Positions 1 to 64,000 of a DNA stretch of 64,000 nt are shown one piece after another. The position numbers were made by a program, and so were the translations under genes. Origin of the DNA: Aquamicrobium sp. (lineage in GTDB: Bacteria; Pseudomonadota; Alphaproteobacteria; Rhizobiales; Rhizobiaceae). Location of the stretch: assembly GCA_019739225.1 (NCBI GenBank), contig JAHHDT010000005.1, positions 62,001 to 126,000 of the forward strand, written 5' to 3'. The notes under the pieces are model-generated. The model saw nothing but the letters and a program-made list of their open reading frames with translations, had not been told where the DNA came from and searched no databases. Position 1 is the stretch's first letter, and each line of letters begins with the position of its first letter.

Positions 1-142
1 CCACGCGCCGGCGCAGATGGCGCTCGTCATGTACAAGCACAACGCTGTCGAACGGCGCCGTGCCGGTTGCCGCCTCGGCCGCGCGGACAAACGCAGCCGC
101 ACGCGGCAGCTTGGTGAAATCCTGGTTGATCTGCAGCTTCAC
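1..142 (-). CDS. ureE: Urease accessory protein UreE, 5' part only
   Basis: This is the N-terminal 47 codons of a gene that runs off the left edge. The frame begins at a GTG whose last two bases are the first two of the TGA of the upstream GST gene (GTGA overlap), which supports the start. The translation ends with VLVHDERHLRRR, which matches the DHDERHLRR-type segment at the start of UreE, the dimeric nickel metallochaperone that delivers Ni(II) to the UreDFG-urease apoenzyme complex in the cytoplasm. The His-rich C-terminus lies outside the window. It is the last visible gene of the minus-strand urease run, and ureF and ureG would be expected further out. The assignment rests on this short motif plus the urease context. 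Confidence 0.7.
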   Translation of the reverse strand, partial: MKLQINQDFTKLPRAAAFVRAAEAATGTAPFDSVVLVHDERHLRRRV

Positions 143-738
143 GCGGCCTCCTCGCGGGCTTTCGCGCGCGCCAGTGCGGGACGGGCAAGCACCCTGTCGA
201 AATAGGCATTGACCCGGTCCGAGGCCACGTCGAAGCGCGCGCTGCGTGCCCACTGCCCGCAATGGCCGAGAATCACGTCCGCAGCGGTGAAGCGGTCGCC
301 CATGGCGTATTCGTGCTCGCCGAGACGCAATTCCAGCGCTCGTATCTCGCGGGTGAATTCCGCTGTCGTCCAGGGGCCGACATCGACCCGCTCCTCCTCG
401 GCCAGCAGCATGCGGTGCTTGAGCTTGTTCCACAGCGGCGCCTCGAGTTCCGACTGGGCGAAGAAAAGCCAGGCGTTGAGGTGGGCGCGCTCGGCCGGCG
501 TCTGCGGCGCCATGCCTTTCTCGGGATGCTTTTCGGCGAGATAGGCGCAGATCGCCGCGGAATCCGTGACCACCACGTCGCCATCGATCAGCGCGGGCGC
601 CTTGCCCGAGGGATTGTAGCGGCGCATCTCGTCAGTGTGCTGCTTGACCTTGAGAATGCTGTAGGGCTGGCCGAGTTCCTCCAGCATCCAGGTGACCCGG
701 ATGAGGCGAGAACCCGGCGATCCGACGGCCTGATACAT
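139..738 (-). CDS. Glutathione S-transferase family protein
   Basis: A 199-residue cytosolic GST-fold protein. Residues 1-80 are a thioredoxin-like N-terminal domain with a start typical of bacterial GSTs (YQAVGSPGSRLIRV, then EELGQPY) and the glutathione-binding turn PSGKAPALIDGD followed by TDSAAICAYLAEKHP. The rest is the all-helical C-terminal domain with a GDRFTAADV segment. The ATG start has a GGAGG ribosome site upstream on the minus strand. It lies between the ABM gene and ureE and overlaps ureE by 3 bases, so it is co-transcribed with the urease genes. No role for a GST in urease maturation is established; the link is positional only. Substrate unknown. Confidence 0.85.
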   Translation of the reverse strand: MYQAVGSPGSRLIRVTWMLEELGQPYSILKVKQHTDEMRRYNPSGKAPALIDGDVVVTDSAAICAYLAEKHPEKGMAPQTPAERAHLNAWLFFAQSELEAPLWNKLKHRMLLAEEERVDVGPWTTAEFTREIRALELRLGEHEYAMGDRFTAADVILGHCGQWARSARFDVASDRVNAYFDRVLARPALARAKAREEAA

Positions 739-767
739 GCGTTGTCCTCCCTTGCGTTGCGAGCGCT

Positions 768-1064
768 TCAGAACTGCTCGATTCGCTCGGGATGCACAAT
801 CTCGATCCGGCGTTCGACGAGGTGCGGCGCGCTGGCATCGCGCCAGGCGAGGAGATGCGGCTGCTTCGAATGGGCGGTGAGGTCCTCGCGCGTCTCCCAC
901 TGCTCGATGAAGACCAGTTTCTCGGGGTCTGCGAGGCTTACGAACAACTCGTAGGAGATGCAGCCCTTCTCCTTGCGCGTTTCTGCCATGCAGGCTGCTG
1001 CGGGCTCGCGCAGAGCCTCCAGCGAACCGGGCTTGATGGTGAGCGTGGCGACGACGTAGATCAT
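768..1064 (-). CDS. Antibiotic biosynthesis monooxygenase (ABM/YgiN-like) domain protein
   Basis: A 98-residue single-domain protein of the dimeric alpha/beta-barrel ABM superfamily. It opens with a beta strand and the MIYVVATLTIKPGS pattern, has the central CISYELFVSLADP segment and FIEQWETREDL (the E-x-W motif typical of these monooxygenases), and then HSKQPHL. Family members include quinol monooxygenase YgiN and small cofactor-free oxygenases, but many have no known substrate. It lies 35 bases downstream of ureC and 29 bases upstream of the GST gene, in the same direction, so all three probably share a transcript. Its placement inside a urease operon is unexplained. The fold assignment is firm; the function is not. 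Confidence 0.8.
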   Translation of the reverse strand: MIYVVATLTIKPGSLEALREPAAACMAETRKEKGCISYELFVSLADPEKLVFIEQWETREDLTAHSKQPHLLAWRDASAPHLVERRIEIVHPERIEQF

Positions 1065-1099
1065 GGCTGGCAGCCTCCCTGTGCATTTCGGCGGGCACG

Positions 1100-2812
<1,713 letters not shown>

Positions 2813-3027
2813 GGGCTGTTTCCCTCGGATCAGTGTGCTGTCGGCGGAGCCGTAAAAGGTTTTTGGCGAAGGCGTCCGGCGGCTTGCACATTGCCGCCAC
2901 CAAATGACCCCGAAATGGTCGCTGCGTTCATGAAACTGGAGGCGGGCCCGCGCATTTCCCCGGTGGCTGCCTCGACGCGGCCGCTCCGAAAGAAGGGACA
3001 AACCCGAACGGAATGAAAGGTACGATC

Positions 3028-3483
3028 ATGAAACGCATTCTTGGCCTCACCACCGCCACTCTTCTGGGTGCTTCGGTTCTCGCCGCTCCGGCCCTTGCGG
3101 AAAGCAAGATGGACCTTTCCGGCGATGCCGGCGCGACTACGACGATGCCGGACGTCGATACCGGCACCACGGCTGCGATCGGTGGGAATTTCGAATCCGC
3201 GCTGACGGCGATCGGCGCCGGCTCGGCCAACGCACAGGCGATCGGCACGCTCAGCGAGGTCGACACCGTCAAGGTTGTCAGCGTCAGCGATCTGGAAGGT
3301 CACGATCAGGCCGCGCTCGACCAGGCCGTGAGCCAGAACAGCGACAGCGTGGATGAGCTGCGCACATCGATCGGCGCCAATGCGGCGCTCAGCGAGGAAC
3401 TTCGCAGCCAGGGCGTCGACACCTCGGCGGTGGTTGCGGCCCAGATTGAAGCGGACGGTCAGGTTACCGTCTACGTGATGTGA
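3028..3483 (+). CDS. Small exported protein, paralogue of the gene at 3670
   Basis: A 151-residue protein with a clear Sec signal peptide (MKRILGL, then a hydrophobic stretch ending AAPALA|ES, about 24 residues). The mature part is acidic and rich in Ala, Ser, Asp and Thr, with no Cys. I do not recognise a named family. Its second half aligns by eye with that of the next plus-strand gene: a hydrophobic-acidic segment VDTVKVVSVSDL against IDDVEIVFLPDL, then VDELRTSI against VAVLREAI, and a C-terminal strand QVTVYV against AVTIFV. The start at 3028 has AAAGG upstream; an in-frame ATG at 3013 is less well placed. It is divergent from ureC and encoded on the strand opposite to the urease genes. 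Predicted periplasmic or secreted. Confidence 0.75.
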   Translation: MKRILGLTTATLLGASVLAAPALAESKMDLSGDAGATTTMPDVDTGTTAAIGGNFESALTAIGAGSANAQAIGTLSEVDTVKVVSVSDLEGHDQAALDQAVSQNSDSVDELRTSIGANAALSEELRSQGVDTSAVVAAQIEADGQVTVYVM

Positions 3484-3500
3484 TTGTCGCTTACTTTCAT

Positions 3501-3532
3501 CGGCCGGCGCGAGCTCGATTTCGCGCCGGCCG
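3501..3532 (+). terminator. GC-rich hairpin after the exported-protein gene
   Basis: A perfect inverted repeat with 12-base arms (CGGCCGGCGCGA and its complement) and an 8-base loop, starting 18 bases after the stop codon at 3483. No run of T follows, so this is either a weak terminator or an RNA-stabilising 3' hairpin. Confidence 0.5.
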
Positions 3533-3669
3533 ACTGATGCGCGACGATCCGTCGGTTTCGCTGTGCCGACCGCTTGTGTAGGCTTGGCCTGAACCAAATG
3601 CGCCGGTCGCGCATTGATGAGTCTGGTTCGGGCGCGATCAGCCCGATCAAATGAAAGGGAGCCTGACTT

Positions 3670-4152
3670 TTGCCATTCACGATTGCCTCCGACAGGCCGA
3701 ACTGGCTTCATGCCGTATTCGCGACTGCCTTTCTCCTCGCATCTGCGCCCAATGTCGCACTGCTCGCACAGGGTCTGGATTCGGAGGAGGCCATCGACAC
3801 CATCGTCGGTTCTGATGTGAAGACGGGTGAAAGCAAGACGTCCGCCGATGAAGGGCGCATTCTGGCGGCGATCGAGAAGTCGACCGACAACGCCGCGGAC
3901 GTGCGCAAGCGGTTCTCCATCGATGATGTGGAGATCGTCTTCCTCCCGGATCTGGGCGAGGAAGAAACGGCAGTCGAAGCGAAGATGGAAGAGTACAAGG
4001 ACGACGTCGCCGTTCTGCGCGAAGCTATCCAGGGTAGCGCGATCTTCTACCATGCCATCGATTCGCGTTCTGTCCTGCTCACCGACGTCATCGCCCTCGA
4101 ATTTCACGACCAGAACGCCGTGACGATCTTCGTCGCGGGCGGCGAGCCCTGA
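3670..4152 (+). CDS. Small exported protein, paralogue of the gene at 3028
   Basis: A 160-residue protein starting at a TTG codon with a good ribosome site, AAAGGGAG, 8 bases upstream. An ATG at 3651 is out of frame. The N-terminus has a hydrophobic stretch (LHAVFATAFLLASAPNVALLA) consistent with a signal peptide or anchor. The mature part is acidic. It shares a similar C-terminal layout with the upstream gene, so the pair probably arose by duplication. No known domain recognised. It ends 32 bases before the 3' end of the convergent ureB. The tandem pair forms a plus-strand island inside the minus-strand urease locus. Confidence 0.65.
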   Translation: MPFTIASDRPNWLHAVFATAFLLASAPNVALLAQGLDSEEAIDTIVGSDVKTGESKTSADEGRILAAIEKSTDNAADVRKRFSIDDVEIVFLPDLGEEETAVEAKMEEYKDDVAVLREAIQGSAIFYHAIDSRSVLLTDVIALEFHDQNAVTIFVAGGEP

Positions 4153-4184
4153 TAATACGAAGGCAGGGCTGGCCGCCTGTCCGC

Positions 4185-4490
4185 TCATAGCGGGCCCATT
4201 ACCTGCTGCCTGAACCCATAGACCTGGCGTCGGCCGCCGAGCGGCACGAGGGTGACGTCGCGCTCCTGCCCGGGTTCGAAACGAACGGCCGTGCCGGAGG
4301 CAATGTCGAGACGCATTCCGCGTGCCTTTTCCCGATCGAAGCGCAACCCCTCATTCGTCTCGAAGAAGTGGTAGTGGCTGCCGACCTGGATCGGCCGATC
4401 GCCGCTGTTTGCAACCTTGATCGTCACCGTCGGCTGGCCGGCGTTGAGTTCGATCTCGCCCCCTGCGGTGATTATCTCGCCCGGTATCAT
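4185..4490 (-). CDS. ureB: Urease subunit beta
   Basis: A 101-residue urease beta subunit, the normal bacterial length. It starts [16 protein letters not shown] and has the conserved [14 protein letters not shown] block followed by [15 protein letters not shown] and [17 protein letters not shown]. It is a structural subunit of the (UreABC)3 urease complex and does not carry nickel ligands itself. It lies 11 bases downstream of hupE/ureJ on the same strand and has a GGAGG-type ribosome site. It is followed by the opposite-strand exported-protein genes rather than directly by ureC. Confidence 0.97.
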
Positions 4491-4501
4491 TGACGCCTCC
4501 C

Positions 4502-5098
4502 TCAGCCGCCGATGGCCAGCCAGACACCGCCCAGCGCCGTCAAAGCGCCAGCGATACGCGTGACCGTGCGGCCGGCATCGCCGCCGAAGAGCCTGCCGAC
4601 GAATAGACCCGCGGCCACACCCGCAGCGTGAAGCAATCCCGTGGCGATGGCAAAGCCGGCAGCATAGGCATAGGCGCCCGCCTCGCCGATCTCCCCGCCA
4701 TGGGCGTGCCCGTGGAAGAATGCGAAGAAGCCGACCATGGCCATCGCCGCCCCGGTTGGCACGTTGAGCGCGATCGCTGCAAGCAGCCCGATGACGACCA
4801 CCGAGGCGAGAATTGCCGGCTCCACGAATGGCAGCGGCGCGCCGGCCATCGCGGCGACAAAGCCGGCGAGCATGGTTCCTACGAAGGCAAGCGGGATCAG
4901 CCATAGGGCTCGGCCGGAAAGCAGTGCTGCCCACAAGCCGACCGCGACCATGGCAAGGACGTGGTCGGTGCCGAACAGCGGGTGCGAGAAGCCGGCCATG
5001 AAAGAGCCGTGCTCCATGGGGTCGAGGTGGGCGAGAGCCGGACTTGCGCTCGCGATGAAGGCGAATGCCGCAAGCGATGCGATCCTGGTTCTGGTCAT
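4502..5098 (-). CDS. hupE: HupE/UreJ family nickel-associated membrane protein
   Basis: A 198-residue membrane protein of the HupE/UreJ family, thought to mediate nickel uptake for hydrogenase or urease. An N-terminal signal sequence ends SASPALA, followed directly by the family motif [23 protein letters not shown] (His and Asp residues proposed to bind metal), then about six hydrophobic helices. The second histidine-rich motif [13 protein letters not shown] is in the middle. The start ATG overlaps the TGA of the upstream DUF1272 gene (ATGA), indicating translational coupling. Its place between ureA and ureB supports a role in supplying nickel to urease; the symbol ureJ would be equally valid. 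Confidence 0.9.
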
Positions 5099-5391
5099 GG
5101 AGTGTTCCCCTGGTTTGTATCTCGATGAAACCTCGTCATGCGGCTTCCTTCGGCGCGCAGCCATCCGCCTTGAGCACGCGCTGCCGTCGATGCAGGGAAG
5201 CGTGAAAGCTTGTCGGCGGGCCGGATCGGGTGGCGAACGAGTTCGCCCCCGCAATTCGGGCAGACGCCGCCGAGCACGTCGGAGGCGCAGCTTGCGCAGA
5301 AGGTGCATTCGAAGGTGCAGATCACGGCGTCGCGTGTCTCGGGTGGCAGGTCGCGGTCGCAACATTCGCAGTTGGGGCGTAGTTCAAGCAT
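5095..5391 (-). CDS. DUF1272 zinc-ribbon-like protein
   Basis: A 98-residue protein whose first 55 residues match DUF1272. It has four paired cysteine motifs: CECC near residue 9, [11 protein letters not shown] in the middle, and CPNCGGEL at about residue 45. This spacing suggests one or two structural zinc (or other metal) sites. The C-terminal 40 residues are basic and less conserved. Its stop overlaps the hupE start by 4 bases and it starts just downstream of ureA. DUF1272 proteins have no assigned function. A cysteine-rich metal-binding protein between ureA and a nickel permease invites the idea of metal handling, which is inference only. Confidence 0.85.
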
Positions 5392-5400
5392 CGCGAACTC

Positions 5401-5703
5401 CTAGCGGATCGGTTCGTGCACGGTGACGAGCTTGGTGCCGTCAGGAAAGGTCGCTTCCACCTGCACGTCGTGGATCATCTCGGCCACGCCCTCCATGACC
5501 TGTTCCCGCGTCACGACATGCGCGCCGGCCTCCATAAGGTCGGCAACGGTGCGGCCGTCACGGGCGCCTTCGACGACGAAATCGGTAATCAGGGCGATCG
5601 CTTCGGGATGGTTGAGCTTGACTCCGCGCTCCAGCCGCCTGCGGGCCACAATGGCGGCCATGGAAATCAGCAGCTTGTCTTTTTCACGCGGCGTCAGGTT
5701 CAT
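5401..5703 (-). CDS. ureA: Urease subunit gamma
   Basis: A 100-residue urease gamma subunit of standard length, beginning [23 protein letters not shown] and ending in the [20 protein letters not shown] block that defines the family. It is a small structural subunit of the UreABC trimer of trimers. It follows ureD by 13 bases on the minus strand and is the first structural gene of the operon. It is not fused to ureB, as is usual in alphaproteobacteria. Confidence 0.98.
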
Positions 5704-5716
5704 CGTTCTCCACCCT

Positions 5717-6556
5717 TTAAAGTGACCAGGTTTTAGGCAGGCCTGCCTGTCCGTTGAGCATCGCGACAAGCGGAACCAGCCGCTCGCGCAGGGCGTAGCC
5801 GTCGGTTGCAACCAGCCTCGCAAGAAGCTTGCCAGTCGAACCGACCTGCCATGCCGACGCGCCGCCGGCACCGTCGACGATGGTCCGCACCGCGTCGAGA
5901 TGGGCGGCAGCCGTAGAGCTTACGAGTAGAACGGTGGCGCAGGCTCCAGCGCCGCCAAGCCCTGCCTTCCGGCCGATTGTGGACGCGACATCCGGCCCGA
6001 CCACGAAGTCTTCGGCGTGAACCAGTCGATCTCCGCAGCGCACGCGCCAGCGGTCGCGGAAGATCGCCGTCCGAACGGTTTCGCCCATCGCCCGCCGCCC
6101 GAAGATGGTCGCCTCGACGAGCAATGCCTCGGCATCCTCGGCAAGGGTCACATCGAGCGTGCGACGGAAAGCGGAGCGGTCGTAAACGATCGTCTCCTGA
6201 GGCAGCCAAGCGACCCGCGCGCCCGATCTGCCCACGACTTTGCAGGTAACTTCGGCATGCCCCGCCGTGGTCCGGTAAACCTTTTCGCAGGCCTGGGTGG
6301 TGACGGTGACGGCCGTATCTTCGCCGGCTTCTATGTCCCATGCGAGCCGATCGCCGCCGGTCAGGCCGCCGGCAGTGTTGATCAGGATCGCTTCCAGTGG
6401 GCCGTCCCCGCGCGCAGGCAGCCGGATTTTGGCGGCGCCTTCCTGATAGAGCCTTTCCAGGCGGGTGGTACCGTCGCGCCGTCGCGCCGACAATCCACCG
6501 CTTGCCGATACGCGTTGCAGCTTGGCCTGCTCGAGGCGGGGTTGCAGTTGGTTCAT
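5717..6556 (-). CDS. ureD: Urease accessory protein UreD
   Basis: A 279-residue UreD (UreH), the scaffold accessory protein that binds urease apoprotein and recruits UreF and UreG during GTP-dependent nickel insertion. Family hallmarks are visible: [12 protein letters not shown] at about residues 60-71, the [10 protein letters not shown] segment, [14 protein letters not shown], and the FGRRAMGE block. It is the first gene of the minus-strand urease run, and its start is 189 bases from the divergent acyl carrier protein gene, so the urease promoter should be in 6557-6745. Confidence 0.96.
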
Positions 6557-6639
6557 CCGATGCGGGCTCCTTGCCGCAAAATGAAAGCAACGCTCGTGCC
6601 ATTCGCGCCGCTGCCGCGCATTGTCGCCAGGGACACTTG

Positions 6640-6668
6640 TTGCGCAAGGGCGAATGGGTTCTTATAGA
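6640..6668 (+). promoter_or_regulatory. Candidate sigma-70 promoter for the acp-ketosynthase pair
   Basis: TTGCGC and TATAGA are separated by exactly 17 bases, a good housekeeping spacing. It would start transcription near 6675, about 70 bases before the acyl carrier protein ATG. It is in the divergent region shared with ureD. Pattern match only. Confidence 0.4.
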
Positions 6669-6745
6669 GGTCACAGGTGCGTGGAGAGGCGCATGCAAGG
6701 AGTTTTGCCCCGTTTGCGGGCGCAGTCTGGTTTGGGGGTAGCGGA

Positions 6746-7000
6746 ATGAGTGACGAACTGGCGGCGACAATCATCGAAAAGATCAAGGCGCACGCCAGCC
6801 CTGATGCAGGCGAGGTCACGCTGGCCACGGACCTGACGGAACTCGGCATCCATTCGCTGGAACTGACCGAGATCATATTCGACCTCGAGGATGAGTTCGG
6901 CATCGAGATCGAAATGAGCACGGTCGATGCCTGGTCCAATCTCTCGAATGTTGGCGATATCGTCGAAGCCGTGCGCGGCCTGATCCAGCAAAAATCCTGA
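6746..7000 (+). CDS. Acyl carrier protein (NodF-like)
   Basis: An 84-residue acyl carrier protein. The phosphopantetheine attachment site is Ser37 in [10 protein letters not shown], where the usual D-S-L has become H-S-L. It is followed by the acidic helix [14 protein letters not shown], as in ACPs. The start used (MSDELAAT) is preceded by a weak GGG-type site; an in-frame start further upstream would add a non-conserved extension. It is immediately followed, with a 1-base gap, by a ketosynthase, the same arrangement as the rhizobial nodF-nodE pair. It carries acyl chains on the cytosolic side for a dedicated fatty-acid or acyl product that cannot be named from these two genes. Confidence 0.9.
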
Positions 7001-7001
7001 C

Positions 7002-8219
7002 ATGGCCAGACCGCGGATCGTCATTACCGGCCTGGGCGGCGTCTGCGCGCTCGGCACCGACGTAGCGGCGATTTGGGACGCCATGCGTGTCGGCCGCTCG
7101 GGCATCGGTCCGCTGACGACGGTTCCGCTGCATGATCTCAAGGTGAATACGGGCGCCGAGATAAAGACGTTGCCAGAGCACGGCATCGAGCATCGCCGGC
7201 TCGTCACCATGGACCGGTTCAGCCTGCTTGCGGTGATCGCCGCGCGTGAGGCCGCCGCACAGGCGGGCCTTGGCATCGACGAGAACAACACCCGACGCGT
7301 TGGTGCCGTCATTGGCGCGGGCGTTGCCGGCTGGGAAACCATCGAAGACAATTATCGGGGCATCCTGCTGGATGGCCGGCCGCGCGCCAACATATTCTCC
7401 GTGCCGCGCGCCATGACCGGCGCACCCGCTGGTCAGGTCAGCATGGATCTCGGGCTGCGCGGGCCTGTCTACGGCGTGAGTTCCGCATGTTCCACTGCCA
7501 ATCACTCGATCAGCAGTGCCGTCGACCAGCTTTTGCTCGGCCGAGCCGATGTGATGCTGGCAGGCGGCACTGAAGCGCCGCTGGTCTGGGGCATCCTCAA
7601 GGGTTGGGAGGCGTTGCGGGTTCTTGCCAAGGAGACATGCAGGCCGTTTTCCGCCGATCGCGAAGGTCTGGTTATCGGCGAGGGCGCCGGCGTCGTCGTT
7701 CTGGAGACGCTCGACCACGCGCTGGCGCGTGGCGCGACCATCCTTGCAGAATATGCGGGTGCGGGCATGTCGGCCGACGCCACCGATATCGTCGCCCCCA
7801 CTGTCGACGGGCCGACGAACGCGATCCGCAACTGCCTGGAAGATGCCGGGCTCGCGCCCGAAGACGTCGATTATGTCAATGCGCACGGTACCGGCACGAA
7901 GGCCAACGACCAGATAGAAACGCAGGCGATCCGTGGTGCCTTTGGGGCGGCGGCGGATCGGCTATCGGTCTCGTCCACCAAGTCCATGCATGGCCATTGC
8001 CTCGGTGCGACGGCCGCGATCGAACTGATCGCATGCGTCAAGGCGATCACCGACGGGGTCGTGCCGCCGACTGCAAATTATCGTGAAGCCGATCCGGCCT
8101 GCGACCTCGATGTGACGCCCAACGCGGCGCGGCAACGCGAGATACGCGCCGCAATCAGCAATTCTTTCGCGTTTGGAGGCACCAACGCGACTGTTGCCGT
8201 AAAGGCATACCGTCCCTGA
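7002..8219 (+). CDS. Beta-ketoacyl-ACP synthase, FabF/NodE type
   Basis: A 405-residue elongating ketosynthase. The catalytic set is complete: Cys163 in SSACSTAN, His295 in NAHGTGT, Lys327 in STKSMHG, and His332 in GHCLGA. It condenses malonyl-ACP with an acyl-ACP. The C-terminal NSFAFGGTN loop is also present. It sits 1 base after the acyl carrier protein gene and should act with it. The FabF/FabB housekeeping enzymes usually sit in the fab cluster, so this copy is probably specialised, like NodE, but there are no other nodulation or polyketide genes next to it. The downstream GST gene starts about 115 bases later. Confidence 0.93.
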
Positions 8220-8334
8220 AACAGTGTCAGGAAGCCGGTCCCGGTTGCCTTGTATCGGCAAGCCGGCTCGCTATCTAAAACCGGTTATCCTCTCCCGCCG
8301 CGTTCTGTGGCACCACCGTAACAGGGACGTTCCC

Positions 8335-9039
8335 ATGACCGATCTTTCCGGCTTCCAGGTCGCCACGCGTTGGCCGGCCCGGGACATAGACAGGCTGCAG
8401 CTCTATTCCTTCCCCACGCCCAACGGCGTGAAAATCTCGATAGCGCTGGAGGAACTGGGCCTGCCCTATGAGGCTCACCTGATCGACATCACCAAGAACG
8501 AGACCTGGACGGACCACTTCCTGTCCCTCAACCCCAACGGCAAGATCCCGGCAATCGTCGATCCGGATGGGCCTGGTGGTAAGCCACTGGCCCTGTTCGA
8601 GTCCGGGGCAATCCTTCTTTATCTCGCCGAGAAGGCCGACAGGCTGATTCCGGCGGATTCGGCAGCCCGCTACGAGACGATCCAGTGGGTCTTCTTCCAG
8701 ATGGCGGGTGTGGGACCGATGTTCGGCCAGCTCGGCTTCTTCTACAAGTTTGCCGGCAAGGAGATCGAGGACAAGCGGCCGCTCGAGCGCTACGTCAACG
8801 AATCGAAGCGCCTGATGGGTGTGCTGGAGGCGCGATTGAAGGGTCGCGAGTGGCTCATGGGGGAAGAATACACCGTTGCCGACATAGCGACCTTCCCATG
8901 GGTGCGCACGCTGCGCGACTTCTATGAGGCTGACGAAATTATCGGGTTCAACGACTTCCCCGAAACGATCGCGTGGCTGGATCGATGCCTGGCGCGACCG
9001 GCAAGCCAGAAGGGCCTCACCATACCCGCGCGGGGGTAG
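8335..9039 (+). CDS. Glutathione S-transferase, YghU/YfcG (disulfide-bond oxidoreductase) type
   Basis: A 234-residue GST. The N-terminal domain has the TPNGVKISIALEELGLPYEAHLID sequence and the NPNGKIPAIVDPDGPGG insertion typical of the nu-class YfcG/YghU group, in which a Thr and Asn near the start (here in FPTPNG) contact glutathione. These enzymes reduce disulfides with two glutathiones and have poor transferase activity. The C-terminal domain has the QWVFFQMAGVGPMFGQ helix shared with that group. The ATG has AGGGA upstream. Cytoplasmic, monocistronic or with the lysE-type gene 68 bases later. Confidence 0.88.
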   Translation: MTDLSGFQVATRWPARDIDRLQLYSFPTPNGVKISIALEELGLPYEAHLIDITKNETWTDHFLSLNPNGKIPAIVDPDGPGGKPLALFESGAILLYLAEKADRLIPADSAARYETIQWVFFQMAGVGPMFGQLGFFYKFAGKEIEDKRPLERYVNESKRLMGVLEARLKGREWLMGEEYTVADIATFPWVRTLRDFYEADEIIGFNDFPETIAWLDRCLARPASQKGLTIPARG

Positions 9040-9107
9040 GCGACACGCTTCCAAAGAGGCCCGCGTCATGCGATAGGGAAGCCGCAATTCTCGGAGGCTT
9101 CCCAGAC

Positions 9108-9725
9108 ATGACCCTCGCAGGCTTCGTCACCTATGCTGGCGCGCTCGCCATAGCTGCCGCGATTCCCGGTCCCGGCGTCGTTGCCCTCGTCGCGCGGGCC
9201 CTCGGCTCCGGTTTCCGCTCGGCCATCTTCATGGCGTTCGGGCTGGTTCTTGGCGATCTGGTCTATCTGACGGCGGTGGTTCTGGGTCTCGCTCTCGTCG
9301 CCCAGACTTTCGGGACCGCCTTTCTGGTCATCAAGTGGGCTGGCGTTGCCTATCTCGCCTGGATGGCCTGGAACTTCTGGCGCACCGGCATCACCGCCGA
9401 AAAGGTCGATGCCGATCGCGCGCGCGGCGGCATCTGGACCAGCGTGCTGAGCGGGCTGCTGGTCACGCTCGGCAATCCGAAGGTGATGGTGTTCTATCTG
9501 GCGATCACGCCGACCATCATCGACATCGCTTCGATCACCCCGTCCGACTATGGCGTACTTATCGCAATCACCGCCATGGTTCTGCTCGTGGTCCTGATGC
9601 CTTACCTGGCGCTGGCTGCCAAGGCACGCTGGTTCCTGGCGACACCGCGCGCGCTCAAGGCGCTTAACCGCACGGCGGCAACCTTCATGGCTGGCGCCGC
9701 CGCGGCGATCGCTACGCGGTCGTAG
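9108..9725 (+). CDS. LysE/RhtB family amino-acid exporter
   Basis: A 205-residue inner-membrane protein with about six hydrophobic helices. It has the family N-terminal signature AAAIPGPGVVALVARALGSGFRS (the PGP motif after helix 1) and the conserved LGNPKVMVFYLA segment in the middle. LysE/RhtB proteins export amino acids or related metabolites by proton exchange; the substrate cannot be read from sequence. The start is chosen for the GGAGG at 9092-9096; a longer upstream frame would run back into the GST gene. Confidence 0.88.
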   Translation: MTLAGFVTYAGALAIAAAIPGPGVVALVARALGSGFRSAIFMAFGLVLGDLVYLTAVVLGLALVAQTFGTAFLVIKWAGVAYLAWMAWNFWRTGITAEKVDADRARGGIWTSVLSGLLVTLGNPKVMVFYLAITPTIIDIASITPSDYGVLIAITAMVLLVVLMPYLALAAKARWFLATPRALKALNRTAATFMAGAAAAIATRS

Positions 9726-9789
9726 TTGCATCGACGAGCGCGCGGCTTCTAGTATGAGGCCACGCAATGGGCAGCATCTCGGGAGGACC

Positions 9790-11589
9790 ATGCCCGGTTT
9801 CCGTTTTCGCCGCGGCCTCGTCGCGATACTGGCGCTGGCGCTGATCGCGTCGGCCGCGTCGGCGGTATGGTTCATCTCGCTTGAGACCGGAAAGAGCCGT
9901 GCGCTGGCGGCTCTCGACGACGAGCTGCATGTGCTTGCACGCACCGTCGAGGGTGAGATCGAGCGCTTCCGCTACCTGCCCGCCGTGATTGCGCGAGACC
10001 GGCGCATTCTCGACGTGTTGGCCTCTCCCGAGCCAGCCACGATTGAGCGCGCCAACGCCTATCTTGAGGCAGTGCGAACCGATTCCGGCGCCGACGAACT
10101 CTACGTGATGAAGCTGGACGGTCTGGCAGTCGCCGCCAGCAACCATGCCGAGCCGACCAGCTTTGTCGGCGAGAATTATCAGTACCGCCCCTATTTCACC
10201 GACGCGCTCGCGCGCGGCGAGGGACGCTATTACGCGGTCGGCGCGACGACGGGCATACCCGGCTATTTCCTGTCCTCGGTCATTCGCGACAACGGCCGGA
10301 TCGTCGGCGTTGCCATCGTCAAGGTCGACATGCGCAAGATCGAGGCGACGTGGACCGATGCCCGGTCGATCGTCGCGGTCACCGACGCTGACGGGGTCGT
10401 ATTCCTCACCGGTCATGCGCCGTGGAAATACCGGCCGCTGCAGGCATTGAGCGAGGAAACCCTGTTCGACCTCGCCCGCACCCGCAAATATGGCAGCGCT
10501 GATCTCGCATCAGCCAACCCGATCTTTTCCGATGCCGGCAGGCTGCCGGAAACCGCGCGTGTCGACGGCGAAGATGCGCGTCGCCTCGTTTTGCAGGTGG
10601 GCATAGAACCGGATGGATGGAGGCTGCTCGGGCTGGCAAGCTTGGCGCCGATCCGTGCCAACAGTCTGCTTCTGGCATTGCTCACCGCGCTGGCCGGGCT
10701 GCTGATCGCGGGTGCGGGCCTCTATATGCGGCAGCGGCGACAGCTTACGCGGGCGCGGCTGAATGCCCATGGCGAACTCGAGCGGCGCGTCGTTGAGCGA
10801 ACCGCCGAACTGAACAGGCAGGTGGAGGATCGTCGCCGCGCCGAAGCGGAACTGCGCCAGGCGCAGGAATCACTGATCCAGGCCGCCAAGCTGGCCGCAC
10901 TCGGGCGCATGTCGGCTGCGATCGTGCACGAGGTGAGCCAACCGCTCGCGGCGATGGAAAACACGCTCGCGTCAACCGGCCTGCTCGCCTCGCGCGGTGA
11001 CGTGGCCGCGGTGGCCGGCAAGGTCCGTTCCGCGCGCGATCTGGTACGCCGCATCCAGCGAACCGTGAAACTGCTGAAATCCTTTGCCCGCAACGAACCC
11101 GTAAGGCTGGAGGTCGTGGACGTCGACAAGGCGATGGCTGTGGCGGTAGAGCTTGCCGCCGCGCGCACAACCGAGCAGGGCGCGGCGGTCAGGCTGCGCA
11201 CATCGTCGTCGCCTGCAATGGTTCTTGCCAATGCCACGCGGCTGGAACAGGTGATCCTCAACCTCGTCGTCAATGCGCTGGATGCCGTCCAGCAAAGGAC
11301 CGACGGCGCGGTCGAACTGTGGAGCGAGCATGACGGGGAGCGCGTGCGCCTATTCGTGCGCGACAATGGCATCGGCATACCGGAGCATCTGCGCGATCGC
11401 ATCGCCGAGCCGTTCTTCACCACGAAGCTGACGGGCGAGGGGCTGGGGCTCGGCCTGTCCATTTCCCGCGCGATCCTGGGCGAGTTCGGCGGCGAGATGG
11501 ATTTCGAAACGCGCGCGGAAGGTGGCTGCACCTTCCGCATCGAACTGCCGGCAGTCGGCGAGAACCGGCAGCGAGAGGCAGCCGAATGA
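9790..11589 (+). CDS. DctB-like membrane sensor histidine kinase
   Basis: A 599-residue sensor kinase with the DctB layout. A membrane helix at residues 8-30 is followed by a periplasmic double-PAS (dCache/PDC) sensor of about 260 residues, with the DctB-type PYFTDALARGEGRYYAVGATTGIPGYFLS region. Then come a second membrane helix at about 292-312, a coiled-coil linker, and the kinase core with phospho-acceptor His380 in IVHEVSQPLAAMENT, an N box (LNLVVNALDAV), and G boxes (DNGIGIP, GLGLGLSI). The ATG has GGAGG 4 bases upstream. It overlaps the response-regulator gene by 4 bases (ATGA). The DctB family senses C4-dicarboxylates, but here the downstream target is a TAXI-TRAP transporter, so the ligand may differ. 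Confidence 0.92.
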   Translation: MPGFRFRRGLVAILALALIASAASAVWFISLETGKSRALAALDDELHVLARTVEGEIERFRYLPAVIARDRRILDVLASPEPATIERANAYLEAVRTDSGADELYVMKLDGLAVAASNHAEPTSFVGENYQYRPYFTDALARGEGRYYAVGATTGIPGYFLSSVIRDNGRIVGVAIVKVDMRKIEATWTDARSIVAVTDADGVVFLTGHAPWKYRPLQALSEETLFDLARTRKYGSADLASANPIFSDAGRLPETARVDGEDARRLVLQVGIEPDGWRLLGLASLAPIRANSLLLALLTALAGLLIAGAGLYMRQRRQLTRARLNAHGELERRVVERTAELNRQVEDRRRAEAELRQAQESLIQAAKLAALGRMSAAIVHEVSQPLAAMENTLASTGLLASRGDVAAVAGKVRSARDLVRRIQRTVKLLKSFARNEPVRLEVVDVDKAMAVAVELAAARTTEQGAAVRLRTSSSPAMVLANATRLEQVILNLVVNALDAVQQRTDGAVELWSEHDGERVRLFVRDNGIGIPEHLRDRIAEPFFTTKLTGEGLGLGLSISRAILGEFGGEMDFETRAEGGCTFRIELPAVGENRQREAAE

Positions 11590-12920
11590 GCCGCGGCGCC
11601 GTGGTGCTCGTCGATGACGAGGAGAATGTGCGTGAATCCGCGCGCGAGTGGCTTGTCCTCAGCGGGTTCGATGTTTTCACAGCACCCAACGCGGAAGCCG
11701 CCCTGGCGGGGTTGGATCCGCGCGGCTGCGACGCGCTGATCACGGATGTCCGCATGCCGGGCATGGGCGGTCTCGCGCTGCTGGCCGAGGCGCGCCGCAG
11801 GGACCCCGCTTTGCCCGTCATTCTGCTTACGGGTCACGGTGATGTCCCGCTAGCAGTCGAGGCGATGCGTGGCGGCGCGCATGATTTTCTGGAAAAACCC
11901 TACGACGCCGACCATCTGGTCGCCGTGCTGGACCGCGCCGTCTCGCAGCGACGGCTGAACAGAGAGGTCGAGCGTCTGCGCGATGCCGTCGACGCCTCCG
12001 CGTCGATCGAGACGCGTTTCATAGGCGATTCCAGCCCGGCCTGGGCGCTGCGTGCGCAGGTCGCGCAACTGGCATCGCTCGACGTCGATGTGCTGATCCA
12101 CGGCGAAACGGGGACCGGCAAGGAGGTCGTGGCACGCGCGCTGCACGATTTCGGCAAGCGCAGTGGCAGTTCCTTCGTCGCCCTCAATTGCGCCGCCATT
12201 CCCGAAAGCGTCTTTGAAAGCGAGGTGTTCGGCCACGATCGCGGCGCGTTCACCGGAGCGGCCCAGAAACGCGTCGGTCGCATCGAGCACGCGAATGGCG
12301 GCACGGTTTTCCTCGATGAAGTCGAATCGATGCCGCTTGGCCTTCAGGCGAAGCTTTTGCGTGTGATACAGGAACGCGAGGTCGAACCGCTCGGCTCGAA
12401 CCGGCGCGTGCCCGTGGATGTCCGGTTCGTCGCGGCGACCAAGGCGGATTTGCGCACGGAGAGCGACGCGGGGCGTTTTCGCGCCGATCTCTATTTCCGC
12501 CTTGCGACGGTCGTTGTCACCATCCCGCCGCTGCGTCAGCGCCGCCAGGATGTGGCCTTGCTGTTCCGCCATTTCTGCATCGAGGCCGCAAACCGCCACG
12601 GCGTTGATCCGCGAGAGCCGGATGCGGGCCTGTTGGCTGCTCTCGAGGATGCCGACTGGCCGGGCAATGTGCGAGAGCTGCGCGCCGCCGCCGAGCGCTT
12701 CGCACTCGGACTGCCGCTGGATCGGGGGTCGGCGGTCGCGGGGCAGGCTAACCAGCCGTCGCTTGCAGAGCGCGTCGCGACCTACGAGGCGCGGCTCATT
12801 GCACAGATGCTGGCCGAAACCGGGGGCAATACGCAGGAGGCGAGCCGCCTGCTTGGAGTGCCGTTGCGAACGCTGAACGAAAAGATCCAGCGCCATGGGC
12901 TGAGGCCGTCGCGATCCTGA
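11586..12920 (+). CDS. DctD-like sigma-54-dependent response regulator
   Basis: A 444-residue NtrC-family regulator. The receiver domain has phospho-acceptor Asp54 in ALITDVRMPG and the conserved Lys in FLEKPYDAD. A linker leads to the AAA+ domain with Walker A GETGTGKE (173-180), an intact sigma-54-contact loop GAFTGA (220-225), and Walker B GGTVFLDEV. A Fis-type helix-turn-helix at the end (NTQEASRLLGVPLRTLNEKIQRHGL) matches the DctD C-terminus. Phosphorylated by the adjacent kinase, it should activate a -24/-12 promoter from upstream sites. Such a promoter and paired repeats lie just downstream, in front of the TAXI binding-protein gene. Confidence 0.95.
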   Translation: MSRGAVVLVDDEENVRESAREWLVLSGFDVFTAPNAEAALAGLDPRGCDALITDVRMPGMGGLALLAEARRRDPALPVILLTGHGDVPLAVEAMRGGAHDFLEKPYDADHLVAVLDRAVSQRRLNREVERLRDAVDASASIETRFIGDSSPAWALRAQVAQLASLDVDVLIHGETGTGKEVVARALHDFGKRSGSSFVALNCAAIPESVFESEVFGHDRGAFTGAAQKRVGRIEHANGGTVFLDEVESMPLGLQAKLLRVIQEREVEPLGSNRRVPVDVRFVAATKADLRTESDAGRFRADLYFRLATVVVTIPPLRQRRQDVALLFRHFCIEAANRHGVDPREPDAGLLAALEDADWPGNVRELRAAAERFALGLPLDRGSAVAGQANQPSLAERVATYEARLIAQMLAETGGNTQEASRLLGVPLRTLNEKIQRHGLRPSRS

Positions 12921-12926
12921 GACTTC

Positions 12927-12971
12927 GGCGGATTCTTGCCGTACTTTCGTGGGGTCAGGCGGAATCTTGCC
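12927..12971 (+). promoter_or_regulatory. Paired upstream activating sequences for the DctD-like regulator (candidate)
   Basis: Two copies of GGCGGA-N2-CTTGCC (12927-12940 and 12958-12971) differ at one position and are spaced 31 bases apart, three DNA turns. Each is roughly palindromic (GGC...GCC). They lie about 100 and 130 bases upstream of the predicted start of transcription. That is where DctD binds in front of dctA in rhizobia. The repeat and spacing are read directly; the binding role is inference. Confidence 0.6.
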
Positions 12972-13036
12972 ACGTCCAGCGCAAAGAAGCTCGCTGAGAG
13001 CCGGGAATTCCAAGGGTTTGGCGAAATGCTTGGAAA

Positions 13037-13052
13037 TGGCACGCAGGATGCT
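13037..13052 (+). promoter_or_regulatory. Sigma-54 (-24/-12) promoter
   Basis: TGGCACG-N4-ATGCT matches the RpoN consensus TGGCACG-N4-TTGCW with one mismatch and exact spacing: the GG at 13038-13039 and GC at 13050-13051 are 10 bases apart. It predicts transcription from about 13063, 56 bases before the TAXI gene, and directly follows the sigma-54 activator gene. Confidence 0.8.
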
Positions 13053-13118
13053 AGGTTTCATCCGGGTGCACGGCATCGGTGCCGTGTCACGACAGGAAGT
13101 CAGGGAGGACTTTGCATC

Positions 13119-14075
13119 ATGAAACACGTCACCAGGAATCTGCTTGCCGCCGGCGCTGTCGCCGTGTCGCTGGGCTTCGGCGCGACCGCTGCCAAGGCTC
13201 AGGAATTCATCAACGTGCTGACCGGCGGCACTTCGGGCGTCTATTATCCGCTGGGCGTGGCGCTGGCGAAGATCTACAGCGACAACATGGATGGCGTGCA
13301 GACGCAGGTCCAGTCGACCAAGGCGTCGGTCGAAAACCTCAACCTGCTGCAGCAGGGCCGTGGCGAGATCGCGTTGGCGCTCGGCGACTCTGTTCAGAAC
13401 GCCTGGGCGGGCAACACCGAAGCCGGCTTCCCCGGCAAGCTGGACAAGCTGCGCGCCATCGCCGCGATCTATCCGAACTACGTTCAGATCGTCGCCTCGC
13501 AGGAGTCCGGCATCACCGATCTGGAAGGGCTCAAGGGCAAGAGCCTGTCCGTGGGCGCACCCGCATCGGGCACCGAGCTGAACGCGCGCGCCATCTTCGA
13601 GGCGGCCGGCATGAGCTACGACGACCTCGGCAAGCTCGAATACCTGCCGTTCGCCGAATCCGTCGAACTCATCAAGAACCGCCAGCTCGACGCTACGCTT
13701 CAGTCCGCCGGCCTCGGCGTCGCCTCGATCAAGGATCTGGCGATCTCGCTGCCGACCACTGTCGTGGCGGTACCCGCCGAGATCGCTGAAAGCATGGGCG
13801 CGCCATTCATCGCGGCGACGATCCCGGCCGGCACGTATGAAGGCCAGGCCGAGGACGTGCCCACTGTGGCGATCACCAACATCCTCGTCACGCATGACGG
13901 TGTCACCGACGAGGTCGCCTATCAGATGACCAAGCTGCTGTTCGAGAACCTCGACGAGATGGTTGCAGCGCATTCGGCGGCCCGTGCGATCTCCGCGGAG
14001 AAGGGTCCGCAGGGCCTGCCGATCCCGCTGCATCCGGGCGCCGAGCGCTACTACAAGGAAGCTGGTCTCCTCTAG
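13119..14075 (+). CDS. TAXI-family TRAP transporter substrate-binding protein
   Basis: A 318-residue periplasmic solute receptor with a Sec signal peptide (ending AAKAQ, about residue 27). The mature start EFINVLTGGTSGVYYPLG is the TAXI (TRAP-associated extracytoplasmic immunogenic) hallmark. Other family blocks are VENLNLLQQGRGEIALALGDS and LKGKSLSVGAPASGTELNAR, and the C-terminus is LHPGAERYYKEAGL. It delivers an unknown carboxylate-type substrate to the fused permease encoded 90 bases downstream. The ATG has a strong GGGAGGA site. The sigma-54 promoter and a cognate two-component system upstream give it inducible control. Confidence 0.93.
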   Translation: MKHVTRNLLAAGAVAVSLGFGATAAKAQEFINVLTGGTSGVYYPLGVALAKIYSDNMDGVQTQVQSTKASVENLNLLQQGRGEIALALGDSVQNAWAGNTEAGFPGKLDKLRAIAAIYPNYVQIVASQESGITDLEGLKGKSLSVGAPASGTELNARAIFEAAGMSYDDLGKLEYLPFAESVELIKNRQLDATLQSAGLGVASIKDLAISLPTTVVAVPAEIAESMGAPFIAATIPAGTYEGQAEDVPTVAITNILVTHDGVTDEVAYQMTKLLFENLDEMVAAHSAARAISAEKGPQGLPIPLHPGAERYYKEAGLL

Positions 14076-14100
14076 GCCTTCGCCTTCGGGGCGTGCAATC

Positions 14101-14124
14101 GGCCGGCGCGGTTTCGCGCCGGCC
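14101..14124 (+). terminator. Hairpin between TAXI binding-protein and permease genes
   Basis: Perfect 10-base arms (GGCCGGCGCG and complement) with a 4-base loop, 26 bases after the stop codon. There is no T run. Such hairpins often protect the upstream binding-protein mRNA and lower expression of the permease rather than end transcription completely. Confidence 0.55.
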
Positions 14125-14165
14125 CGTTGCCCGCAGCAACGTGGCTATCCTTTTCGGAGCACGCG

Positions 14166-16283
14166 ATGACCAATGCAGCATCCAGCCCGTCCAAGGCAGA
14201 CGAGGCCGCGGCAGCCATTCACGATCCCACCCATGGCAGCTTTCCGCTGACCCGTGAAGGCAGGGTTCTGTTCTGGATCGCGGTAGCCTTCTCGCTCTAC
14301 CAGATCGGTTCCGCAGCGCACATCATCAACCTGCCGAGCCAGGTGGTGCGCGCCTTCCATCTCGGCTTTCTGGTGCTGTTGACCTTCCCGCTGGTCGCGG
14401 CGATGACCGGCCGTGCGCTTCCCGTTCGCGCCGTTGCCTGGGCGCTGGGTGCCGCCGGCATGGCCGTCGCATTTTATCAGTGGTGGGAATACGTACCACT
14501 GATTCAGCGGACGGGGTTTCCGCTCACGCGCGACATCGCTGTCGGCGTCGTCGCGCTGATCACCGTCTTCATTGCCGCCTGGGTCATCATGGGACCGGCG
14601 CTGCCGATCATTTCGGGCCTGTTCCTCGCCTACTGCCTGTTCGGCCAATACCTGCCGCGACCGCTCAACCATCGCGGCTACGCTTTCGATCAGGTGATCG
14701 ACCACATGGCGTTCGGCACTGAAGGCATCTACGGCATCCCGATCTACGTATCGGCGACCTATATTTTCCTTTTCATCCTGTTTGGCTCCTTCCTGGAGCG
14801 GGCGGGCATGATCAAGCTGTTCACCGACGTATCGCTGGGCTGGGTCGGTCATGCGCGCGGCGGCGCAGCCAAGGTCTCCGTCATCTCGTCCGGCATGATG
14901 GGCACCATCTCCGGCTCGGGCGTCGCCAACGTCGTGACAACCGGCCAGTTCACCATCCCGTTGATGAAGCGGTTCGGCTACCGACCCGCTTTTGCGGGCG
15001 GCGTGGAGGCGACGTCCTCGATGGGCGGGCAGATCATGCCGCCGGTCATGGGCGCCGTGGCCTTCATCATGGCCGAGACGCTGGGCATCGAATATTACGA
15101 GGTCGTCAAGGCGGCGATCATCCCCGCGATCCTGTACTTCGCCTCGGCCTTCTGGATGGTTCACCTTGAAGCGGGCAAGCGCGGCCTGATGGGCCTGCCT
15201 CGCTCCGAACTGCCGTCGCCGCTGCGCGCGCTCCGCGAGAGCTGGTATCTGATCCTTCCGCTGGCGGCACTCGTCTACCTGCTCTTTTCCGGCTACACGC
15301 CGCTCTTCGCCGGCACCGTCGGCCTGTCTCTGACAGTCCTGCTGATCCTCGGCACCACCGTTGCGCTCGGCCTGCCCAACACGGTGTTGCGCTACGTCTT
15401 CTGGATCGGCCTTGGCGTGGTTGCGGCAAGCTTCTTCCGCCTCGGCATCAATGTCATCCTGGCGGCTGTTGTGGCGCTGATCCTGGTGAACGTCTTCATA
15501 GCGGGCGGTCGCGATACGCTCGCGGCCTGCCGCGATTCCCTCGCCGAGGGCGCAAAGACTGCCCTGCCCGTTGGTGTCGCCTGCGCGGTCGTTGGTGTCA
15601 TCATCGGTACCATGACGCTGACCGGCGTCGCCAACACCTTCGGTCAGTACATCGTATCGGTCGGCCAGACCTCGTTGTTCCTGTCGCTGGTCCTGACGAT
15701 GATCACCTGTCTGATCCTCGGCATGGGCATCCCGACGATCCCTAACTACATCATCACCTCGACCATCGCCGGTCCGGCGCTGTTGGCACTGGGCGTTCCG
15801 CTGATCGTCAGCCACATGTTCGTCTTCTATTTCGGCATTCTGGCCGATCTGACGCCGCCTGTGGCGCTTGCCTGCTTCGCGGCCGCGCCGATCGCCAGGG
15901 AAACCGGATTGAGGATCGCAATGCAGGCGATCAAGATCGCCGCCGCCGGTTTCGTCATCCCTTTCATGGCCGTCTACACACCAGCGCTGATGCTGCAGGA
16001 CGGCGGTGCTCTCACCCAGTCGATCGGCTTCTGGCCGGCGGTGGCCTACATTGTCTTCAAGGCGGGCCTGTCGATCATGCTGTGGGGCGTCGCCGTCATT
16101 GGCTATCTGCGCGCCGATCTCGCGATATGGGAGCGTCTGCTTGCAGCCGCCGCCGCCTTCACGCTGATCGCCGCCTTGCCGGCAACGGATGAGATCGGCT
16201 TTGCGCTGGCCGCCGTGATGCTCGGCCTGCATTGGTGGCGCACCCGCGAGCAGGTGCCGCCTGCGCGCGAGGCGGGCGAATAG
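14166..16283 (+). CDS. TRAP transporter fused permease (DctQM, TAXI type)
   Basis: A 705-residue inner-membrane protein that fuses the small (DctQ, about 4 helices) and large (DctM, about 12 helices) TRAP subunits, as is usual for TAXI systems. DctM signatures include GSGVANVVTTGQFTIPLMKRFGY, SSMGGQIMPPVMGAVAF, MGIPTIPNYIITS and FYFGILADLTPPVALA. It drives sodium- or proton-coupled uptake of the ligand captured by the preceding binding protein. The start at 14166 follows CGGAGC. The gene is followed after 1 base by the DUF1850 gene. Confidence 0.93.
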   Translation: MTNAASSPSKADEAAAAIHDPTHGSFPLTREGRVLFWIAVAFSLYQIGSAAHIINLPSQVVRAFHLGFLVLLTFPLVAAMTGRALPVRAVAWALGAAGMAVAFYQWWEYVPLIQRTGFPLTRDIAVGVVALITVFIAAWVIMGPALPIISGLFLAYCLFGQYLPRPLNHRGYAFDQVIDHMAFGTEGIYGIPIYVSATYIFLFILFGSFLERAGMIKLFTDVSLGWVGHARGGAAKVSVISSGMMGTISGSGVANVVTTGQFTIPLMKRFGYRPAFAGGVEATSSMGGQIMPPVMGAVAFIMAETLGIEYYEVVKAAIIPAILYFASAFWMVHLEAGKRGLMGLPRSELPSPLRALRESWYLILPLAALVYLLFSGYTPLFAGTVGLSLTVLLILGTTVALGLPNTVLRYVFWIGLGVVAASFFRLGINVILAAVVALILVNVFIAGGRDTLAACRDSLAEGAKTALPVGVACAVVGVIIGTMTLTGVANTFGQYIVSVGQTSLFLSLVLTMITCLILGMGIPTIPNYIITSTIAGPALLALGVPLIVSHMFVFYFGILADLTPPVALACFAAAPIARETGLRIAMQAIKIAAAGFVIPFMAVYTPALMLQDGGALTQSIGFWPAVAYIVFKAGLSIMLWGVAVIGYLRADLAIWERLLAAAAAFTLIAALPATDEIGFALAAVMLGLHWWRTREQVPPAREAGE

Positions 16284-16284
16284 G

Positions 16285-16650
16285 ATGAGCGTGTGCATCG
16301 CCGCGGCCGGCAAGACGCTGATGCTGGCGGCGAGCCTGTTCACGCTCTCCTGGGAGCACTCGGTCGAGAAAACCGCATGGCAGGAGGACTGGCTGGCAAC
16401 GCCCGCCGGCCTTCACGCGTTGCAGGCGCGCGTCAAGGGCTCGGGCGCCGGGATGGACCCGCCCGAGGGTTCGGTTCTCGATGATGGATGGTGGCGCTGG
16501 AAGCCGTCGATACCGCTACAGCCGCGGCTGGTGCTTGCCGCGTCGGGCGCTACTGCTTCGGGCTGGACTGTCTGTGCGGAGGGCCGGTGCGTCGAGGTCG
16601 GCGCTGACGCGGCGGAGCCTGTCGTCATCGAACCGTGCGGAAAGCCCTGA
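16285..16650 (+). CDS. DUF1850 protein of TAXI-TRAP locus
   Basis: A 121-residue protein with a short hydrophobic N-terminus, the FTLSWEHSVEKTAWQEDW segment and GSGAGMDPPEGS, both typical of DUF1850. DUF1850 genes are usually found beside TAXI-TRAP permease genes, as here, where it begins 1 base after the permease stop. The HSVE core suggests a small periplasmic or membrane-attached beta protein. Two cysteines in VCAEGRCVEV and a third in EPCGKP near the end may form a disulfide. The function is unknown; the neighbourhood points to a transport accessory. Confidence 0.85.
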   Translation: MSVCIAAAGKTLMLAASLFTLSWEHSVEKTAWQEDWLATPAGLHALQARVKGSGAGMDPPEGSVLDDGWWRWKPSIPLQPRLVLAASGATASGWTVCAEGRCVEVGADAAEPVVIEPCGKP

Positions 16651-16651
16651 C

Positions 16652-16801
16652 TTACTGGAAGCTGGCATCGGGATGCACGCGGCGGATGCGGGCGCAGGCA
16701 GGCCCCGGGCCGCGCATGTAGTGACGCTCCGGGCGGTAGCTCGGCATGAAAAATTCGCGCACCGAAATTGCGCGGCTGATGATGTGAGCCCAGACCGTCA
16801 T
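16652..16801 (-). CDS. Possible small basic protein
   Basis: A 49-codon frame beginning ATG-ACG-GTC (MTVWAHIISRAISVREFF) and rich in Arg, Tyr and Pro (PSYRPERHYMRGPGP), ending 1 base from the convergent DUF1850 stop. The ribosome site is weak. The composition is not that of a random GC-rich frame (several aromatic residues, ordered motif), and I have a vague recollection of similar short proteins in rhizobia, but I cannot name a family. Treat as tentative. Confidence 0.3.
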   Translation of the reverse strand: MTVWAHIISRAISVREFFMPSYRPERHYMRGPGPACARIRRVHPDASFQ

Positions 16802-17169
16802 GACCCGAATTTCCCGTCCTCTCGGATGTCCCTTCCGAATGGCGTCGATAGTAGCGCAGACCCGTGAATAAGCCGTGAACGCGTTGTTAACGGGTAGCTG
16901 TTTAGGGCGCGATCCGTGACGCAATTGCGGGTGATTCGCGGTTCTTTCGCGGCTGCATGACGATTGCCCACCCGTGTTGCATTTGCGCAACGCCTTTTCT
17001 CCCCTGACCCTCTGTCGAAAATTATGCCGATTGACCAGGACGACGCGGAACCGCCTCGGCGCTTCGACGTTGGAGAGGTGTCCGGACAGACACCGGCCCC
17101 TGCGTCAGTCGAATGGACGTCGGGAGCCAGCCGCCCCTTAAAGAAGAAGAAGCAAGAAAGGCTACAACG
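16802..17169. other. Intergenic region with no identified gene
   Basis: About 370 bases of slightly lower GC content between the possible small gene and the DUF892 gene. I see no convincing protein, structured RNA or strong promoter. The DUF892 promoter should lie in its right half. Confidence 0.5.
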
Positions 17170-17676
17170 ATGGGCATTTTTTCCAAGGACATCAAAACCA
17201 TGGACGATCTCTTCGTCCATACGCTCCGCGACATCTACTATGCGGAAAAGCAGATATTGAAGAACCTCCCCAAGATGATCGACAAGGCATCCAATGCCGA
17301 GCTTCGCAAGGGCTTCGAGAAGCACATGACGGAGACAGAGGGTCATGTCGAACGGTTGGAGCAGGTGTTCAAGATGCATGGCGTCGAGGCCAAGGCCGTA
17401 AACTGCCCGGCTATCGACGGCATTCTCAAGGAGGCCGACGAAATTGCCGGCGAGGTTGAGGACGACCGCGTGCTCGACGCGGCGCTGATCGCGGCCGGCC
17501 AGGCCGTAGAGCACTATGAAATGACGCGCTATGGAACGCTCGTCGCCTGGGCGAAGGAACTGGGACGCAACGACTGCGCCGCCATCCTTCAGAAGAACCT
17601 CGGCGAGGAGAAGGCGACCGACAAGAAGTTGACCGAGCTCGCCGAGAGCCGCGTCAACCTGCAGGCGGCCGAATAG
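17170..17676 (+). CDS. DUF892 / YciE-like ferritin-like protein
   Basis: A 168-residue four-helix-bundle protein of the DUF892 (YciE/YciF) family. It starts MGIFSKDIKTMDDLFVHTLRDIYYAEKQILKNLPKM, and Glu/His residues in the pattern E-x-x-x-H (TETEGHVERLE and GQAVEHYEMTRYG) are candidate di-iron ligands. Family members are induced by stress and stationary phase in enterobacteria, and their biochemical role is unclear. Preceded by AAAGG at a suitable distance. Ends before a strong terminator, so it is monocistronic. Confidence 0.9.
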   Translation: MGIFSKDIKTMDDLFVHTLRDIYYAEKQILKNLPKMIDKASNAELRKGFEKHMTETEGHVERLEQVFKMHGVEAKAVNCPAIDGILKEADEIAGEVEDDRVLDAALIAAGQAVEHYEMTRYGTLVAWAKELGRNDCAAILQKNLGEEKATDKKLTELAESRVNLQAAE

Positions 17677-17737
17677 ACCCCAGGGTCCACGAGTAGTACG
17701 CCGCAGCCGGGTTCCCCTCGCCTGGCAGCCGGCTTTC

Positions 17738-17776
17738 CGGCCCGCCGCTCTCCCATGCGGCGGGCCGACGCTTTTT
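17738..17776 (+). terminator. Rho-independent terminator after the DUF892 gene
   Basis: Perfect 11-base arms (CGGCCCGCCGC and complement), an 8-base loop, then ACGC and five T residues. It is 61 bases after the stop codon. Confidence 0.75.
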
Positions 17777-17856
17777 CCGATTGAGCCGCAGGACTTCGCG
17801 GGCGCAGCCAAACATGTCTATGATGGGCGTCGATGCACCGACGATGGAGGATGAAC

Positions 17857-18423
17857 ATGGCGGCGGTTCCGCCCGTTTGCGATTTTGGCTGGAAGGGGAT
17901 CGACGCGATCCTTCCCGGTGTGGATGGTAACGAGCATCAGCTTTCCGAGCATGTCGGCCCCGGCGGCCTCGTCGTGGCCTTCATCTGCAACCACTGCCCC
18001 TATGTGAAGGCGGTGATCGACCGCATCGTGCGCGATGCGCGAGACCTCAGCGCCCACGGCATCGGTTTCGTCGCGATCAACTCCAACGACGCCGACGCCT
18101 ATCCGGAAGACTCATTCGAGAACATGAAGGCGTTCTCGCGCCAGCATGGCATGACCTTCCCCTACCTCCACGACGAGGACCAGTCGATCGCGCGGGCCTA
18201 TGGCGCCGCATGCACGCCGGACTTCTTCGGCTTCAATGCCGACATGCGCCTTCAGTATCGCGGCCGGCTCGATGCCTCGCGCCGCGAGCAGGGGCCGGCC
18301 GACCTTCGCCGCGATCTCTACGAAGCGATGGTCAAGATCGCGCAGACGGGCGAAGGGCCGCGCGAACAGGTCGCCTCGGTAGGCTGCTCGATCAAGTGGA
18401 AGGACGGCGGCGACTGGGCCTGA
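17857..18423 (+). CDS. Thioredoxin-fold (AhpC/TSA-type redoxin) protein
   Basis: A 188-residue redoxin. The active-site motif is CNHCPYVK at about residues 45-52, with both cysteines present, after the strand GGLVVAFI. Later blocks include FVAINSNDADAYPEDSFENMKAF, LHDEDQSIARAYGAACTPDFF (a cis-Pro region with TPDFF) and a conserved C-terminal GCSIKWK. This is the common alphaproteobacterial thioredoxin-family protein annotated near peroxiredoxins, with unproven partners. GGAGG at 17846-17850 fits the ATG at 17857 better than the ATG at 17851. Cytoplasmic. Confidence 0.88.
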   Translation: MAAVPPVCDFGWKGIDAILPGVDGNEHQLSEHVGPGGLVVAFICNHCPYVKAVIDRIVRDARDLSAHGIGFVAINSNDADAYPEDSFENMKAFSRQHGMTFPYLHDEDQSIARAYGAACTPDFFGFNADMRLQYRGRLDASRREQGPADLRRDLYEAMVKIAQTGEGPREQVASVGCSIKWKDGGDWA

Positions 18424-18585
18424 GCCCGCAATGGCTCATCTGATAGCAGTTTTCATCACGCCGGCCTGAGCTGTCTGGAACGGTCGATGTCTTGCCCGTG
18501 GCGCTTTGGCCCGCGGCACGAAGCGACGATGCTGCCATTGAAAATATGATGGCGGGACCGCCGCCGAAAGGGATCGGAAAACGCC

Positions 18586-19818
18586 ATGGATGCCGCAGCG
18601 AACGCGAAGGCTCGGGCCGACATAGACGGCCGCTATGCCTGGACGAGGCTGCTCGTCTCGGTGCTGATCGCCACGATCGGCAGTGTCGGCATGTGGTCGG
18701 TCATCGTCGTCTTGCCGGCGGTCCAGGCGGAATTCGGCGTCGATCGTGGCGTCGCCTCGCTGCCCTATACCGCCACCATGATCGGCTTCGCCTTCGGCAA
18801 CGTCATGATCGGCAGGTTCGTCGACCGGGCCGGCATCCTGCTGCCGATGATGGTTGCGGCCGGCTCGCTCCTTGCAGGTTACGTGCTGGCAGCCATCGCA
18901 CCCTCCATCTGGCTGTTCGCGCTGCTGCAGGCACTGATCGGGTTCGGGGCGTCCGCCACCTTCGGCCCGCTCATCGCCGATCTCTCGCACTGGTTCGACC
19001 GTCGTCGCGGCGTTGCTGTCGCCGCCGCCGCGAGCGGCAACTATTTTGCCGGCGCGATCTGGCCGCTGGTGATGCAGTTTACGCTGCCCACCGAGGGCTG
19101 GCGTTTCACCTATATCGCGATCGGCATCTTCTGTGTGGTGACGATGGTGCCGCTGGCGCAGTTGCTGCGCCGCCGCGCGCCCTATGCCGAGCCGGAGTCA
19201 GTCGCTGCCACCGGCGTGGCGCATAAGCGCTCCATCGATCTCTCGCCGCGCGCGCTGCAATTGCTGCTGTGCCTTGCCGGCGTGGGCTGCTGCGTGGCGA
19301 TGTCCATGCCGCAGGTTCACATCGTCGCCTACTGCGTCGACCTTGGCTACGGCGTCGCGCGCGGATCGGAGATGCTGTCGCTGATGCTGGTCGGCGGCAT
19401 CGCGAGCCGCCTCGTTTCCGGTTTCCTGGCGGACTATATAGGGGGCGTGAAGACGCTGCTGATCGGCTCCGTGCTGCAATGCCTGGCGCTGTTCGCCTAC
19501 GTGCCGTTCGATGGCCTGGTCTCGCTCTATATCGTGTCCATGGTCTTCGGCCTGTCGCAGGGCGGCATCGTGCCGAGCTACGCCATGATCGTGCGCGAAT
19601 ATCTGCCGGCACGCGAAGCCGGCCAGCGCGTTGGCGTCGTCATCATGGCGACGATCGCCGGCATGGCTCTGGGCGGCTGGCTTTCAGGCTGGATCTACGA
19701 CCTCACCGGTTCCTACGCGGCCGCCTTCTGGAACGGGATCGGCTGGAACGTCATGAACATTTCGATCATGGTGCTGATCCTGCTCCGCAGCAGCCGACAG
19801 CGCCCAGTGCCGGCCTGA
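18586..19818 (+). CDS. MFS transporter, monocarboxylate/oxalate-type
   Basis: A 410-residue major facilitator protein with 12 predicted helices. The N-terminal half has the A-like loop GNVMIGRFVDRAG between helices 2 and 3 and GFGASATFGPLIADLSHWFDRRRGVAVA, a pattern of the oxalate/formate and monocarboxylate MFS groups. The C-terminal half repeats it as VSGFLADYIGG. It lies just before an RpiR-controlled catabolic run on the same strand but is separated by about 70 bases holding a promoter-like element, so it may or may not belong to that pathway. Substrate unknown. Confidence 0.85.
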   Translation: MDAAANAKARADIDGRYAWTRLLVSVLIATIGSVGMWSVIVVLPAVQAEFGVDRGVASLPYTATMIGFAFGNVMIGRFVDRAGILLPMMVAAGSLLAGYVLAAIAPSIWLFALLQALIGFGASATFGPLIADLSHWFDRRRGVAVAAAASGNYFAGAIWPLVMQFTLPTEGWRFTYIAIGIFCVVTMVPLAQLLRRRAPYAEPESVAATGVAHKRSIDLSPRALQLLLCLAGVGCCVAMSMPQVHIVAYCVDLGYGVARGSEMLSLMLVGGIASRLVSGFLADYIGGVKTLLIGSVLQCLALFAYVPFDGLVSLYIVSMVFGLSQGGIVPSYAMIVREYLPAREAGQRVGVVIMATIAGMALGGWLSGWIYDLTGSYAAAFWNGIGWNVMNISIMVLILLRSSRQRPVPA

Positions 19819-19828
19819 CGGAATCTGA

Positions 19829-19874
19829 TTGACACAAACGTTTCATTGTAGCTTTACTGCGTGACAAGTGTTTC
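19829..19874 (+). promoter_or_regulatory. Candidate promoter and operator of the RpiR gene
   Basis: A perfect TTGACA (19829-19834) overlaps the first of two direct repeats of ACAA-N3-TTTC (19834-19844 and 19864-19874), 30 bases apart. A -10 box is not clear (CTTTAC at 19852 at 17-base spacing). The repeats flank the expected start of transcription and could be bound by the regulator encoded 17 bases downstream. Confidence 0.4.
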
Positions 19875-19890
19875 GTAGGGCGGAAGCGTC

Positions 19891-20778
19891 GTGAGCCTTC
19901 AGGAGATTTGGCAGCGCATCGAATCCCGCTACGGCGCGTTCTCGCCGCAGCTTCGTCGCGCCGCCCGTTTCGTCCGAGAGAACCCGCAGGATGTCGCCCT
20001 GCATTCGCTGCGCACCGTGTCGCGAGAGGCAGGCGTCTCGCCGACATCGATGACCCGTCTGATGCAGGCGCTCGACTTCGACAATTGGGACGCGTTTCAG
20101 GCAGATCATCGCGCATGGCTCACCGCAGGCAGGCAGGGTGCGTTCTCGGATCGTGCCGACCGCGTCATCAGCGGATCGCGGGGGCCGGGCGCAGAAGACC
20201 TGCTGCTCGACGCGATGGCCGAGGCCGAGGGGGACAACGTTTCCCGTGCGCTCGCTTCGCAGGCGCGACGCAGCCTTGTCCAGGCCGCCGGCATGCTGGT
20301 CGCCGCGCCCACGGTGGCAATCGCCGGCATCAGAAGCTGCTTCCCCGTCGCCTTCAGCCTGCACTACTCGCTATCGCTGTTCATGCCGCATGTGCGGCTG
20401 ATGACTGGCATCGGAAGCGCTCCGCTCGACGAGCTGCATCATCTGCGCGAAAACGATTGTCTGGTGGTGGTCTCGGTCGCGCCCTACAGCCGCGAGACCG
20501 TCGATGTTGCGCGCCATGCACGGAACTCGGGCGTTCGCGTCGTCGCCATTACCGACGGTCCGCTGAGCCCGATTGCCCGGCTAGCCGACGCCACGCTTGT
20601 CGCGGCTAATGAAAGCCCGGCCCACATCGCCTCGCCCATCGGGCCGATCGCTGCCGCCCAGGCGCTGGCCATTTTGGTGCTTGCGCGCGCCGGCGATGGC
20701 GCGCTGGATGCGTTGCGCCGCCGCGAGGCCACCTTCGAAGCCATCTCCGCCTATCTGCCAGAAGAGCCTAAGCCATGA
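19891..20778 (+). CDS. MurR/RpiR family transcriptional regulator (HTH-SIS)
   Basis: A 295-residue regulator with the RpiR layout: N-terminal helix-turn-helix, residues about 1-77 (LRTVSREAGVSPTSMTRLMQAL), then a SIS sugar-phosphate-type ligand domain from about 110 to 260 (VAIAGIRSCFPVAFSLHYSL, VVVSVAPYSRETVDVARHARNSGVRVVAITDGPLSPIARLADATL). Begins at GTG with a GGCGGAAG site. Overlaps the aminotransferase by 4 bases (ATGA), so it is the first gene of a catabolic operon and probably controls it. The ligand is not necessarily a sugar, because the operon encodes amino-acid chemistry. Confidence 0.92.
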   Translation: MSLQEIWQRIESRYGAFSPQLRRAARFVRENPQDVALHSLRTVSREAGVSPTSMTRLMQALDFDNWDAFQADHRAWLTAGRQGAFSDRADRVISGSRGPGAEDLLLDAMAEAEGDNVSRALASQARRSLVQAAGMLVAAPTVAIAGIRSCFPVAFSLHYSLSLFMPHVRLMTGIGSAPLDELHHLRENDCLVVVSVAPYSRETVDVARHARNSGVRVVAITDGPLSPIARLADATLVAANESPAHIASPIGPIAAAQALAILVLARAGDGALDALRRREATFEAISAYLPEEPKP

Positions 20779-22127
20779 GCGCGAACCACACCCGCATCCT
20801 GCATCGTGAACCGTCCCGCGACTTGCCCGTCGCCACGAGCGGCGATGGACCATTCGTCATCGACAGCGCGGGCAAGCGCTATCTGGACGCTTCCGGCGGC
20901 GCGGCCGTGTCCTGCCTCGGACACAGCGAGCGTCGCGTGATTGACGCGATCAAGGAGCAGCTCGACCGCCTGCCCTACGCACACACCGGCTTCTTCACCA
21001 ACGAGCCGGCGGAGGCGCTTGCCGATCATCTGATCGAACGCGCGCCGGAAGGGCTCGGCCATGTCTATTTCGTCTCGGGCGGCTCCGAGGCCAACGAGAC
21101 GGCGATGAAGCTCGCGCGGCAATATTTCTTCGAACGCGGCGAGACAGGCCGGCGGCACTTCATCGCGCGCCGCCAGAGCTATCACGGCAACACCATTGCG
21201 GCGCTCTCGGTGGGCGGCAATGCGGGACGGCGTGCGATCTACGAGCCGATCCTGCTGCCGGCCAGCCACATCGCGCCCTGTTTCGAATACCGCCATCGTC
21301 GATCGGACGAGGCATCTGAGGAATACGGCATCCGCGCCGCCGACGAGCTGGAGGCCGAAATCCTCAGGCTCGGGCCGGAAACCGTTATCGCCTTCATTGC
21401 CGAAACGGTCGTGGGCGCGACCGCGGGAGCCGTGCCGCCGGCGCCGGGCTACTTCCGTCGAATCCGCGAGATATGCGACCGCTATGGCGTCCTTCTGATC
21501 CTTGATGAAGTCATGAGCGGCATGGGTCGCACCGGCACGCTCTACGGCTGCGAGCAGGACGGCATCGCGCCCGACATTCTCACCTGTGCAAAGGGGCTTG
21601 GAGCCGGCTATCAGCCCATCGGTGCGACGATCCTCTCGGAACGCATCTTCGATACGATCACGGGCGGCTCGGGGGCGTTCCAGCACGGCTTCACCTATAT
21701 CGGCCATGCCACGGCAGCCGCCGGCGCTTTGGCCGTCCAGCGTGTCATCGAGGAAGACGGGCTCCTTGAAAACTGCCGCCTCATGGGCGCGAGACTGAAA
21801 GAGCGTCTCGGCGAGGCGTTCGCAAGCCATCCCCGTATCGGCGATATTCGCGGCCGTGGCCTGTTCATCGGCGTCGAACTGGTCGAAGATCGCGAGACGA
21901 AGAAGCCTTTTGATCCCGCCCTGCGCTTGCATGCGCGCATCAAGGCTGCCGCGATGGAGGAGGGATTGATGGTCTATCCGGCTGGGGGAACGGTCGACGG
22001 CAGGGCCGGCGATCATGTTCTGGTCGCCCCGCCATTCATCATCGGCGAGGATCATGTCGGCATGATCGTCGAGAAGCTCTCGCGCGCGGTTGCTGCGGCA
22101 ACCGCTGCTGTAGGCATCGCCGCCTGA
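20775..22127 (+). CDS. Class III (PLP) aminotransferase
   Basis: A 450-residue omega-aminotransferase-type enzyme. The PLP Schiff-base Lys273 is in TCAKGLGAGYQPIGA, with Asp244 in LLILDEVMSGMGRTG holding the pyridine nitrogen and the phosphate-binding SGGSEANETAMKLARQ at about 101-116. The YHGNT block is also present. Such enzymes move amino groups from omega- or beta-amino acids, amines or similar compounds to a keto acid. The gene overlaps the RpiR gene by 4 bases and the BKACE gene by 1 base (TGATG). Its product would therefore be expected to feed the BKACE enzyme, which needs a beta-keto acid; this points to a beta-amino acid substrate, by inference. Confidence 0.93.
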   Translation: MSANHTRILHREPSRDLPVATSGDGPFVIDSAGKRYLDASGGAAVSCLGHSERRVIDAIKEQLDRLPYAHTGFFTNEPAEALADHLIERAPEGLGHVYFVSGGSEANETAMKLARQYFFERGETGRRHFIARRQSYHGNTIAALSVGGNAGRRAIYEPILLPASHIAPCFEYRHRRSDEASEEYGIRAADELEAEILRLGPETVIAFIAETVVGATAGAVPPAPGYFRRIREICDRYGVLLILDEVMSGMGRTGTLYGCEQDGIAPDILTCAKGLGAGYQPIGATILSERIFDTITGGSGAFQHGFTYIGHATAAAGALAVQRVIEEDGLLENCRLMGARLKERLGEAFASHPRIGDIRGRGLFIGVELVEDRETKKPFDPALRLHARIKAAAMEEGLMVYPAGGTVDGRAGDHVLVAPPFIIGEDHVGMIVEKLSRAVAAATAAVGIAA

Positions 22128-22978
22128 TGGCCCATCCTTTCGCCATCGCCGTCGCGCCGAACGGGGCGCGTCGTACAAAAGCCGATCATCCGCGCCTGCC
22201 GATGGCTGCGGACGAGATCGCGCGCGATGCGGCAGAGGCGCTGGCCGCCGGCGCGGCGATGATTCATCTTCATGTGCGCGACGGCAACGGAGCGCACACG
22301 CTGGACGCGGCGCTTTACCGTGAGGCAGTCGCAGCCGTGCGTAAGGCCGTGGGGGACGATCTGGTCGTGCAGGTCACCACCGAGGCTGTCGGGCGCTACA
22401 CGCCTGACGAGCAGGTTGCCGTCATCGACGCGTTGCAGCCGGAATCCGTATCGATCGCGCTGCGCGAAATCCTGCCCGAGAACGGTGACGAGCGCCTGGC
22501 CGCCTCGCTCTTCGAGCGTATGGAGAAAGCCGGCACACTACATCAGATCATCATCTACGAGGCGGCCGAACTGGCGCGCCTTGACGCGTTTGCCGCGCGC
22601 GGTCTGCTGCCGGATGGGCCGCTTGCAGTGCTCGCGGTGCTCGGCCGGTACACCGAGCAGGGCGCCACGGATGGCGAGCTCGCCGCGTTCCTTTCCGCCG
22701 GCATCGATCGGCATCAGTGGATGTTGTGCGCCTTCGGGCCACGCGAGACGGAATTCATGGCGCGCGCGGCGCGCGCAGGCGGCCACGCCCGTGTCGGTTT
22801 CGAGAACAATCTCTGGTTGCCCGATGGGTCGTTGGCGTCGGATAACGCCGCAATCGTCGCTGCGACGGTGGCGGCGGCAGGAGATTGCGATCGTGGGGTT
22901 GCAAAGGCCGCGGATTTGCGCAGGCTTTGGCGAGTACCCGCATCGGCCGCCAGCGAGATTTCGGCAGCCTCCGGGTGA
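22127..22978 (+). CDS. BKACE family beta-keto acid cleavage enzyme (DUF849)
   Basis: A 283-residue TIM-barrel enzyme of the 3-keto-5-aminohexanoate cleavage enzyme (Kce)/BKACE family. It condenses a beta-keto acid with acetyl-CoA and splits it to acetoacetate and an acyl-CoA, using zinc. Visible are the zinc pair His47 and His49 in [11 protein letters not shown], the N-terminal APNGARRT, and the C-terminal [11 protein letters not shown] block containing the third zinc ligand, Glu. In the characterised Kce this Glu is followed by an Asp; here it is Asn, so the active-site subgroup may differ. The gene is coupled (1-base overlap) to the aminotransferase. The true substrate is unknown. Confidence 0.92.
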
Positions 22979-23067
22979 CCGAACAACCGACCCTCGCGCA
23001 CGGAGGGATCCGGGTTATATCAACCAACCCGCTAAGGGGAACGTGCAAGGAGCAAGGAGACGCAAAT

Positions 23068-24048
23068 ATGAAACCCAGAAACCTGATTGGCCTCGGTCTT
23101 GCGATGGCAATGGGCGGCTCGCTGGCCGCCGGTAGCGCCGTCGCGCAGGAGCAGCAGTTCATCTCCGTCGGCACCGGCGGCGTCACCGGCGTCTACTACC
23201 CGGTCGGCGGCGCGATCTGCCGCCTGATGAACCAGACCCGCCGCGAACACGGCATCCGCTGCTCGGTCGAATCGACTGGCGGTTCGGTCTTCAACGTCAA
23301 CGCGATCAAGGGCGGCGACCTCGAGTTCGGCGTCGTGCAGTCGGACGTGCAGTACAACGCGTTCAACGGCGAGGCGAACTTTGCCGAGGGTGGCGCACAT
23401 GAGGACCTGCGTTCGGTGTTCTCGCTTCATGCCGAGCCGCTGACCGTCGTGGCGCGTTCCGAAGCAGGCGTGGCCGGCTTCGACGACCTCAAGGGCAAGC
23501 GCGTCAACATCGGCAATCCCGGCTCCGGCCAGCGTGCGTTGATGGACCTGCTGATCGCAGAGAAGGGCTGGACCAACGCCGACTTCGCGCTCGCCGCCGA
23601 GCTGGCACCGGCCGAACAGAGCTCCGCGCTCTGCGACAACAACATCGACGCCTTCGCCTACACGGTCGGTCATCCGGCGGGCGCTATCCAGGAAGCCACA
23701 ACGACTTGCGACAGCGTGATCGTTCCGGTCGAGGGTGAGGCCGTCGAAAAGCTGGTCACGGACAATCCGTACTACTTCAAGGCTGTGATCCCCGGTGGCA
23801 TGTATCGCGGCACCGACAATGACGTGAACACCTTCGGTGTCGGCGCCACGGTCGTGACCTCGGCTACCGTCGACGACGAAGTCGTCTATCAGTTCGTCAA
23901 AGCCGTCTTCGACGACTTCGACAACTTCAAGAGCCTGCATCCGGCGCTTGCCAACCTGACGCCGGAAGACATGGTCGGCCAAGGCAACTCCGCGCCGGTC
24001 CATCCGGGCGCCGAGAAGTACTACAAGGAGAAGGGCTGGCTCCAGTAA
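23068..24048 (+). CDS. TAXI-family TRAP transporter substrate-binding protein (second system)
   Basis: A 326-residue periplasmic receptor with a Sec signal peptide (ending GSAVAQE, about residue 23) and the TAXI start [23 protein letters not shown]. The blocks [27 protein letters not shown] and [20 protein letters not shown] match the family, and it ends [15 protein letters not shown]. It carries two cysteine pairs (at about 50/63 and 191/208), unlike the first TAXI protein. It follows the BKACE gene by 89 bases on the same strand and is preceded by AAGGAG. In context, it probably captures the amino acid or a derivative used by the aminotransferase/BKACE pair. Confidence 0.93.
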
Positions 24049-24058
24049 AACCAGAAAT

Positions 24059-24087
24059 TCGGGGCGTCCGATTGCCGGGCGCCCCGA
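24059..24087 (+). terminator. Hairpin between second TAXI binding-protein and permease genes
   Basis: Twelve-base arms (TCGGGGCGTCCG against CGGGCGCCCCGA, one G-T wobble) with a 5-base loop, 10 bases after the stop codon, followed by TTTC. It is probably a stabilising or attenuating hairpin, as after the other binding-protein genes. Confidence 0.55.
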
Positions 24088-24139
24088 TTTCAATCAACAT
24101 GGCCCATTAGGGCAATGTGCGCGTCAGGAGGGGACCCAG

Positions 24140-26812
24140 ATGGCGAACGATCCGAAGACTGCCGGCAAGGCAACAACGGCCATGACCGACGACGAACTTC
24201 AGGATCTCGTGGCATCGAGTGATACCGGCGCGCGCAATCCGGTCGGCACGGCCGGTCTTGTGATCGCAGGTGTTGCGCTGTGCTGGTCGCTGTTCCAGCT
24301 TTACATCGCTTCGCCGCTGCCCTTCATGCTGTCTCGCATGACCGGTCTGCAACTCGTCTTCAACGACACGCAGACGCGCTCCATCCACCTGGCATTCGGT
24401 GTGTTCCTCGCCTTCATGGCCTTTCCGGCCCTGTCCAGCAGCCCGCGCGACCGAATCCCTCTGCTCGACTGGGTTCTGGGCATTCTGGCTGCGTTCTGTG
24501 CGCTCTACATCTTCATCTTCTACCGTGACCTCGCCCAGCGCCCAGGCCTGCCAATCACGCAGGACCTTGTTGCCGCCGGGCTCGGCATGGTTCTCCTGCT
24601 CGAGGCGACACGACGAGCCCTCGGCCCGCCGCTGGTGATCGTCGCACTGGTGTTCCTGGCCTATGTGTTCTTCGGTTCGTCGACCTTCGTGCCTGACATC
24701 ATCCGCTGGGGTGGCGCATCGTTTGCGCGCGCCATGGACCAGATGTGGCTGTCGACCGGTGGCGTCTTCGGTGTTGCGCTGGGTGTTTCGACGGCCTTTG
24801 TTTTCCTGTTCGTGCTGTTCGGCTCGATGCTCGACCGCGCAGGCGCCGGCAACTTCTTCATCAAGCTCGCTTTCGCGCTGCTGGGGCACCTCAAGGGCGG
24901 CCCTGCCAAGGCGGCCGTGCTGGCTTCGATGATGACCGGCCTTATATCGGGCTCCTCGATCGCGAACGTGGTGACGACCGGCACCTTCACGATCCCGCTG
25001 ATGAAGCGCGTGGGCTTCTCCGCCGAAAAGGCCGGGTCGGTCGAAGTCGCAAGCTCGGTCAACGGTCAGATCATGCCGCCGGTCATGGGCGCGGCCGCTT
25101 TCCTGATGGTCGAATATGTCGGCATTTCCTACCTGCAGGTCATCAAGCACGCTTTCCTGCCGGCGGTGGTCTCTTACATCGCTCTGCTCTACCTCGTGCA
25201 TCTCGAGGCGGTGAAGAACGACATGCCCTCGCTGCCCAAGCGGGTGCAGCACCCGGCCAGGATCGCACTGCTGCGTGCAGGTCTGGTGACCCTGTCGATC
25301 ATCATCCTGGCAGGCGCGATCTACTACGCGATCAACATGGTGAAATGGCTTCTGCCGGCAATTTCCGCGCCGGTGCTGCTGCTTGCCCTGCTGGCGGCCT
25401 ATGTGTTGCTGATCTGGTATGCCGCCAAGCAGCCCGATCTGGAACTCGACGATCCCAATGCGCCCGTGGTGGAGTTGCCGATCGCGTCCGAGGTGATCAA
25501 GACGGGGCTGCATTATCTGCTGCCGCTGTTCGTGCTTGTCTGGTTCCTGATGATCGAGCGCCGTTCGCCGGGGCTGTCGGCGTTCTATGCGGTCATCCTG
25601 CTGATCATCATCATGCTCACCCAGAAGCCGTTGAAGGCCATGTTTAGGGGCATGCAAAGCGCTGAGACCAGCGCCGCGATGCGCGAAGGCTTCGACGATC
25701 TCATCGTCGGCATGATTTCCGGCGCGCGCAACATGATCGGCATCGCCTGCGCGACGGCCGCAGCGGGCATCATCGTCGGCACGGTCACGCTGACCGGCAT
25801 CGGGCAGGTGATGGCGGAGTTCGTCGAATTTCTCTCCGGCGGCAACATCTTCCTGATCCTCGTCTTCACCGCGATAATCAGCCTCATCCTGGGCATGGGC
25901 CTGCCGACCACGGCGAACTACATCGTCGTCTCCTCGCTAATGGCGCCGGTGATCGTGGAGCTGGGCGCCGCCAACGGCGTCCTCATCCCGCTGATCGCGG
26001 CCCACATGTTCGTCTTCTATTTCGGCATCATGGCCGACGTCACGCCACCGGTGGGGCTTGCTTCCTTCGCGGCGGCGGCGGTTTCGGGTGGCGATCCCAT
26101 CAAGACGGGCTTCACCGCGTTCTTCTATTCGCTGCGCACCGTGCTGTTGCCGTTCATCTTCGTCTTCAACACCGATCTGCTGCTGATAGACGTGAGCTGG
26201 GCCGGGGCGATCTGGGTGGTTATCCAGGCAACGCTTGCGATGCTGATATTTGCAGCCGCCACGCAGGGCTTTTTCATGGCCCGCTCGCGCCTCTGGGAAT
26301 CGGCAGCACTTCTGCTCGTCACCTTTATGCTGCTGCGGCCGGGCTTCTTCCTCGACCTCGTGCAGCCGCCCTACGATCAGGTGGAGCCAACGCGCCTGTT
26401 CGAGGTGATGGAAGGTGAGCCGGACGGTGCGCAGGCCCGCCTCGTCATCACCGGCCCCGACTTCGACAATCCCGACACGCTGGTCGAGCGCACGATGGCG
26501 TTCGACCTCGGACCTCGGGGCGAAAGCGGCGAGGCCCGTTTCGAGAACGCCATGGGCATGAATGTCACCGTCCAGGATGACAAGGCGATCCTTGACGAGC
26601 CGCTGGACATGAACAGCCTTGCCGGCCGCACCCTGTCGAACCTGGATTTCTACGATCCGGAACGTCCGGTTCAGATCACTGCCATCGAAGTGACCACCGA
26701 GCGGATGCCGCGCGAGATCTTCTACATTCCGGCGCTGCTGCTCTTCGGGCTGGTCGTCTTCACCCAGCGCCGCCGCGGCGGGACGCTGTTCGGCAATCCG
26801 AAAGCCGCGTAG
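24140..26812 (+). CDS. TRAP transporter fused permease with C-terminal DUF3394-type domain
   Basis: An 890-residue fused DctQM permease of the TAXI type. The transport core has the same signatures as the first system (SGSSIANVVTTGTFTIPLMKRVGF, SSVNGQIMPPVMGAAAF, MGLPTTANYIVVSS, FYFGIMADVTPPVGLASFAA). It is about 185 residues longer than the permease at 14166 because of a soluble C-terminal part (about 740-870, with the PPYDQVEPTRLFEVMEGEPDGAQ region), which matches the DUF3394 extension of many TAXI permeases, and ends with a hydrophobic helix and a basic tail. Preceded by GGAGGGGACC. Confidence 0.93.
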   Translation: MANDPKTAGKATTAMTDDELQDLVASSDTGARNPVGTAGLVIAGVALCWSLFQLYIASPLPFMLSRMTGLQLVFNDTQTRSIHLAFGVFLAFMAFPALSSSPRDRIPLLDWVLGILAAFCALYIFIFYRDLAQRPGLPITQDLVAAGLGMVLLLEATRRALGPPLVIVALVFLAYVFFGSSTFVPDIIRWGGASFARAMDQMWLSTGGVFGVALGVSTAFVFLFVLFGSMLDRAGAGNFFIKLAFALLGHLKGGPAKAAVLASMMTGLISGSSIANVVTTGTFTIPLMKRVGFSAEKAGSVEVASSVNGQIMPPVMGAAAFLMVEYVGISYLQVIKHAFLPAVVSYIALLYLVHLEAVKNDMPSLPKRVQHPARIALLRAGLVTLSIIILAGAIYYAINMVKWLLPAISAPVLLLALLAAYVLLIWYAAKQPDLELDDPNAPVVELPIASEVIKTGLHYLLPLFVLVWFLMIERRSPGLSAFYAVILLIIIMLTQKPLKAMFRGMQSAETSAAMREGFDDLIVGMISGARNMIGIACATAAAGIIVGTVTLTGIGQVMAEFVEFLSGGNIFLILVFTAIISLILGMGLPTTANYIVVSSLMAPVIVELGAANGVLIPLIAAHMFVFYFGIMADVTPPVGLASFAAAAVSGGDPIKTGFTAFFYSLRTVLLPFIFVFNTDLLLIDVSWAGAIWVVIQATLAMLIFAAATQGFFMARSRLWESAALLLVTFMLLRPGFFLDLVQPPYDQVEPTRLFEVMEGEPDGAQARLVITGPDFDNPDTLVERTMAFDLGPRGESGEARFENAMGMNVTVQDDKAILDEPLDMNSLAGRTLSNLDFYDPERPVQITAIEVTTERMPREIFYIPALLLFGLVVFTQRRRGGTLFGNPKAA

Positions 26813-26825
26813 GGGAGGTACGACC

Positions 26826-27260
26826 ATGTACAAGAACATCCTGGTCTCGGTCGATCTCGGCGACGCCGAAAACGAAACGCGCACGATTGGCACCGCCGTC
26901 GACTATGCCAGGCTCTTTGGCGCCACCCTGCATGTCATGACGGTGGTGCCCGATTATGGCCTTTCCATCGTCGGCGGGTTCTTTCCGAAGGGGCACGAGC
27001 AGGAGGCGATCGACCACGCCAACAAGGCGTTACACGAGTTCACCGGCAAGCACGTGCCGGCCGAGGTCAAGCATCGCCATATCGTCGGTCACGGCTCGAT
27101 CTATCGCCAAATCCTGCACTATGCAGGTGTGGTGAAGGCCGATCTGATCGTGCTCGCCGCGGGACGAGAGGGGCCTGAGGACTACCTGATCGGTCCGAAC
27201 GCCGCTCGCGTCGTACGCCATTCCAAGACGTCCGTGCTGGTCGTCCGCGATAACGATTGA
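26826..27260 (+). CDS. Universal stress protein (TRAP-associated UspA)
   Basis: A 144-residue UspA-fold protein. It starts MYKNILVSVDLGDAENETRTIGTAVDYARLFGATLHVMTVVPDYG and has the C-terminal nucleotide-binding region IVLAAGREGPEDYLIGPNAARVVRHSKTSVLVVR. A Usp protein, TeaD, is encoded with the TeaABC TRAP system of Halomonas and modulates transport, so its position 13 bases after the permease suggests the same role here. The ATG has GGGGAGGT upstream. Last gene of the aminotransferase-BKACE-TRAP run. Confidence 0.9.
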   Translation: MYKNILVSVDLGDAENETRTIGTAVDYARLFGATLHVMTVVPDYGLSIVGGFFPKGHEQEAIDHANKALHEFTGKHVPAEVKHRHIVGHGSIYRQILHYAGVVKADLIVLAAGREGPEDYLIGPNAARVVRHSKTSVLVVRDND

Positions 27261-27372
27261 CCATACGGGGAGCAGCCGAAAGGCACGGATTGACTGTGGG
27301 TGCCTGCGCGGCCAGAGTTGATCGCTGCGGCGCGGCGATCATTTGTTTCTCGCCGGTCCTGCACAGGTACCC

Positions 27373-28329
27373 ATGAGCACAGTTCGCGATACCACATCAT
27401 CCAGGCTCGACGATGCGGCCCGAGCCGGCTGGCTCTACTATGTTGCCGGCAACACGCAGGACCAGATTGCGACCAAGCTCGGCGTCTCGCGCCAGTCTGC
27501 GCAACGCCTTGTATCGCTGGCGGTTTCCGAAGGGCTGGTGAAGGTACGCATCGACCATCCGATTGCGAACTGCCTCCAACTGGCCTCCCGGTTGCGCGAG
27601 CGGTTTGGGCTTGATCTTGTGGAGGTCGTGCCCAGCGACCCCGGATCGGCTTCGACAACGCTTGGCGTCGCGGAAGCCGCTTCCGCCGAGATCGAGAGGC
27701 GGCTGTCTTCACAGCAACCGATTGTGATGGCGCTCGGCACCGGGCGCACGCTGAAGGCCGCCATCGAAAAGCTGCCTGCGATGGAATGCCAGCAGCACAA
27801 GGTCGTGTCGCTGACCGGCAATATCGCGCCGGACGGGTCGGCTGCTTTCTACAATGTCGTCTTCACCATGGCCGACAAGGTCAAGTCGCGCTCTTTCCCG
27901 ATGCCTCTGCCGGTCATCGCCTCGTCGCCGGAAGAGCGCGCCCTGCTGCACGGTCAGGAACTCATCCGCGCGACGATGACACTCGCCGCCCAGGCTGACG
28001 TTACCTTTGTCGGCGTTGGCGATCTCGGGCCGGAGGCGCCGCTCTACCAGGACGGTTTTATATCCAAGGACGAGCTCGAGGCGTTGCGTAAGGCCGGCGC
28101 AGTCGCCGAGATCGTCGGCTGGGCGTTCGACAGCAAGGGCAGACCGGTGGAGGATGTCATCAACGACCGCGTGGCCTCGACACCGATCCCCTCGCGGGAT
28201 TCGTCCGAGGTGATCGCGCTCGCCATGGGCGAGCGAAAGCTGCCCGGCATTTTCGCTGCGGTCAGCGGTCGGCTCGTCAATGGCCTGATTACCGATGAGC
28301 GCACGGCGTCCGCACTTCTTGCCATGTAG
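27373..28329 (+). CDS. SorC/DeoR-type sugar-binding transcriptional regulator
   Basis: A 318-residue SorC-family regulator. The N-terminal helix-turn-helix (AGNTQDQIATKLGVSRQSAQRLVSLAVSEGLVKVRI) is followed by a sugar-binding domain with ALGTGRTLKAAIE, KVVSLTGNIAPDGSAAF and FVGVGDLGPEAPLYQDGFISKDEL, then GRLVNGLITDERTASALL. Regulators of this type with these blocks stand beside polyol ABC operons in rhizobia, and it probably controls the smo/mtl operon that starts 1.3 kb downstream, past the DUF1127/LysR pair. The ATG at 27373 fits the homologous length better than an in-frame TTG at 27343. Confidence 0.88.
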   Translation: MSTVRDTTSSRLDDAARAGWLYYVAGNTQDQIATKLGVSRQSAQRLVSLAVSEGLVKVRIDHPIANCLQLASRLRERFGLDLVEVVPSDPGSASTTLGVAEAASAEIERRLSSQQPIVMALGTGRTLKAAIEKLPAMECQQHKVVSLTGNIAPDGSAAFYNVVFTMADKVKSRSFPMPLPVIASSPEERALLHGQELIRATMTLAAQADVTFVGVGDLGPEAPLYQDGFISKDELEALRKAGAVAEIVGWAFDSKGRPVEDVINDRVASTPIPSRDSSEVIALAMGERKLPGIFAAVSGRLVNGLITDERTASALLAM

Positions 28330-28332
28330 CGG

Positions 28333-28521
28333 CTAGATTCGTCTTCGCGGATCGTGGCTGTCGATCAGGCCGATGTCCCTTTGCATGTGTTCCGTCAGAT
28401 GGCGGATTTCTACCCTTCTCGTCTTCTTGCGCGTCAATCGCGACAGAATGGCATGCGCCAGGCTTGCCCAGCTTGACCTTGTGCGCTCGGGATGTCGCAT
28501 CGGGGATACTATTGTAACCAT
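28333..28521 (-). CDS. DUF1127 small protein
   Basis: A 62-residue basic protein. The C-terminal half, with Arg/Lys-rich residues and then RHLTEHMQRDIGLIDSHDPRR, matches DUF1127 (about 40-50 residues, ending in the DIGL motif). DUF1127 proteins in alphaproteobacteria have been linked to phosphate, polyamine and stress responses and to RNA metabolism. It is divergent from the LysR gene, with about 106 bases between the two starts, and its 3' end lies only 3 bases from the SorC-type gene, which is convergent with it. Confidence 0.8.
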   Translation of the reverse strand: MVTIVSPMRHPERTRSSWASLAHAILSRLTRKKTRRVEIRHLTEHMQRDIGLIDSHDPRRRI

Positions 28522-28613
28522 GAGGGGGCCGCTTTCCTGAAATCCTGCTTATGCGTCAGTGTTTCAGATCGTCCCAAAAGGCTCTAAAATCTAACAAAAC
28601 ATCGATCATTTAG

Positions 28614-28630
28614 CATAAGGAATACTTATG
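28614..28630 (+). promoter_or_regulatory. Inverted repeat overlapping the LysR start codon (LysR-type box)
   Basis: CATAAG-N5-CTTATG, a perfect 6-base inverted repeat that contains a T-N11-A motif, as LysR regulators bind. The last three bases are the ATG of the LysR gene. It is in the divergent region with the DUF1127 gene. The repeat is seen directly; the binding role is inferred. Confidence 0.5.
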
Positions 28631-29524
28631 TATCGTAACCTGCCGCCACTTTCTGCCGTGCGCGTTTTCGAGGCGGCGGCGCGTCACGGCAGCTTCACGC
28701 GCGCTGCCGACGAGCTCGGCATGACGCAGGCGGCGGTGAGCTATCAGATCAAGGCGCTTGAAGAGCGCGTTGGGGCGCCGCTCTTCCTGCGGCGGCCCCG
28801 TCAGGTCGAGCTGACGGAGATGGGACTTCGTCTCGCCGCAGCATCGACGCAGGCACTCGACGTCCTCTCCGCAGCCTTCGGCACGATGCGTGACAATGTT
28901 GCGGGCAAGCTGACGATCAGCACCGTGCCCACGCTCGCGACCAACTGGCTGGCGCCGAGGCTGGGTCTGTTCCAGCTTGCCAATCCGTCGATCGCGGTCC
29001 GGCTGGAAACGTCGCCGCGCTACGTCGACTTCAGCCGGGAAGATGTGGATGTGGCGATCCGTGTCGGCAACGGCAACTGGCCCGGCCTCGTTGCTCATCG
29101 GCTGCTGCCAACGATTTTCACCCCGATGCTCAGTCCGGAGCTTGCAGCCTCGATCGGCGGCATCAACGAACCTGCCGATCTTCTGCGCCTGCCGATCCTG
29201 ACCCCGACCGATCCTTGGTGGTCGCAGTGGTTGACGGCCGCGGGCGTCTCTCCGGAGGGACTGAAGGGCCGTCCACAGAACGAGATGGGCTCGCAGGCCA
29301 ACGAGGCGCGCGCGGCGATTGCGGGTCAGGGCGTCGCTATCCTGACTCCATTTTTCTTCACGAGCGAACTCGCTTCGGGCCGCCTCATTCAGCCTTTCGA
29401 TCTCCTGTGGGAGGACAAGGCGTCTTTCTGGCTGGTCTATCCACAGGGGCGCCGCAACCTGCCGAAGATCAGCGCCTTCCGATCGTGGATCCTGGCAGAG
29501 GCTGCGGCGTCACAATCGGATTGA
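28628..29524 (+). CDS. LysR family regulator, GcvA-like
   Basis: A 298-residue LysR-type regulator. The N-terminal winged helix-turn-helix is textbook (LPPLSAVRVFEAAARHGSFTRAADELGMTQAAVSYQIKALEERVGAPLFLRR), followed by a periplasmic-binding-like effector domain with the GcvA-type LTISTVPTLATNWLAPRLGLFQ start. The residues after LETSPRYVDFSREDVDVAIRVG also fit GcvA relatives. It is divergent from a DUF1127 gene; in Brucella, the LysR regulator VtlR controls DUF1127 genes, so a similar link is possible. The start ATG overlaps a LysR box. Confidence 0.92.
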   Translation: MYRNLPPLSAVRVFEAAARHGSFTRAADELGMTQAAVSYQIKALEERVGAPLFLRRPRQVELTEMGLRLAAASTQALDVLSAAFGTMRDNVAGKLTISTVPTLATNWLAPRLGLFQLANPSIAVRLETSPRYVDFSREDVDVAIRVGNGNWPGLVAHRLLPTIFTPMLSPELAASIGGINEPADLLRLPILTPTDPWWSQWLTAAGVSPEGLKGRPQNEMGSQANEARAAIAGQGVAILTPFFFTSELASGRLIQPFDLLWEDKASFWLVYPQGRRNLPKISAFRSWILAEAAASQSD

Positions 29525-29556
29525 GGCAACCCCGCATCGAGGTGTCCGTCGCCTGA

Positions 29557-29585
29557 GATTCGATGCTGCGCCGCAGCATCGAATC
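29557..29585 (+). terminator. Long perfect inverted repeat between LysR gene and smoE
   Basis: Thirteen-base perfect arms (GATTCGATGCTGC and complement) with a 3-base loop, 32 bases after the LysR stop. No T run follows. It could terminate the LysR transcript or be a protein-binding site upstream of the smoE promoter at 29590. Confidence 0.5.
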
Positions 29586-29589
29586 CGGC

Positions 29590-29641
29590 TTGACTTTCGG
29601 CAAGCTAAACTGAATATTTGCCCAACAAACTAGCAATTGCT
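29590..29641 (+). promoter_or_regulatory. smo operon promoter and candidate SorC operator
   Basis: TTGACT and AATATT are 17 bases apart (29590-29618), a plausible promoter. The stretch right after the -10 holds TTGC-N11-GCAA (29618-29636) and the 10-base palindrome AGCAATTGCT (29632-29641), placed where a repressor would block initiation. The SorC-type regulator 1.3 kb upstream is the natural candidate to bind it. Confidence 0.45.
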
Positions 29642-29666
29642 CATCATGGTTCTAGGGAGGATATCC

Positions 29667-30977
29667 ATGAAACTGAGATCTGCGCTGCTCGGCGCATGCT
29701 CCGTCGTCGCCCTGTCGGGCACTGCGCTCGCCGAGACGATCACCATCGCAACTGTCAACAACGGCGACATGATCCGCATGCAGCGGCTCGCCGAAGACTT
29801 CACGGCCAAGCATCCGGATATCGAGCTGCAGTGGGTGACGCTGGAGGAGAACGTTCTGCGCGAGCGGGTCACCACCGACATCGCCGCCAGCGGCGGGCAG
29901 TATGACGTGATGACCATCGGCAATTACGAGGTGCCGATCTGGGCAAAGCAGGGCTGGCTGCTCGAACTCAACGGTCTCGGCGACGACTACGACGTCGACG
30001 ACCTCCTGCCCGCCATTCGCGGCGGCCTTTCCGTCGACGGCAAGCTCTATGCTGCGCCGTTCTACGGCGAGTCGGCGATGATCATGTACCGCACCGACCT
30101 GTTCGAGGGTTCGGGCCTCGAAATGCCGGAATCGCCGACCTGGGAATTCATCGGAGAGGCTGCCCGCAAGATCAAGGCGGACAACCCGGATGTGAACGGC
30201 ATCTGCCTGCGCGGCAAGGCCGGCTGGGGCGAGAACATGGCGTTCATCACCGCCCTGGTGAACTCCTATGGCGGCCGCTGGTTCGACGAGAACTGGCAGC
30301 CTCAGTTCGATCAGCCGGAGTGGAAGAATGCCTTCCAGTTCTATGTCGACCTGATGAACGATGCCGGCCCGTCGGGCGCCTCGTCCAACGGCTTCAACGA
30401 GAACCTGACGCTCTTCCAGCAGGGCAAGTGCGCCATGTGGATGGACGCGACGGTCGCGGCATCCTTCGTCTCAAATCCGGAAGATTCCACCGTGGCCGAC
30501 AAGGTCGGCTATGCGATCTTCCCCGATACCGGCAACGGCAATCACGGTCACTGGCTGTGGTCCTGGAACCTGGCGGTGCCGGCGAGCTCGGCCAAGGCCG
30601 ACGCGGCGCAGACCTTCATCGCCTGGGCGACGAACAAGGCCTATACCGAGCTGGTTGCGGAGAAGGAGGGCTGGGCCAACGTACCGCCCGGCACCCGCAC
30701 CTCGCTCTATGAGAACGAGGCCTACAAGGAAGCCGCGCCCTTCGCGGAGCCAACCCTTGCTGCCATGAACGCTGCCGACATCACCAATCCGTCGGTGAAG
30801 CCGGTGCCCTACACAGGTGGCCAGTTCGTCGCGATCCCGGAATTCCAGGGGCTCGGCACGACGGTCGGCCAGCTTTTCTCGGCGGCTCTCGCCGGTCAGA
30901 TGTCCGTCGATGACGCGCTGGCGCAGGCGCAGAATGTCGCGACCCGCGAAATGACCCGCTCCGGCTACATCAAATAG
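29667..30977 (+). CDS. smoE: Polyol ABC transporter substrate-binding protein SmoE
   Basis: A 436-residue periplasmic sugar-binding protein (family 1) with a Sec signal peptide ending GTALAE (about residue 22). The mature sequence TITIATVNNGDMIRMQRLAEDFTAKHPDIELQWVTLEENVLRERVTTDIA is the start typical of the sorbitol/mannitol-binding proteins. It is the first gene of an eight-gene polyol operon with the same order as Sinorhizobium smoEFGKS-mtlK. It binds sorbitol and/or mannitol for the SmoFGK importer. Preceded by AGGGAGGA. A hairpin and a repeat element separate it from smoF. Confidence 0.9.
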   Translation: MKLRSALLGACSVVALSGTALAETITIATVNNGDMIRMQRLAEDFTAKHPDIELQWVTLEENVLRERVTTDIAASGGQYDVMTIGNYEVPIWAKQGWLLELNGLGDDYDVDDLLPAIRGGLSVDGKLYAAPFYGESAMIMYRTDLFEGSGLEMPESPTWEFIGEAARKIKADNPDVNGICLRGKAGWGENMAFITALVNSYGGRWFDENWQPQFDQPEWKNAFQFYVDLMNDAGPSGASSNGFNENLTLFQQGKCAMWMDATVAASFVSNPEDSTVADKVGYAIFPDTGNGNHGHWLWSWNLAVPASSAKADAAQTFIAWATNKAYTELVAEKEGWANVPPGTRTSLYENEAYKEAAPFAEPTLAAMNAADITNPSVKPVPYTGGQFVAIPEFQGLGTTVGQLFSAALAGQMSVDDALAQAQNVATREMTRSGYIK

Positions 30978-30994
30978 GCTTCCTCCCGAAGCCT

Positions 30995-31020
30995 GGCCGT
31001 CCGGCTCCGGCCGGGCGGCC
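30995..31020 (+). terminator. Hairpin after smoE
   Basis: Ten-base arms (GGCCGTCCGG against CCGGGCGGCC, one G-T wobble), with a 6-base loop, 17 bases after the smoE stop. A stabilising or attenuating hairpin between binding-protein and permease genes. Confidence 0.5.
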
Positions 31021-31037
31021 GCCCTTTCGGAAGATCA

Positions 31038-31169
31038 TGCGTCCTTCGAGGCTCGCTGCGCTCGCACCTCAGGATGAGGACTGCCGTGCATCAGCCCCAC
31101 AAGCGGTTGGCTCGATCAAACTACCTCCCTCATCCTGAGGTGCGAGCGCAGCGAGCCTCGAAGGACGCA
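31038..31169. repeat. Palindromic repeat element, copy 1 (42-base perfect inverted arms)
   Basis: Two arms, 31038-31079 and 31128-31169, are exact reverse complements over 42 bases and flank 48 bases of unique sequence. The arm starts TGCGTCCTTCGAGGCTCGC and ends with CCTCAGGATGAGG. The same family occurs again at 38758-38900. These are REP-like elements common in rhizobial intergenic DNA. It sits inside the smo operon between smoE and smoF without a coding role. Confidence 0.85.
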
Positions 31170-31227
31170 CTTTCCGGCAAATCTCGCCGGACGATACGGA
31201 ACAGGAACCCAGCAAGGGACCCCTGCC

Positions 31228-32100
31228 ATGGCTACGCGACAAACCAGAACGCTTGCCCGCCTGATGATGGCCCCCGCCGTCGTTCTGCTGCTGATCTGGA
31301 TGATCGTGCCGCTGTCCATGACGATCTGGTACTCGTTCCAGAACTACAACATGCTGAACCCGGCCATGCGCGGCTTCGCCGGCTTCTTCAACTACGTCTA
31401 TTTCTATACGGATCCGGCCTTCTATCAGGCGATCATCAACACGCTGTTCATTGTCGTCGGGGTGCTGTTCATCACCATCGTCGGCGGCATCGCTTTGGCG
31501 CTTCTGCTCGACCAGCCGATCTTCGGCCAGGGCATCGTGCGTATCCTCGTCATCTCCCCCTTCTTCGTGATGCCGCCGGTCGCGGCGCTCATCTGGAAGA
31601 ACATGATCATGCACCCCGGCTACGGGGTGCTGGCGGATGTCTCGCGCTTCCTCGGTCTCCAGCCCGTCGACTGGTTCGCTCAGTATCCGCTCACCTCGGT
31701 CATCATTATCGTTGCGTGGCAATGGCTGCCGTTCGCGACCCTGATCCTGCTGACGGCCCTGCAGTCGCTCGACGAGGAGCAGAAGGAGGCGGCCGAAATG
31801 GACGGCGCCAACTTCGCCAACCGCTTCTGGTATCTGACCCTGCCGCACCTGGCGCGGGCGATCACGGTTGTGATCCTGATCCAGACGATCTTCCTGCTCG
31901 CCGTTTATGCTGAGATTCTCGTCACCACCAATGGCGGCCCCGGCTATGCCACGACAAACCTCGCCTTCCTGATCTACCGCACGGCGCTTCTGTCCTACGA
32001 CGTCGGCGGCGCATCGGCCGGAGGCGTGATCGCGGTCGTCCTCGCCAACATCGTCGCCATCTTCCTGATGCGCGCCGTCGGCCGCAACCTCGACAGGTAA
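31228..32100 (+). CDS. smoF: Polyol ABC transporter permease SmoF
   Basis: A 290-residue inner-membrane permease of the sugar ABC family (MalF-like) with six helices. The EAA loop is visible as EEQKEAAEMDGANFANRFWYLTLPHL. It pairs with SmoG to form the translocation channel. Preceded by AAGGGA. smoF is 250 bases after smoE, a gap occupied by a hairpin and a repeat; smoG follows after 12 bases. Confidence 0.93.
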   Translation: MATRQTRTLARLMMAPAVVLLLIWMIVPLSMTIWYSFQNYNMLNPAMRGFAGFFNYVYFYTDPAFYQAIINTLFIVVGVLFITIVGGIALALLLDQPIFGQGIVRILVISPFFVMPPVAALIWKNMIMHPGYGVLADVSRFLGLQPVDWFAQYPLTSVIIIVAWQWLPFATLILLTALQSLDEEQKEAAEMDGANFANRFWYLTLPHLARAITVVILIQTIFLLAVYAEILVTTNGGPGYATTNLAFLIYRTALLSYDVGGASAGGVIAVVLANIVAIFLMRAVGRNLDR

Positions 32101-32112
32101 GGGAGAGACGAT

Positions 32113-32937
32113 ATGGCACGCGCAGTCTCCACACGCCGCAAATGGATCGCCACGGCAGCCGCCTGGGTGGTCGCCCTGGTGATCTTCTTTCCCATCTTCT
32201 ACATGGTCGTCACCTCGCTGAAGACCGAGCCCGAGGCGATCGCAGGCATCAGCCTCATCCCCTCCGGCACCTTCGAGAACTATGTCGAGGTCCAGACCCA
32301 GCGCGACTATTTCAAGCCGTTCCTGAATTCGGTGATCATCTCGCTGGGCTCGACATTGATCGCGCTGCTGATCGCCATCCCGGCCGCATGGTCGATGGGA
32401 TTCTCGCCGACGCGTCGGACCAAGGACATCCTCATGTGGATGCTGTCGACCAAGATGATGCCGGCCGTCGGCGTCCTTGTGCCGATGTTCCTCATCTTCC
32501 GCGACACAGGCCTGCTCGATACGAGGATCGGCCTGACCGTCGTCCTCACGCTCATCAACCTGCCGATCGTGGTGTGGATGCTCTACACCTATTTCCGCGA
32601 AATTCCCGGCGAGATTCTCGAGGCCGCCCGCATGGATGGCGCGACGCTGATGGGCGAGATCGTCTATGTGCTGACGCCGATGGCGGTGCCAGGCATCGCG
32701 TCCACCATGCTGCTCAACATCATTCTCGCCTGGAACGAGGCGTTCTGGTCGATCCGTCTTTCGGCGGCGAACGCGGCCCCCCTGACGGCGTTCATCGCCT
32801 CTTTCTCCAGCCCTCAGGGCCTCTTCTGGGCCAAGCTTTCGGCAGCGTCCACGCTCGCCATCGCGCCGATCCTCATCATGGGTTGGTTCTCGCAGCGCCA
32901 GCTCGTGCGCGGGCTCACCTTCGGCGCCGTCAAATAG
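32113..32937 (+). CDS. smoG: Polyol ABC transporter permease SmoG
   Basis: A 274-residue MalG-type permease with six helices. The EAA motif is [29 protein letters not shown], followed by [12 protein letters not shown]. It is the second channel subunit of the SmoEFGK sorbitol/mannitol importer. The gene is preceded by AGGGAGA and followed 16 bases later by smoK. Confidence 0.93.
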
Positions 32938-32953
32938 GTTTCGGGAGGAAGCC

Positions 32954-33952
32954 ATGGGCAACATCACGCTCAAGAACGTGCACAAGGCTTTCGGGGCGAC
33001 GGTCATCATCCCCGACATCGACCTTGAGATTTCAGACGGCGAGTTCGTCGTCTTCGTCGGCCCGTCGGGGTGCGGTAAGTCCACGCTGCTGCGGCTGATC
33101 GCGGGTCTGGAAGACACCACCTCCGGCACCATCCTGATCGACGGCGCCGACATGACGGGCGAGGCACCCGCCAAGCGTGGCCTGGCGATGGTTTTCCAGT
33201 CCTATGCGCTCTATCCGCATATGAGCGTCTACAACAACATCGCCTTCCCCCTGAAAATGGCGAAGGCCGACAAGGAAACCATCGACGCCAAGGTGCGGGC
33301 AGCGGCCCAGACGCTGAACCTCACCGCCTATCTCGAACGGCGCCCGGGGCAGCTTTCAGGCGGCCAGCGCCAGCGTGTCGCCATCGGCCGCGCCATCGTG
33401 CGCCAGCCCTCGGCCTTCCTGTTCGACGAGCCCCTGTCGAACCTGGACGCCGCCCTGCGCGGGACGATGCGGCTGGAAATCAGCGAGCTGCACCAGCAGC
33501 TCAAGACGACCATGATCTATGTCACCCACGATCAGGTCGAGGCGATGACCATGGCCGACAAGATCGTGGTGCTGAATGCCGGCAACATCGAGCAGGTCGG
33601 CTCGCCTCTCGACCTCTATCGTTCGCCCCGCAATCTCTTCGTGGCAGGGTTTATCGGATCGCCGCGTATGAACTTCGTCACCGGCGCGGAGGCTGCCAGG
33701 CACAACGCGGCGACCATCGGCGTGCGGCCCGAACATATCAGGCTGTCGACCACCGAGGGTGCCTGGAAAGGGGTGGTCGGCGTCGCGGAGCATCTGGGTT
33801 CGGACACGTTCCTGCACATCCAGGTCGAAGGCGTCGGCCAGGTGACCGCGCGTGCTGATGGTGAGTTTACAGTGCACCATGGCGATGCGGTCTGGCTCAC
33901 GCCCGAACCGTCGAAGATTCATCGTTTCGACGCGGACGGGAACGCGATCTGA
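32954..33952 (+). CDS. smoK: Polyol ABC transporter ATP-binding protein SmoK
   Basis: A 332-residue MalK/UgpC-type ATPase. Walker A is GPSGCGKST (36-44), the signature is [14 protein letters not shown] (from about 134), and Walker B is [12 protein letters not shown], followed by the switch His in [15 protein letters not shown]. The C-terminal beta domain ([23 protein letters not shown]) is shorter than in E. coli MalK but usual for this group. It energises the SmoFG channel. It overlaps smoS by 1 base (TGATG). Confidence 0.95.
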
Positions 33953-34725
33953 TGGGGCGTCTGGCCGGCAAATCGGCATTGATCACGGGCTCGGCGCGCG
34001 GCATCGGCCGCGCCTTCGCCGAAGCCTATGCCGGCGAGGGCGCGACGGTCGCCATCGCCGACATCGATCTCGACAGGGCCAGTGAGACCGCGCGTCAGAT
34101 AGGCGACGCTGCCTACGCGCTCCAGTTCGATGTAACCCGCCAAAGCTCCATAGATGAAGCGATCAAGGCTGCCGAAGAACATGCCGGCGGCATCGACATT
34201 CTCGTCAACAATGCCGCCCTGTTCGACATGGCGCCGATCGTCGATATCACCCGCGAGAGCTACGATCGCCTGTTTGCCGTCAATGTCGCCGGCGCGCTGT
34301 TCACCATGCAGGCCGTCGCCCGGTCGATGATCGCGCGCGGAAAGGGCGGCAAGATCATCAACATGGCGAGCCAGGCCGGGCGTCGCGGCGAGGCGCTGGT
34401 CGGCGTCTATTGCGCCAGCAAGGCCGCGATCATCTCGCTCACCCAATCCGCAGGCCTCGATCTCATCCGGCATGGGATCAACGTCAACGCGATCGCGCCG
34501 GGTGTCGTGGAAGGCGAGCATTGGGAGCATGTCGACTCCCTGTTTGCGAAACACGAGGGTCTGGCTCCGGGCGAAAAGAAGAAGCAGGTCGGCGCGGCCG
34601 TTCCCTATGGCCGCATGGGCACCGCGCAGGATCTCGTCGGAATGGCGATCTTTCTGGCGACGAAGGAAGCCGACTACGTGGTCGCCCAGACCTACAATGT
34701 CGACGGCGGCAACTGGATGAGCTGA
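33952..34725 (+). CDS. smoS: Sorbitol dehydrogenase SmoS (SDR)
   Basis: A 257-residue classical short-chain dehydrogenase. The cofactor motif is TGSARGIG (residues 12-19), the Asn of NNAA at 87-88, and the catalytic Ser140, Tyr153, Lys157 (YCASK). The C-terminal region VEGEHWEHVDSLFAKHEGLAPGEKKKQVGAAVPYGRMG is the sorbitol/L-iditol-type sequence. It oxidises D-sorbitol (glucitol) to D-fructose with NAD. It starts inside the smoK stop codon, so it is translationally coupled. Confidence 0.93.
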   Translation: MGRLAGKSALITGSARGIGRAFAEAYAGEGATVAIADIDLDRASETARQIGDAAYALQFDVTRQSSIDEAIKAAEEHAGGIDILVNNAALFDMAPIVDITRESYDRLFAVNVAGALFTMQAVARSMIARGKGGKIINMASQAGRRGEALVGVYCASKAAIISLTQSAGLDLIRHGINVNAIAPGVVEGEHWEHVDSLFAKHEGLAPGEKKKQVGAAVPYGRMGTAQDLVGMAIFLATKEADYVVAQTYNVDGGNWMS

Positions 34726-34726
34726 G

Positions 34727-36205
34727 ATGGCAACGACACTTTCCCTCTCCACGCTCGGCAGCCTGCCCGAAGGCGTCGCGCGCCCGCATTATGGCCGCGA
34801 TGCGCTTTCGCCGGGCATTCTCCATTTCGGTGTCGGCAATTTCCACCGCGCGCATCAGGCCGCCTATCTGGACGATCTCTTCAATGCCGGGCGCGGGCAC
34901 GACTGGGCGATCGTGGGTGCCGGCGTGCTGGAAGCGGAGCGGGCCGGCAGGCAGAAGCTTGCCGCACAGGATTTCCTGTCGACCCTGGTCGAGCAGGATG
35001 CCGGACACATGAGCGCACGGGTAACCGGCGCGATGATCGACTTCGTCGAGCCTGGCGACGCGCAGGCGACAATCGAGCGGCTGGCCGACCCGGCAATCCG
35101 GATCGTCTCGCTCACCATAACCGAGGGGGGCTACTTCATTGATGCCGCGTCGGGGCGGTTCGACGCGGCGCATCCCGCGATCGTTGCCGATGCGCGCGAC
35201 ATTGCTGCCTCGCGCACGGTGTTCGGCATGATCGTTGCCGGCTTGATGAGACGGCGGGCGGCTGGCCTCGCGCCCTTCACCGTCATGTCGTGCGACAACA
35301 TCCCGGGCAATGGCCATGTCACCGAAGACGCGGTCGCCGGTCTTGCCGGGCTGGTCGATCCGGACTTGGCGCAATGGGTGAAGGAGAACGTTGCATTCCC
35401 CAATGCCATGGTCGATCGCATCACGCCGGCCACCAGCGACCGCGAACGCGAGATTCTCGCGCGCGAATTCGGTGTCACCGACGCCTGGCCCGTTTTCTGC
35501 GAACCGTTTCGGCAATGGGTGCTGGAGGACAGGTTTTCGGCTGGCCGGCCTCCGCTGGAAGAGGTCGGCGTGACGCTTGTCGACGATGTCGCGCCGTGGG
35601 AACTGATGAAGATCCGCATGCTCAATGGCGGCCATGCGGCAATCGCCTATCCCGCCGCATTGATGGACATTCATTTCGTGCACGAGGCGATGGAGGAACC
35701 GCTGATCCGCGGCTTCCTCGAAAAGCTGGAGCGGGAGGAGATCATCCCGGTCGTGCCGCCGGTGCCGGATACCAAGCTCGAGGATTATCTGGCGTTGATA
35801 GAGCGGCGTTTCGCCAACCCCAAGATCGGCGACACCATTGCGCGTCTGTGTCAGGATGGCTCGAACCGCCAGCCGAAATTCATCCTGCCGTCGGCTGCCG
35901 ACCGGTTGAAGGCTGGCGGAGGCGTGACCGGCCTGTCCCTGGTCTCGGCGCTGTGGTGCCGCTACTGCACGGGGACCAGTGACTCAGGCCGGACCATCGA
36001 GCCGAATGACGCGAGTGCGGAGCGTCTGAAGCAGGCAGCCCTTCAAGCCCGGCATGACCCACAGACCTTTCTGGCGCTTTCCGACATTTTCGGCGATATG
36101 GGCGGTGTGCCGGCCTTCGCGGCGGCCTTTGCCCGCAACCTCGCTGCCGTGTGGGAGCAGGGTGCGAGGGGCGCATTGAAATCCTATCTCGCCGGCACGC
36201 TCTGA
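34727..36205 (+). CDS. mtlK: Mannitol 2-dehydrogenase
   Basis: A 492-residue polyol-specific long-chain dehydrogenase that converts D-mannitol (and D-arabinitol, D-sorbitol in some) to the 2-keto sugar with NAD. Family blocks are GVGNFHRAHQAAYLDDL at the N-terminus, SLTITEGGYFI, MSCDNIPGNG, and KIRMLNGGHAAIAYPAALMD with the catalytic Lys region. It follows smoS after 1 base. With SmoS it covers both polyols imported by the transporter. Confidence 0.95.
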   Translation: MATTLSLSTLGSLPEGVARPHYGRDALSPGILHFGVGNFHRAHQAAYLDDLFNAGRGHDWAIVGAGVLEAERAGRQKLAAQDFLSTLVEQDAGHMSARVTGAMIDFVEPGDAQATIERLADPAIRIVSLTITEGGYFIDAASGRFDAAHPAIVADARDIAASRTVFGMIVAGLMRRRAAGLAPFTVMSCDNIPGNGHVTEDAVAGLAGLVDPDLAQWVKENVAFPNAMVDRITPATSDREREILAREFGVTDAWPVFCEPFRQWVLEDRFSAGRPPLEEVGVTLVDDVAPWELMKIRMLNGGHAAIAYPAALMDIHFVHEAMEEPLIRGFLEKLEREEIIPVVPPVPDTKLEDYLALIERRFANPKIGDTIARLCQDGSNRQPKFILPSAADRLKAGGGVTGLSLVSALWCRYCTGTSDSGRTIEPNDASAERLKQAALQARHDPQTFLALSDIFGDMGGVPAFAAAFARNLAAVWEQGARGALKSYLAGTL

Positions 36206-36234
36206 CCGGCCTTGCCGGAGGCGACGGAAGATCC

Positions 36235-36912
36235 ATGAAACGCGAGACCGAACTGGTCATCTTCGATTGCGACGGCGTTCTGGTCGACAGCGAGCCGATT
36301 TCGATCGCGGTGCTGCGCGACGTGATCGCAAGCGCCGGCTGCGACATCGACGAGGCAACCGCCTACCGGCTGTTCCTCGGCCGCTCGATGACGACGATCG
36401 GCGAGACGCTGGTGCTGCGCTACGGCCTGCGCTTCACCGAAGAGCACCTGGAAGAGACGCGCCGGCTGATGTCGGCGCGGTTCCGCGCCGAACTCAAGGC
36501 GATCCATGGAATACGCGAAACGCTGCTGGCGCTTCCGCACCGGCGCTGCGTCGCTTCTTCCAGCCGGCCGGAGCGCATTCGCTTGTCGCTGGAGGTTGCG
36601 GGCATTCTGGACCTGCTGGAGCCGGCCATCTACAGTGCGACCATGGTCAAGCGCGGAAAACCTGCTCCGGATCTCTTTTTGCATGCCGCCAGCCAGATGG
36701 CGGCAGACCCGGCCGCTTGCATCGTCATCGAGGACAGCCCTGCCGGCATCGAGGCGGCGAAAGCCGCGGGCATGCGGGTTTTTGCCTTTGCCGGCGGCTC
36801 CCATGCCGGACCGGGCCGCCTGCGTGAAGCCTTTGAAACGCTCGGGCCCGATCTGGTTTTCGATGACATGCGGAGCCTGCCCGCGCTTCTCGCGGAGGCG
36901 TCGCTTCCGTGA
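36235..36912 (+). CDS. HAD-family phosphatase (subfamily IA)
   Basis: A 225-residue HAD hydrolase. Motif I is FDCDGVLVDSEP with nucleophile Asp11 and Asp13, motif II is the Ser/Thr in CVASSSRPERI, motif III is Lys in VKRGKPAPDLFL, and motif IV is the IVIEDSPAGIEAAKAAGM acidic block. It resembles beta-phosphoglucomutase/sugar-phosphatase enzymes. In rhizobial smo loci a HAD gene occupies this same position; its substrate is probably a sugar phosphate. The start ATG has CGGAAG upstream. It overlaps the kinase gene by 4 bases (GTGA). Confidence 0.9.
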   Translation: MKRETELVIFDCDGVLVDSEPISIAVLRDVIASAGCDIDEATAYRLFLGRSMTTIGETLVLRYGLRFTEEHLEETRRLMSARFRAELKAIHGIRETLLALPHRRCVASSSRPERIRLSLEVAGILDLLEPAIYSATMVKRGKPAPDLFLHAASQMAADPAACIVIEDSPAGIEAAKAAGMRVFAFAGGSHAGPGRLREAFETLGPDLVFDDMRSLPALLAEASLP

Positions 36913-38495
36913 GCGAGCCGCTGGTTTGCGCCGTCGATGTCGGAACGGGCAGCGCACGGGCCGGCGTGCTTGATAGCACCGGGCGGCTGCTTGGGCGCGG
37001 AGAGCATCCGATACTGATGAACCGGCCCAGGGCTGACCACGCCGAACACGATTCGGAAGACATCTGGTCGGCGGTGTGTGCGGCAGTGCGCGCCGCATTG
37101 TCCGTTTCCGGTGCGGCACCGGAATCGATCGTCGGCATCGGCTTCGATGCTACCTGTTCACTCGTGGCGCGCGACACGGGCGGTCGGCAACTGACGCTGT
37201 CGTCGACCGGTGAGGCAAGGTGGGACACGATCGTCTGGCTCGATCACCGCGCCATCGCGGAAGCCGACGAATGCACCGCCACCGGCCATGCCGTCCTCGA
37301 CCATGCCGGCGGCGTGATGTCGCCGGAAATGCAGGCGCCCAAGCTGATGTGGGTCAAGCGCCATCTTCCCGAAAGCTGGCAGGCCGCCGGGCATTTCTTC
37401 GACCTCGCGGACTTCCTCACCTACCGCGCCAGCGGATCGCTGGCGCGGTCGCAATGCACGCTGGCCTGCAAATGGACGTTCCTGGCGCATGCCGAGCCGG
37501 GGTGGCAGCGCGATTTTTTCGATGCCGTCGGCCTACCTGAGCTGCCGTCGCATGGTGGCTTGCCGGATCGGACGGTACCCGTCGGAGCCGACCTCGGTGC
37601 GCTCACGGAAGAGGCGGCCCGCGAACTCGGCTTGACGACAAGTTGCCGGGTCGCGGCCGGCATGATCGACGCCTATGCCGGCGCGCTAGGCGTCATCGGA
37701 GGCTTCGCTGCCGATGACGACGAGCTCGAGCGCCACATGGCACTGATTGCGGGCACGTCGAGCTGTGTCATGGCGATGTCCAGGGATCGCCGGTCCTTTG
37801 CAGGGGCTTGGGGTCCGTACTGGGGCGTGACGTTGCCGGACTTCTGGATGATCGAGGGCGGCCAGTCGGCGACGGGCGCCTTGCTCGATCACGTCATCCG
37901 CTGGCATGGCGCGGGTGGGGAGCCGGACGCCGCCATGCACCGGCGCATCGGCGAGCGTATTGCCGTGCTGCGGGCCGAGCAGGGAGATGGTTTTGCCGGC
38001 CGGCTGCATGTCCTGCCGGACTTCCACGGCAACCGCTCGCCGCTCGCGGACCCGCATGCGGTCGGCGTGATCTCCGGGCTGACGCTGGACTCATCCTTCG
38101 ACAGCCTCGCGAAGCTCTACTGGCGCACCTGCGTGGCGATCGCGCTCGGCGTCCGTCACATCCTCGAAACGCTGAATGACGGCGGCTTCGTCATCGACAC
38201 GCTGCATGTCACCGGCGGACATACGCGCAATCCGATCCTGATGGAGCTTTATTCGGATGCCACCGGCTGCCGCGTCGTCGAGCCCCTTGGCGACGATGCC
38301 GTGCTCACCGGTTCCGGCATGGCAGCGGCCGCCGCCGCCGGGCTCTACCCCTCGCTCGCGCAGGCCTGCGCCGGCATGCGGCAGCAAGGTCGCGAGCGCC
38401 GGCCCAACGCCGCCGCGCACGCCCGCTTCGACCGCGACTACCGGGTGTTCCTCGAAATGCACCAGCAGAGGAAGGCGCTGGAGCGGATGGAGTGA
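36909..38495 (+). CDS. FGGY-family carbohydrate kinase (ribulokinase/ribitol kinase-like)
   Basis: A 528-residue FGGY kinase. The N-terminal phosphate-binding loop is VDVGTGSARAGVLD, followed by IGFDATCSLV, WLDHRAIAEA and the C-terminal adenine-binding block IDTLHVTGGHTRNPILMELYSDATG. The length and the WLDHR and GTSSCVMAMS motifs match the FGGY ribulokinase-type group, including D-ribulokinases. It would phosphorylate a ketopentose or ketohexose (D-ribulose, D-xylulose or similar) made by the dehydrogenases. The GTG start overlaps the HAD stop. Last gene of the polyol operon. Confidence 0.9.
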   Translation: MSEPLVCAVDVGTGSARAGVLDSTGRLLGRGEHPILMNRPRADHAEHDSEDIWSAVCAAVRAALSVSGAAPESIVGIGFDATCSLVARDTGGRQLTLSSTGEARWDTIVWLDHRAIAEADECTATGHAVLDHAGGVMSPEMQAPKLMWVKRHLPESWQAAGHFFDLADFLTYRASGSLARSQCTLACKWTFLAHAEPGWQRDFFDAVGLPELPSHGGLPDRTVPVGADLGALTEEAARELGLTTSCRVAAGMIDAYAGALGVIGGFAADDDELERHMALIAGTSSCVMAMSRDRRSFAGAWGPYWGVTLPDFWMIEGGQSATGALLDHVIRWHGAGGEPDAAMHRRIGERIAVLRAEQGDGFAGRLHVLPDFHGNRSPLADPHAVGVISGLTLDSSFDSLAKLYWRTCVAIALGVRHILETLNDGGFVIDTLHVTGGHTRNPILMELYSDATGCRVVEPLGDDAVLTGSGMAAAAAAGLYPSLAQACAGMRQQGRERRPNAAAHARFDRDYRVFLEMHQQRKALERME

Positions 38496-38498
38496 GCC

Positions 38499-38735
38499 TC
38501 AGAACGCCTTGAACGTCAGCGTGGTCAGCGAGCGGACGATGCCCGGCACGTTGGCGACGTTGTCGTTGATGAACTTGCCGATATCCACGCCTTCCTCGAT
38601 GTAGATCTTCATCAGCAGGTCGTAGTCGCCGCTGGTCGAATAAAGCTCGGACGCGACCTCGCGCTTGAACAATTCGTCCGCGACCTCGTAGGTCCTGCCC
38701 GGCGAAACCTGAAGCTGTACGAAAACCGCTCTCAT
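38499..38735 (-). CDS. Stand-alone Lrp/AsnC ligand-binding (RAM) domain protein
   Basis: A 78-residue protein consisting only of the Lrp/AsnC C-terminal RAM domain (beta-alpha-beta-beta-alpha-beta). Segments are AVFVQLQVSPGRTYEVADEL, VASELYSTSGDYDLLMKIYI and VNVPG-like VANVPGIVRSLTTLTFKAF. It lacks the DNA-binding helix-turn-helix. Such proteins form dimers or octamers with an amino-acid-binding interface and may modify a full-length Lrp relative. It is convergent with the kinase gene, with 3 bases between stops, and encoded by itself. Confidence 0.85.
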   Translation of the reverse strand: MRAVFVQLQVSPGRTYEVADELFKREVASELYSTSGDYDLLMKIYIEEGVDIGKFINDNVANVPGIVRSLTTLTFKAF

Positions 38736-38757
38736 CAAAAATACTCCGGAATGTTGG

Positions 38758-38900
38758 TGCGTCCTTCGAGGCTCCCCTTCGACAAGCTCAGGGTCGCACC
38801 TCAAGATGAGGGAAGTGGTTTGTCGAACTCCGGCATAGCGGGCTCGATGCACACCCTCCCTCATCCTGAGGTGCGAGCGGAGCGAGCCTCGAAGGACGCA
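38758..38900. repeat. Palindromic repeat element, copy 2
   Basis: Related to 31038-31169. The right arm 38859-38900 is nearly identical to the right arm of copy 1 (41 of 42 bases). The left arm 38758-38811 shares the first 17 bases and the last 15 bases of the family but has an extra internal stretch in the middle (CCCTTCGACAAGCTCAGGG) and one A for G. Both arms are inverted relative to each other, with 47 bases between them. Lies between the Lrp-like gene and the hydrolase gene. Confidence 0.8.
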
Positions 38901-38930
38901 CTCTCTTTCAGCCAGACTCGTGTCTGGCAG

Positions 38931-39770
38931 TCAGCCTGTCAACAACGTTCGCGTCAGTGCATGGTCCGGGTCGGCCAGTCCGTCGATGACGTTGAAATGA
39001 TGGCGGTCGGGCTCCTCCACCGTCAGCGTTTCCGCGCCGAGCCCAGTCCACGCATTGGCGAGCAGCGCATTCTGGCGCACGAATTCGGAGCGCTCGGCCG
39101 CGCCCACCCAGCAGGCGATCCGCGCCCCTGCCATCGGCTCCAGCAGCGCCGGGCTTTCGCCGTCCGCTTCCGTCCGATCGATCTTCAGCGTCTCGTTCAT
39201 GGCCGTTGCCATCATCGGTCTGAGATCGTGCACGCCGGAGATCGAAACGGTGTTGGCTATGCGCGACCGCACGGCATCCGGCAGCGGCGAGTTCGCGCAG
39301 ATTATCCGGCTGACGAGATGGCCGCCGGCGGAATGGCCGGTGAGGCGGATCGGACCGGCAACCATGCCGGCCGCGGCCTCGACGGCCGAGCCGATTTCCC
39401 TGACGATGCCACCAATGCGGATGTCCGGGCAGAGCGTATAGGAGGGCATGGCGACGGCGTGGCCATGCGCAAGCGGGCCTGCGGCCAGATGCGACCAGAA
39501 GCTCCTGTCGAGCCGCAGCCAGAAACCACCATGGACGAAAACGACGAGACCTTTGGCCTCGCCCTGCGGCATGAACAGGTCGAACCGGTTGCGGGGCGCA
39601 GCGCCATAGGCAAGCCCCAGTTGCGCGCGCCCGTCCCTGGCAAGCCGGTCGCGAAACGCCTTCGCCGGCTCGACCCAAGCCTGCGGCCAGCGATCGCCCT
39701 GCGGGATATTGGCGCCATTGGCGTATGCGTCGTCCCAGTCCGTGATGCGGTGATAGATCATGTGGTTCAC
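38931..39770 (-). CDS. Alpha/beta hydrolase, arylformamidase (kynurenine formamidase)-like
   Basis: A 279-residue alpha/beta hydrolase. The oxyanion motif is HGGFW (80-84), and the nucleophile is Ser147 in LTGHSAGGHL; the acid and His are expected near the C-terminus (a DRHHFNVIDGL block contains the His). The length and start (MIYHRITDWDDAYANGANIPQGDRWPQAW, also found in eukaryotic-type arylformamidases) match enzymes that hydrolyse N-formylkynurenine to kynurenine. It is divergent from the aminobenzoyl-CoA monooxygenase gene, and a tryptophan dioxygenase gene lies 7 kb downstream, so a kynurenine-pathway role is well supported. It is not the metal-dependent KynB. Confidence 0.82.
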   Translation of the reverse strand: MNHMIYHRITDWDDAYANGANIPQGDRWPQAWVEPAKAFRDRLARDGRAQLGLAYGAAPRNRFDLFMPQGEAKGLVVFVHGGFWLRLDRSFWSHLAAGPLAHGHAVAMPSYTLCPDIRIGGIVREIGSAVEAAAGMVAGPIRLTGHSAGGHLVSRIICANSPLPDAVRSRIANTVSISGVHDLRPMMATAMNETLKIDRTEADGESPALLEPMAGARIACWVGAAERSEFVRQNALLANAWTGLGAETLTVEEPDRHHFNVIDGLADPDHALTRTLLTG

Positions 39771-39806
39771 GCCCTCCCTGCGCCATTCCTTCGCCTGCCG
39801 GCTTCA

Positions 39807-39845
39807 TACTGTCCAGTACGCAAAATATTTCAACCTTGAAATTTT
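39807..39845 (+). promoter_or_regulatory. Two adjacent palindromes in the divergent promoter (MarR-type operator candidates)
   Basis: TACTG-TC-CAGTA (39807-39818) and TTTCAA-CC-TTGAAA (39828-39841, extending imperfectly to 39824-39845) lie with centres 22 bases apart in the gap between the formamidase-like gene and the monooxygenase gene. The MarR regulator of the operon is the obvious candidate to bind one or both. The palindromes are read directly. Confidence 0.5.
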
Positions 39846-39910
39846 AGGCTTGAAGCATGCCGGGATCGGTGCCATGCTCCCTGAAAATAAAAGAACGGGG
39901 AACGTGACGG

Positions 39911-42201
<2,291 letters not shown>

Positions 42202-42202
<1 letters not shown>

Positions 42203-42957
42203 TGACGATGGCATGGAAGCACGCGCTCGTCACCGGCGGCTCGTCGGGCATCGGTCGCGCGATCGCGTTGTCGCTGGCCGGGGCGGGCGTCGCCGTGACC
42301 ATCTGTGGGCGCCGCGAAAGCGAGCTGGCCAAGGTCGCCGACAAGGCAGACAACATCCACGCGATTGTCGCCGACGTGACCGACGAGGATTCGGTCCGGG
42401 CGCTCTATGCGCAGGCGGAAGCCGCACGCGGTCCCTTCGACATCGTCGTGGCCAATGCCGGCATCGCTTCCAGCGCGCCCGCGCATCGCACTACGCTCGA
42501 GGACTGGAACCGCATCGTCAACGTCAATCTCACCGGCGCATTCCTGACCGTGCGTCCGGCGCTTGCCAGCATGGCCGAGCGCGGGCGCGGGCGCATCGTC
42601 TTCATCGCGTCGGTCGCCGGCCTGCGCGGCTCTGCCTATGTCGCGCCCTATGTGGCCTCCAAGCACGGCGTGGTCGGCCTCACCCGCGCGCTTGCCGCCG
42701 AATTGCTCAAGACCGGCGTCACCGTCAACGCCATCTGCCCCGGCTATGTCGAGACCGAGATGCTGGAGCAATCGATCCGCCGCGTCATGGACAAGACCGG
42801 CCGCAGCGAAGAAGAAGCGCGGCGCGGTTTTGCCGAGATCAATCCCAACCACCGGCTGATCAAGCCGGAGGAGGTGGCCGCCGCTGCCATGTGGCTCGTC
42901 AGCGATGCGGCGATCTCGGTGACCGGGCAGACGATTCCGATCTCGGGAGGCGGATGA
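42202..42957 (+). CDS. SDR family oxidoreductase of the aminobenzoyl-CoA pathway
   Basis: A 251-residue classical SDR. The cofactor motif is TGGSSGIGRAIA, with VANAG in the middle; the catalytic Ser is in IASVAGLRG, and the Tyr-Lys pair is in YVASKHG. It probably oxidises or reduces a hydroxyacyl-CoA or keto-acyl-CoA ring intermediate formed by the preceding monooxygenase. It is coupled to both neighbours (TGATG with the monooxygenase, ATGA-type with the MarR gene). FabG-like sequences of this kind are not specific enough to name the exact step. Confidence 0.9.
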
Positions 42958-42959
42958 CG

Positions 42960-43433
42960 ATGGACGCATCCCCAGAGACGCTGCAAAAACCCGCCGCCAA
43001 CAAGGAGCGGCTGCGCCTTTGGATCCGGCTGCTGCGCGCCGCGCGGGTCGTCGAGGGAGAATTGCGCGACCGACTGAAGCGCGAGTTCGACACCACGCTG
43101 CCGCGTTTCGACGTGATGTCGGCGCTGTATCGTCAGCCCGAAGGCATGCTGATGAGCGACCTGTCGCGGTTTCTGCTGGTTTCGAACGGCAACGTGACCG
43201 GCATCGTCGACCGGCTGGTGACCGACGGTTTCGTCGTGCGCGCCAACCGCGACGGCGACCGGCGCACATCGATCGCGAGGCTCACGGAAGCTGGCTCGGC
43301 GCGGTTTGCGGCGATGGCTGAGGCCCACGAGATATGGATCGCCGAGCTTCTGGGCGAGGTGAGCGAGGAGGATGCGCGGCGGCTTTCGGTCATGCTGAAA
43401 GCCTTCCGCAGCAATTGGGAGAACGAACATTGA
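42960..43433 (+). CDS. MarR family transcriptional regulator
   Basis: A 157-residue winged-helix regulator. The wing and recognition helix region is [65 protein letters not shown], typical of MarR. GGAGG at 42946-42950 is 9 bases from the ATG at 42960; an alternative ATG at 42954 overlaps the SDR stop and is only 3 bases from it. By position inside the operon it should regulate aminobenzoate/tryptophan breakdown, probably in response to a CoA thioester, as BadR- and HcaR-type MarR proteins do. Palindromes at 39807-39845 are candidate targets. Confidence 0.9.
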
Positions 43434-44242
43434 GTGAGATGGCGGGCCTGAAGCCGAAGCATTTTCTCTGGAGCGTCGAGAACCGGGTCGCGACCGTGCG
43501 GCTCGACAGGCCCGAGCGCAAGAACCCGCTGACTTTCGACTCATACGCCGAGCTTCGCGACACTTTCCGCGACCTCGTCTATGCCGAAGATGTCGACGTC
43601 GTCTGCTTCCTGCCCAATGGCGGCAATTTCTGCTCGGGCGGCGATGTGCACGACATTATCGGCCCGCTGGTCGACATGGACATGAAGGGCCTGCTCGCCT
43701 TCACCCGCATGACCGGCGACCTCGTCAAGGCGATGATCAATTGCGGCAAGCCGATCGTCTCGGGCGTCGACGGTGTTGCGGTGGGTGCTGGCGCCATCAT
43801 CACCATGGCATCCGACATCAGGCTGGCGACGCCGGAGGCGAAGACCGCCTTCCTATTCACCCGCGTAGGCCTCGCGGGCTGCGACATGGGCGCCTGCGCC
43901 ATGCTCCCGCGCATCATCGGCCAGGGCCGCGCTGCCGAACTGCTTTACACCGGCCGTACGATGAGCGCGGACGAAGGCGAGCGCTGGGGCTACTACAACC
44001 GTCTCGTGGCTGCCTCCGATCTGGAAGCAGAGGCGCTCAAGCTTGCCGGCCAACTGGCCGCTGGCCCGACCTTCGCGCATGGCATCACCAAGACCCAGCT
44101 CAACCAGGAATGGTCGATGGGCCTGGACCAGGCAATCGAGGCGGAAGCGCAGGCGCAGGCGATCTGCATGCAGACGCGCGACTTCGAACGGGCGTATCGG
44201 GCGTTCGTGGCGAAGGAACGCCCGGTGTTCGAGGGGGATTGA
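43430..44242 (+). CDS. Enoyl-CoA hydratase/isomerase family protein
   Basis: A 270-residue crotonase-fold enzyme starting at TTG, with GGGAGA upstream (an ATG 9 bases further on would give 267 residues). The oxyanion hole region is [12 protein letters not shown], and the second block is [32 protein letters not shown]. It starts at the end of the MarR gene (TTGA overlap) and overlaps the acyl-CoA dehydrogenase by 1 base. It probably hydrates, isomerises or cleaves the ring-derived CoA thioester in the beta-oxidation-like branch of the pathway. Confidence 0.88.
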
Positions 44243-45393
44243 TGGCCGACCGTTCCTTCCTGTCCTGGCCCTTCTTCGAGGACCGCCATCGCGAGCTGGC
44301 CGAACGGCTGGAAGCGTGGTGCACGGCCAACCTGCCGGTCGACCATTCGGATGTCGACGTGGCCTGCCGTCGGCTCGTTGCAGCACTTGGCGATGCTGGC
44401 TGGCTGAAGCCGACGGCGGTCGATCCCGCCGACCCGCAGCCGCTCGACGTGCGTACGCTCTGCATCACCCGAGAGACGCTTGCCCGGCATGACGGCCTCG
44501 CCGATTTCGCCTTCGCCATGCAGGGGCTCGGCACCGGTGCAATCAGCCTGTTTGGCACGCCGGAGCAGCGCCAATGGCTGGAGAAGACCCGCGCGGGCAA
44601 GGCCATCTCCGCCTTTGCCCTGTCCGAACCGCGCTCCGGATCCGACGTCGCCAACATGGAGATGACGGCGACGCGGGACGGCGGCGACTACGTGCTCTCC
44701 GGCGAGAAGACCTGGATTTCCAACGGCGGCATTACCGATCTCTATTGTGTCTTCGCCCGCACCGGCGAAGCGCCGGGCGCGAAGGGCATCTCCGCTTTTG
44801 TGGTGCCGGCCGATACCCCCGGCCTGAAGGTTGCCGAGCGGCTGGAGGTAATCGCACCGCACCCGCTGGCGCGTCTGTCTTTCGATGACGTGCGGGTCCC
44901 CGCATCGGCGATGATCGGCCGGCCGGGCGAAGGCTTCAGGATCGCGATGTCGGTGCTGGATGTCTTCCGCTCGACCGTCGGGGCCGCGGCGCTGGGCTTC
45001 GCCCGCCGCGCGCTGGATGAAACCGTTGCTCGTGTTGGCAACCGGGAACTCTTCGGGGCGCCGCTCTTCGACCTGCAGATGGTGCAGGGTCATGTCGCCG
45101 ACATGGCGCTCGATGTCGATGCGGCCGCGCTGCTCGTCTATCGCGCGGCATGGACCAAGGATGCGGGTGCCGCCCGCGTCACGCGCGAGGCGGCGATGGC
45201 CAAGCTCTACGCCACCGACCGCGCGCAGGCCGTGATCGACAAGGCGGTGCAGCTACATGGGGGCGACGGTGTGCGCAGGGGGCACATCGTCGAGAGCCTC
45301 TACCGGGAAATCCGCGCATTGCGCATCTATGAGGGCGCATCAGACGTCCAGAAGGTGGTGATCGCGCGGCAGACAATGGGAGCAGCGTCATGA
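44242..45393 (+). CDS. Acyl-CoA dehydrogenase
   Basis: A 383-residue FAD enzyme. It has the family order: N-terminal helices, then [18 protein letters not shown] and [18 protein letters not shown] (flavin-binding), [25 protein letters not shown], and the C-terminal [38 protein letters not shown], with the Glu of YEG as the likely catalytic base. It desaturates an acyl-CoA, passing electrons to electron-transfer flavoprotein. In context, a ring-derived dicarboxylyl- or alicyclic-CoA is a likely substrate. The stop overlaps the ligase start by 4 bases. Confidence 0.93.
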
Positions 45394-47018
45394 GCCTCGG
45401 GCCCAGTGGGCACGTCGACACCTTCAGTCGCGACAACCTTCCGCCCTTTGACCAGTGGCCGGATTTGCCGCAGCAGGGTTTCGACTATCCGGATTACCTC
45501 AACTGCGCGGTCGAGCTCACCGATCGTCTGGTCGAGAAGGGGTACGGGGACCGCACGGCCCTGATCGGCAACGGCCGGCGCCGGACCTACAAGGAACTAT
45601 CGGACTGGACCAACAGGCTGGCGCGTGCGCTCGTTGAGAATTACGGCGTCAAGCCTGGCAACCGTATACTGATCCGTTCGACCAACAATCCGGCGATGGT
45701 CGCCTGCTGGCTGGCGGCGACAAAGGCCGGCGCGGTGGTGGTCAACACTATGCCGATGCTGCGCGCCGGCGAACTCGCCAAGATCGTCGACAAGGCGGAG
45801 ATCGCACTCGCGCTCTGCGACACGCGTATCAAGGACGAGCTTGTCGCCTGTGCCAAGGACAGCCGTTTCCTCAAGCAGGTGGTGGGCTTCGACGGTACCG
45901 CAAACCACGATGCGGAACTCGACCGCGCAGCACTCGACAAGCCGGTTACCTTCGAGGCGGTGAAAACCGGTCGCGACGACGTTGCGTTGCTCGGTTTCAC
46001 GTCGGGCACTACGGGCGTGCCCAAGGCGACCATGCATTTCCATCGCGACATTCTCATCATCGCCGATGCCTACGCACGCGAAGTGCTGAACGTGACGCCG
46101 GACGACGTGTTCGTCGGCTCGCCGCCGCTGGCCTTTACCTTCGGGCTTGGCGGGCTGGCGGTTTTTCCGCTGCGGTTCGGGGCTGCCGCGACGCTGCTCG
46201 AAAGCGCGACGCCGCCGAACATGGTCGAGATCATCGAGACCTACAAGGCGACGATCTCGTTCACCGCACCGACCGCCTATCGCGCGATGATGAAGGCGAT
46301 GGACGAGGGCGCGGATCTGTCGTCGCTGCGCATCGCGGTCTCGGCGGGCGAGACGCTGCCGGCCCCGGTCTATGAGGAATGGATTGCCAAGACCGGCAAG
46401 CCCATTCTCGACGGCATCGGCGCGACCGAGATGCTGCATATCTTCATCTCCAACCGGCTGGACGATCGCGCACCCGGCGTGACCGGCAGGCCGGTGACGG
46501 GCTACGAGGCGAAGATCGTCGACGGTGACATGAAGGAACTGCCACGCGGCACGATCGGCCGGCTTGCCGTTCGCGGCCCGACCGGCTGCCGCTATCTCGC
46601 TGACGAGCGGCAGATGGATTATGTGCGCGACGGCTGGAACCTCACCGGCGATTCCTTCGTGCAGGACGAGAACGGCCGTTTCCGCTTCGCCGCCCGCTCC
46701 GACGACATGATCCTGTCCGCCGGCTACAACATCGCCGGACCTGAGGTCGAGGCCGCACTGCTGGCGCATGCGCTCGTTGCCGAATGCGCCGTCATCGGCG
46801 CGCCGGATGACGAGCGCGGCCAGATCGTCGAAGCTTATGTCGTGCTTGCCGCGGGAACCGCTGCCGACAGCGATACGATCCGCGCCCTGCAGGACCACGT
46901 GAAGGCGACGATCGCGCCCTACAAATACCCACGCTCGGTGAAGTTCGTGACCGCACTGCCGAAGACGCAGACCGGCAAGATTCAGCGGTTCCGGCTGCGT
47001 GAAGGAGGCGTGGCGTGA
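45390..47018 (+). CDS. Aminobenzoate-CoA ligase (benzoate-CoA ligase family)
   Basis: A 542-residue adenylate-forming ligase. The P-loop-like motif is [19 protein letters not shown], then [14 protein letters not shown], and the C-terminal Lys is in [15 protein letters not shown]. The length and FHRD motif after the P-loop match the benzoate-CoA ligase group (including 2-aminobenzoate-CoA ligases), and it lies directly after the acyl-CoA dehydrogenase and before tryptophan 2,3-dioxygenase. It would activate anthranilate with ATP and CoA, the entry step for the aminobenzoyl-CoA monooxygenase. It overlaps kynA by 4 bases. Confidence 0.9.
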
Positions 47019-47857
47019 CCGGAGAGGACGCCAGGACCACGACGCCTGAAGGCGCGCAGACCGACTTTCGCGGCCGGATGTCCTACGCCGACTATCTGCA
47101 CCTGGACAAAATTCTCGACGCGCAGGAGACCCTGTCCGCCTCGCCCGACGAGTTGCTGTTCATCATCCAGCATCAGACGTCCGAACTGTGGATGAAACTT
47201 GCGATCCACGAGATTTCCTCGGCGATGGAGGCGATCCGGCGTGACGATCTTCAGCCGGCTTTCAAGATGCTGACGCGCGTTGCCCGCATCTTCGAGCAGC
47301 TCAACAGCGCGTGGGACGTCCTGCGCACGATGACGCCGTCGGAATATACGCGGTTTCGCGGAGACCTCGGCCAGTCGTCCGGCTTCCAGTCGTGGCAATA
47401 CAGGGCAATTGAATTCCTTGCCGGCAACCGGAATGCGGCCATGCTCAAGCCGCACGACCATCGACCGGAAATCCTGGCGCGGCTCGAATCCATTCTTGCG
47501 CGGCCGAGCCTCTACGACGAGGCGATTGCCTTGCTTGCCCGCAACGGCTTCGACATCGGCGGTGATGCGAAACGGACGGACTGGCGCGCCACGCGGCAGC
47601 CGGACGATGCGGTCAAGGCTGCCTGGCAGGCCATCTACCAGGCGCCGGAAACCCATTGGGCGCTCTACGAGCTGGCCGAGAAGCTGGTCGACTTCGAGGA
47701 TTATTTCCGCCGCTGGCGATTCAATCACGTGACGACGGTGGAACGCATCATCGGCCTCAAGCGGGGCACGGGCGGCACCGCCGGCGTCTCCTATCTCCGG
47801 CGCATGCTGGAGGTCGAGCTTTTCCCCGAACTCTGGACCGTGAGGACGGAGCTTTGA
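47015..47857 (+). CDS. kynA: Tryptophan 2,3-dioxygenase
   Basis: A 280-residue tetrameric heme dioxygenase. It opens the kynurenine pathway by converting L-tryptophan to N-formylkynurenine with O2. Visible are [12 protein letters not shown], the distal His53 in [14 protein letters not shown], Arg115 in YTRFRGDLG that contacts the tryptophan carboxylate, axial heme ligand His238 in [13 protein letters not shown], and Thr252 in [14 protein letters not shown] start with GGAGGCG upstream, within the ligase stop. It marks the operon as tryptophan catabolic, since its product feeds the formamidase at 38931. Confidence 0.97.
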
Positions 47858-47928
47858 TGCGGTGGCCGCAAGGCCCAACAAAATGAAGGAGACGGGCTGG
47901 CCAACGCCCGCGGATTTTTCCAACGTAG

Positions 47929-47946
47929 GGAACCCAGAGGGGTTCC
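47929..47946 (+). other. Small hairpin upstream of the ABC binding-protein gene
   Basis: Seven-base arms (GGAACCC and GGGTTCC) with a 4-base loop, 22 bases before the start codon of the binding-protein gene. It could be a leader hairpin affecting translation or mRNA processing after kynA. Confidence 0.35.
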
Positions 47947-47968
47947 AGGTAACAACGGGAGTAGAACT

Positions 47969-49249
47969 ATGAAGAAAGTGATTGCAGCGGGCCTTGCCGC
48001 GCTTGCCATGAGTGTGTCGGGCGCGGCCTTCGCCGAGCCGGTCAAGATCGGAATGATCACCACGCTTTCGGGCGGCGGTGCTGGCCTCGGCATCGATGCC
48101 CGCGACGGCTTCATGCTCGCGCTCAAGAATGCCGGCGACGCGGCATCCGAGATCGAGGTCGTGACCGAGGATGACGGCCAGAAGCCTGAGCTCGCCGTGC
48201 AGATCGCCGACAAGATGATCCAGTCGGACCAGGTCGACATTCTGACCGGCATCATCTGGTCGAACCTTGCCATGGCCGTCGTGCCGAGCGCCGTGGCACA
48301 GGGCAAGTTCTACCTCTCTGTCAACGCGGGGCCCTCGCCGCTTGCCGGGTCGCAGTGCAACGAGAACTATTTCAACGTCGCCTACCAGAACGACAATTTC
48401 CACGAGGCGATGGGCCAGTACGCAAACCAGGACTACAAGAAGACCTTTATCCTTGCGCCGAACTATCCGGCCGGTACCGACGCGCTGACCGGCTTCAAGC
48501 GCTTCTACAAGGGTGAGTTGACGGGCGAGGTCTACACCCAGCTCGGTCAGACCGACTACGCAGCCGAGATCGCGCAGATCCGCGCTTCCGGCGCCGACTC
48601 CGTCTTCATGTTCCTTCCAGGCGGCATGGGCATCGCCTTTACCAAGCAGTACGCGCAGTCGGGCGTCGACATCCCGCTGATGGGTCCCGGCTTCTCGTTC
48701 AGCCAGGATGTGCTGGGCGCGATCGGTGACGCGGCCCTCGGCGTCAAGAACTCCGGTTCTTGGGCGAAGGATCTCGACAACGAGGCGAATGCGAAGTTCG
48801 TCGAAACCTTCCAGGCCGAATACGGCCGCCTGCCGTCCGTCTACGCCGCACAGGCATACGACACTGCGAACCTTATCGTCGCTGCGGCGGGCAAGGCGAG
48901 CGTCAAGGATGCGGATGCATTCCGGGCCGCGCTGAAGGAAGCCGATTTCGACAGCGTTCGCGGCAAGTTCTCGTTCAACACCAACAACCATCCGATACAG
49001 GACATCTACGTTCGCGAAGTTATCAAGGAAGGTGACGTGCTGACGAACAAGATCGTCTCGACTGCGTTCACCGATCACAAGGATGCTTACGCAGCTGAGT
49101 GCTCGTTGCGTGGTCCATCGCTTAGCGGAAGGCTTTCTTCTCCTCGTTTACGGGGAGAAGGTGCCCGCAGGCGGATGAGGGGCAGCGTCGACGGTGACAG
49201 ATTGTCTACCTACCCGCGACGCCCCCTCACCCTTACCCTCTCCCCGTGA
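47969..49249 (+). CDS. Branched-chain-type ABC transporter substrate-binding protein (LivK family), with repeat-derived C-terminal extension
   Basis: A 426-codon frame. The first 390 residues are a periplasmic LivK-like ligand-binding protein: Sec signal peptide ending GAAFAE, then PVKIGMITTLSGGGAGLGIDARDGFMLALK and GQKPELAVQIADKMIQSDQVDILTG. Homologues end shortly after a KDAYAxxC motif; here the frame runs on through a palindromic repeat (49136-49265) that adds about 38 unrelated residues rich in Arg, Leu, Gly and Pro before a stop at 49249. The transporter follows kynA, so tryptophan, kynurenine, anthranilate or an aromatic acid is a likely substrate, by inference. Confidence 0.88.
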   Translation: MKKVIAAGLAALAMSVSGAAFAEPVKIGMITTLSGGGAGLGIDARDGFMLALKNAGDAASEIEVVTEDDGQKPELAVQIADKMIQSDQVDILTGIIWSNLAMAVVPSAVAQGKFYLSVNAGPSPLAGSQCNENYFNVAYQNDNFHEAMGQYANQDYKKTFILAPNYPAGTDALTGFKRFYKGELTGEVYTQLGQTDYAAEIAQIRASGADSVFMFLPGGMGIAFTKQYAQSGVDIPLMGPGFSFSQDVLGAIGDAALGVKNSGSWAKDLDNEANAKFVETFQAEYGRLPSVYAAQAYDTANLIVAAAGKASVKDADAFRAALKEADFDSVRGKFSFNTNNHPIQDIYVREVIKEGDVLTNKIVSTAFTDHKDAYAAECSLRGPSLSGRLSSPRLRGEGARRRMRGSVDGDRLSTYPRRPLTLTLSP

Positions 49250-49265
49250 ACGGGGAGAGGGAGAA
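49136..49265. repeat. Palindromic repeat pair at the binding-protein 3' end
   Basis: Two hairpin-forming segments with TCTCC...GGGGAGA cores, at about 49136-49184 and 49220-49265, of the kind found scattered in Mesorhizobium-type genomes; the right one has the familiar CCCTCACCCTTACCCTCTCC start and the left one the GGTGCCCGCAGGCGGATGAGG end. It has overwritten the normal stop codon of the binding-protein gene and precedes the permease gene. Confidence 0.75.
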
Positions 49266-49312
49266 ATCAGCGCAGCGTCCAGGCTTGAAGCCTCAAGAGT
49301 CAAATCCAACCC

Positions 49313-50233
49313 GTGCAAACCGCTCTCTTCATCGAACAGATTCTCAACGGGCTGCAGCTCGGTGTGATGCTGTTCCTCATGGCCGCCGGGCTGACGCTGA
49401 TCTTCGGCGTCATGGGGCTGATCAACCTTGCCCACGGGTCACTCTATATGGTCGGCGCGTTCGCCTGTGCCGCGGTCGCGGGCGCGACCGGCTCGTTCTG
49501 GCTGGGGCTCGCGGCCAGCCTCGCTGCGGCTGCGGCTGCTGGCGCGCTGGTCGAAATCCTCGTCATCAGGCGGCTGTACGAACGCGACCATCTCGACCAG
49601 GTTCTGGCGACCTTTGCCCTCATTCTTATCTTATCCGAAGGCACGCGCTGGCTCTTCGGGTCCTTTCCGCTCTATCTGGACATCCCGCCGCTGTTGCAGG
49701 GAACCGTCCCGATTCCCGGCGGCTCGCGCTATCAGCTCTACCGGCTGGCGATCATCGGTGTCGGCGTCGCCGTCGCCGTCGGGCTGTTCCTCCTGATCTC
49801 GCGCACCCGGTTGGGCATGCGCATACGCGCCGGCGAATCCGACCGTGAGATGATCGGCGCGCTGGGCGTCGACATTCGCACGCTCTATACGGTTGTGTTC
49901 GCGCTGGGCGCAGCACTTGCCGGGCTTGCCGGCGCAATGGTCGGCGCGCTGCAATCCGTGCAGGTCGGCATGGGCGAGCCCGTGCTCATCCTCGCTTTCG
50001 TGGTGATCGTCATCGGCGGCATCGGCTCGATCAAGGGCGCGCTTGTGGGCGCATTGCTGGTCGGTCTCACAGATACGATGGGGCGCTTCCTGCTGCCGCA
50101 ACTTTTCGGCGTGTTCATGGACCCGTCTCGGGCAGGCCTCGTCGGCGGCGCGGTCGCATCGATGCTGATCTACATCGTCATGGCCGTCATTCTTGCGGTG
50201 CGCCCGCAGGGCCTCTTTGCGGCGAAGGGGTGA
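49313..50233 (+). CDS. Branched-chain amino acid-type ABC permease, LivH family
   Basis: A 306-residue inner-membrane permease of about eight helices. It starts at GTG (MQTALFIEQILNGLQLGVMLFLMAAGLTLIFGVMGLINLAHGSLYMVGA), a textbook LivH beginning. The cytoplasmic loop RTRLGMRIRAGESDREMIGALGVDIRTLY and the VVIGGIGSIKGALVG segment also match. Forms a channel with the LivM-like protein. It has no strong ribosome site, so it may depend on translation from upstream or on a weak site at AAGAG. Ends 4 bases before the next gene. Confidence 0.93.
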   Translation: MQTALFIEQILNGLQLGVMLFLMAAGLTLIFGVMGLINLAHGSLYMVGAFACAAVAGATGSFWLGLAASLAAAAAAGALVEILVIRRLYERDHLDQVLATFALILILSEGTRWLFGSFPLYLDIPPLLQGTVPIPGGSRYQLYRLAIIGVGVAVAVGLFLLISRTRLGMRIRAGESDREMIGALGVDIRTLYTVVFALGAALAGLAGAMVGALQSVQVGMGEPVLILAFVVIVIGGIGSIKGALVGALLVGLTDTMGRFLLPQLFGVFMDPSRAGLVGGAVASMLIYIVMAVILAVRPQGLFAAKG

Positions 50234-50237
50234 GACG

Positions 50238-51224
50238 ATGAGCATCTCACGCGAAACGGCGATCAATCTGGTTCTGGCCTTGCTGCTGCTGGCCGTGCCT
50301 TTCATCGCCATGCAACTCGGCAAGCCGTTCTACGTCACGCTTGCGACCCGCATGGCAATCCTCGGCCTCGCTGCCATCGGTCTCAACATTGCGCTGGGCC
50401 TGGGCGGCCTGGTGTCGTTTGGCCACGCAGCCTTCTTCGGCATTGGCGGTTATGCGGCCGGCATTCTGGCCAGCCATGCCTTTTCCGGCCAGCCGCTCGA
50501 TTTCGGACTGTTCGCGGTGCCGGGCAGCAAGCTGATGCCCGTGATATGGGCGGTTGCCATCCTGGCGGGCGGGCTGCTTGCGGCGGCGATCGGCTCCATA
50601 AGCCTGCGTACGTCGGGCGTCTATTTCATCATGATCACGCTAGCCTTCGCGCAAATGACCTATTATTTCGCGATCTCCTGGCCCGCCTATGGCGGCGAGG
50701 ACGGGCTGTCGATCACGATCCGCAACACGTTTCCGGGCGTTAATACGCTCGTGCCTCAAAACTATTTCCTGATCTGTTATGCGTTGCTGGTAGTCGGCCT
50801 CGTGCTGTTTGCCGTGCTGCGCGACTCGCGTTTCGGAGCGGCGTTGCAGGCCTCGCGGCAGAACGAGGTGCGTGTCGCTTCCGTCGGCATCGCGCCCTTT
50901 CGTATCAAGCTCGCCGCCTTCGTCATCTCGGGCATGATCACCGCGCTGGCGGGTGCGCTCTATGCCGACCTCAACCGCTTCGTCAGCCCGTCGATGCTGT
51001 CCTGGCACATGTCGGGCGAGTTCATCGTGCTCATCATTCTGGGCGGTGTCGGCCGGCTGTGCGGCCCGCTCGCAGGCGCGATGCTGTTCGTCATGTTCGA
51101 ATACATCCTCGGCGGCCTGACCGAACGCTGGCAGTTCTTCCTCGGGCTCCTGCTGCTTGGTGTCGTTCTGTTCGCCCGTGGAGGGTTGATCGGATTGCTT
51201 GCCGGGAGGGCGCGTCATGGCTGA
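50238..51224 (+). CDS. Branched-chain amino acid-type ABC permease, LivM family
   Basis: A 328-residue permease with about ten helices. Signatures are AILGLAAIGLNIALGLGGLVSFGHAAFFGIGGYAAG at the N-terminus, the LRTSGVYFIMITLAFAQM block, and the cytoplasmic loop RDSRFGAALQASRQNEVRVASVGI. It is the second channel subunit. It starts 4 bases after the LivH stop and overlaps the ATPase gene start by 8 bases. Confidence 0.93.
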   Translation: MSISRETAINLVLALLLLAVPFIAMQLGKPFYVTLATRMAILGLAAIGLNIALGLGGLVSFGHAAFFGIGGYAAGILASHAFSGQPLDFGLFAVPGSKLMPVIWAVAILAGGLLAAAIGSISLRTSGVYFIMITLAFAQMTYYFAISWPAYGGEDGLSITIRNTFPGVNTLVPQNYFLICYALLVVGLVLFAVLRDSRFGAALQASRQNEVRVASVGIAPFRIKLAAFVISGMITALAGALYADLNRFVSPSMLSWHMSGEFIVLIILGGVGRLCGPLAGAMLFVMFEYILGGLTERWQFFLGLLLLGVVLFARGGLIGLLAGRARHG

Positions 51225-51964
51225 AGCCGTTCTTGCCATCCGCGATCTCTGCAAGTCTTTCGGGGCGTTGCGGGCAACGGAGAATGTCAGCATCGATCTG
51301 GTTCCGGGCGAAATTCACGCGCTCATCGGCCCAAACGGCGCGGGTAAGTCGACGCTGATCCACCAGATCGCCGGCACGCTGAAACCGGACAGCGGCGAGA
51401 TCGAGTTTCTCGGACAGCCCTGTCAGCCATCTCGGCGCGGCGGAGCGCGCCCGCATGGGCCTGGGGCGTTCCTTCCAGGTGTCCTCGCTGGCGCCCGAAT
51501 TCTCGGCGCTGCGCAATGTCATGCTTGCCGTTCAGTCGCGGCAGGGAACGTCCTTCCGCTTCTTCAAGCCGGTGATGCGCGATGCGACGCTGGTCGAGCC
51601 TGCCATGGAGGCGCTGGAACGCGCCGGCCTCAAGGACCGGGCCCGCGTTGCCGGCCGCCGAGCTTTCGCATGGCGAGCGCCGCCAGCTTGAGATCGCCAT
51701 CGCGCTCGCGCTCGGGTCGCGGGCCTTCCTGCTCGACGAACCGATGGCCGGCATGGGCCCGGAGGGGTCGAAGACCCTGACTGGCTTCCTCGACGGGCTG
51801 CGCCGCGAGGCGCCGATCCTGCTGGTTGAACACGACATGGACGCCGTGTTCGCGCTTGCCGACCGCATCTCGGTGCTGGTCTATGGCCGGGTCATCGCAA
51901 CCGGCACCGTCGAGGAGATACGCGGCGATCCGGAGGTCCGACGCGCCTATCTGGGAGGTGCCGA

Positions 51965-51968
<4 letters not shown>
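51217..51968 (+). pseudogene. LivG-family ABC ATPase, interrupted by two single-base frameshifts
   Basis: The three reading frames together give a complete LivG ATPase of about 250 residues. Frame one has Walker A GPNGAGKST (about 38-46); frame two carries MGLGRSFQVSSLAPEFSALRNVMLAV from 51455; frame three has SHGERRQLEIAIALALGSRAFLLDEPMAGMGPEG, the signature, Walker B and the switch region (VEHDMDAVFALAD). The first extra base is in a CCCT run at 51418-51421, and the second in a GGCCG run near 51655. Removing one base at each site restores one frame. The next gene starts in the normal ATGA overlap, so the operon layout is intact and the frameshifts may be sequence errors. If real, the transporter would lack one ATPase. 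Confidence 0.85.
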
Positions 51969-52651
<683 letters not shown>

Positions 52652-52703
52652 CGCCGCAACGAAGAACAGGCGGCAAGCGCCTGTCTATCGGAGGATTATA
52701 CCG

Positions 52704-53114
52704 ATGACCGACACACAAACCCCGCACCAACTTCTCCATCCAGCATCCTGGAAGAAGGCTGTGGGTTATGCCAACGGACTGATGACGGAAGGCCGTACCG
52801 TCTGGATGGGCGGCCAGATCGGCTGGACCGGCGATCAGGTCTTCGAGGCGAAGGACCTTGTCGGCCAGACGCGGCAGACGCTGGAAAACATCGTGGCGAT
52901 CCTCGCCGAAGCCGGTGGCCGACCGGAACACATCGTGCGTATGACCTGGTATGTCACCGACAAGCAGGATTATCTCGCCAACCTGAAGGGTATCGGCGAA
53001 GCCTACCGGGCCGTGATGGGCCGGCATTTCCCGGCGATGACCATGGTTCAGGTCGTTGCCCTGATCGAGGATGAGGCCAAGGTCGAGATCGAGGCAACGG
53101 CGGTCCTGCCCTGA
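52704..53114 (+). CDS. RidA family (YjgF/YER057c/UK114) protein
   Basis: A 136-residue RidA-fold protein. It has the family pattern LHPASWKKAVGYANGLMTEGRTVWMGGQIGWTG, the ETLENIVAILAEAGGRPEHIVRMTWYVTDKQDYL block with the conserved Arg, and FPAMTMVQVVALIEDEAKVEIEATAVL. RidA enzymes hydrolyse reactive enamine/imine intermediates to ketone and ammonia. As the last gene of a run that opens an amino-substituted ring, it could deaminate a ring enamine-CoA intermediate; this is inference. The ATG has GGAGG 9 bases upstream. Confidence 0.9.
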   Translation: MTDTQTPHQLLHPASWKKAVGYANGLMTEGRTVWMGGQIGWTGDQVFEAKDLVGQTRQTLENIVAILAEAGGRPEHIVRMTWYVTDKQDYLANLKGIGEAYRAVMGRHFPAMTMVQVVALIEDEAKVEIEATAVLP

Positions 53115-53266
53115 GGATCGTCGGATCACCCGCGTGGCTCCTTTGCCATCGCGTTGTGCAGCGCTTCCGTCATGGCTGCCATGCGGAAGGAGCAGGTTGA
53201 CGCATCGATTGGCTGGCGTTCATCATTGCCGCCAGAACAATAAACCCACATCGATGGAAACGCCTC

Positions 53267-54700
53267 ATGTCCAAAGCGGAAATCGGCCTGATCGGCCTCG
53301 GTGTCATGGGCTCGAATCTCGCGCTCAACATCGCCGAGAAGGGCTATCCCATAGCCGTCTACAACCGCACCTCGACCCGTACCGGTGCCTTCTTCGAGAA
53401 TGCCGGCGACCTGCGGGGCAACATCGTGCCCTGTGCCTCGCTCGAGGAACTCGTCGCGCAAATCAAGCCGCCGCGCCCCATCATTCTCATGGTGCAGGCC
53501 GGCAAGGCGGTCGACGAGCAGATCGAGGGCCTGCGCGACCTGCTGGCACAGGGCGACATCATCATCGATGCCGGCAATGCCAATTTCCGCGACACCATGC
53601 GCCGCTTCGCCGAGCTTGAAGGTTCGGGCCTGACATTCATCGGCATGGGTGTTTCGGGTGGCGAGGAAGGCGCGCGTCACGGCCCGTCGATCATGGTCGG
53701 GGGTAAGGAAGACGCCTACAAGCGGGTCGAATCCGTCCTCACCGCCATCGCTGCCCGCTACGAGGGTGAGCCATGTTGCGCCTGGCTGGGCGAGGGCGGC
53801 GCGGGTCATTTCGTCAAGACCATCCACAACGGCATCGAATATGCCGACATGCAGATGATCGCCGAGATTTACGGCATCCTGCGCGACGGCTTCGGCATGG
53901 AAGCGAAAGAGATCGGCGCGATCTTCGCGCGCTGGAACGAGGGCAGGCTGAACTCCTATCTGGTGGAGATCACGGCCGCCGTGCTGGACGCTGCCGGACC
54001 CCGTTTCGGGCAAACCCATGGTCGACATGATCCTCGACCGGGCGGGCCAGAAGGGCACAGGCCGCTGGTCGGCGGTCGAGGCGCAGATGATGGGGGTGCC
54101 GGCGACCGCGATCGAATCGGCCGTCGCCGCGCGCAGCCTGTCTGCCGAAAAGGAGCTGCGCGAGGCGGCTGCCCGCGCCTACGGCGGCGCATCTCCGAGC
54201 CCCGGTCGCCGCGCGCGCCGGACGGGGCCTTCATCGACGATCTCGAACTGGCCCTGTTTGCCGGCAAGATCGCGGCCTACGCACAGGGCTTCGCGGTGAT
54301 GGCCGAGGCGTCGTCGGAGTTCAAATGGAACCTGCCGATGCCGACGATCGCGCGCATCTGGCGCGCCGGCTGCATCATCCGCTCGCAATTCCTTGGAACG
54401 CTGGCGCGCTCCTTCGAAGCCGATACGAAGGCGGAAAACCTCCTGCTGATCGGCGATTTCGTGGAGATGATGAACGAGGCGCAGCCGTCACTCCGCCGTG
54501 TGGTTTCGCACGCGGCACTTGGGGGACTGCCCGCGCCCGCGCTTTCGGCAGCATTGGGCTATTTCGATGCGTTCAGGCAGGCGCGTGGAACCGCCAATCT
54601 CATCCAGGCCCAGCGCGACTATTTCGGAGCCCACGGCTTCGAGCGCGTCGACGTCGAGGGTGAACACCATGGACCGTGGGGATCCGGCGCGGCGAGTTAA
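53267..54700 (+). pseudogene. gnd: 6-phosphogluconate dehydrogenase, decarboxylating, with an out-of-frame internal segment
   Basis: The frame stays open throughout (477 codons), but only the two ends read as 6-phosphogluconate dehydrogenase: LIGLGVMGSNLALNIAEKGY and the DAGNANFRDT, GVSGGEEGARHGPSIM, AGHFVKTIHNGIEYADMQ motifs up to about 53990, and [23 protein letters not shown] onward from about 54226. Between, the normal sequence ([28 protein letters not shown]) is in another frame, from 54006 to about 54190. One extra G near 53995-53996 and a second change near 54190-54225 (one missing base) account for it. The catalytic Lys in HFVKTIHNG is outside the affected part. The enzyme of the oxidative pentose phosphate pathway; likely functional in the organism if these are errors. 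Confidence 0.82.
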
Positions 54701-54708
54701 GGGCTGAG

Positions 54709-55752
54709 TCAGGGTCTGGGGGCTTCGACGCCATCGGGTACGGCAAGCGTCTGCAATGATGCCGGCACTGCGCCGTCGATGCTCGCCCTGACAGCGCGGG
54801 CCAGTTCGCGACCGGCAAGGCGGAAATCCTCGTTCACCACAAGGATCTGAGGGCGGAACATCTGAACCAGTGGTGTCGATTGCTTGGTGACGATGTCGAT
54901 GTCGCGGCCTAGCTGCAGCCCGCGTTCCTCTATGGCTGCGACAAGTGCAAAGGCGCCTGCACCGCTGCCCGAGACGAGACCGTCAGGTGGCGTGCTGCGT
55001 CGTAGAAGCGCCGTCGCGGCTGCCTTGATCTGTTCGACGGGCATGTCCACCCAGGCATCGCGAAACGGGATTGCAGCGCAGCCCTGTTCTTCGACACCTT
55101 CGGCGAAGCCGTCGCTCATGTGGCGATAGTAGGTCAGCTTCGGCGACGGCGCGAGCAGGGCAAGCCGGCGTCGTCCCTTCGCCACCAGAGCTCGCACGGC
55201 CTGCATGGCGAAGGCATGGTTGTCGAAATCGTGCCACGGGTGCTCGATCCCCGTCTGCGTGCGCCCGTGAGTGGCGAACGGAAATCTGTGTTCCGTCAGG
55301 TAGCGCACGCGCGGATCGTTGGGTTCGGTCTGCGAGATGATGATGCCGTCGGCGGAATGGGTCTCCACAACGTAGCGGATCGGATCCATCGGATCGTTAC
55401 GGCTGGAATAGGGCGTCAGGATCAGGTGATAGGAGGACGAGGCCAGCTCTTCCGACACGCCGTAGATGATGTCGGAAATGAAGCCCATCAGTTGTTCGTC
55501 GGTATTGAGGACAAGCGAGATCACGTTGGTCTTGCCGGTGCGCAGGCGAACGCCCGCGCGATTGGGGCGATAACCGACCTGACGCGCGACGAGCTGGACG
55601 CGCTTCTTCGTCTCCTCGCCGATGTCAGGTGCGTCCTTCAGGGCGCGCGAAACCGTGGTGACGCCGAGCCCGGTCATGAAGGCGATTGTCTTGAGGGTGG
55701 GCCGGCCGCCGGCCGCAACCTCGTTCTGTCCGTTCCTGCGCTGATCGTTCAT
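54709..55752 (-). CDS. LacI family transcriptional regulator
   Basis: A 347-residue LacI/GalR repressor. The helix-turn-helix and hinge are GRPTLKTIAFMTGLGVTTVSRALKDAPDIGEETKKRVQLVARQVGYRPNRAGVRLRTGKTN, followed by a two-lobed sugar-binding domain (ISLVLNTDEQLMGFISDIIYGVSEEL, HFDNHAFAMQAVRALVAKGRRRLALLAP). Divergent from the sugar ABC operon. Two identical-core palindromes in the intergenic region, one upstream of each gene, imply that it represses both itself and the operon. An AglR-type regulator; inducer not determined. Confidence 0.93.
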   Translation of the reverse strand: MNDQRRNGQNEVAAGGRPTLKTIAFMTGLGVTTVSRALKDAPDIGEETKKRVQLVARQVGYRPNRAGVRLRTGKTNVISLVLNTDEQLMGFISDIIYGVSEELASSSYHLILTPYSSRNDPMDPIRYVVETHSADGIIISQTEPNDPRVRYLTEHRFPFATHGRTQTGIEHPWHDFDNHAFAMQAVRALVAKGRRRLALLAPSPKLTYYRHMSDGFAEGVEEQGCAAIPFRDAWVDMPVEQIKAAATALLRRSTPPDGLVSGSGAGAFALVAAIEERGLQLGRDIDIVTKQSTPLVQMFRPQILVVNEDFRLAGRELARAVRASIDGAVPASLQTLAVPDGVEAPRP

Positions 55753-55826
55753 ACGTCGCTGCCCGTTAACCCGGCGCACGGCCTATCGCATTCGCCCCAA
55801 CCGCACCAGTCCCGAGCTGAAAATGG

Positions 55827-55846
55827 AAACTGTAACGTTACAGTTT
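55827..55846 (+). promoter_or_regulatory. LacI operator O1 (perfect 20-base palindrome)
   Basis: AAACTGTAACGTTACAGTTT is a perfect palindrome centred on a CpG, as expected for LacI/GalR operators. It lies 75 bases upstream of the LacI start codon on the other strand. The core CTGTAACGTTACAG is repeated at 56128-56141. Confidence 0.8.
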
Positions 55847-56124
55847 TTGAGAAGAGTTGCACGGGAAATCTGCCGATTGGTGAAATCGATCTGATCTCCA
55901 TGGGGTCAGAATGGCGCCCTCGGCGGGCTCATATGCTGCAACGCACAGCTTCTATGAATCAGCGCTTTAGCTACAAATTCGAAGCGGAATACCGCGATGC
56001 AGCATGTTTTCGCCGCGAGCCTCAGCTGCACAGGAGCGAGTGGTACATTAGTTCGAGGTTCGAAAAAAATCGCCGCTGACGCCGCTTTCCCCGTTGCGCG
56101 ACCTTCTGGATTGCCCTACGCTTC

Positions 56125-56144
56125 AATCTGTAACGTTACAGTTT
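56125..56144 (+). promoter_or_regulatory. LacI operator O2, upstream of the sugar ABC operon
   Basis: Core CTGTAACGTTACAG (56128-56141) is a perfect palindrome identical to O1; the flanking bases match at all but the innermost pair. It lies only about 5 bases upstream of the ribosome site of the binding-protein gene, so bound repressor would block initiation or elongation. The 404-base divergent region 55753-56156 otherwise contains no gene. Confidence 0.8.
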
Positions 56145-56156
56145 CAGGGAGGAAAT

Positions 56157-57398
56157 ATGATGCGTTATAGGCTCCTTACCGCCGCCTTCGCTGCGACGGC
56201 GGCACTCAACATTGCCGGCCCGTTGCAGGCCGCAGAACTCGAAGTCACGCACTGGTGGACCTCTGGAGGCGAAGCGGCGGCTGTTGCCGAGTTCGCGAAG
56301 GCGTTCGACGCCAGCGGTCACAAATGGATCGACGGCGCAATCGCCGGCTCCGGCGGCACCGCCCGGCCGATCATGATCAGCCGCATCACCGGCGGCGACC
56401 CCATGGGCGCCACGCAATTCAACCACGGACGCCAGGCCGAGGAGCTGGTGGAAGCCGGATTGATGCGCGATCTGACCGATATCGCCGAGGAAGGCAAATG
56501 GCGCGAGGTGGTGCACCCGAGCTCGTTGCTGGATTCCTGTACCCTCGACGGCAAAATCTATTGCGTGCCGGTCAACATCCACTCGCAGCAGTGGCTCTGG
56601 CTTTCGAATGCGGCTTTTGAAAAGGCTGGCGTGCCGGTTCCGACCAACTGGGAGGAATATGCCGCCGCCGCTCCCGCGCTCGAGGAAGCGGGCATCATAC
56701 CCCTCGCCGTTGGCCAGCAGCCCTGGCAGACCACGCTTGCGTTCCAGGTCCTGCTGACGGCGATTGCCGGGCCGGATGCCTACACCAAAATCTTCGGCGA
56801 AAAGGATGCGGACCTTGCCGCCGGCGAAGAGCTTGCCAAGGTCTTCGAGGCGGCCGCGCAGGCCCGTTCCATGTCGGCGAAGTCGAACGTGCAGGACTGG
56901 AACCAGGCCACGAACATGGTCATCACCGGCCAGGCCGCAGGCCAGATCATGGGCGACTGGGCTCAGGGCGAATTCCAGGTCGCCGGCCAGGTGGCGGGAG
57001 AAGACTATACCTGCCTGCCCGGGCTGGGCGTCAACGAGGTCATCATGACCGGTGGCGACGCCTTCTACTTCCCGGTTCTGGATGACGAGGAAAAGAGTGC
57101 CGCGCAGGCGGACCTCGCCAAGCTGATGCTGTCGCCGGAAGTGCAGGTCGCCTTCAATCTCAAGAAGGGTTCGTTGCCCGTGCGCGGCGATGTCGACCTG
57201 GAAGCGGCCAACGACTGCATGAAGAAGGGTCTGGAGATTCTTGCCCAGGGCAACATCATCCAGTCTCCCGACCAGCTCATGTCGGCGGACTCGCTGACGC
57301 AGATCAACGATCTGTTCGTCGAGTTCTTCAACAATACGAGCATCACGGCCGAGGACGCGCAGAAGCGCTTCGTCGACCTGGTGGCGAACGCCGACTGA
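56157..57398 (+). CDS. Sugar ABC transporter substrate-binding protein
   Basis: A 413-residue family 1 sugar-binding protein with a Sec signal peptide (ending PLQAAE, about residue 22). The mature sequence starts LEVTHWWTSGGEAAAVAEFAKAF, the pattern of rhizobial oligosaccharide-binding proteins, and continues with the IAGSGGTARPIMISRITGGDPMGATQFN block. Two ATGs (56157 and 56160) follow AGGGAGG. It is the first gene of the LacI-controlled operon. With the linked GH43 glycosidase, aldo/keto reductase and sugar isomerase genes, a xylose-containing oligosaccharide is a reasonable guess. Confidence 0.9.
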   Translation: MMRYRLLTAAFAATAALNIAGPLQAAELEVTHWWTSGGEAAAVAEFAKAFDASGHKWIDGAIAGSGGTARPIMISRITGGDPMGATQFNHGRQAEELVEAGLMRDLTDIAEEGKWREVVHPSSLLDSCTLDGKIYCVPVNIHSQQWLWLSNAAFEKAGVPVPTNWEEYAAAAPALEEAGIIPLAVGQQPWQTTLAFQVLLTAIAGPDAYTKIFGEKDADLAAGEELAKVFEAAAQARSMSAKSNVQDWNQATNMVITGQAAGQIMGDWAQGEFQVAGQVAGEDYTCLPGLGVNEVIMTGGDAFYFPVLDDEEKSAAQADLAKLMLSPEVQVAFNLKKGSLPVRGDVDLEAANDCMKKGLEILAQGNIIQSPDQLMSADSLTQINDLFVEFFNNTSITAEDAQKRFVDLVANAD

Positions 57399-57418
57399 TC
57401 TGCGAGCCAGCAGCGCCG

Positions 57419-57445
57419 CGCCGCCCCTGGAAATCGGGGGCGGCG
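57419..57445 (+). terminator. Hairpin between sugar-binding-protein and permease genes
   Basis: Nine-base arms (CGCCGCCCC and GGGGCGGCG), 9-base loop, 20 bases after the stop codon. No T run. Another of the binding-protein/permease junction hairpins in this window. Confidence 0.5.
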
Positions 57446-57480
57446 GGCGCGAGCGTGACCCTCATCAGGGAGTTGCCGTC

Positions 57481-58374
57481 ATGCACGAGGCCCGGCGCCC
57501 GAACCCGCTGTTCAGGAATCTGAGCGCGAAGATTGCCGCGATACCCATGATCCTCACCGCGCTGGTGGTCTTTGCCGGCGGCACGATCTGGACGATCATC
57601 TATTCCTTCACGAATTCCCGGCTTCTGCCGCGCGAGAATTTCGTCGGGCTGGACCAGTACGAACGGCTGTGGTCGTCCAGCAAATGGATCATCTCGATCC
57701 AGAACCTGCTGATCTATGGTGTGTGCCTGCTTGTCTTCTCGCTCGTCGTCGGCTTTCTGCTGGCGGCGCTGCTGGACCAGAAGATCAGGTTCGAAAACAC
57801 CTTCCGCACCATCTTCCTCTACCCGTTCGCGCTGTCCTTCATCGTCACGGGCCTTGTCTGGCAGTGGATCCTCAATCCGCAATTCGGTGTCGAGGGCATC
57901 GTTCGCTCGTTGGGCTGGACAAGCTTCTCGTTCGATCCGCTCTACAATGCCGACATCGTCATCTACGGCATCCTGATTGCCGCCCTCTGGCAGAGCACCG
58001 GTCTCATCATGTGCCTGATGCTCGCTGGCCTGCGCGGCATCGACGAGGACATCTGGAAGGCCGCGCGTGTCGACGGCATACCGATGTGGAAGACCTACGC
58101 CTTCATCGTCATTCCGATGATGCGCCCGGTATTCATCACGACGCTGGTCATAATCGCTTCGGGCATCGTCAAGGTCTACGACCTCGTGGTGGCCCAGACC
58201 GGCGGCGGACCGGGCATCGCGTCGGAGGTGCCCGCCAAATACGTCTATGACGCGATGTTCCTGTCGCAGAACCTCGGCCAGGGCTTCGCCGCATCGACCA
58301 TGATGCTGCTGACCGTGCTGATCGTGCTGATCCCCTGGGCCTATCTCGAATTCGGAGGCAAGAAACGTGGCTGA
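57481..58374 (+). CDS. Sugar ABC transporter permease (MalF type)
   Basis: A 297-residue inner-membrane permease with six helices. The EAA loop is GIDEDIWKAARVDGIPMWKTYAFIVIPMMRP. It starts MHEARRPNPLFRNLSAKIAAIPMILTALVVFAGGTIWTI, a sequence found in AglF-like permeases. Preceded by CAGGGAG. It overlaps the next permease gene by 8 bases (the GTG of the next starts before its stop). Confidence 0.93.
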   Translation: MHEARRPNPLFRNLSAKIAAIPMILTALVVFAGGTIWTIIYSFTNSRLLPRENFVGLDQYERLWSSSKWIISIQNLLIYGVCLLVFSLVVGFLLAALLDQKIRFENTFRTIFLYPFALSFIVTGLVWQWILNPQFGVEGIVRSLGWTSFSFDPLYNADIVIYGILIAALWQSTGLIMCLMLAGLRGIDEDIWKAARVDGIPMWKTYAFIVIPMMRPVFITTLVIIASGIVKVYDLVVAQTGGGPGIASEVPAKYVYDAMFLSQNLGQGFAASTMMLLTVLIVLIPWAYLEFGGKKRG

Positions 58375-59302
58375 CGTCACTATTCCCGTTTCCGCGCCGC
58401 CCGTCCACGCGGACGAGGCACTGGTTGGGCCAAGCGGTCCCCGTCCCCGCAAGGTCATCTCCCGGCGCAACATCATCCTCTACGGCACGCTCTTCGTCGT
58501 GGCCGTCTACTACCTGCTGCCGCTCTATGTGATGATCGTCACCTCGCTGAAGGGCATGCCGGAAATCCGCCTCGGCAACATCTTCTCGCCCCCTGTCGAG
58601 ATCACCTTCCAGCCCTGGGTCAAGGCCTGGGCCGAAGCCTGCACGGGTCTCAATTGCGAGGGGCTCAGCCGTGGCTTCTGGAATTCGGTGCGCATCACCG
58701 TTCCTTCGGTCGTGCTGTCGATCGCGATCGCGTCGGTCAACGGCTATGCGCTGGCGAACTGGCGCTTCAAGGGCGCCGACGTGTTCTTTACCATCCTCAT
58801 CTTCGGCGCGTTCATCCCCTATCAGGTGATGCTCTACCCGATCGTCATCATGCTGCGCGAGATCGGTCTTTACGGCGGTCTCTACGGTCTGATCATCGTC
58901 CACTGCATCTTCGGCATGCCGATCCTGACGCTGCTTTTCCGCAACTACTTCACCTCGCTGCCGGAAGAGCTGTTCAAGGCCGCGCGCGTCGATGGCGCCG
59001 GGTTCTGGGGCATCTATTTCAAGATCATGCTGCCGATGTCGCTGCCGATCTTCGTTGTGGCGGTCATCCTGCAGGTGACGGGCATCTGGAACGACTTCCT
59101 GTTCGGCGTCGTCTACACGCGCCCCGACTACTACCCGATGACGGTTCAGCTCAACAACATCGTCAATTCGGTTCAGGGTGTGAAGGAATACAACGTCAAC
59201 ATGGCGGCGACGTTGCTAACCGGGCTGGTGCCGCTGATCGTCTACTTCATTTCAGGCAAGCTTTTCGTGCGCGGCATCGCCGCGGGCGCGGTCAAGGGTT
59301 GA
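58367..59302 (+). CDS. Sugar ABC transporter permease (MalG type)
   Basis: A 311-residue permease with six helices and a 35-residue cytoplasmic N-terminal tail. The EAA loop is [33 protein letters not shown]. It opens the second half of the transport channel with the preceding gene product. GTG start within the upstream gene. A 1-base overlap (TGATG) couples it to the ATPase gene. Confidence 0.93.
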
Positions 59303-60411
59303 TGCATATGATGGATACCAGCAACACGCCGAGTGTGGCGGTGCGCGGCGTCTCGCTCAATTTCGGTGCCGTCGAGGTCTTGAAAAGCCTCGACCTGGAG
59401 GTCGGCAGAGGCGAGTTCCTCGTTCTGCTCGGTCCCTCGGGTTGCGGCAAGTCCACGCTGCTCAACTGCATCGCAGGACTGCTCGACGTGTCCGCCGGCC
59501 AGATCTTCATCAACGACCGCAACGTCACCTGGGACGAGCCCAAGGACCGTGGCATCGGCATGGTGTTCCAGTCCTACGCGCTCTACCCGCAGATGACCGT
59601 GGAGGGAAACCTCTCTTTCGGGCTGAAGAACGCCCGGCTGCCCAAGGATGAGATCGAGCGTCGCATCGCGCGCGCGGCGGAGATCCTGCAGATCGAACCG
59701 CTCCTCAAGCGCAAGCCATCGGCACTGTCTGGCGGCCAGCGGCAGCGTGTCGCGATCGGCCGGGCTCTGGTCCGCGACGTCGACGTGTTCCTGTTCGACG
59801 AGCCTTTGTCGAACCTCGACGCCAAGCTGCGCTCCGAGCTGCGCGTCGAGATCAAGCGGCTTCACCAGAAGCTCGAGAACACGATGATCTATGTCACGCA
59901 CGACCAGATCGAGGCGATGACGCTGGCCGACCGCATCGCGGTCATGCGTGGCGGGATTATCCAGCAGCTCGATACGCCGCAGGCGATCTATTCGCGTCCG
60001 GTCAACCGTTTCGTCGCCGGCTTCATCGGCTCGCCGGGCATGAACTTCATCGAGGGCGAGTGTGTCGCAGATGGCGCCAGCGCCGTCTTCGAGGCGAATG
60101 GCGTGAAGGTGCCGCTCGACCGCTACGAATTCGCGGGCGGCGCGCGTACCGGAAAGGCGGTCTTCGGCGTGCGGCCGGAACACGTGATCCTCGGCGACGG
60201 CGCTGGTGCGATGCCCTTCCAGAGCGACCTGACGATCGAAATCGTCGAGCCGATGGGCTCCGACTCGCTGGTCTGGGGCAAGTTCGGCGGCCAGAACCTG
60301 AGCTTCCGCATCGATGCCGAGCGCGCGGTCGCCAAGGGCGACGTGGTGCGCATCGGCTTCGACCCCGGCCGCGCCTCCATTTTCGACGCCGGCACCGGCG
60401 AACGCATTTGA
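59302..60411 (+). CDS. Sugar ABC transporter ATP-binding protein (MsmK/UgpC type)
   Basis: A 369-residue ATPase. Walker A is GPSGCGKST, the signature is [15 protein letters not shown], Walker B is [14 protein letters not shown], and the switch His is in [15 protein letters not shown]. The regulatory C-terminal domain has [13 protein letters not shown], which resembles UgpC/MsmK. Three ATGs (59302, 59308 and 59311) are possible; the first overlaps the permease stop and has AAGGG upstream. Energises the MalFG-type channel of this operon. Confidence 0.94.
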
Positions 60412-60436
60412 TTTTCCCAACCGACGGACAGATACG

Positions 60437-61183
60437 ATGAACTGGTCATTCCAACTTTACTCCGCCCGCAAGTTCCAGCCCTGGGAAGACGTCTTCGCCA
60501 TGGTCGCAAAGGCAGGTTATGCGCAGGTCGAAGGGTTCGGCGGTCTCTACGACGACCCCGCCGGCCTGCGCGCCATGCTCGATCGCAACGGCCTGACGAT
60601 GCCGACGGGACACTTCTCCCTCGACATGCTGGAGGACGACTTTGCCACTGCGCGCCGCATCGCCGAGACGCTTGGCATCGGCACGCTGATCTGCCCGCAT
60701 ATCGCCGCCGAGGCCCGACCGTCCGACGAAGCCGGCTGGCGAGCCTTCGCGGCGCGGCTTGCCGCCGTGCATGAGAACTGCCGCAAGGCCGGCCTGCGCT
60801 TTGCCTGGCACAACCACGACTTCGAGTTCGTGCCTTGCAGCGATGGCCCGGTGCCAGAGCGCGTGATCCTCGATGCAGCTCCGGAGATCGGCTGGGAGAT
60901 GGACGTGGCCTGGGTAGTCCGTGGTGGCGCCGACCCGATGCGATGGATCGATGAATACGCTTCACGCATCGTTGCAGCCCATGTGAAGGATATCGCTCCC
61001 GCAGGCGAAGCCCAGGACGAGGACGGTTGGGCCGATGTCGGCCACGGCACGATGGACTGGCCGGCGATCATGAAGGCGCTGCGCGACAAGACGCCGGCGC
61101 GCGTCTTCGTCATGGAACACGACAACCCGAGCGATGTCGGGCGTTTCGCGCGCCGGTCGATCGAGGCGGCAAAGAATTTTTAG
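60437..61183 (+). CDS. Sugar phosphate isomerase/epimerase family protein
   Basis: A 248-residue TIM-barrel protein of the xylose-isomerase-like (IolE/IolI/AP endonuclease 2) superfamily. It starts MNWSFQLYSARKFQPWEDVFAMVAKAGYAQVEGFGGLY, with metal-binding residues in FAWHNHDFEF (His and Asp), WEMDVAWVVRGG, AAHVKD and VFVMEHDNPSD (Glu). Such proteins convert ketoses or inosose-type sugars. It is in the middle of the oligosaccharide operon, 12 bases before the Gfo/Idh dehydrogenase, with which proteins of this family often act in sugar oxidation-isomerisation. Confidence 0.9.
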   Translation: MNWSFQLYSARKFQPWEDVFAMVAKAGYAQVEGFGGLYDDPAGLRAMLDRNGLTMPTGHFSLDMLEDDFATARRIAETLGIGTLICPHIAAEARPSDEAGWRAFAARLAAVHENCRKAGLRFAWHNHDFEFVPCSDGPVPERVILDAAPEIGWEMDVAWVVRGGADPMRWIDEYASRIVAAHVKDIAPAGEAQDEDGWADVGHGTMDWPAIMKALRDKTPARVFVMEHDNPSDVGRFARRSIEAAKNF

Positions 61184-61194
61184 GAGAGACCGGG

Positions 61195-62338
61195 ATGGCG
61201 AAGAAACTCGGAGTCGGCGTGATCGGCTGCGGCAACATCTCGGCCGCCTATTTCATGCTTGCGCCACTGTTCAAGGGCATCGAGATGCGCGCGGGCGCGG
61301 ACCTCGACGTGAAGATGGCGCAGGCCCGCGCCAAGGAGTTCGGCGTGCGTGCGTCCAGCGTCGCTGACCTCCTCGCCAGCGACGATATCGACATCGTGGT
61401 CAACCTGACCATTCCGGCAGCTCATTATGAGGTGTCGAAGGCGATTCTCGATGCCGGCAAGCATGTCTATTCCGAAAAGCCCTTCGTGCTGTCGGTGCGG
61501 GAAGGGCAGGACCTGAAGAAGCGGGCCGACAGGAAAGGCCTGCGCATAGGCTCCGCTCCGGACACGTTCCTCGGCGGCGCGCACCAGCGCGTGCGCAGCC
61601 TGATCGATGGCGGCAAGGTCGGGCGCGTGCACCAGCGGCACGTGCTACGTCATGAGCCACGGTATGGAGCACTGGCATCCGAATCCTGACTTCTTCTTCC
61701 AGCCGGGCGGCGGGCCGATCCTCGACATCGGCCCCTACTACATCACCAATCTGGTCCAGCTCATCGGCCCGGTGAAGCGCGTGGCCGCGCTCGCGGCAAC
61801 GCCTGCGAGCGAGCGTACGATCACCTCGAAGCCGCGCTTCGGTGAGAAGATCAAGGTGACGACGCCGACGACGATCCACGCGCTGCTGGAGTTCGAAAAC
61901 GGCGCCACGGTGACCTTCAACGCAAGCTGGGACGTGTGGAAGCATGGCCATGCCCCGATCGAGCTCTATGGCGAGGAGGGCACGATCTTCGTTCCCGACC
62001 CCAACTTCTTCGGCGGCGACGTGATGATGACCAATCGCACCGATGCGGTGAAGAAATTGCCTAAGTGGGAGCATGCCTTCGCCGTGCCCAATCAGCAGCA
62101 CGCGCAGGGCATGATGGCGAACTACCGCGCGTCGGGTCTCGCCGACATGGCGCTGGGCATTCTGGAGGACCGGCCGCATCGCTGCTCGCTGGAGCTTTCG
62201 CTGCACGTCATCGACGTGATGACCGGCATCCTGCGTTCGGGCGAGACCGGCAGGTTTGTTGCCATGCGCACGACCTGCGAGCGGCCGGAAGCGCTTTCGC
62301 CCGCGCAGGCCAAGGCTATGCTAGCGCGGAAGAAATAG
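61195..62338 (+). pseudogene. Gfo/Idh/MocA family dehydrogenase, with one single-base frameshift
   Basis: Together the two frames give a full Gfo/Idh/MocA oxidoreductase of about 380 residues. The N-terminal Rossmann part is in frame one (GVIGCGNISAAYF, SDDIDIVVNLTIPAAHYEVSKAILDAGKHVYSEKPF, with the conserved EKP) up to about 61630. The C-terminal part (SGTCYVMSHGMEHWHPNPDFFFQPGGGPILDIGPYYI) continues in the frame one base over. One extra C at about 61630 is enough to explain it. The GGDVMMT and HAQGMMANYR blocks follow normally. Probably NAD(P)-dependent sugar oxidation in the LacI-controlled operon. Confidence 0.85.
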
Positions 62339-62345
62339 TTACGAC

Positions 62346-62374
62346 GGGGCCGGCGCGTTTTCCGCGCCGGCCCC
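62346..62374 (+). terminator. Strong GC hairpin before the aldo/keto reductase gene
   Basis: Perfect 12-base arms (GGGGCCGGCGCG and complement) with a 5-base loop, 7 bases after the stop of the dehydrogenase gene. No T run follows, so partial termination or stabilisation is likely. Confidence 0.55.
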
Positions 62375-62391
62375 TCGTGAAAGGAACCGAC

Positions 62392-63438
62392 ATGACCTGG
62401 CAGCCAGCCGATACCCGCTACGACACCATGACCTACAACCGCTGCGGTCGGTCCGGTCTCAAGCTGCCTGCCATCTCGCTGGGACTTTGGCACAATTTCG
62501 GTGGCGACACGCCGCATGAGACCAAGCGGGCCATCTGCCGCAAGGCCTTCGATCTCGGCATCACCCATTTCGATCTCGCCAACAATTACGGCCCGCCTCC
62601 GGGCTCTGCCGAAGTCGCCTTTGGCGAGATGCTGCGCGATGATTTCGCCGGCTATCGCGACGAGATGATCATCTCGACGAAGGCCGGCTACAATATGTGG
62701 CCCGGCCCTTATGGCGAATGGGGCAGCCGCAAATACGTGCTCGCCTCGCTCGACCAGAGCCTCAAGCGGATGGGGCTAGACTATGTCGACATCTTCTACT
62801 CGCATCGCTTCGATCCCGAGACGCCGCTTGAAGAGACGATGACTGCGCTCGACCATGCCGTGCGCTCCGGCAAGGCGCTCTATGTCGGCCTTTCCTCCTA
62901 CAATTCGAAGCGCACGCGCGAGGCGGTGGCGATCCTCAAGGAACTCGGCACGCCGTGCCTGATCCATCAGCCCTCCTATTCGATGATCAATCGCTGGGTT
63001 GAGGAGGACGGCCTGCTCGACACGCTCGACGATCTCGGCGTGGGCTCGATCGTCTTCTCGCCGCTCGCGCAGGGCATGCTGACCGGCAAATATCTCGGCG
63101 GCATCCCCGACGACGCGCGCGCGGCGCAGGGCAAATCACTGCGTCCCGGCTTCCTCAACGAGAAGAACCTGGAAAACATCCGCGCCCTCAACGAGATCGC
63201 TTCGCGGCGCGGCCAGACGCTTGCCCAGATGGCGCTGGCCTGGGTGCTGCGTGGCGGCCGCGTAACCACGGCGCTGATCGGCGCCAGCCGTCCGGAGCAG
63301 GTGGAAGATTGCGTCGGCGCGCTCGCGAATCCGAGTTTCACGCCCGAGGAGCTCGCCGAGATCGATCAGTTCGCCAAGGATGCCGACATCAACCTGTGGG
63401 CGGCATCCGCCGAACGCGAAGGGCCGCAGAGGAAGTAG
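62392..63438 (+). CDS. Aldo/keto reductase, YghZ (L-glyceraldehyde 3-phosphate reductase) type
   Basis: A 348-residue (beta/alpha)8 aldo/keto reductase. The catalytic set is visible: Asp and Tyr in DLANNYGPPPGSAE, Lys in STKAGYNMWPGPYGEWGSRKYV, and His in FYSHRFDPE. The long PGPYGEWGSRK loop and end (LNEKNLENIRALNEIASRRGQTLAQMALAWVLR) match YghZ-type enzymes, which reduce aldehydes such as L-glyceraldehyde 3-phosphate with NADPH. Preceded by AAAGGAA. It is 1 codon upstream of the GH43 gene, with which it shares the operon. Confidence 0.93.
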   Translation: MTWQPADTRYDTMTYNRCGRSGLKLPAISLGLWHNFGGDTPHETKRAICRKAFDLGITHFDLANNYGPPPGSAEVAFGEMLRDDFAGYRDEMIISTKAGYNMWPGPYGEWGSRKYVLASLDQSLKRMGLDYVDIFYSHRFDPETPLEETMTALDHAVRSGKALYVGLSSYNSKRTREAVAILKELGTPCLIHQPSYSMINRWVEEDGLLDTLDDLGVGSIVFSPLAQGMLTGKYLGGIPDDARAAQGKSLRPGFLNEKNLENIRALNEIASRRGQTLAQMALAWVLRGGRVTTALIGASRPEQVEDCVGALANPSFTPEELAEIDQFAKDADINLWAASAEREGPQRK

Positions 63439-64000
63439 ATGATCCGCAACCCGATCCTGCCCGGCTTCAATCCGGATCCCTCGATCTGCAGGGTCGGTGA
63501 CGACTACTATATCGCGACCTCAACCTTCGAGTGGTATCCGGGCGTGCAGCTCCATCACTCGAAGGATCTCGTCAACTGGCGGCTGGTCGGGCGGCCGCTC
63601 GATCGCGCGAGCCAGCTCGACATGCGCGGCAATCCGGACTCCGGCGGCATCTGGGCGCCGTGCCTGTCCTATGCCGACGGGCTGTTCTGGCTAATCTACA
63701 CCGACGTCAAACGCATCGACGGGGCCTTCAAGGATACCCACAACTACATCGTCACCGCGCCGTCCATCGAGGGGCCGTGGTCCGACCCGGTCTATGTCAA
63801 TTCGTCCGGCTTCGACCCGTCGCTTTTTCACGACGACGATGGCCGCAAATGGTTCCTCAACATGGTCTGGAACCATGTTTCGTCGGGCGTGGGCGGGCAA
63901 CCCAAGCATCCCTCCTTTGCCGGCATTCTGTTGCAGGAGTGGGATGCGAAGGCGAAGACGCTGGTTGGCGAGGCGCGCAACATCTTCGCCGGGAGCCCGC
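63439..64000 (+). CDS. Glycoside hydrolase family 43 (beta-xylosidase-like), cut by window end
   Basis: The first 187 codons of a GH43 protein. It starts ATG right after the aldo/keto reductase TAG, with AGGAAG upstream. The five-bladed propeller start is typical: [35 protein letters not shown] with the catalytic-base Asp in [14 protein letters not shown], and the second Asp in [17 protein letters not shown]. The catalytic acid Glu lies beyond the window. No signal peptide, so it probably acts in the cytoplasm on imported xylo-oligosaccharides or arabinosides. It supplies the best clue to the substrate of this operon. Confidence 0.9.

Follow-up and report, generated by a model that had tools for sequence, protein, structure and literature searches.

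Closest described systems

Glutamate-type TAXI-TRAP importers and enzymes of the DUF849 family are the nearest described relatives of the locus reported here. VcGluP depends most on Y45 and Q93, and its measured ligand is L-glutamate (PMC11574862). In Cereibacter sphaeroides, a TAXI-TRAP system that is likely encoded in a five-gene operon is needed for sodium-dependent growth on L-glutamate (PMC12632250). Among DUF849 proteins, published groups G6 and G7 are described as not being BKACE (PMC4922564), and CESH[D] retains two of the three metal ligands of Kce with Glu14 as the third (PMC6429283). Both CESH[D] and ObcA take acidic substrates. In the L-carnitine route, carnitine dehydrogenase is combined with a BKACE that cleaves dehydrocarnitine.

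The locus studied lies in a 64,000-nucleotide stretch of Aquamicrobium sp. DNA (the window). Unlike the VcGluP and C. sphaeroides systems, its TAXI-TRAP importer is linked to an aminotransferase (AT) and a DUF849 protein.

An operon-like gene run

We found by profile searches that the gene kinds named in the first-pass annotation (RpiR, class III AT, BKACE family, TAXI-TRAP and universal stress protein, USP) are all present where it had placed them and on the same strand (Table 1). The genes form a tightly packed, operon-like run, with gaps of -4, -1, about 89, 91 and 13 bases from RpiR through AT, DUF849, TAXI and permease to USP, and rearranged forms occur in many related bacteria.

Table 1. 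Features of the locus, in window coordinates.
Feature	Position	Strand	Evidence
MFS carrier, possibly part of the unit	18586..19818	+	MFS_1 147.5 bits; 72 bases upstream
Putative RpiR-type regulator, SIS domain	19891..20778	+	SIS 49.1 bits, over cut-off
Class III AT, PRK07483 type	20775..22127	+	Aminotran_3 308.6 bits
DUF849/BKACE-family protein, changed active site	22127..22978	+	PF05853 221.7 bits, cut-off 24.8
TAXI-family TRAP receptor, predicted glutamate type	23068..24048	+	TRAP_TAXI 354.3 bits, cut-off 84.35
Fused TRAP permease, C-terminal DUF3394	24140..26812	+	TRAP_fused 675.1 bits; DctM; DUF3394 173.4 bits
USP	26826..27260	+	Usp 80.4 bits
Terminator-like hairpin, may end operon	27319..27341	+	10 pairs, T-rich tail, just 3' of USP

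The HTH_6 score of the regulator (23.4 bits) is below its cut-off of 28.3 in the Pfam-type profile search, and the AT passes the curated NCBIfam model NF005685/PRK07483 (747.1 bits, cut-off 485). Enzymes of class III typically transfer an amino group from a carbon other than the alpha one. For the TAXI gene, the longest open reading frame runs from 22885; the likelier start is the ATG at 23068, which is preceded by AAGGAG. The scan that yielded the hairpin gave 8 sites of this kind, whereas shuffled sequence would give 6.4; hence, it is position alone that supports a role as terminator. A search for sigma-70-like promoters was uninformative (1 found, 1.8 expected). An MFS carrier also adjoins DUF849, without an AT, in loci L009, L090 and L092.

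A glutamate-type receptor

The TAXI receptor matches VcGluP (8s4j) with 413.9 bits, and 176 of 297 aligned residues are identical. Y45, S75, Q93, H123 and E125 are kept in 46 of 50 TAXI receptors, and the window receptor keeps all five, whereas S40, D157 and M201 of VcGluP are replaced by Gly, Gln and Thr. By sequence, the receptor is of the glutamate type. With VcGluP and the C. sphaeroides system the window shares this receptor type, the binding residues, and a fused permease with a C-terminal extension. In TAXI TRAP permeases, the claw is described as a C-terminal periplasmic domain (PMC11574862); the corresponding region of the window permease (residues 690-879) matches DUF3394 and may correspond to it.

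Since the receptor is of the glutamate type, an acidic amino acid is favored over the 3-aminobutanoate or aminated aromatic acid that had been suggested as substrates. Both suggestions fit poorly and are disfavored; in addition, eight loci elsewhere carry a GlnHPQ-type importer instead of TAXI-TRAP, and the single GlnH examined scores 419.7 bits against a curated threshold of 303. The operon probably imports and breaks down an acidic, glutamate-like amino acid.

We suspect that rsp_3804-3802 of C. sphaeroides may be USP, AT and DUF849 in some order, as in loci L128 and L010; the main text of PMC12632250 does not give their identities. Cereibacter was absent from the best 40 of 96 plasmid records matching the TAXI receptor (tblastn).

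A DUF849 subfamily with a non-canonical active site

The DUF849 protein belongs to the PF05853 family, since its score, fold and metal ligands all fit. Its model (pLDDT 88.4) is a TIM-barrel that matches Kce (2y7e, Z 28.7, rmsd 3.1, 263 aligned), and ligands H47, H49 and E226 are kept in 89/89 rows of the alignment (window numbering). Family, barrel, these ligands and R222 are common to Kce and other BKACE (2y7d, 8rip, 3no5). However, compared with five canonical members, Glu142 is replaced by Ile, Asp227 by Asn, and both Gly86 and Ser/Thr114 by Glu, each in 89/89 rows, and most rows gain Arg15, Arg113 and Arg174. As judged by these pocket positions, this subfamily is not canonical BKACE. The three arginines could bind an extra carboxylate.

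The fold is also related to CESH[D] (5zmu, Z 26.2) and ObcA (4nnc, Z 21.6). The window protein differs from CESH[D] in keeping E226 (its position 14, in its own rather than CESH numbering, is Ala) and from ObcA, which has an extra N-terminal part.

These replacements bear on the first-pass proposal of a true BKACE, in which the AT would supply a beta-keto acid that reacts with acetyl-CoA to yield acetoacetate and an acyl-CoA. The shared family, fold and metal ligands are what such an enzyme would have, the genome encodes acetoacetate-activating enzymes (below), and a like logic is seen in the degradation of deoxyribonate, where a BKACE works together with a dehydrogenase (PMC6365646). However, because the subfamily is without residues common to the five canonical members, acetyl-CoA-dependent cleavage cannot be assumed. 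Profile searches recognized no acyl-CoA-handling gene inside the operon, and of the seven published DUF849 groups, G6 and G7 are not BKACE (PMC4922564), although the window subfamily could be assigned to none of the seven. We consider acetyl-CoA-dependent cleavage unlikely. The name '3-keto-5-aminohexanoate cleavage protein', which most annotated plasmid records give to the subfamily, is unsupported, since the active site differs.

The order of the two enzymes could also be reversed, with DUF849 acting first and the AT then deaminating a beta-aminoacyl-CoA. A precedent is Kat, a class III AT that converts 3-aminobutyryl-CoA and 2-oxoglutarate to acetoacetyl-CoA in a lysine-fermentation variant using Kce (PMC3149608), so that enzymes of these two kinds share one pathway, as may be the case in the window. 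However, Kat is HemL-like and takes a CoA ester once the DUF849 enzyme has acted (PMC3149608), whereas the window AT is PRK07483-like. No other lysine-fermentation genes were recognized in the operon. Further, Glu14 of Kce, the residue that holds the amino group, aligns with Arg15 of the window protein. This reversed order is very improbable.

Conservation across loci

We compared 88 loci carrying the DUF849 subfamily: seven (L005-L011), 40 from the class sample (of 54 other genomes with a subfamily match), five from the genus, 20 from the phylum sample (of 34 rows) and 16 from plasmids (of 112 records). L094 (an AT paralogue region without DUF849) and the short-flank loci L012-L048 were excluded. 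Because near copies are included (L089/L006, L090/L009 and L099/L130; L011 is the window's own genome), the 88 are not independent events. Within the class, 55 of 385 sampled genomes have the subfamily.

We found an AT of the window type in 66 of these non-independent loci, and 40 of the 66 also have TAXI and permease; in the class sample, the values are 32/40 for AT and 22/40 for TAXI with permease. RpiR and USP are undercounted, since the BLAST score limits were fixed. Gene content is kept in other genera and orders, while order and strand vary; hence, the five-gene combination holds up elsewhere as content, less so as an order, and is not a product of chance.

The association is not universal. 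Seventeen AT-bearing loci are without a complete importer, though a TAXI gene is still present in four (L073, L075, L086 and L101), and 12 of the 88 have none of the counted partners. Conversely, a TAXI unit occurs without a recognized AT or DUF849 nearby (L137, L140), and in L139 with an AT of the window type and no DUF849 in the stretch.

The genes flanking DUF849 loci differ from one locus to the next, with MlaE transport, DUF2336, IlvD, SDR, Zn alcohol dehydrogenase and aromatic-ring genes among them, and these wider neighbors did not converge on one substrate.

Dehydrogenase and other partners

In six loci, a 3HCDH-type dehydrogenase directly adjoins the same DUF849 subfamily, which lends some support to the first-pass claim of a beta-keto acid as the AT product. 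The support is partial: in L110 and L111, the gene directly upstream encodes a class III AT of another kind, leaving only four of the six as clean swaps of AT for dehydrogenase. On the tree, a single change of the dehydrogenase label is all that the starred branches require; hence, the pairing is not shown to have arisen several times. Of four dehydrogenases tested, two best match carnitine dehydrogenase models, under the cut-offs of those models. IlvD or TctC neighbors at some dehydrogenase loci indicate other substrates. These loci resemble the L-carnitine route in placing an enzyme that oxidizes the beta-carbon beside a DUF849 enzyme; the window type differs from it in having mostly an AT and in an expected acidic, rather than positively charged, substrate.

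Other partners bear on ordinary L-glutamate use, in which the TRAP system would import L-glutamate and the AT and DUF849 would serve a side pathway for glutamate itself or for a hydroxylated, methylated or D-form of it, rather than for a beta-amino acid. L-Glutamate is both the measured VcGluP ligand and the C. sphaeroides growth substrate; in L083, L086 and L087, the gene directly upstream encodes an FAD/GCV_T-type oxidase; and a protein resembling BhcC (3-hydroxy-D-aspartate aldolase) is beside DUF849 in L076, at 456 bits and so below the cut-off of 690, with a homologue in L081. However, class III ATs usually prefer non-alpha amino groups, the dehydrogenase partner argues for beta chemistry, and an ordinary glutamate route would have no need of a Zn lyase. 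We regard L-glutamate use of this kind as unlikely.

A proposed route for acidic beta-amino acids

We propose that an acidic beta-amino acid is converted to a beta-keto acid, which then undergoes a non-canonical DUF849 reaction; this general scheme is tentative and falls a little short of being probable. TAXI-TRAP would import the amino acid under the control of RpiR, the AT would pass the beta-amino group to an alpha-keto acid acceptor, leaving a beta-keto diacid, and the Zn-dependent DUF849 enzyme would split it. Of single substrates, beta-glutamate (3-aminoglutarate) fits best; it would give 3-oxoglutarate, which also loses CO2 spontaneously, and then acetoacetate and CO2. Activation of the acetoacetate would fall to enzymes with genes elsewhere in the genome. 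That the substrate is beta-glutamate and the reaction a decarboxylation, taken together, is doubtful. Equally speculative is the fuller reading, that of a dedicated route by which beta-glutamate or a comparable acidic beta-amino acid is broken down, the subfamily then being a distinct Zn enzyme splitting beta-keto diacids without acetyl-CoA (e.g. a 3-oxoglutarate decarboxylase), reused elsewhere with beta-hydroxyacid dehydrogenases.

Several observations count against the scheme. L-Glutamate, the ligand known for receptors of this type, is an alpha-amino acid, and the TAXI units without DUF849, the partnerless DUF849 loci, the dehydrogenase loci with an extra AT and the IlvD/TctC neighbors all fit it poorly. 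Among the literature matches listed, no paper dealt with an AT-DUF849-TAXI module or beta-glutamate breakdown.

If true, the scheme would give a widespread TAXI-TRAP unit a purpose, add one more reaction to the functionally mixed DUF849 family, and indicate that acidic beta-amino acids serve as nutrients. A common annotation would be corrected even by negative results from assaying the DUF849 protein.

Own-genome context

The genome encodes an acetoacetyl-CoA synthetase, which scores 1019 bits, and also a subunit of the 3-oxoacid CoA-transferase type (339.7 bits). PF13336 (acetyl-CoA hydrolase family) has three matches in the genome, none near the operon, and was uninformative. A third AT of the window type, 61% identical, adjoins a HemL-like protein rather than DUF849.

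Contig C2 carries the block a second time. Stretches sampled from C2 are collinear with C5, the contig of the window, at 92-99% identity (20.0 kb in one sample, and 19.5, 17.2 and 16.1 kb aligned in three more). This long collinearity led us to reject local gene duplication; the C2 copy more plausibly reflects a redundant haplotype, another strain within the assembly, or a single very large duplication.

A conserved aminotransferase-DUF849-importer operon

We found that genes for an MFS carrier, an RpiR regulator, a class III aminotransferase (AT, PRK07483 type), a DUF849/BKACE-family protein, a TAXI receptor, a fused TRAP permease and a USP follow one another on the + strand, and from RpiR to USP adjacent genes overlap or sit at most about 91 bases apart. 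The first-pass annotation had the gene content from RpiR through USP and the outer coordinates right; the TAXI gene start is better placed as tabulated. The genome is 5.35 Mb in 7 contigs, and its closest named relative found, Mesorhizobium sediminum, carries the same eight genes, 97-100% alike. The SorC-type regulator was seen in just five loci at first (L005, L006, L007, L011 and the window's own neighbourhood genus), and also in L089.

Features of the operon and its surroundings (window positions)
Feature	Position	Strand	Remark
Second TAXI receptor	12954-14075		in 12954-16650 with a fused TRAP permease and a DUF1850 protein
MFS carrier	18586-19818	+	precedes RpiR
RpiR regulator	19891-20778	+	
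AT	20775-22127	+	
DUF849 protein	22127-22978	+	
TAXI receptor	start 23068	+	better-placed start
Fused TRAP permease	24140-26812	+	
USP	26826-27260	+	
Terminator-like hairpin	27319-27341		after USP
SorC-type regulator	27343-28329		after hairpin

A second operon copy lies on contig C2 (166.6 kb) of the same genome. Since the sampled parts of C2 (against window 12063-32063 and others; L011, L131-L133) are collinear with the window's contig at 92-99% identity, this copy probably reflects a redundant haplotype, the presence of a second strain or a single very large duplication.

With DUF849 protein matches counted at E <= 1e-35 and the window's own genome included in both samples, the subfamily was found in 55/385 genomes of the class sample and 32/398 of the phylum sample. 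Among 40 class-sample loci, an AT of this type occurs in 32 and TAXI together with the permease in 22; a TAXI gene of any kind is present in 25, a recognisable RpiR in 16 and GlnQ in one. The AT is present in 66 of 88 DUF849 loci, which are not independent events: in 40 of the 66 it is joined by TAXI and permease, in 8 by a GlnHPQ-type importer with a C45 hydrolase and in 1 by the C45 hydrolase only; the remaining 17 lack a complete importer (4 of these retain a TAXI gene). Loci without the AT hold a 3HCDH-type dehydrogenase (7), a BhcC-like protein (2), TAXI plus permease (1) or no counted partner (12, of which 3 have an MFS carrier). The genes read TAXI-permease-USP-DUF849-AT in L010, and AT and RpiR lie on the strand opposite DUF849 in L096 and L099. 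Conservation of the linkage although order and strand are rearranged argues for AT, DUF849 and importer genes being a functional unit.

In the close relatives L009, L090 and L092, an MFS carrier 74% identical to that of the window immediately precedes the DUF849 gene, with no AT or TAXI adjoining. Genomes G004 and G007 have an AT of this type elsewhere. The window's own genome has a third (L094, G000:C5:674000-693000; 61% identical), followed by an overlapping HemL-like aminomutase gene, in a stretch with no DUF849 gene.

The DUF849 active site

The DUF849 protein scores over the Pfam cut-off (221.7 bits), and its predicted structure (mean pLDDT 88.4) best matches the BKACE enzyme Kce (2y7e; Z 28.7, rmsd 3.1, 263 aligned). 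Other DUF849 structures come next, at most about 3 Z units lower, including cis-epoxysuccinate hydrolase (5zmu; Z 26.2), and ObcA (4nnc; Z 21.6) is a looser match. H47, H49, R222 and E226 are retained in 89/89 rows of the subfamily alignment. Compared with five canonical references (two from the window's own genome, Kce, 3chv and 3no5), all 89 rows also show Gly86 to Glu, Ser/Thr114 to Glu, Glu142 to Ile, Asp227 to Asn and Cys at 201, and most have Arg15 (87; carried by loop 13-16, the least certain region of the model), Arg113 (82), Gln140 for Glu (88), Arg174 (86) and Tyr175 (88). In Kce, we take Glu14, Glu143 and Asp231 to be the residues for substrate binding and catalysis. The signature is independent of partner, being common to loci with AT, with dehydrogenase and with neither. 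Judged by these residues, the DUF849 protein is unusual for its family.

The first-pass annotation had proposed for it BKACE cleavage with acetyl-CoA; a canonical BKACE reaction is a rival to the pathway proposed below. BKACE-like chemistry gains a point because a Tyr of putative importance in BKACEs (PMC12871164) is retained in 86/89 rows.

Evidence for an acidic substrate

The window TAXI receptor matches VcGluP (8s4j), a glutamate-binding receptor, at 413.9 bits, with 176/297 aligned residues identical. According to PMC11574862, VcGluP binds L-glutamate with a Kd of 0.065 uM, and mutation of Y45 or Q93 causes the largest loss. We compared 50 receptors, the window's and 49 from the loci, and found Y45, S75, Q93, H123 and E125 all retained in 46; the exceptions are the second receptor of L060, that of L073, which is close to a contig end, that of L075 and an unrelated upstream receptor of L011. 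A GlnHPQ-type importer stands in place of TAXI-TRAP in 8 of the 88 loci, and the one GlnH compared with a curated model scored over its cut-off. In Cereibacter sphaeroides, sodium-dependent growth on L-glutamate requires a TAXI-TRAP, probably in one operon with three further genes (PMC12632250). Together, the receptor type, this transporter and the GlnHPQ-type importers favour an acidic substrate.

A rival reading is that the operon serves ordinary glutamate use. The importer is modular: L137, L138 (receptor alone) and L140 carry the TAXI unit with neither AT nor DUF849 recognised nearby, and in L139 its company is this kind of AT, DUF849 being absent. In L137 (Sinorhizobium) a DUF849 gene does share the replicon, at a distance of about 19 kb, and in L136 the unit is accompanied only by a GabT-annotated aminotransferase, at the edge. 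This modularity and the known receptor ligand, an alpha-amino acid, count against an acidic beta-amino acid.

The second window TAXI receptor probably has a different ligand, since Leu93 and Asn125 replace glutamate-type residues. AT-DUF849 pairs with a GlnHPQ-type importer and a C45 autoproteolytic hydrolase (L097, L099, L121, L123, L127, L130 and others) occur in rhizobia, Shinella and Paracoccus, a pattern that would suit uptake of an amide or N-acyl form; some of these loci have a second RpiR. L083, L086 (FAD (DAO) and GCV_T domains checked) and L087 have an oxidase gene immediately before the AT or DUF849 gene. Such a gene is also close to the TAXI unit in L053 and in L140, where it is annotated as a GCV_T protein; this FAD/GCV_T oxidase may process a methylated amino-acid form.

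A beta-keto acid as the likely DUF849 substrate

Six loci (L100, L103, L105, L110, L111, L129) encode a 3HCDH-type protein immediately next to a member of the same DUF849 subfamily, in the same direction; in L120 the two are separated by more than 4 kb and lie on opposite strands. Four were compared with NCBIfam: L110 and L129 best match carnitine dehydrogenase models but fall short of the cut-offs (260 bits against 592, and 279 against 414), L100 matches another dehydrogenase model (212 bits, under its cut-off of 500) and L103 had no match at the E-value used. As L110 and L111 hold a different class III AT (35% identical) directly upstream, the clean swaps among these six number only four. 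A quickly built tree in which many forks are open suggests, but does not show, independent origins of the dehydrogenase and AT partnerships: the label for the dehydrogenase takes 4 changes (shuffled mean 6.8) and that for the AT 13 (shuffled mean 19.9), but the starred branches by themselves require no more than 1 and 3. Should the swap be genuine, one active site would be served by two enzyme kinds able to oxidise the beta-carbon. A beta-keto acid is the likely DUF849 substrate, and the swap, if real, is the best support for the earlier proposal that the AT yields one, weakened by L110 and L111; a competing view is that the AT is Kat-like and works on a CoA ester.

The component genes are of known kinds, and the literature searched held no description of the AT-DUF849-TAXI combination or of this DUF849 subfamily. 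In the pathway we propose, an acidic amino acid would be imported, the AT would transaminate its beta-amino group to a beta-keto diacid, and the DUF849 Zn enzyme would split this either by decarboxylation or by a modified acetyl-CoA reaction. The resulting acetoacetate would then be activated by acetoacetyl-CoA synthetase or by a CoA-transferase; the genome encodes the synthetase and a 3-oxoacid CoA-transferase-type subunit. The supported part of this chain is gene content, receptor type and enzyme families. We give the general scheme, from acidic beta-amino acid through beta-keto diacid to DUF849 cleavage, slightly less than an even chance. The simplest substrate candidate would be beta-glutamate, an osmolyte known from methanogens and a few bacteria (PMC1224877), and its pairing with decarboxylation is unlikely.

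In L076 and L081, a PLP protein gene lies just before the DUF849 gene; the L076 protein matches the 3-hydroxy-D-aspartate aldolase BhcC at 456 bits, under the cut-off of 690.
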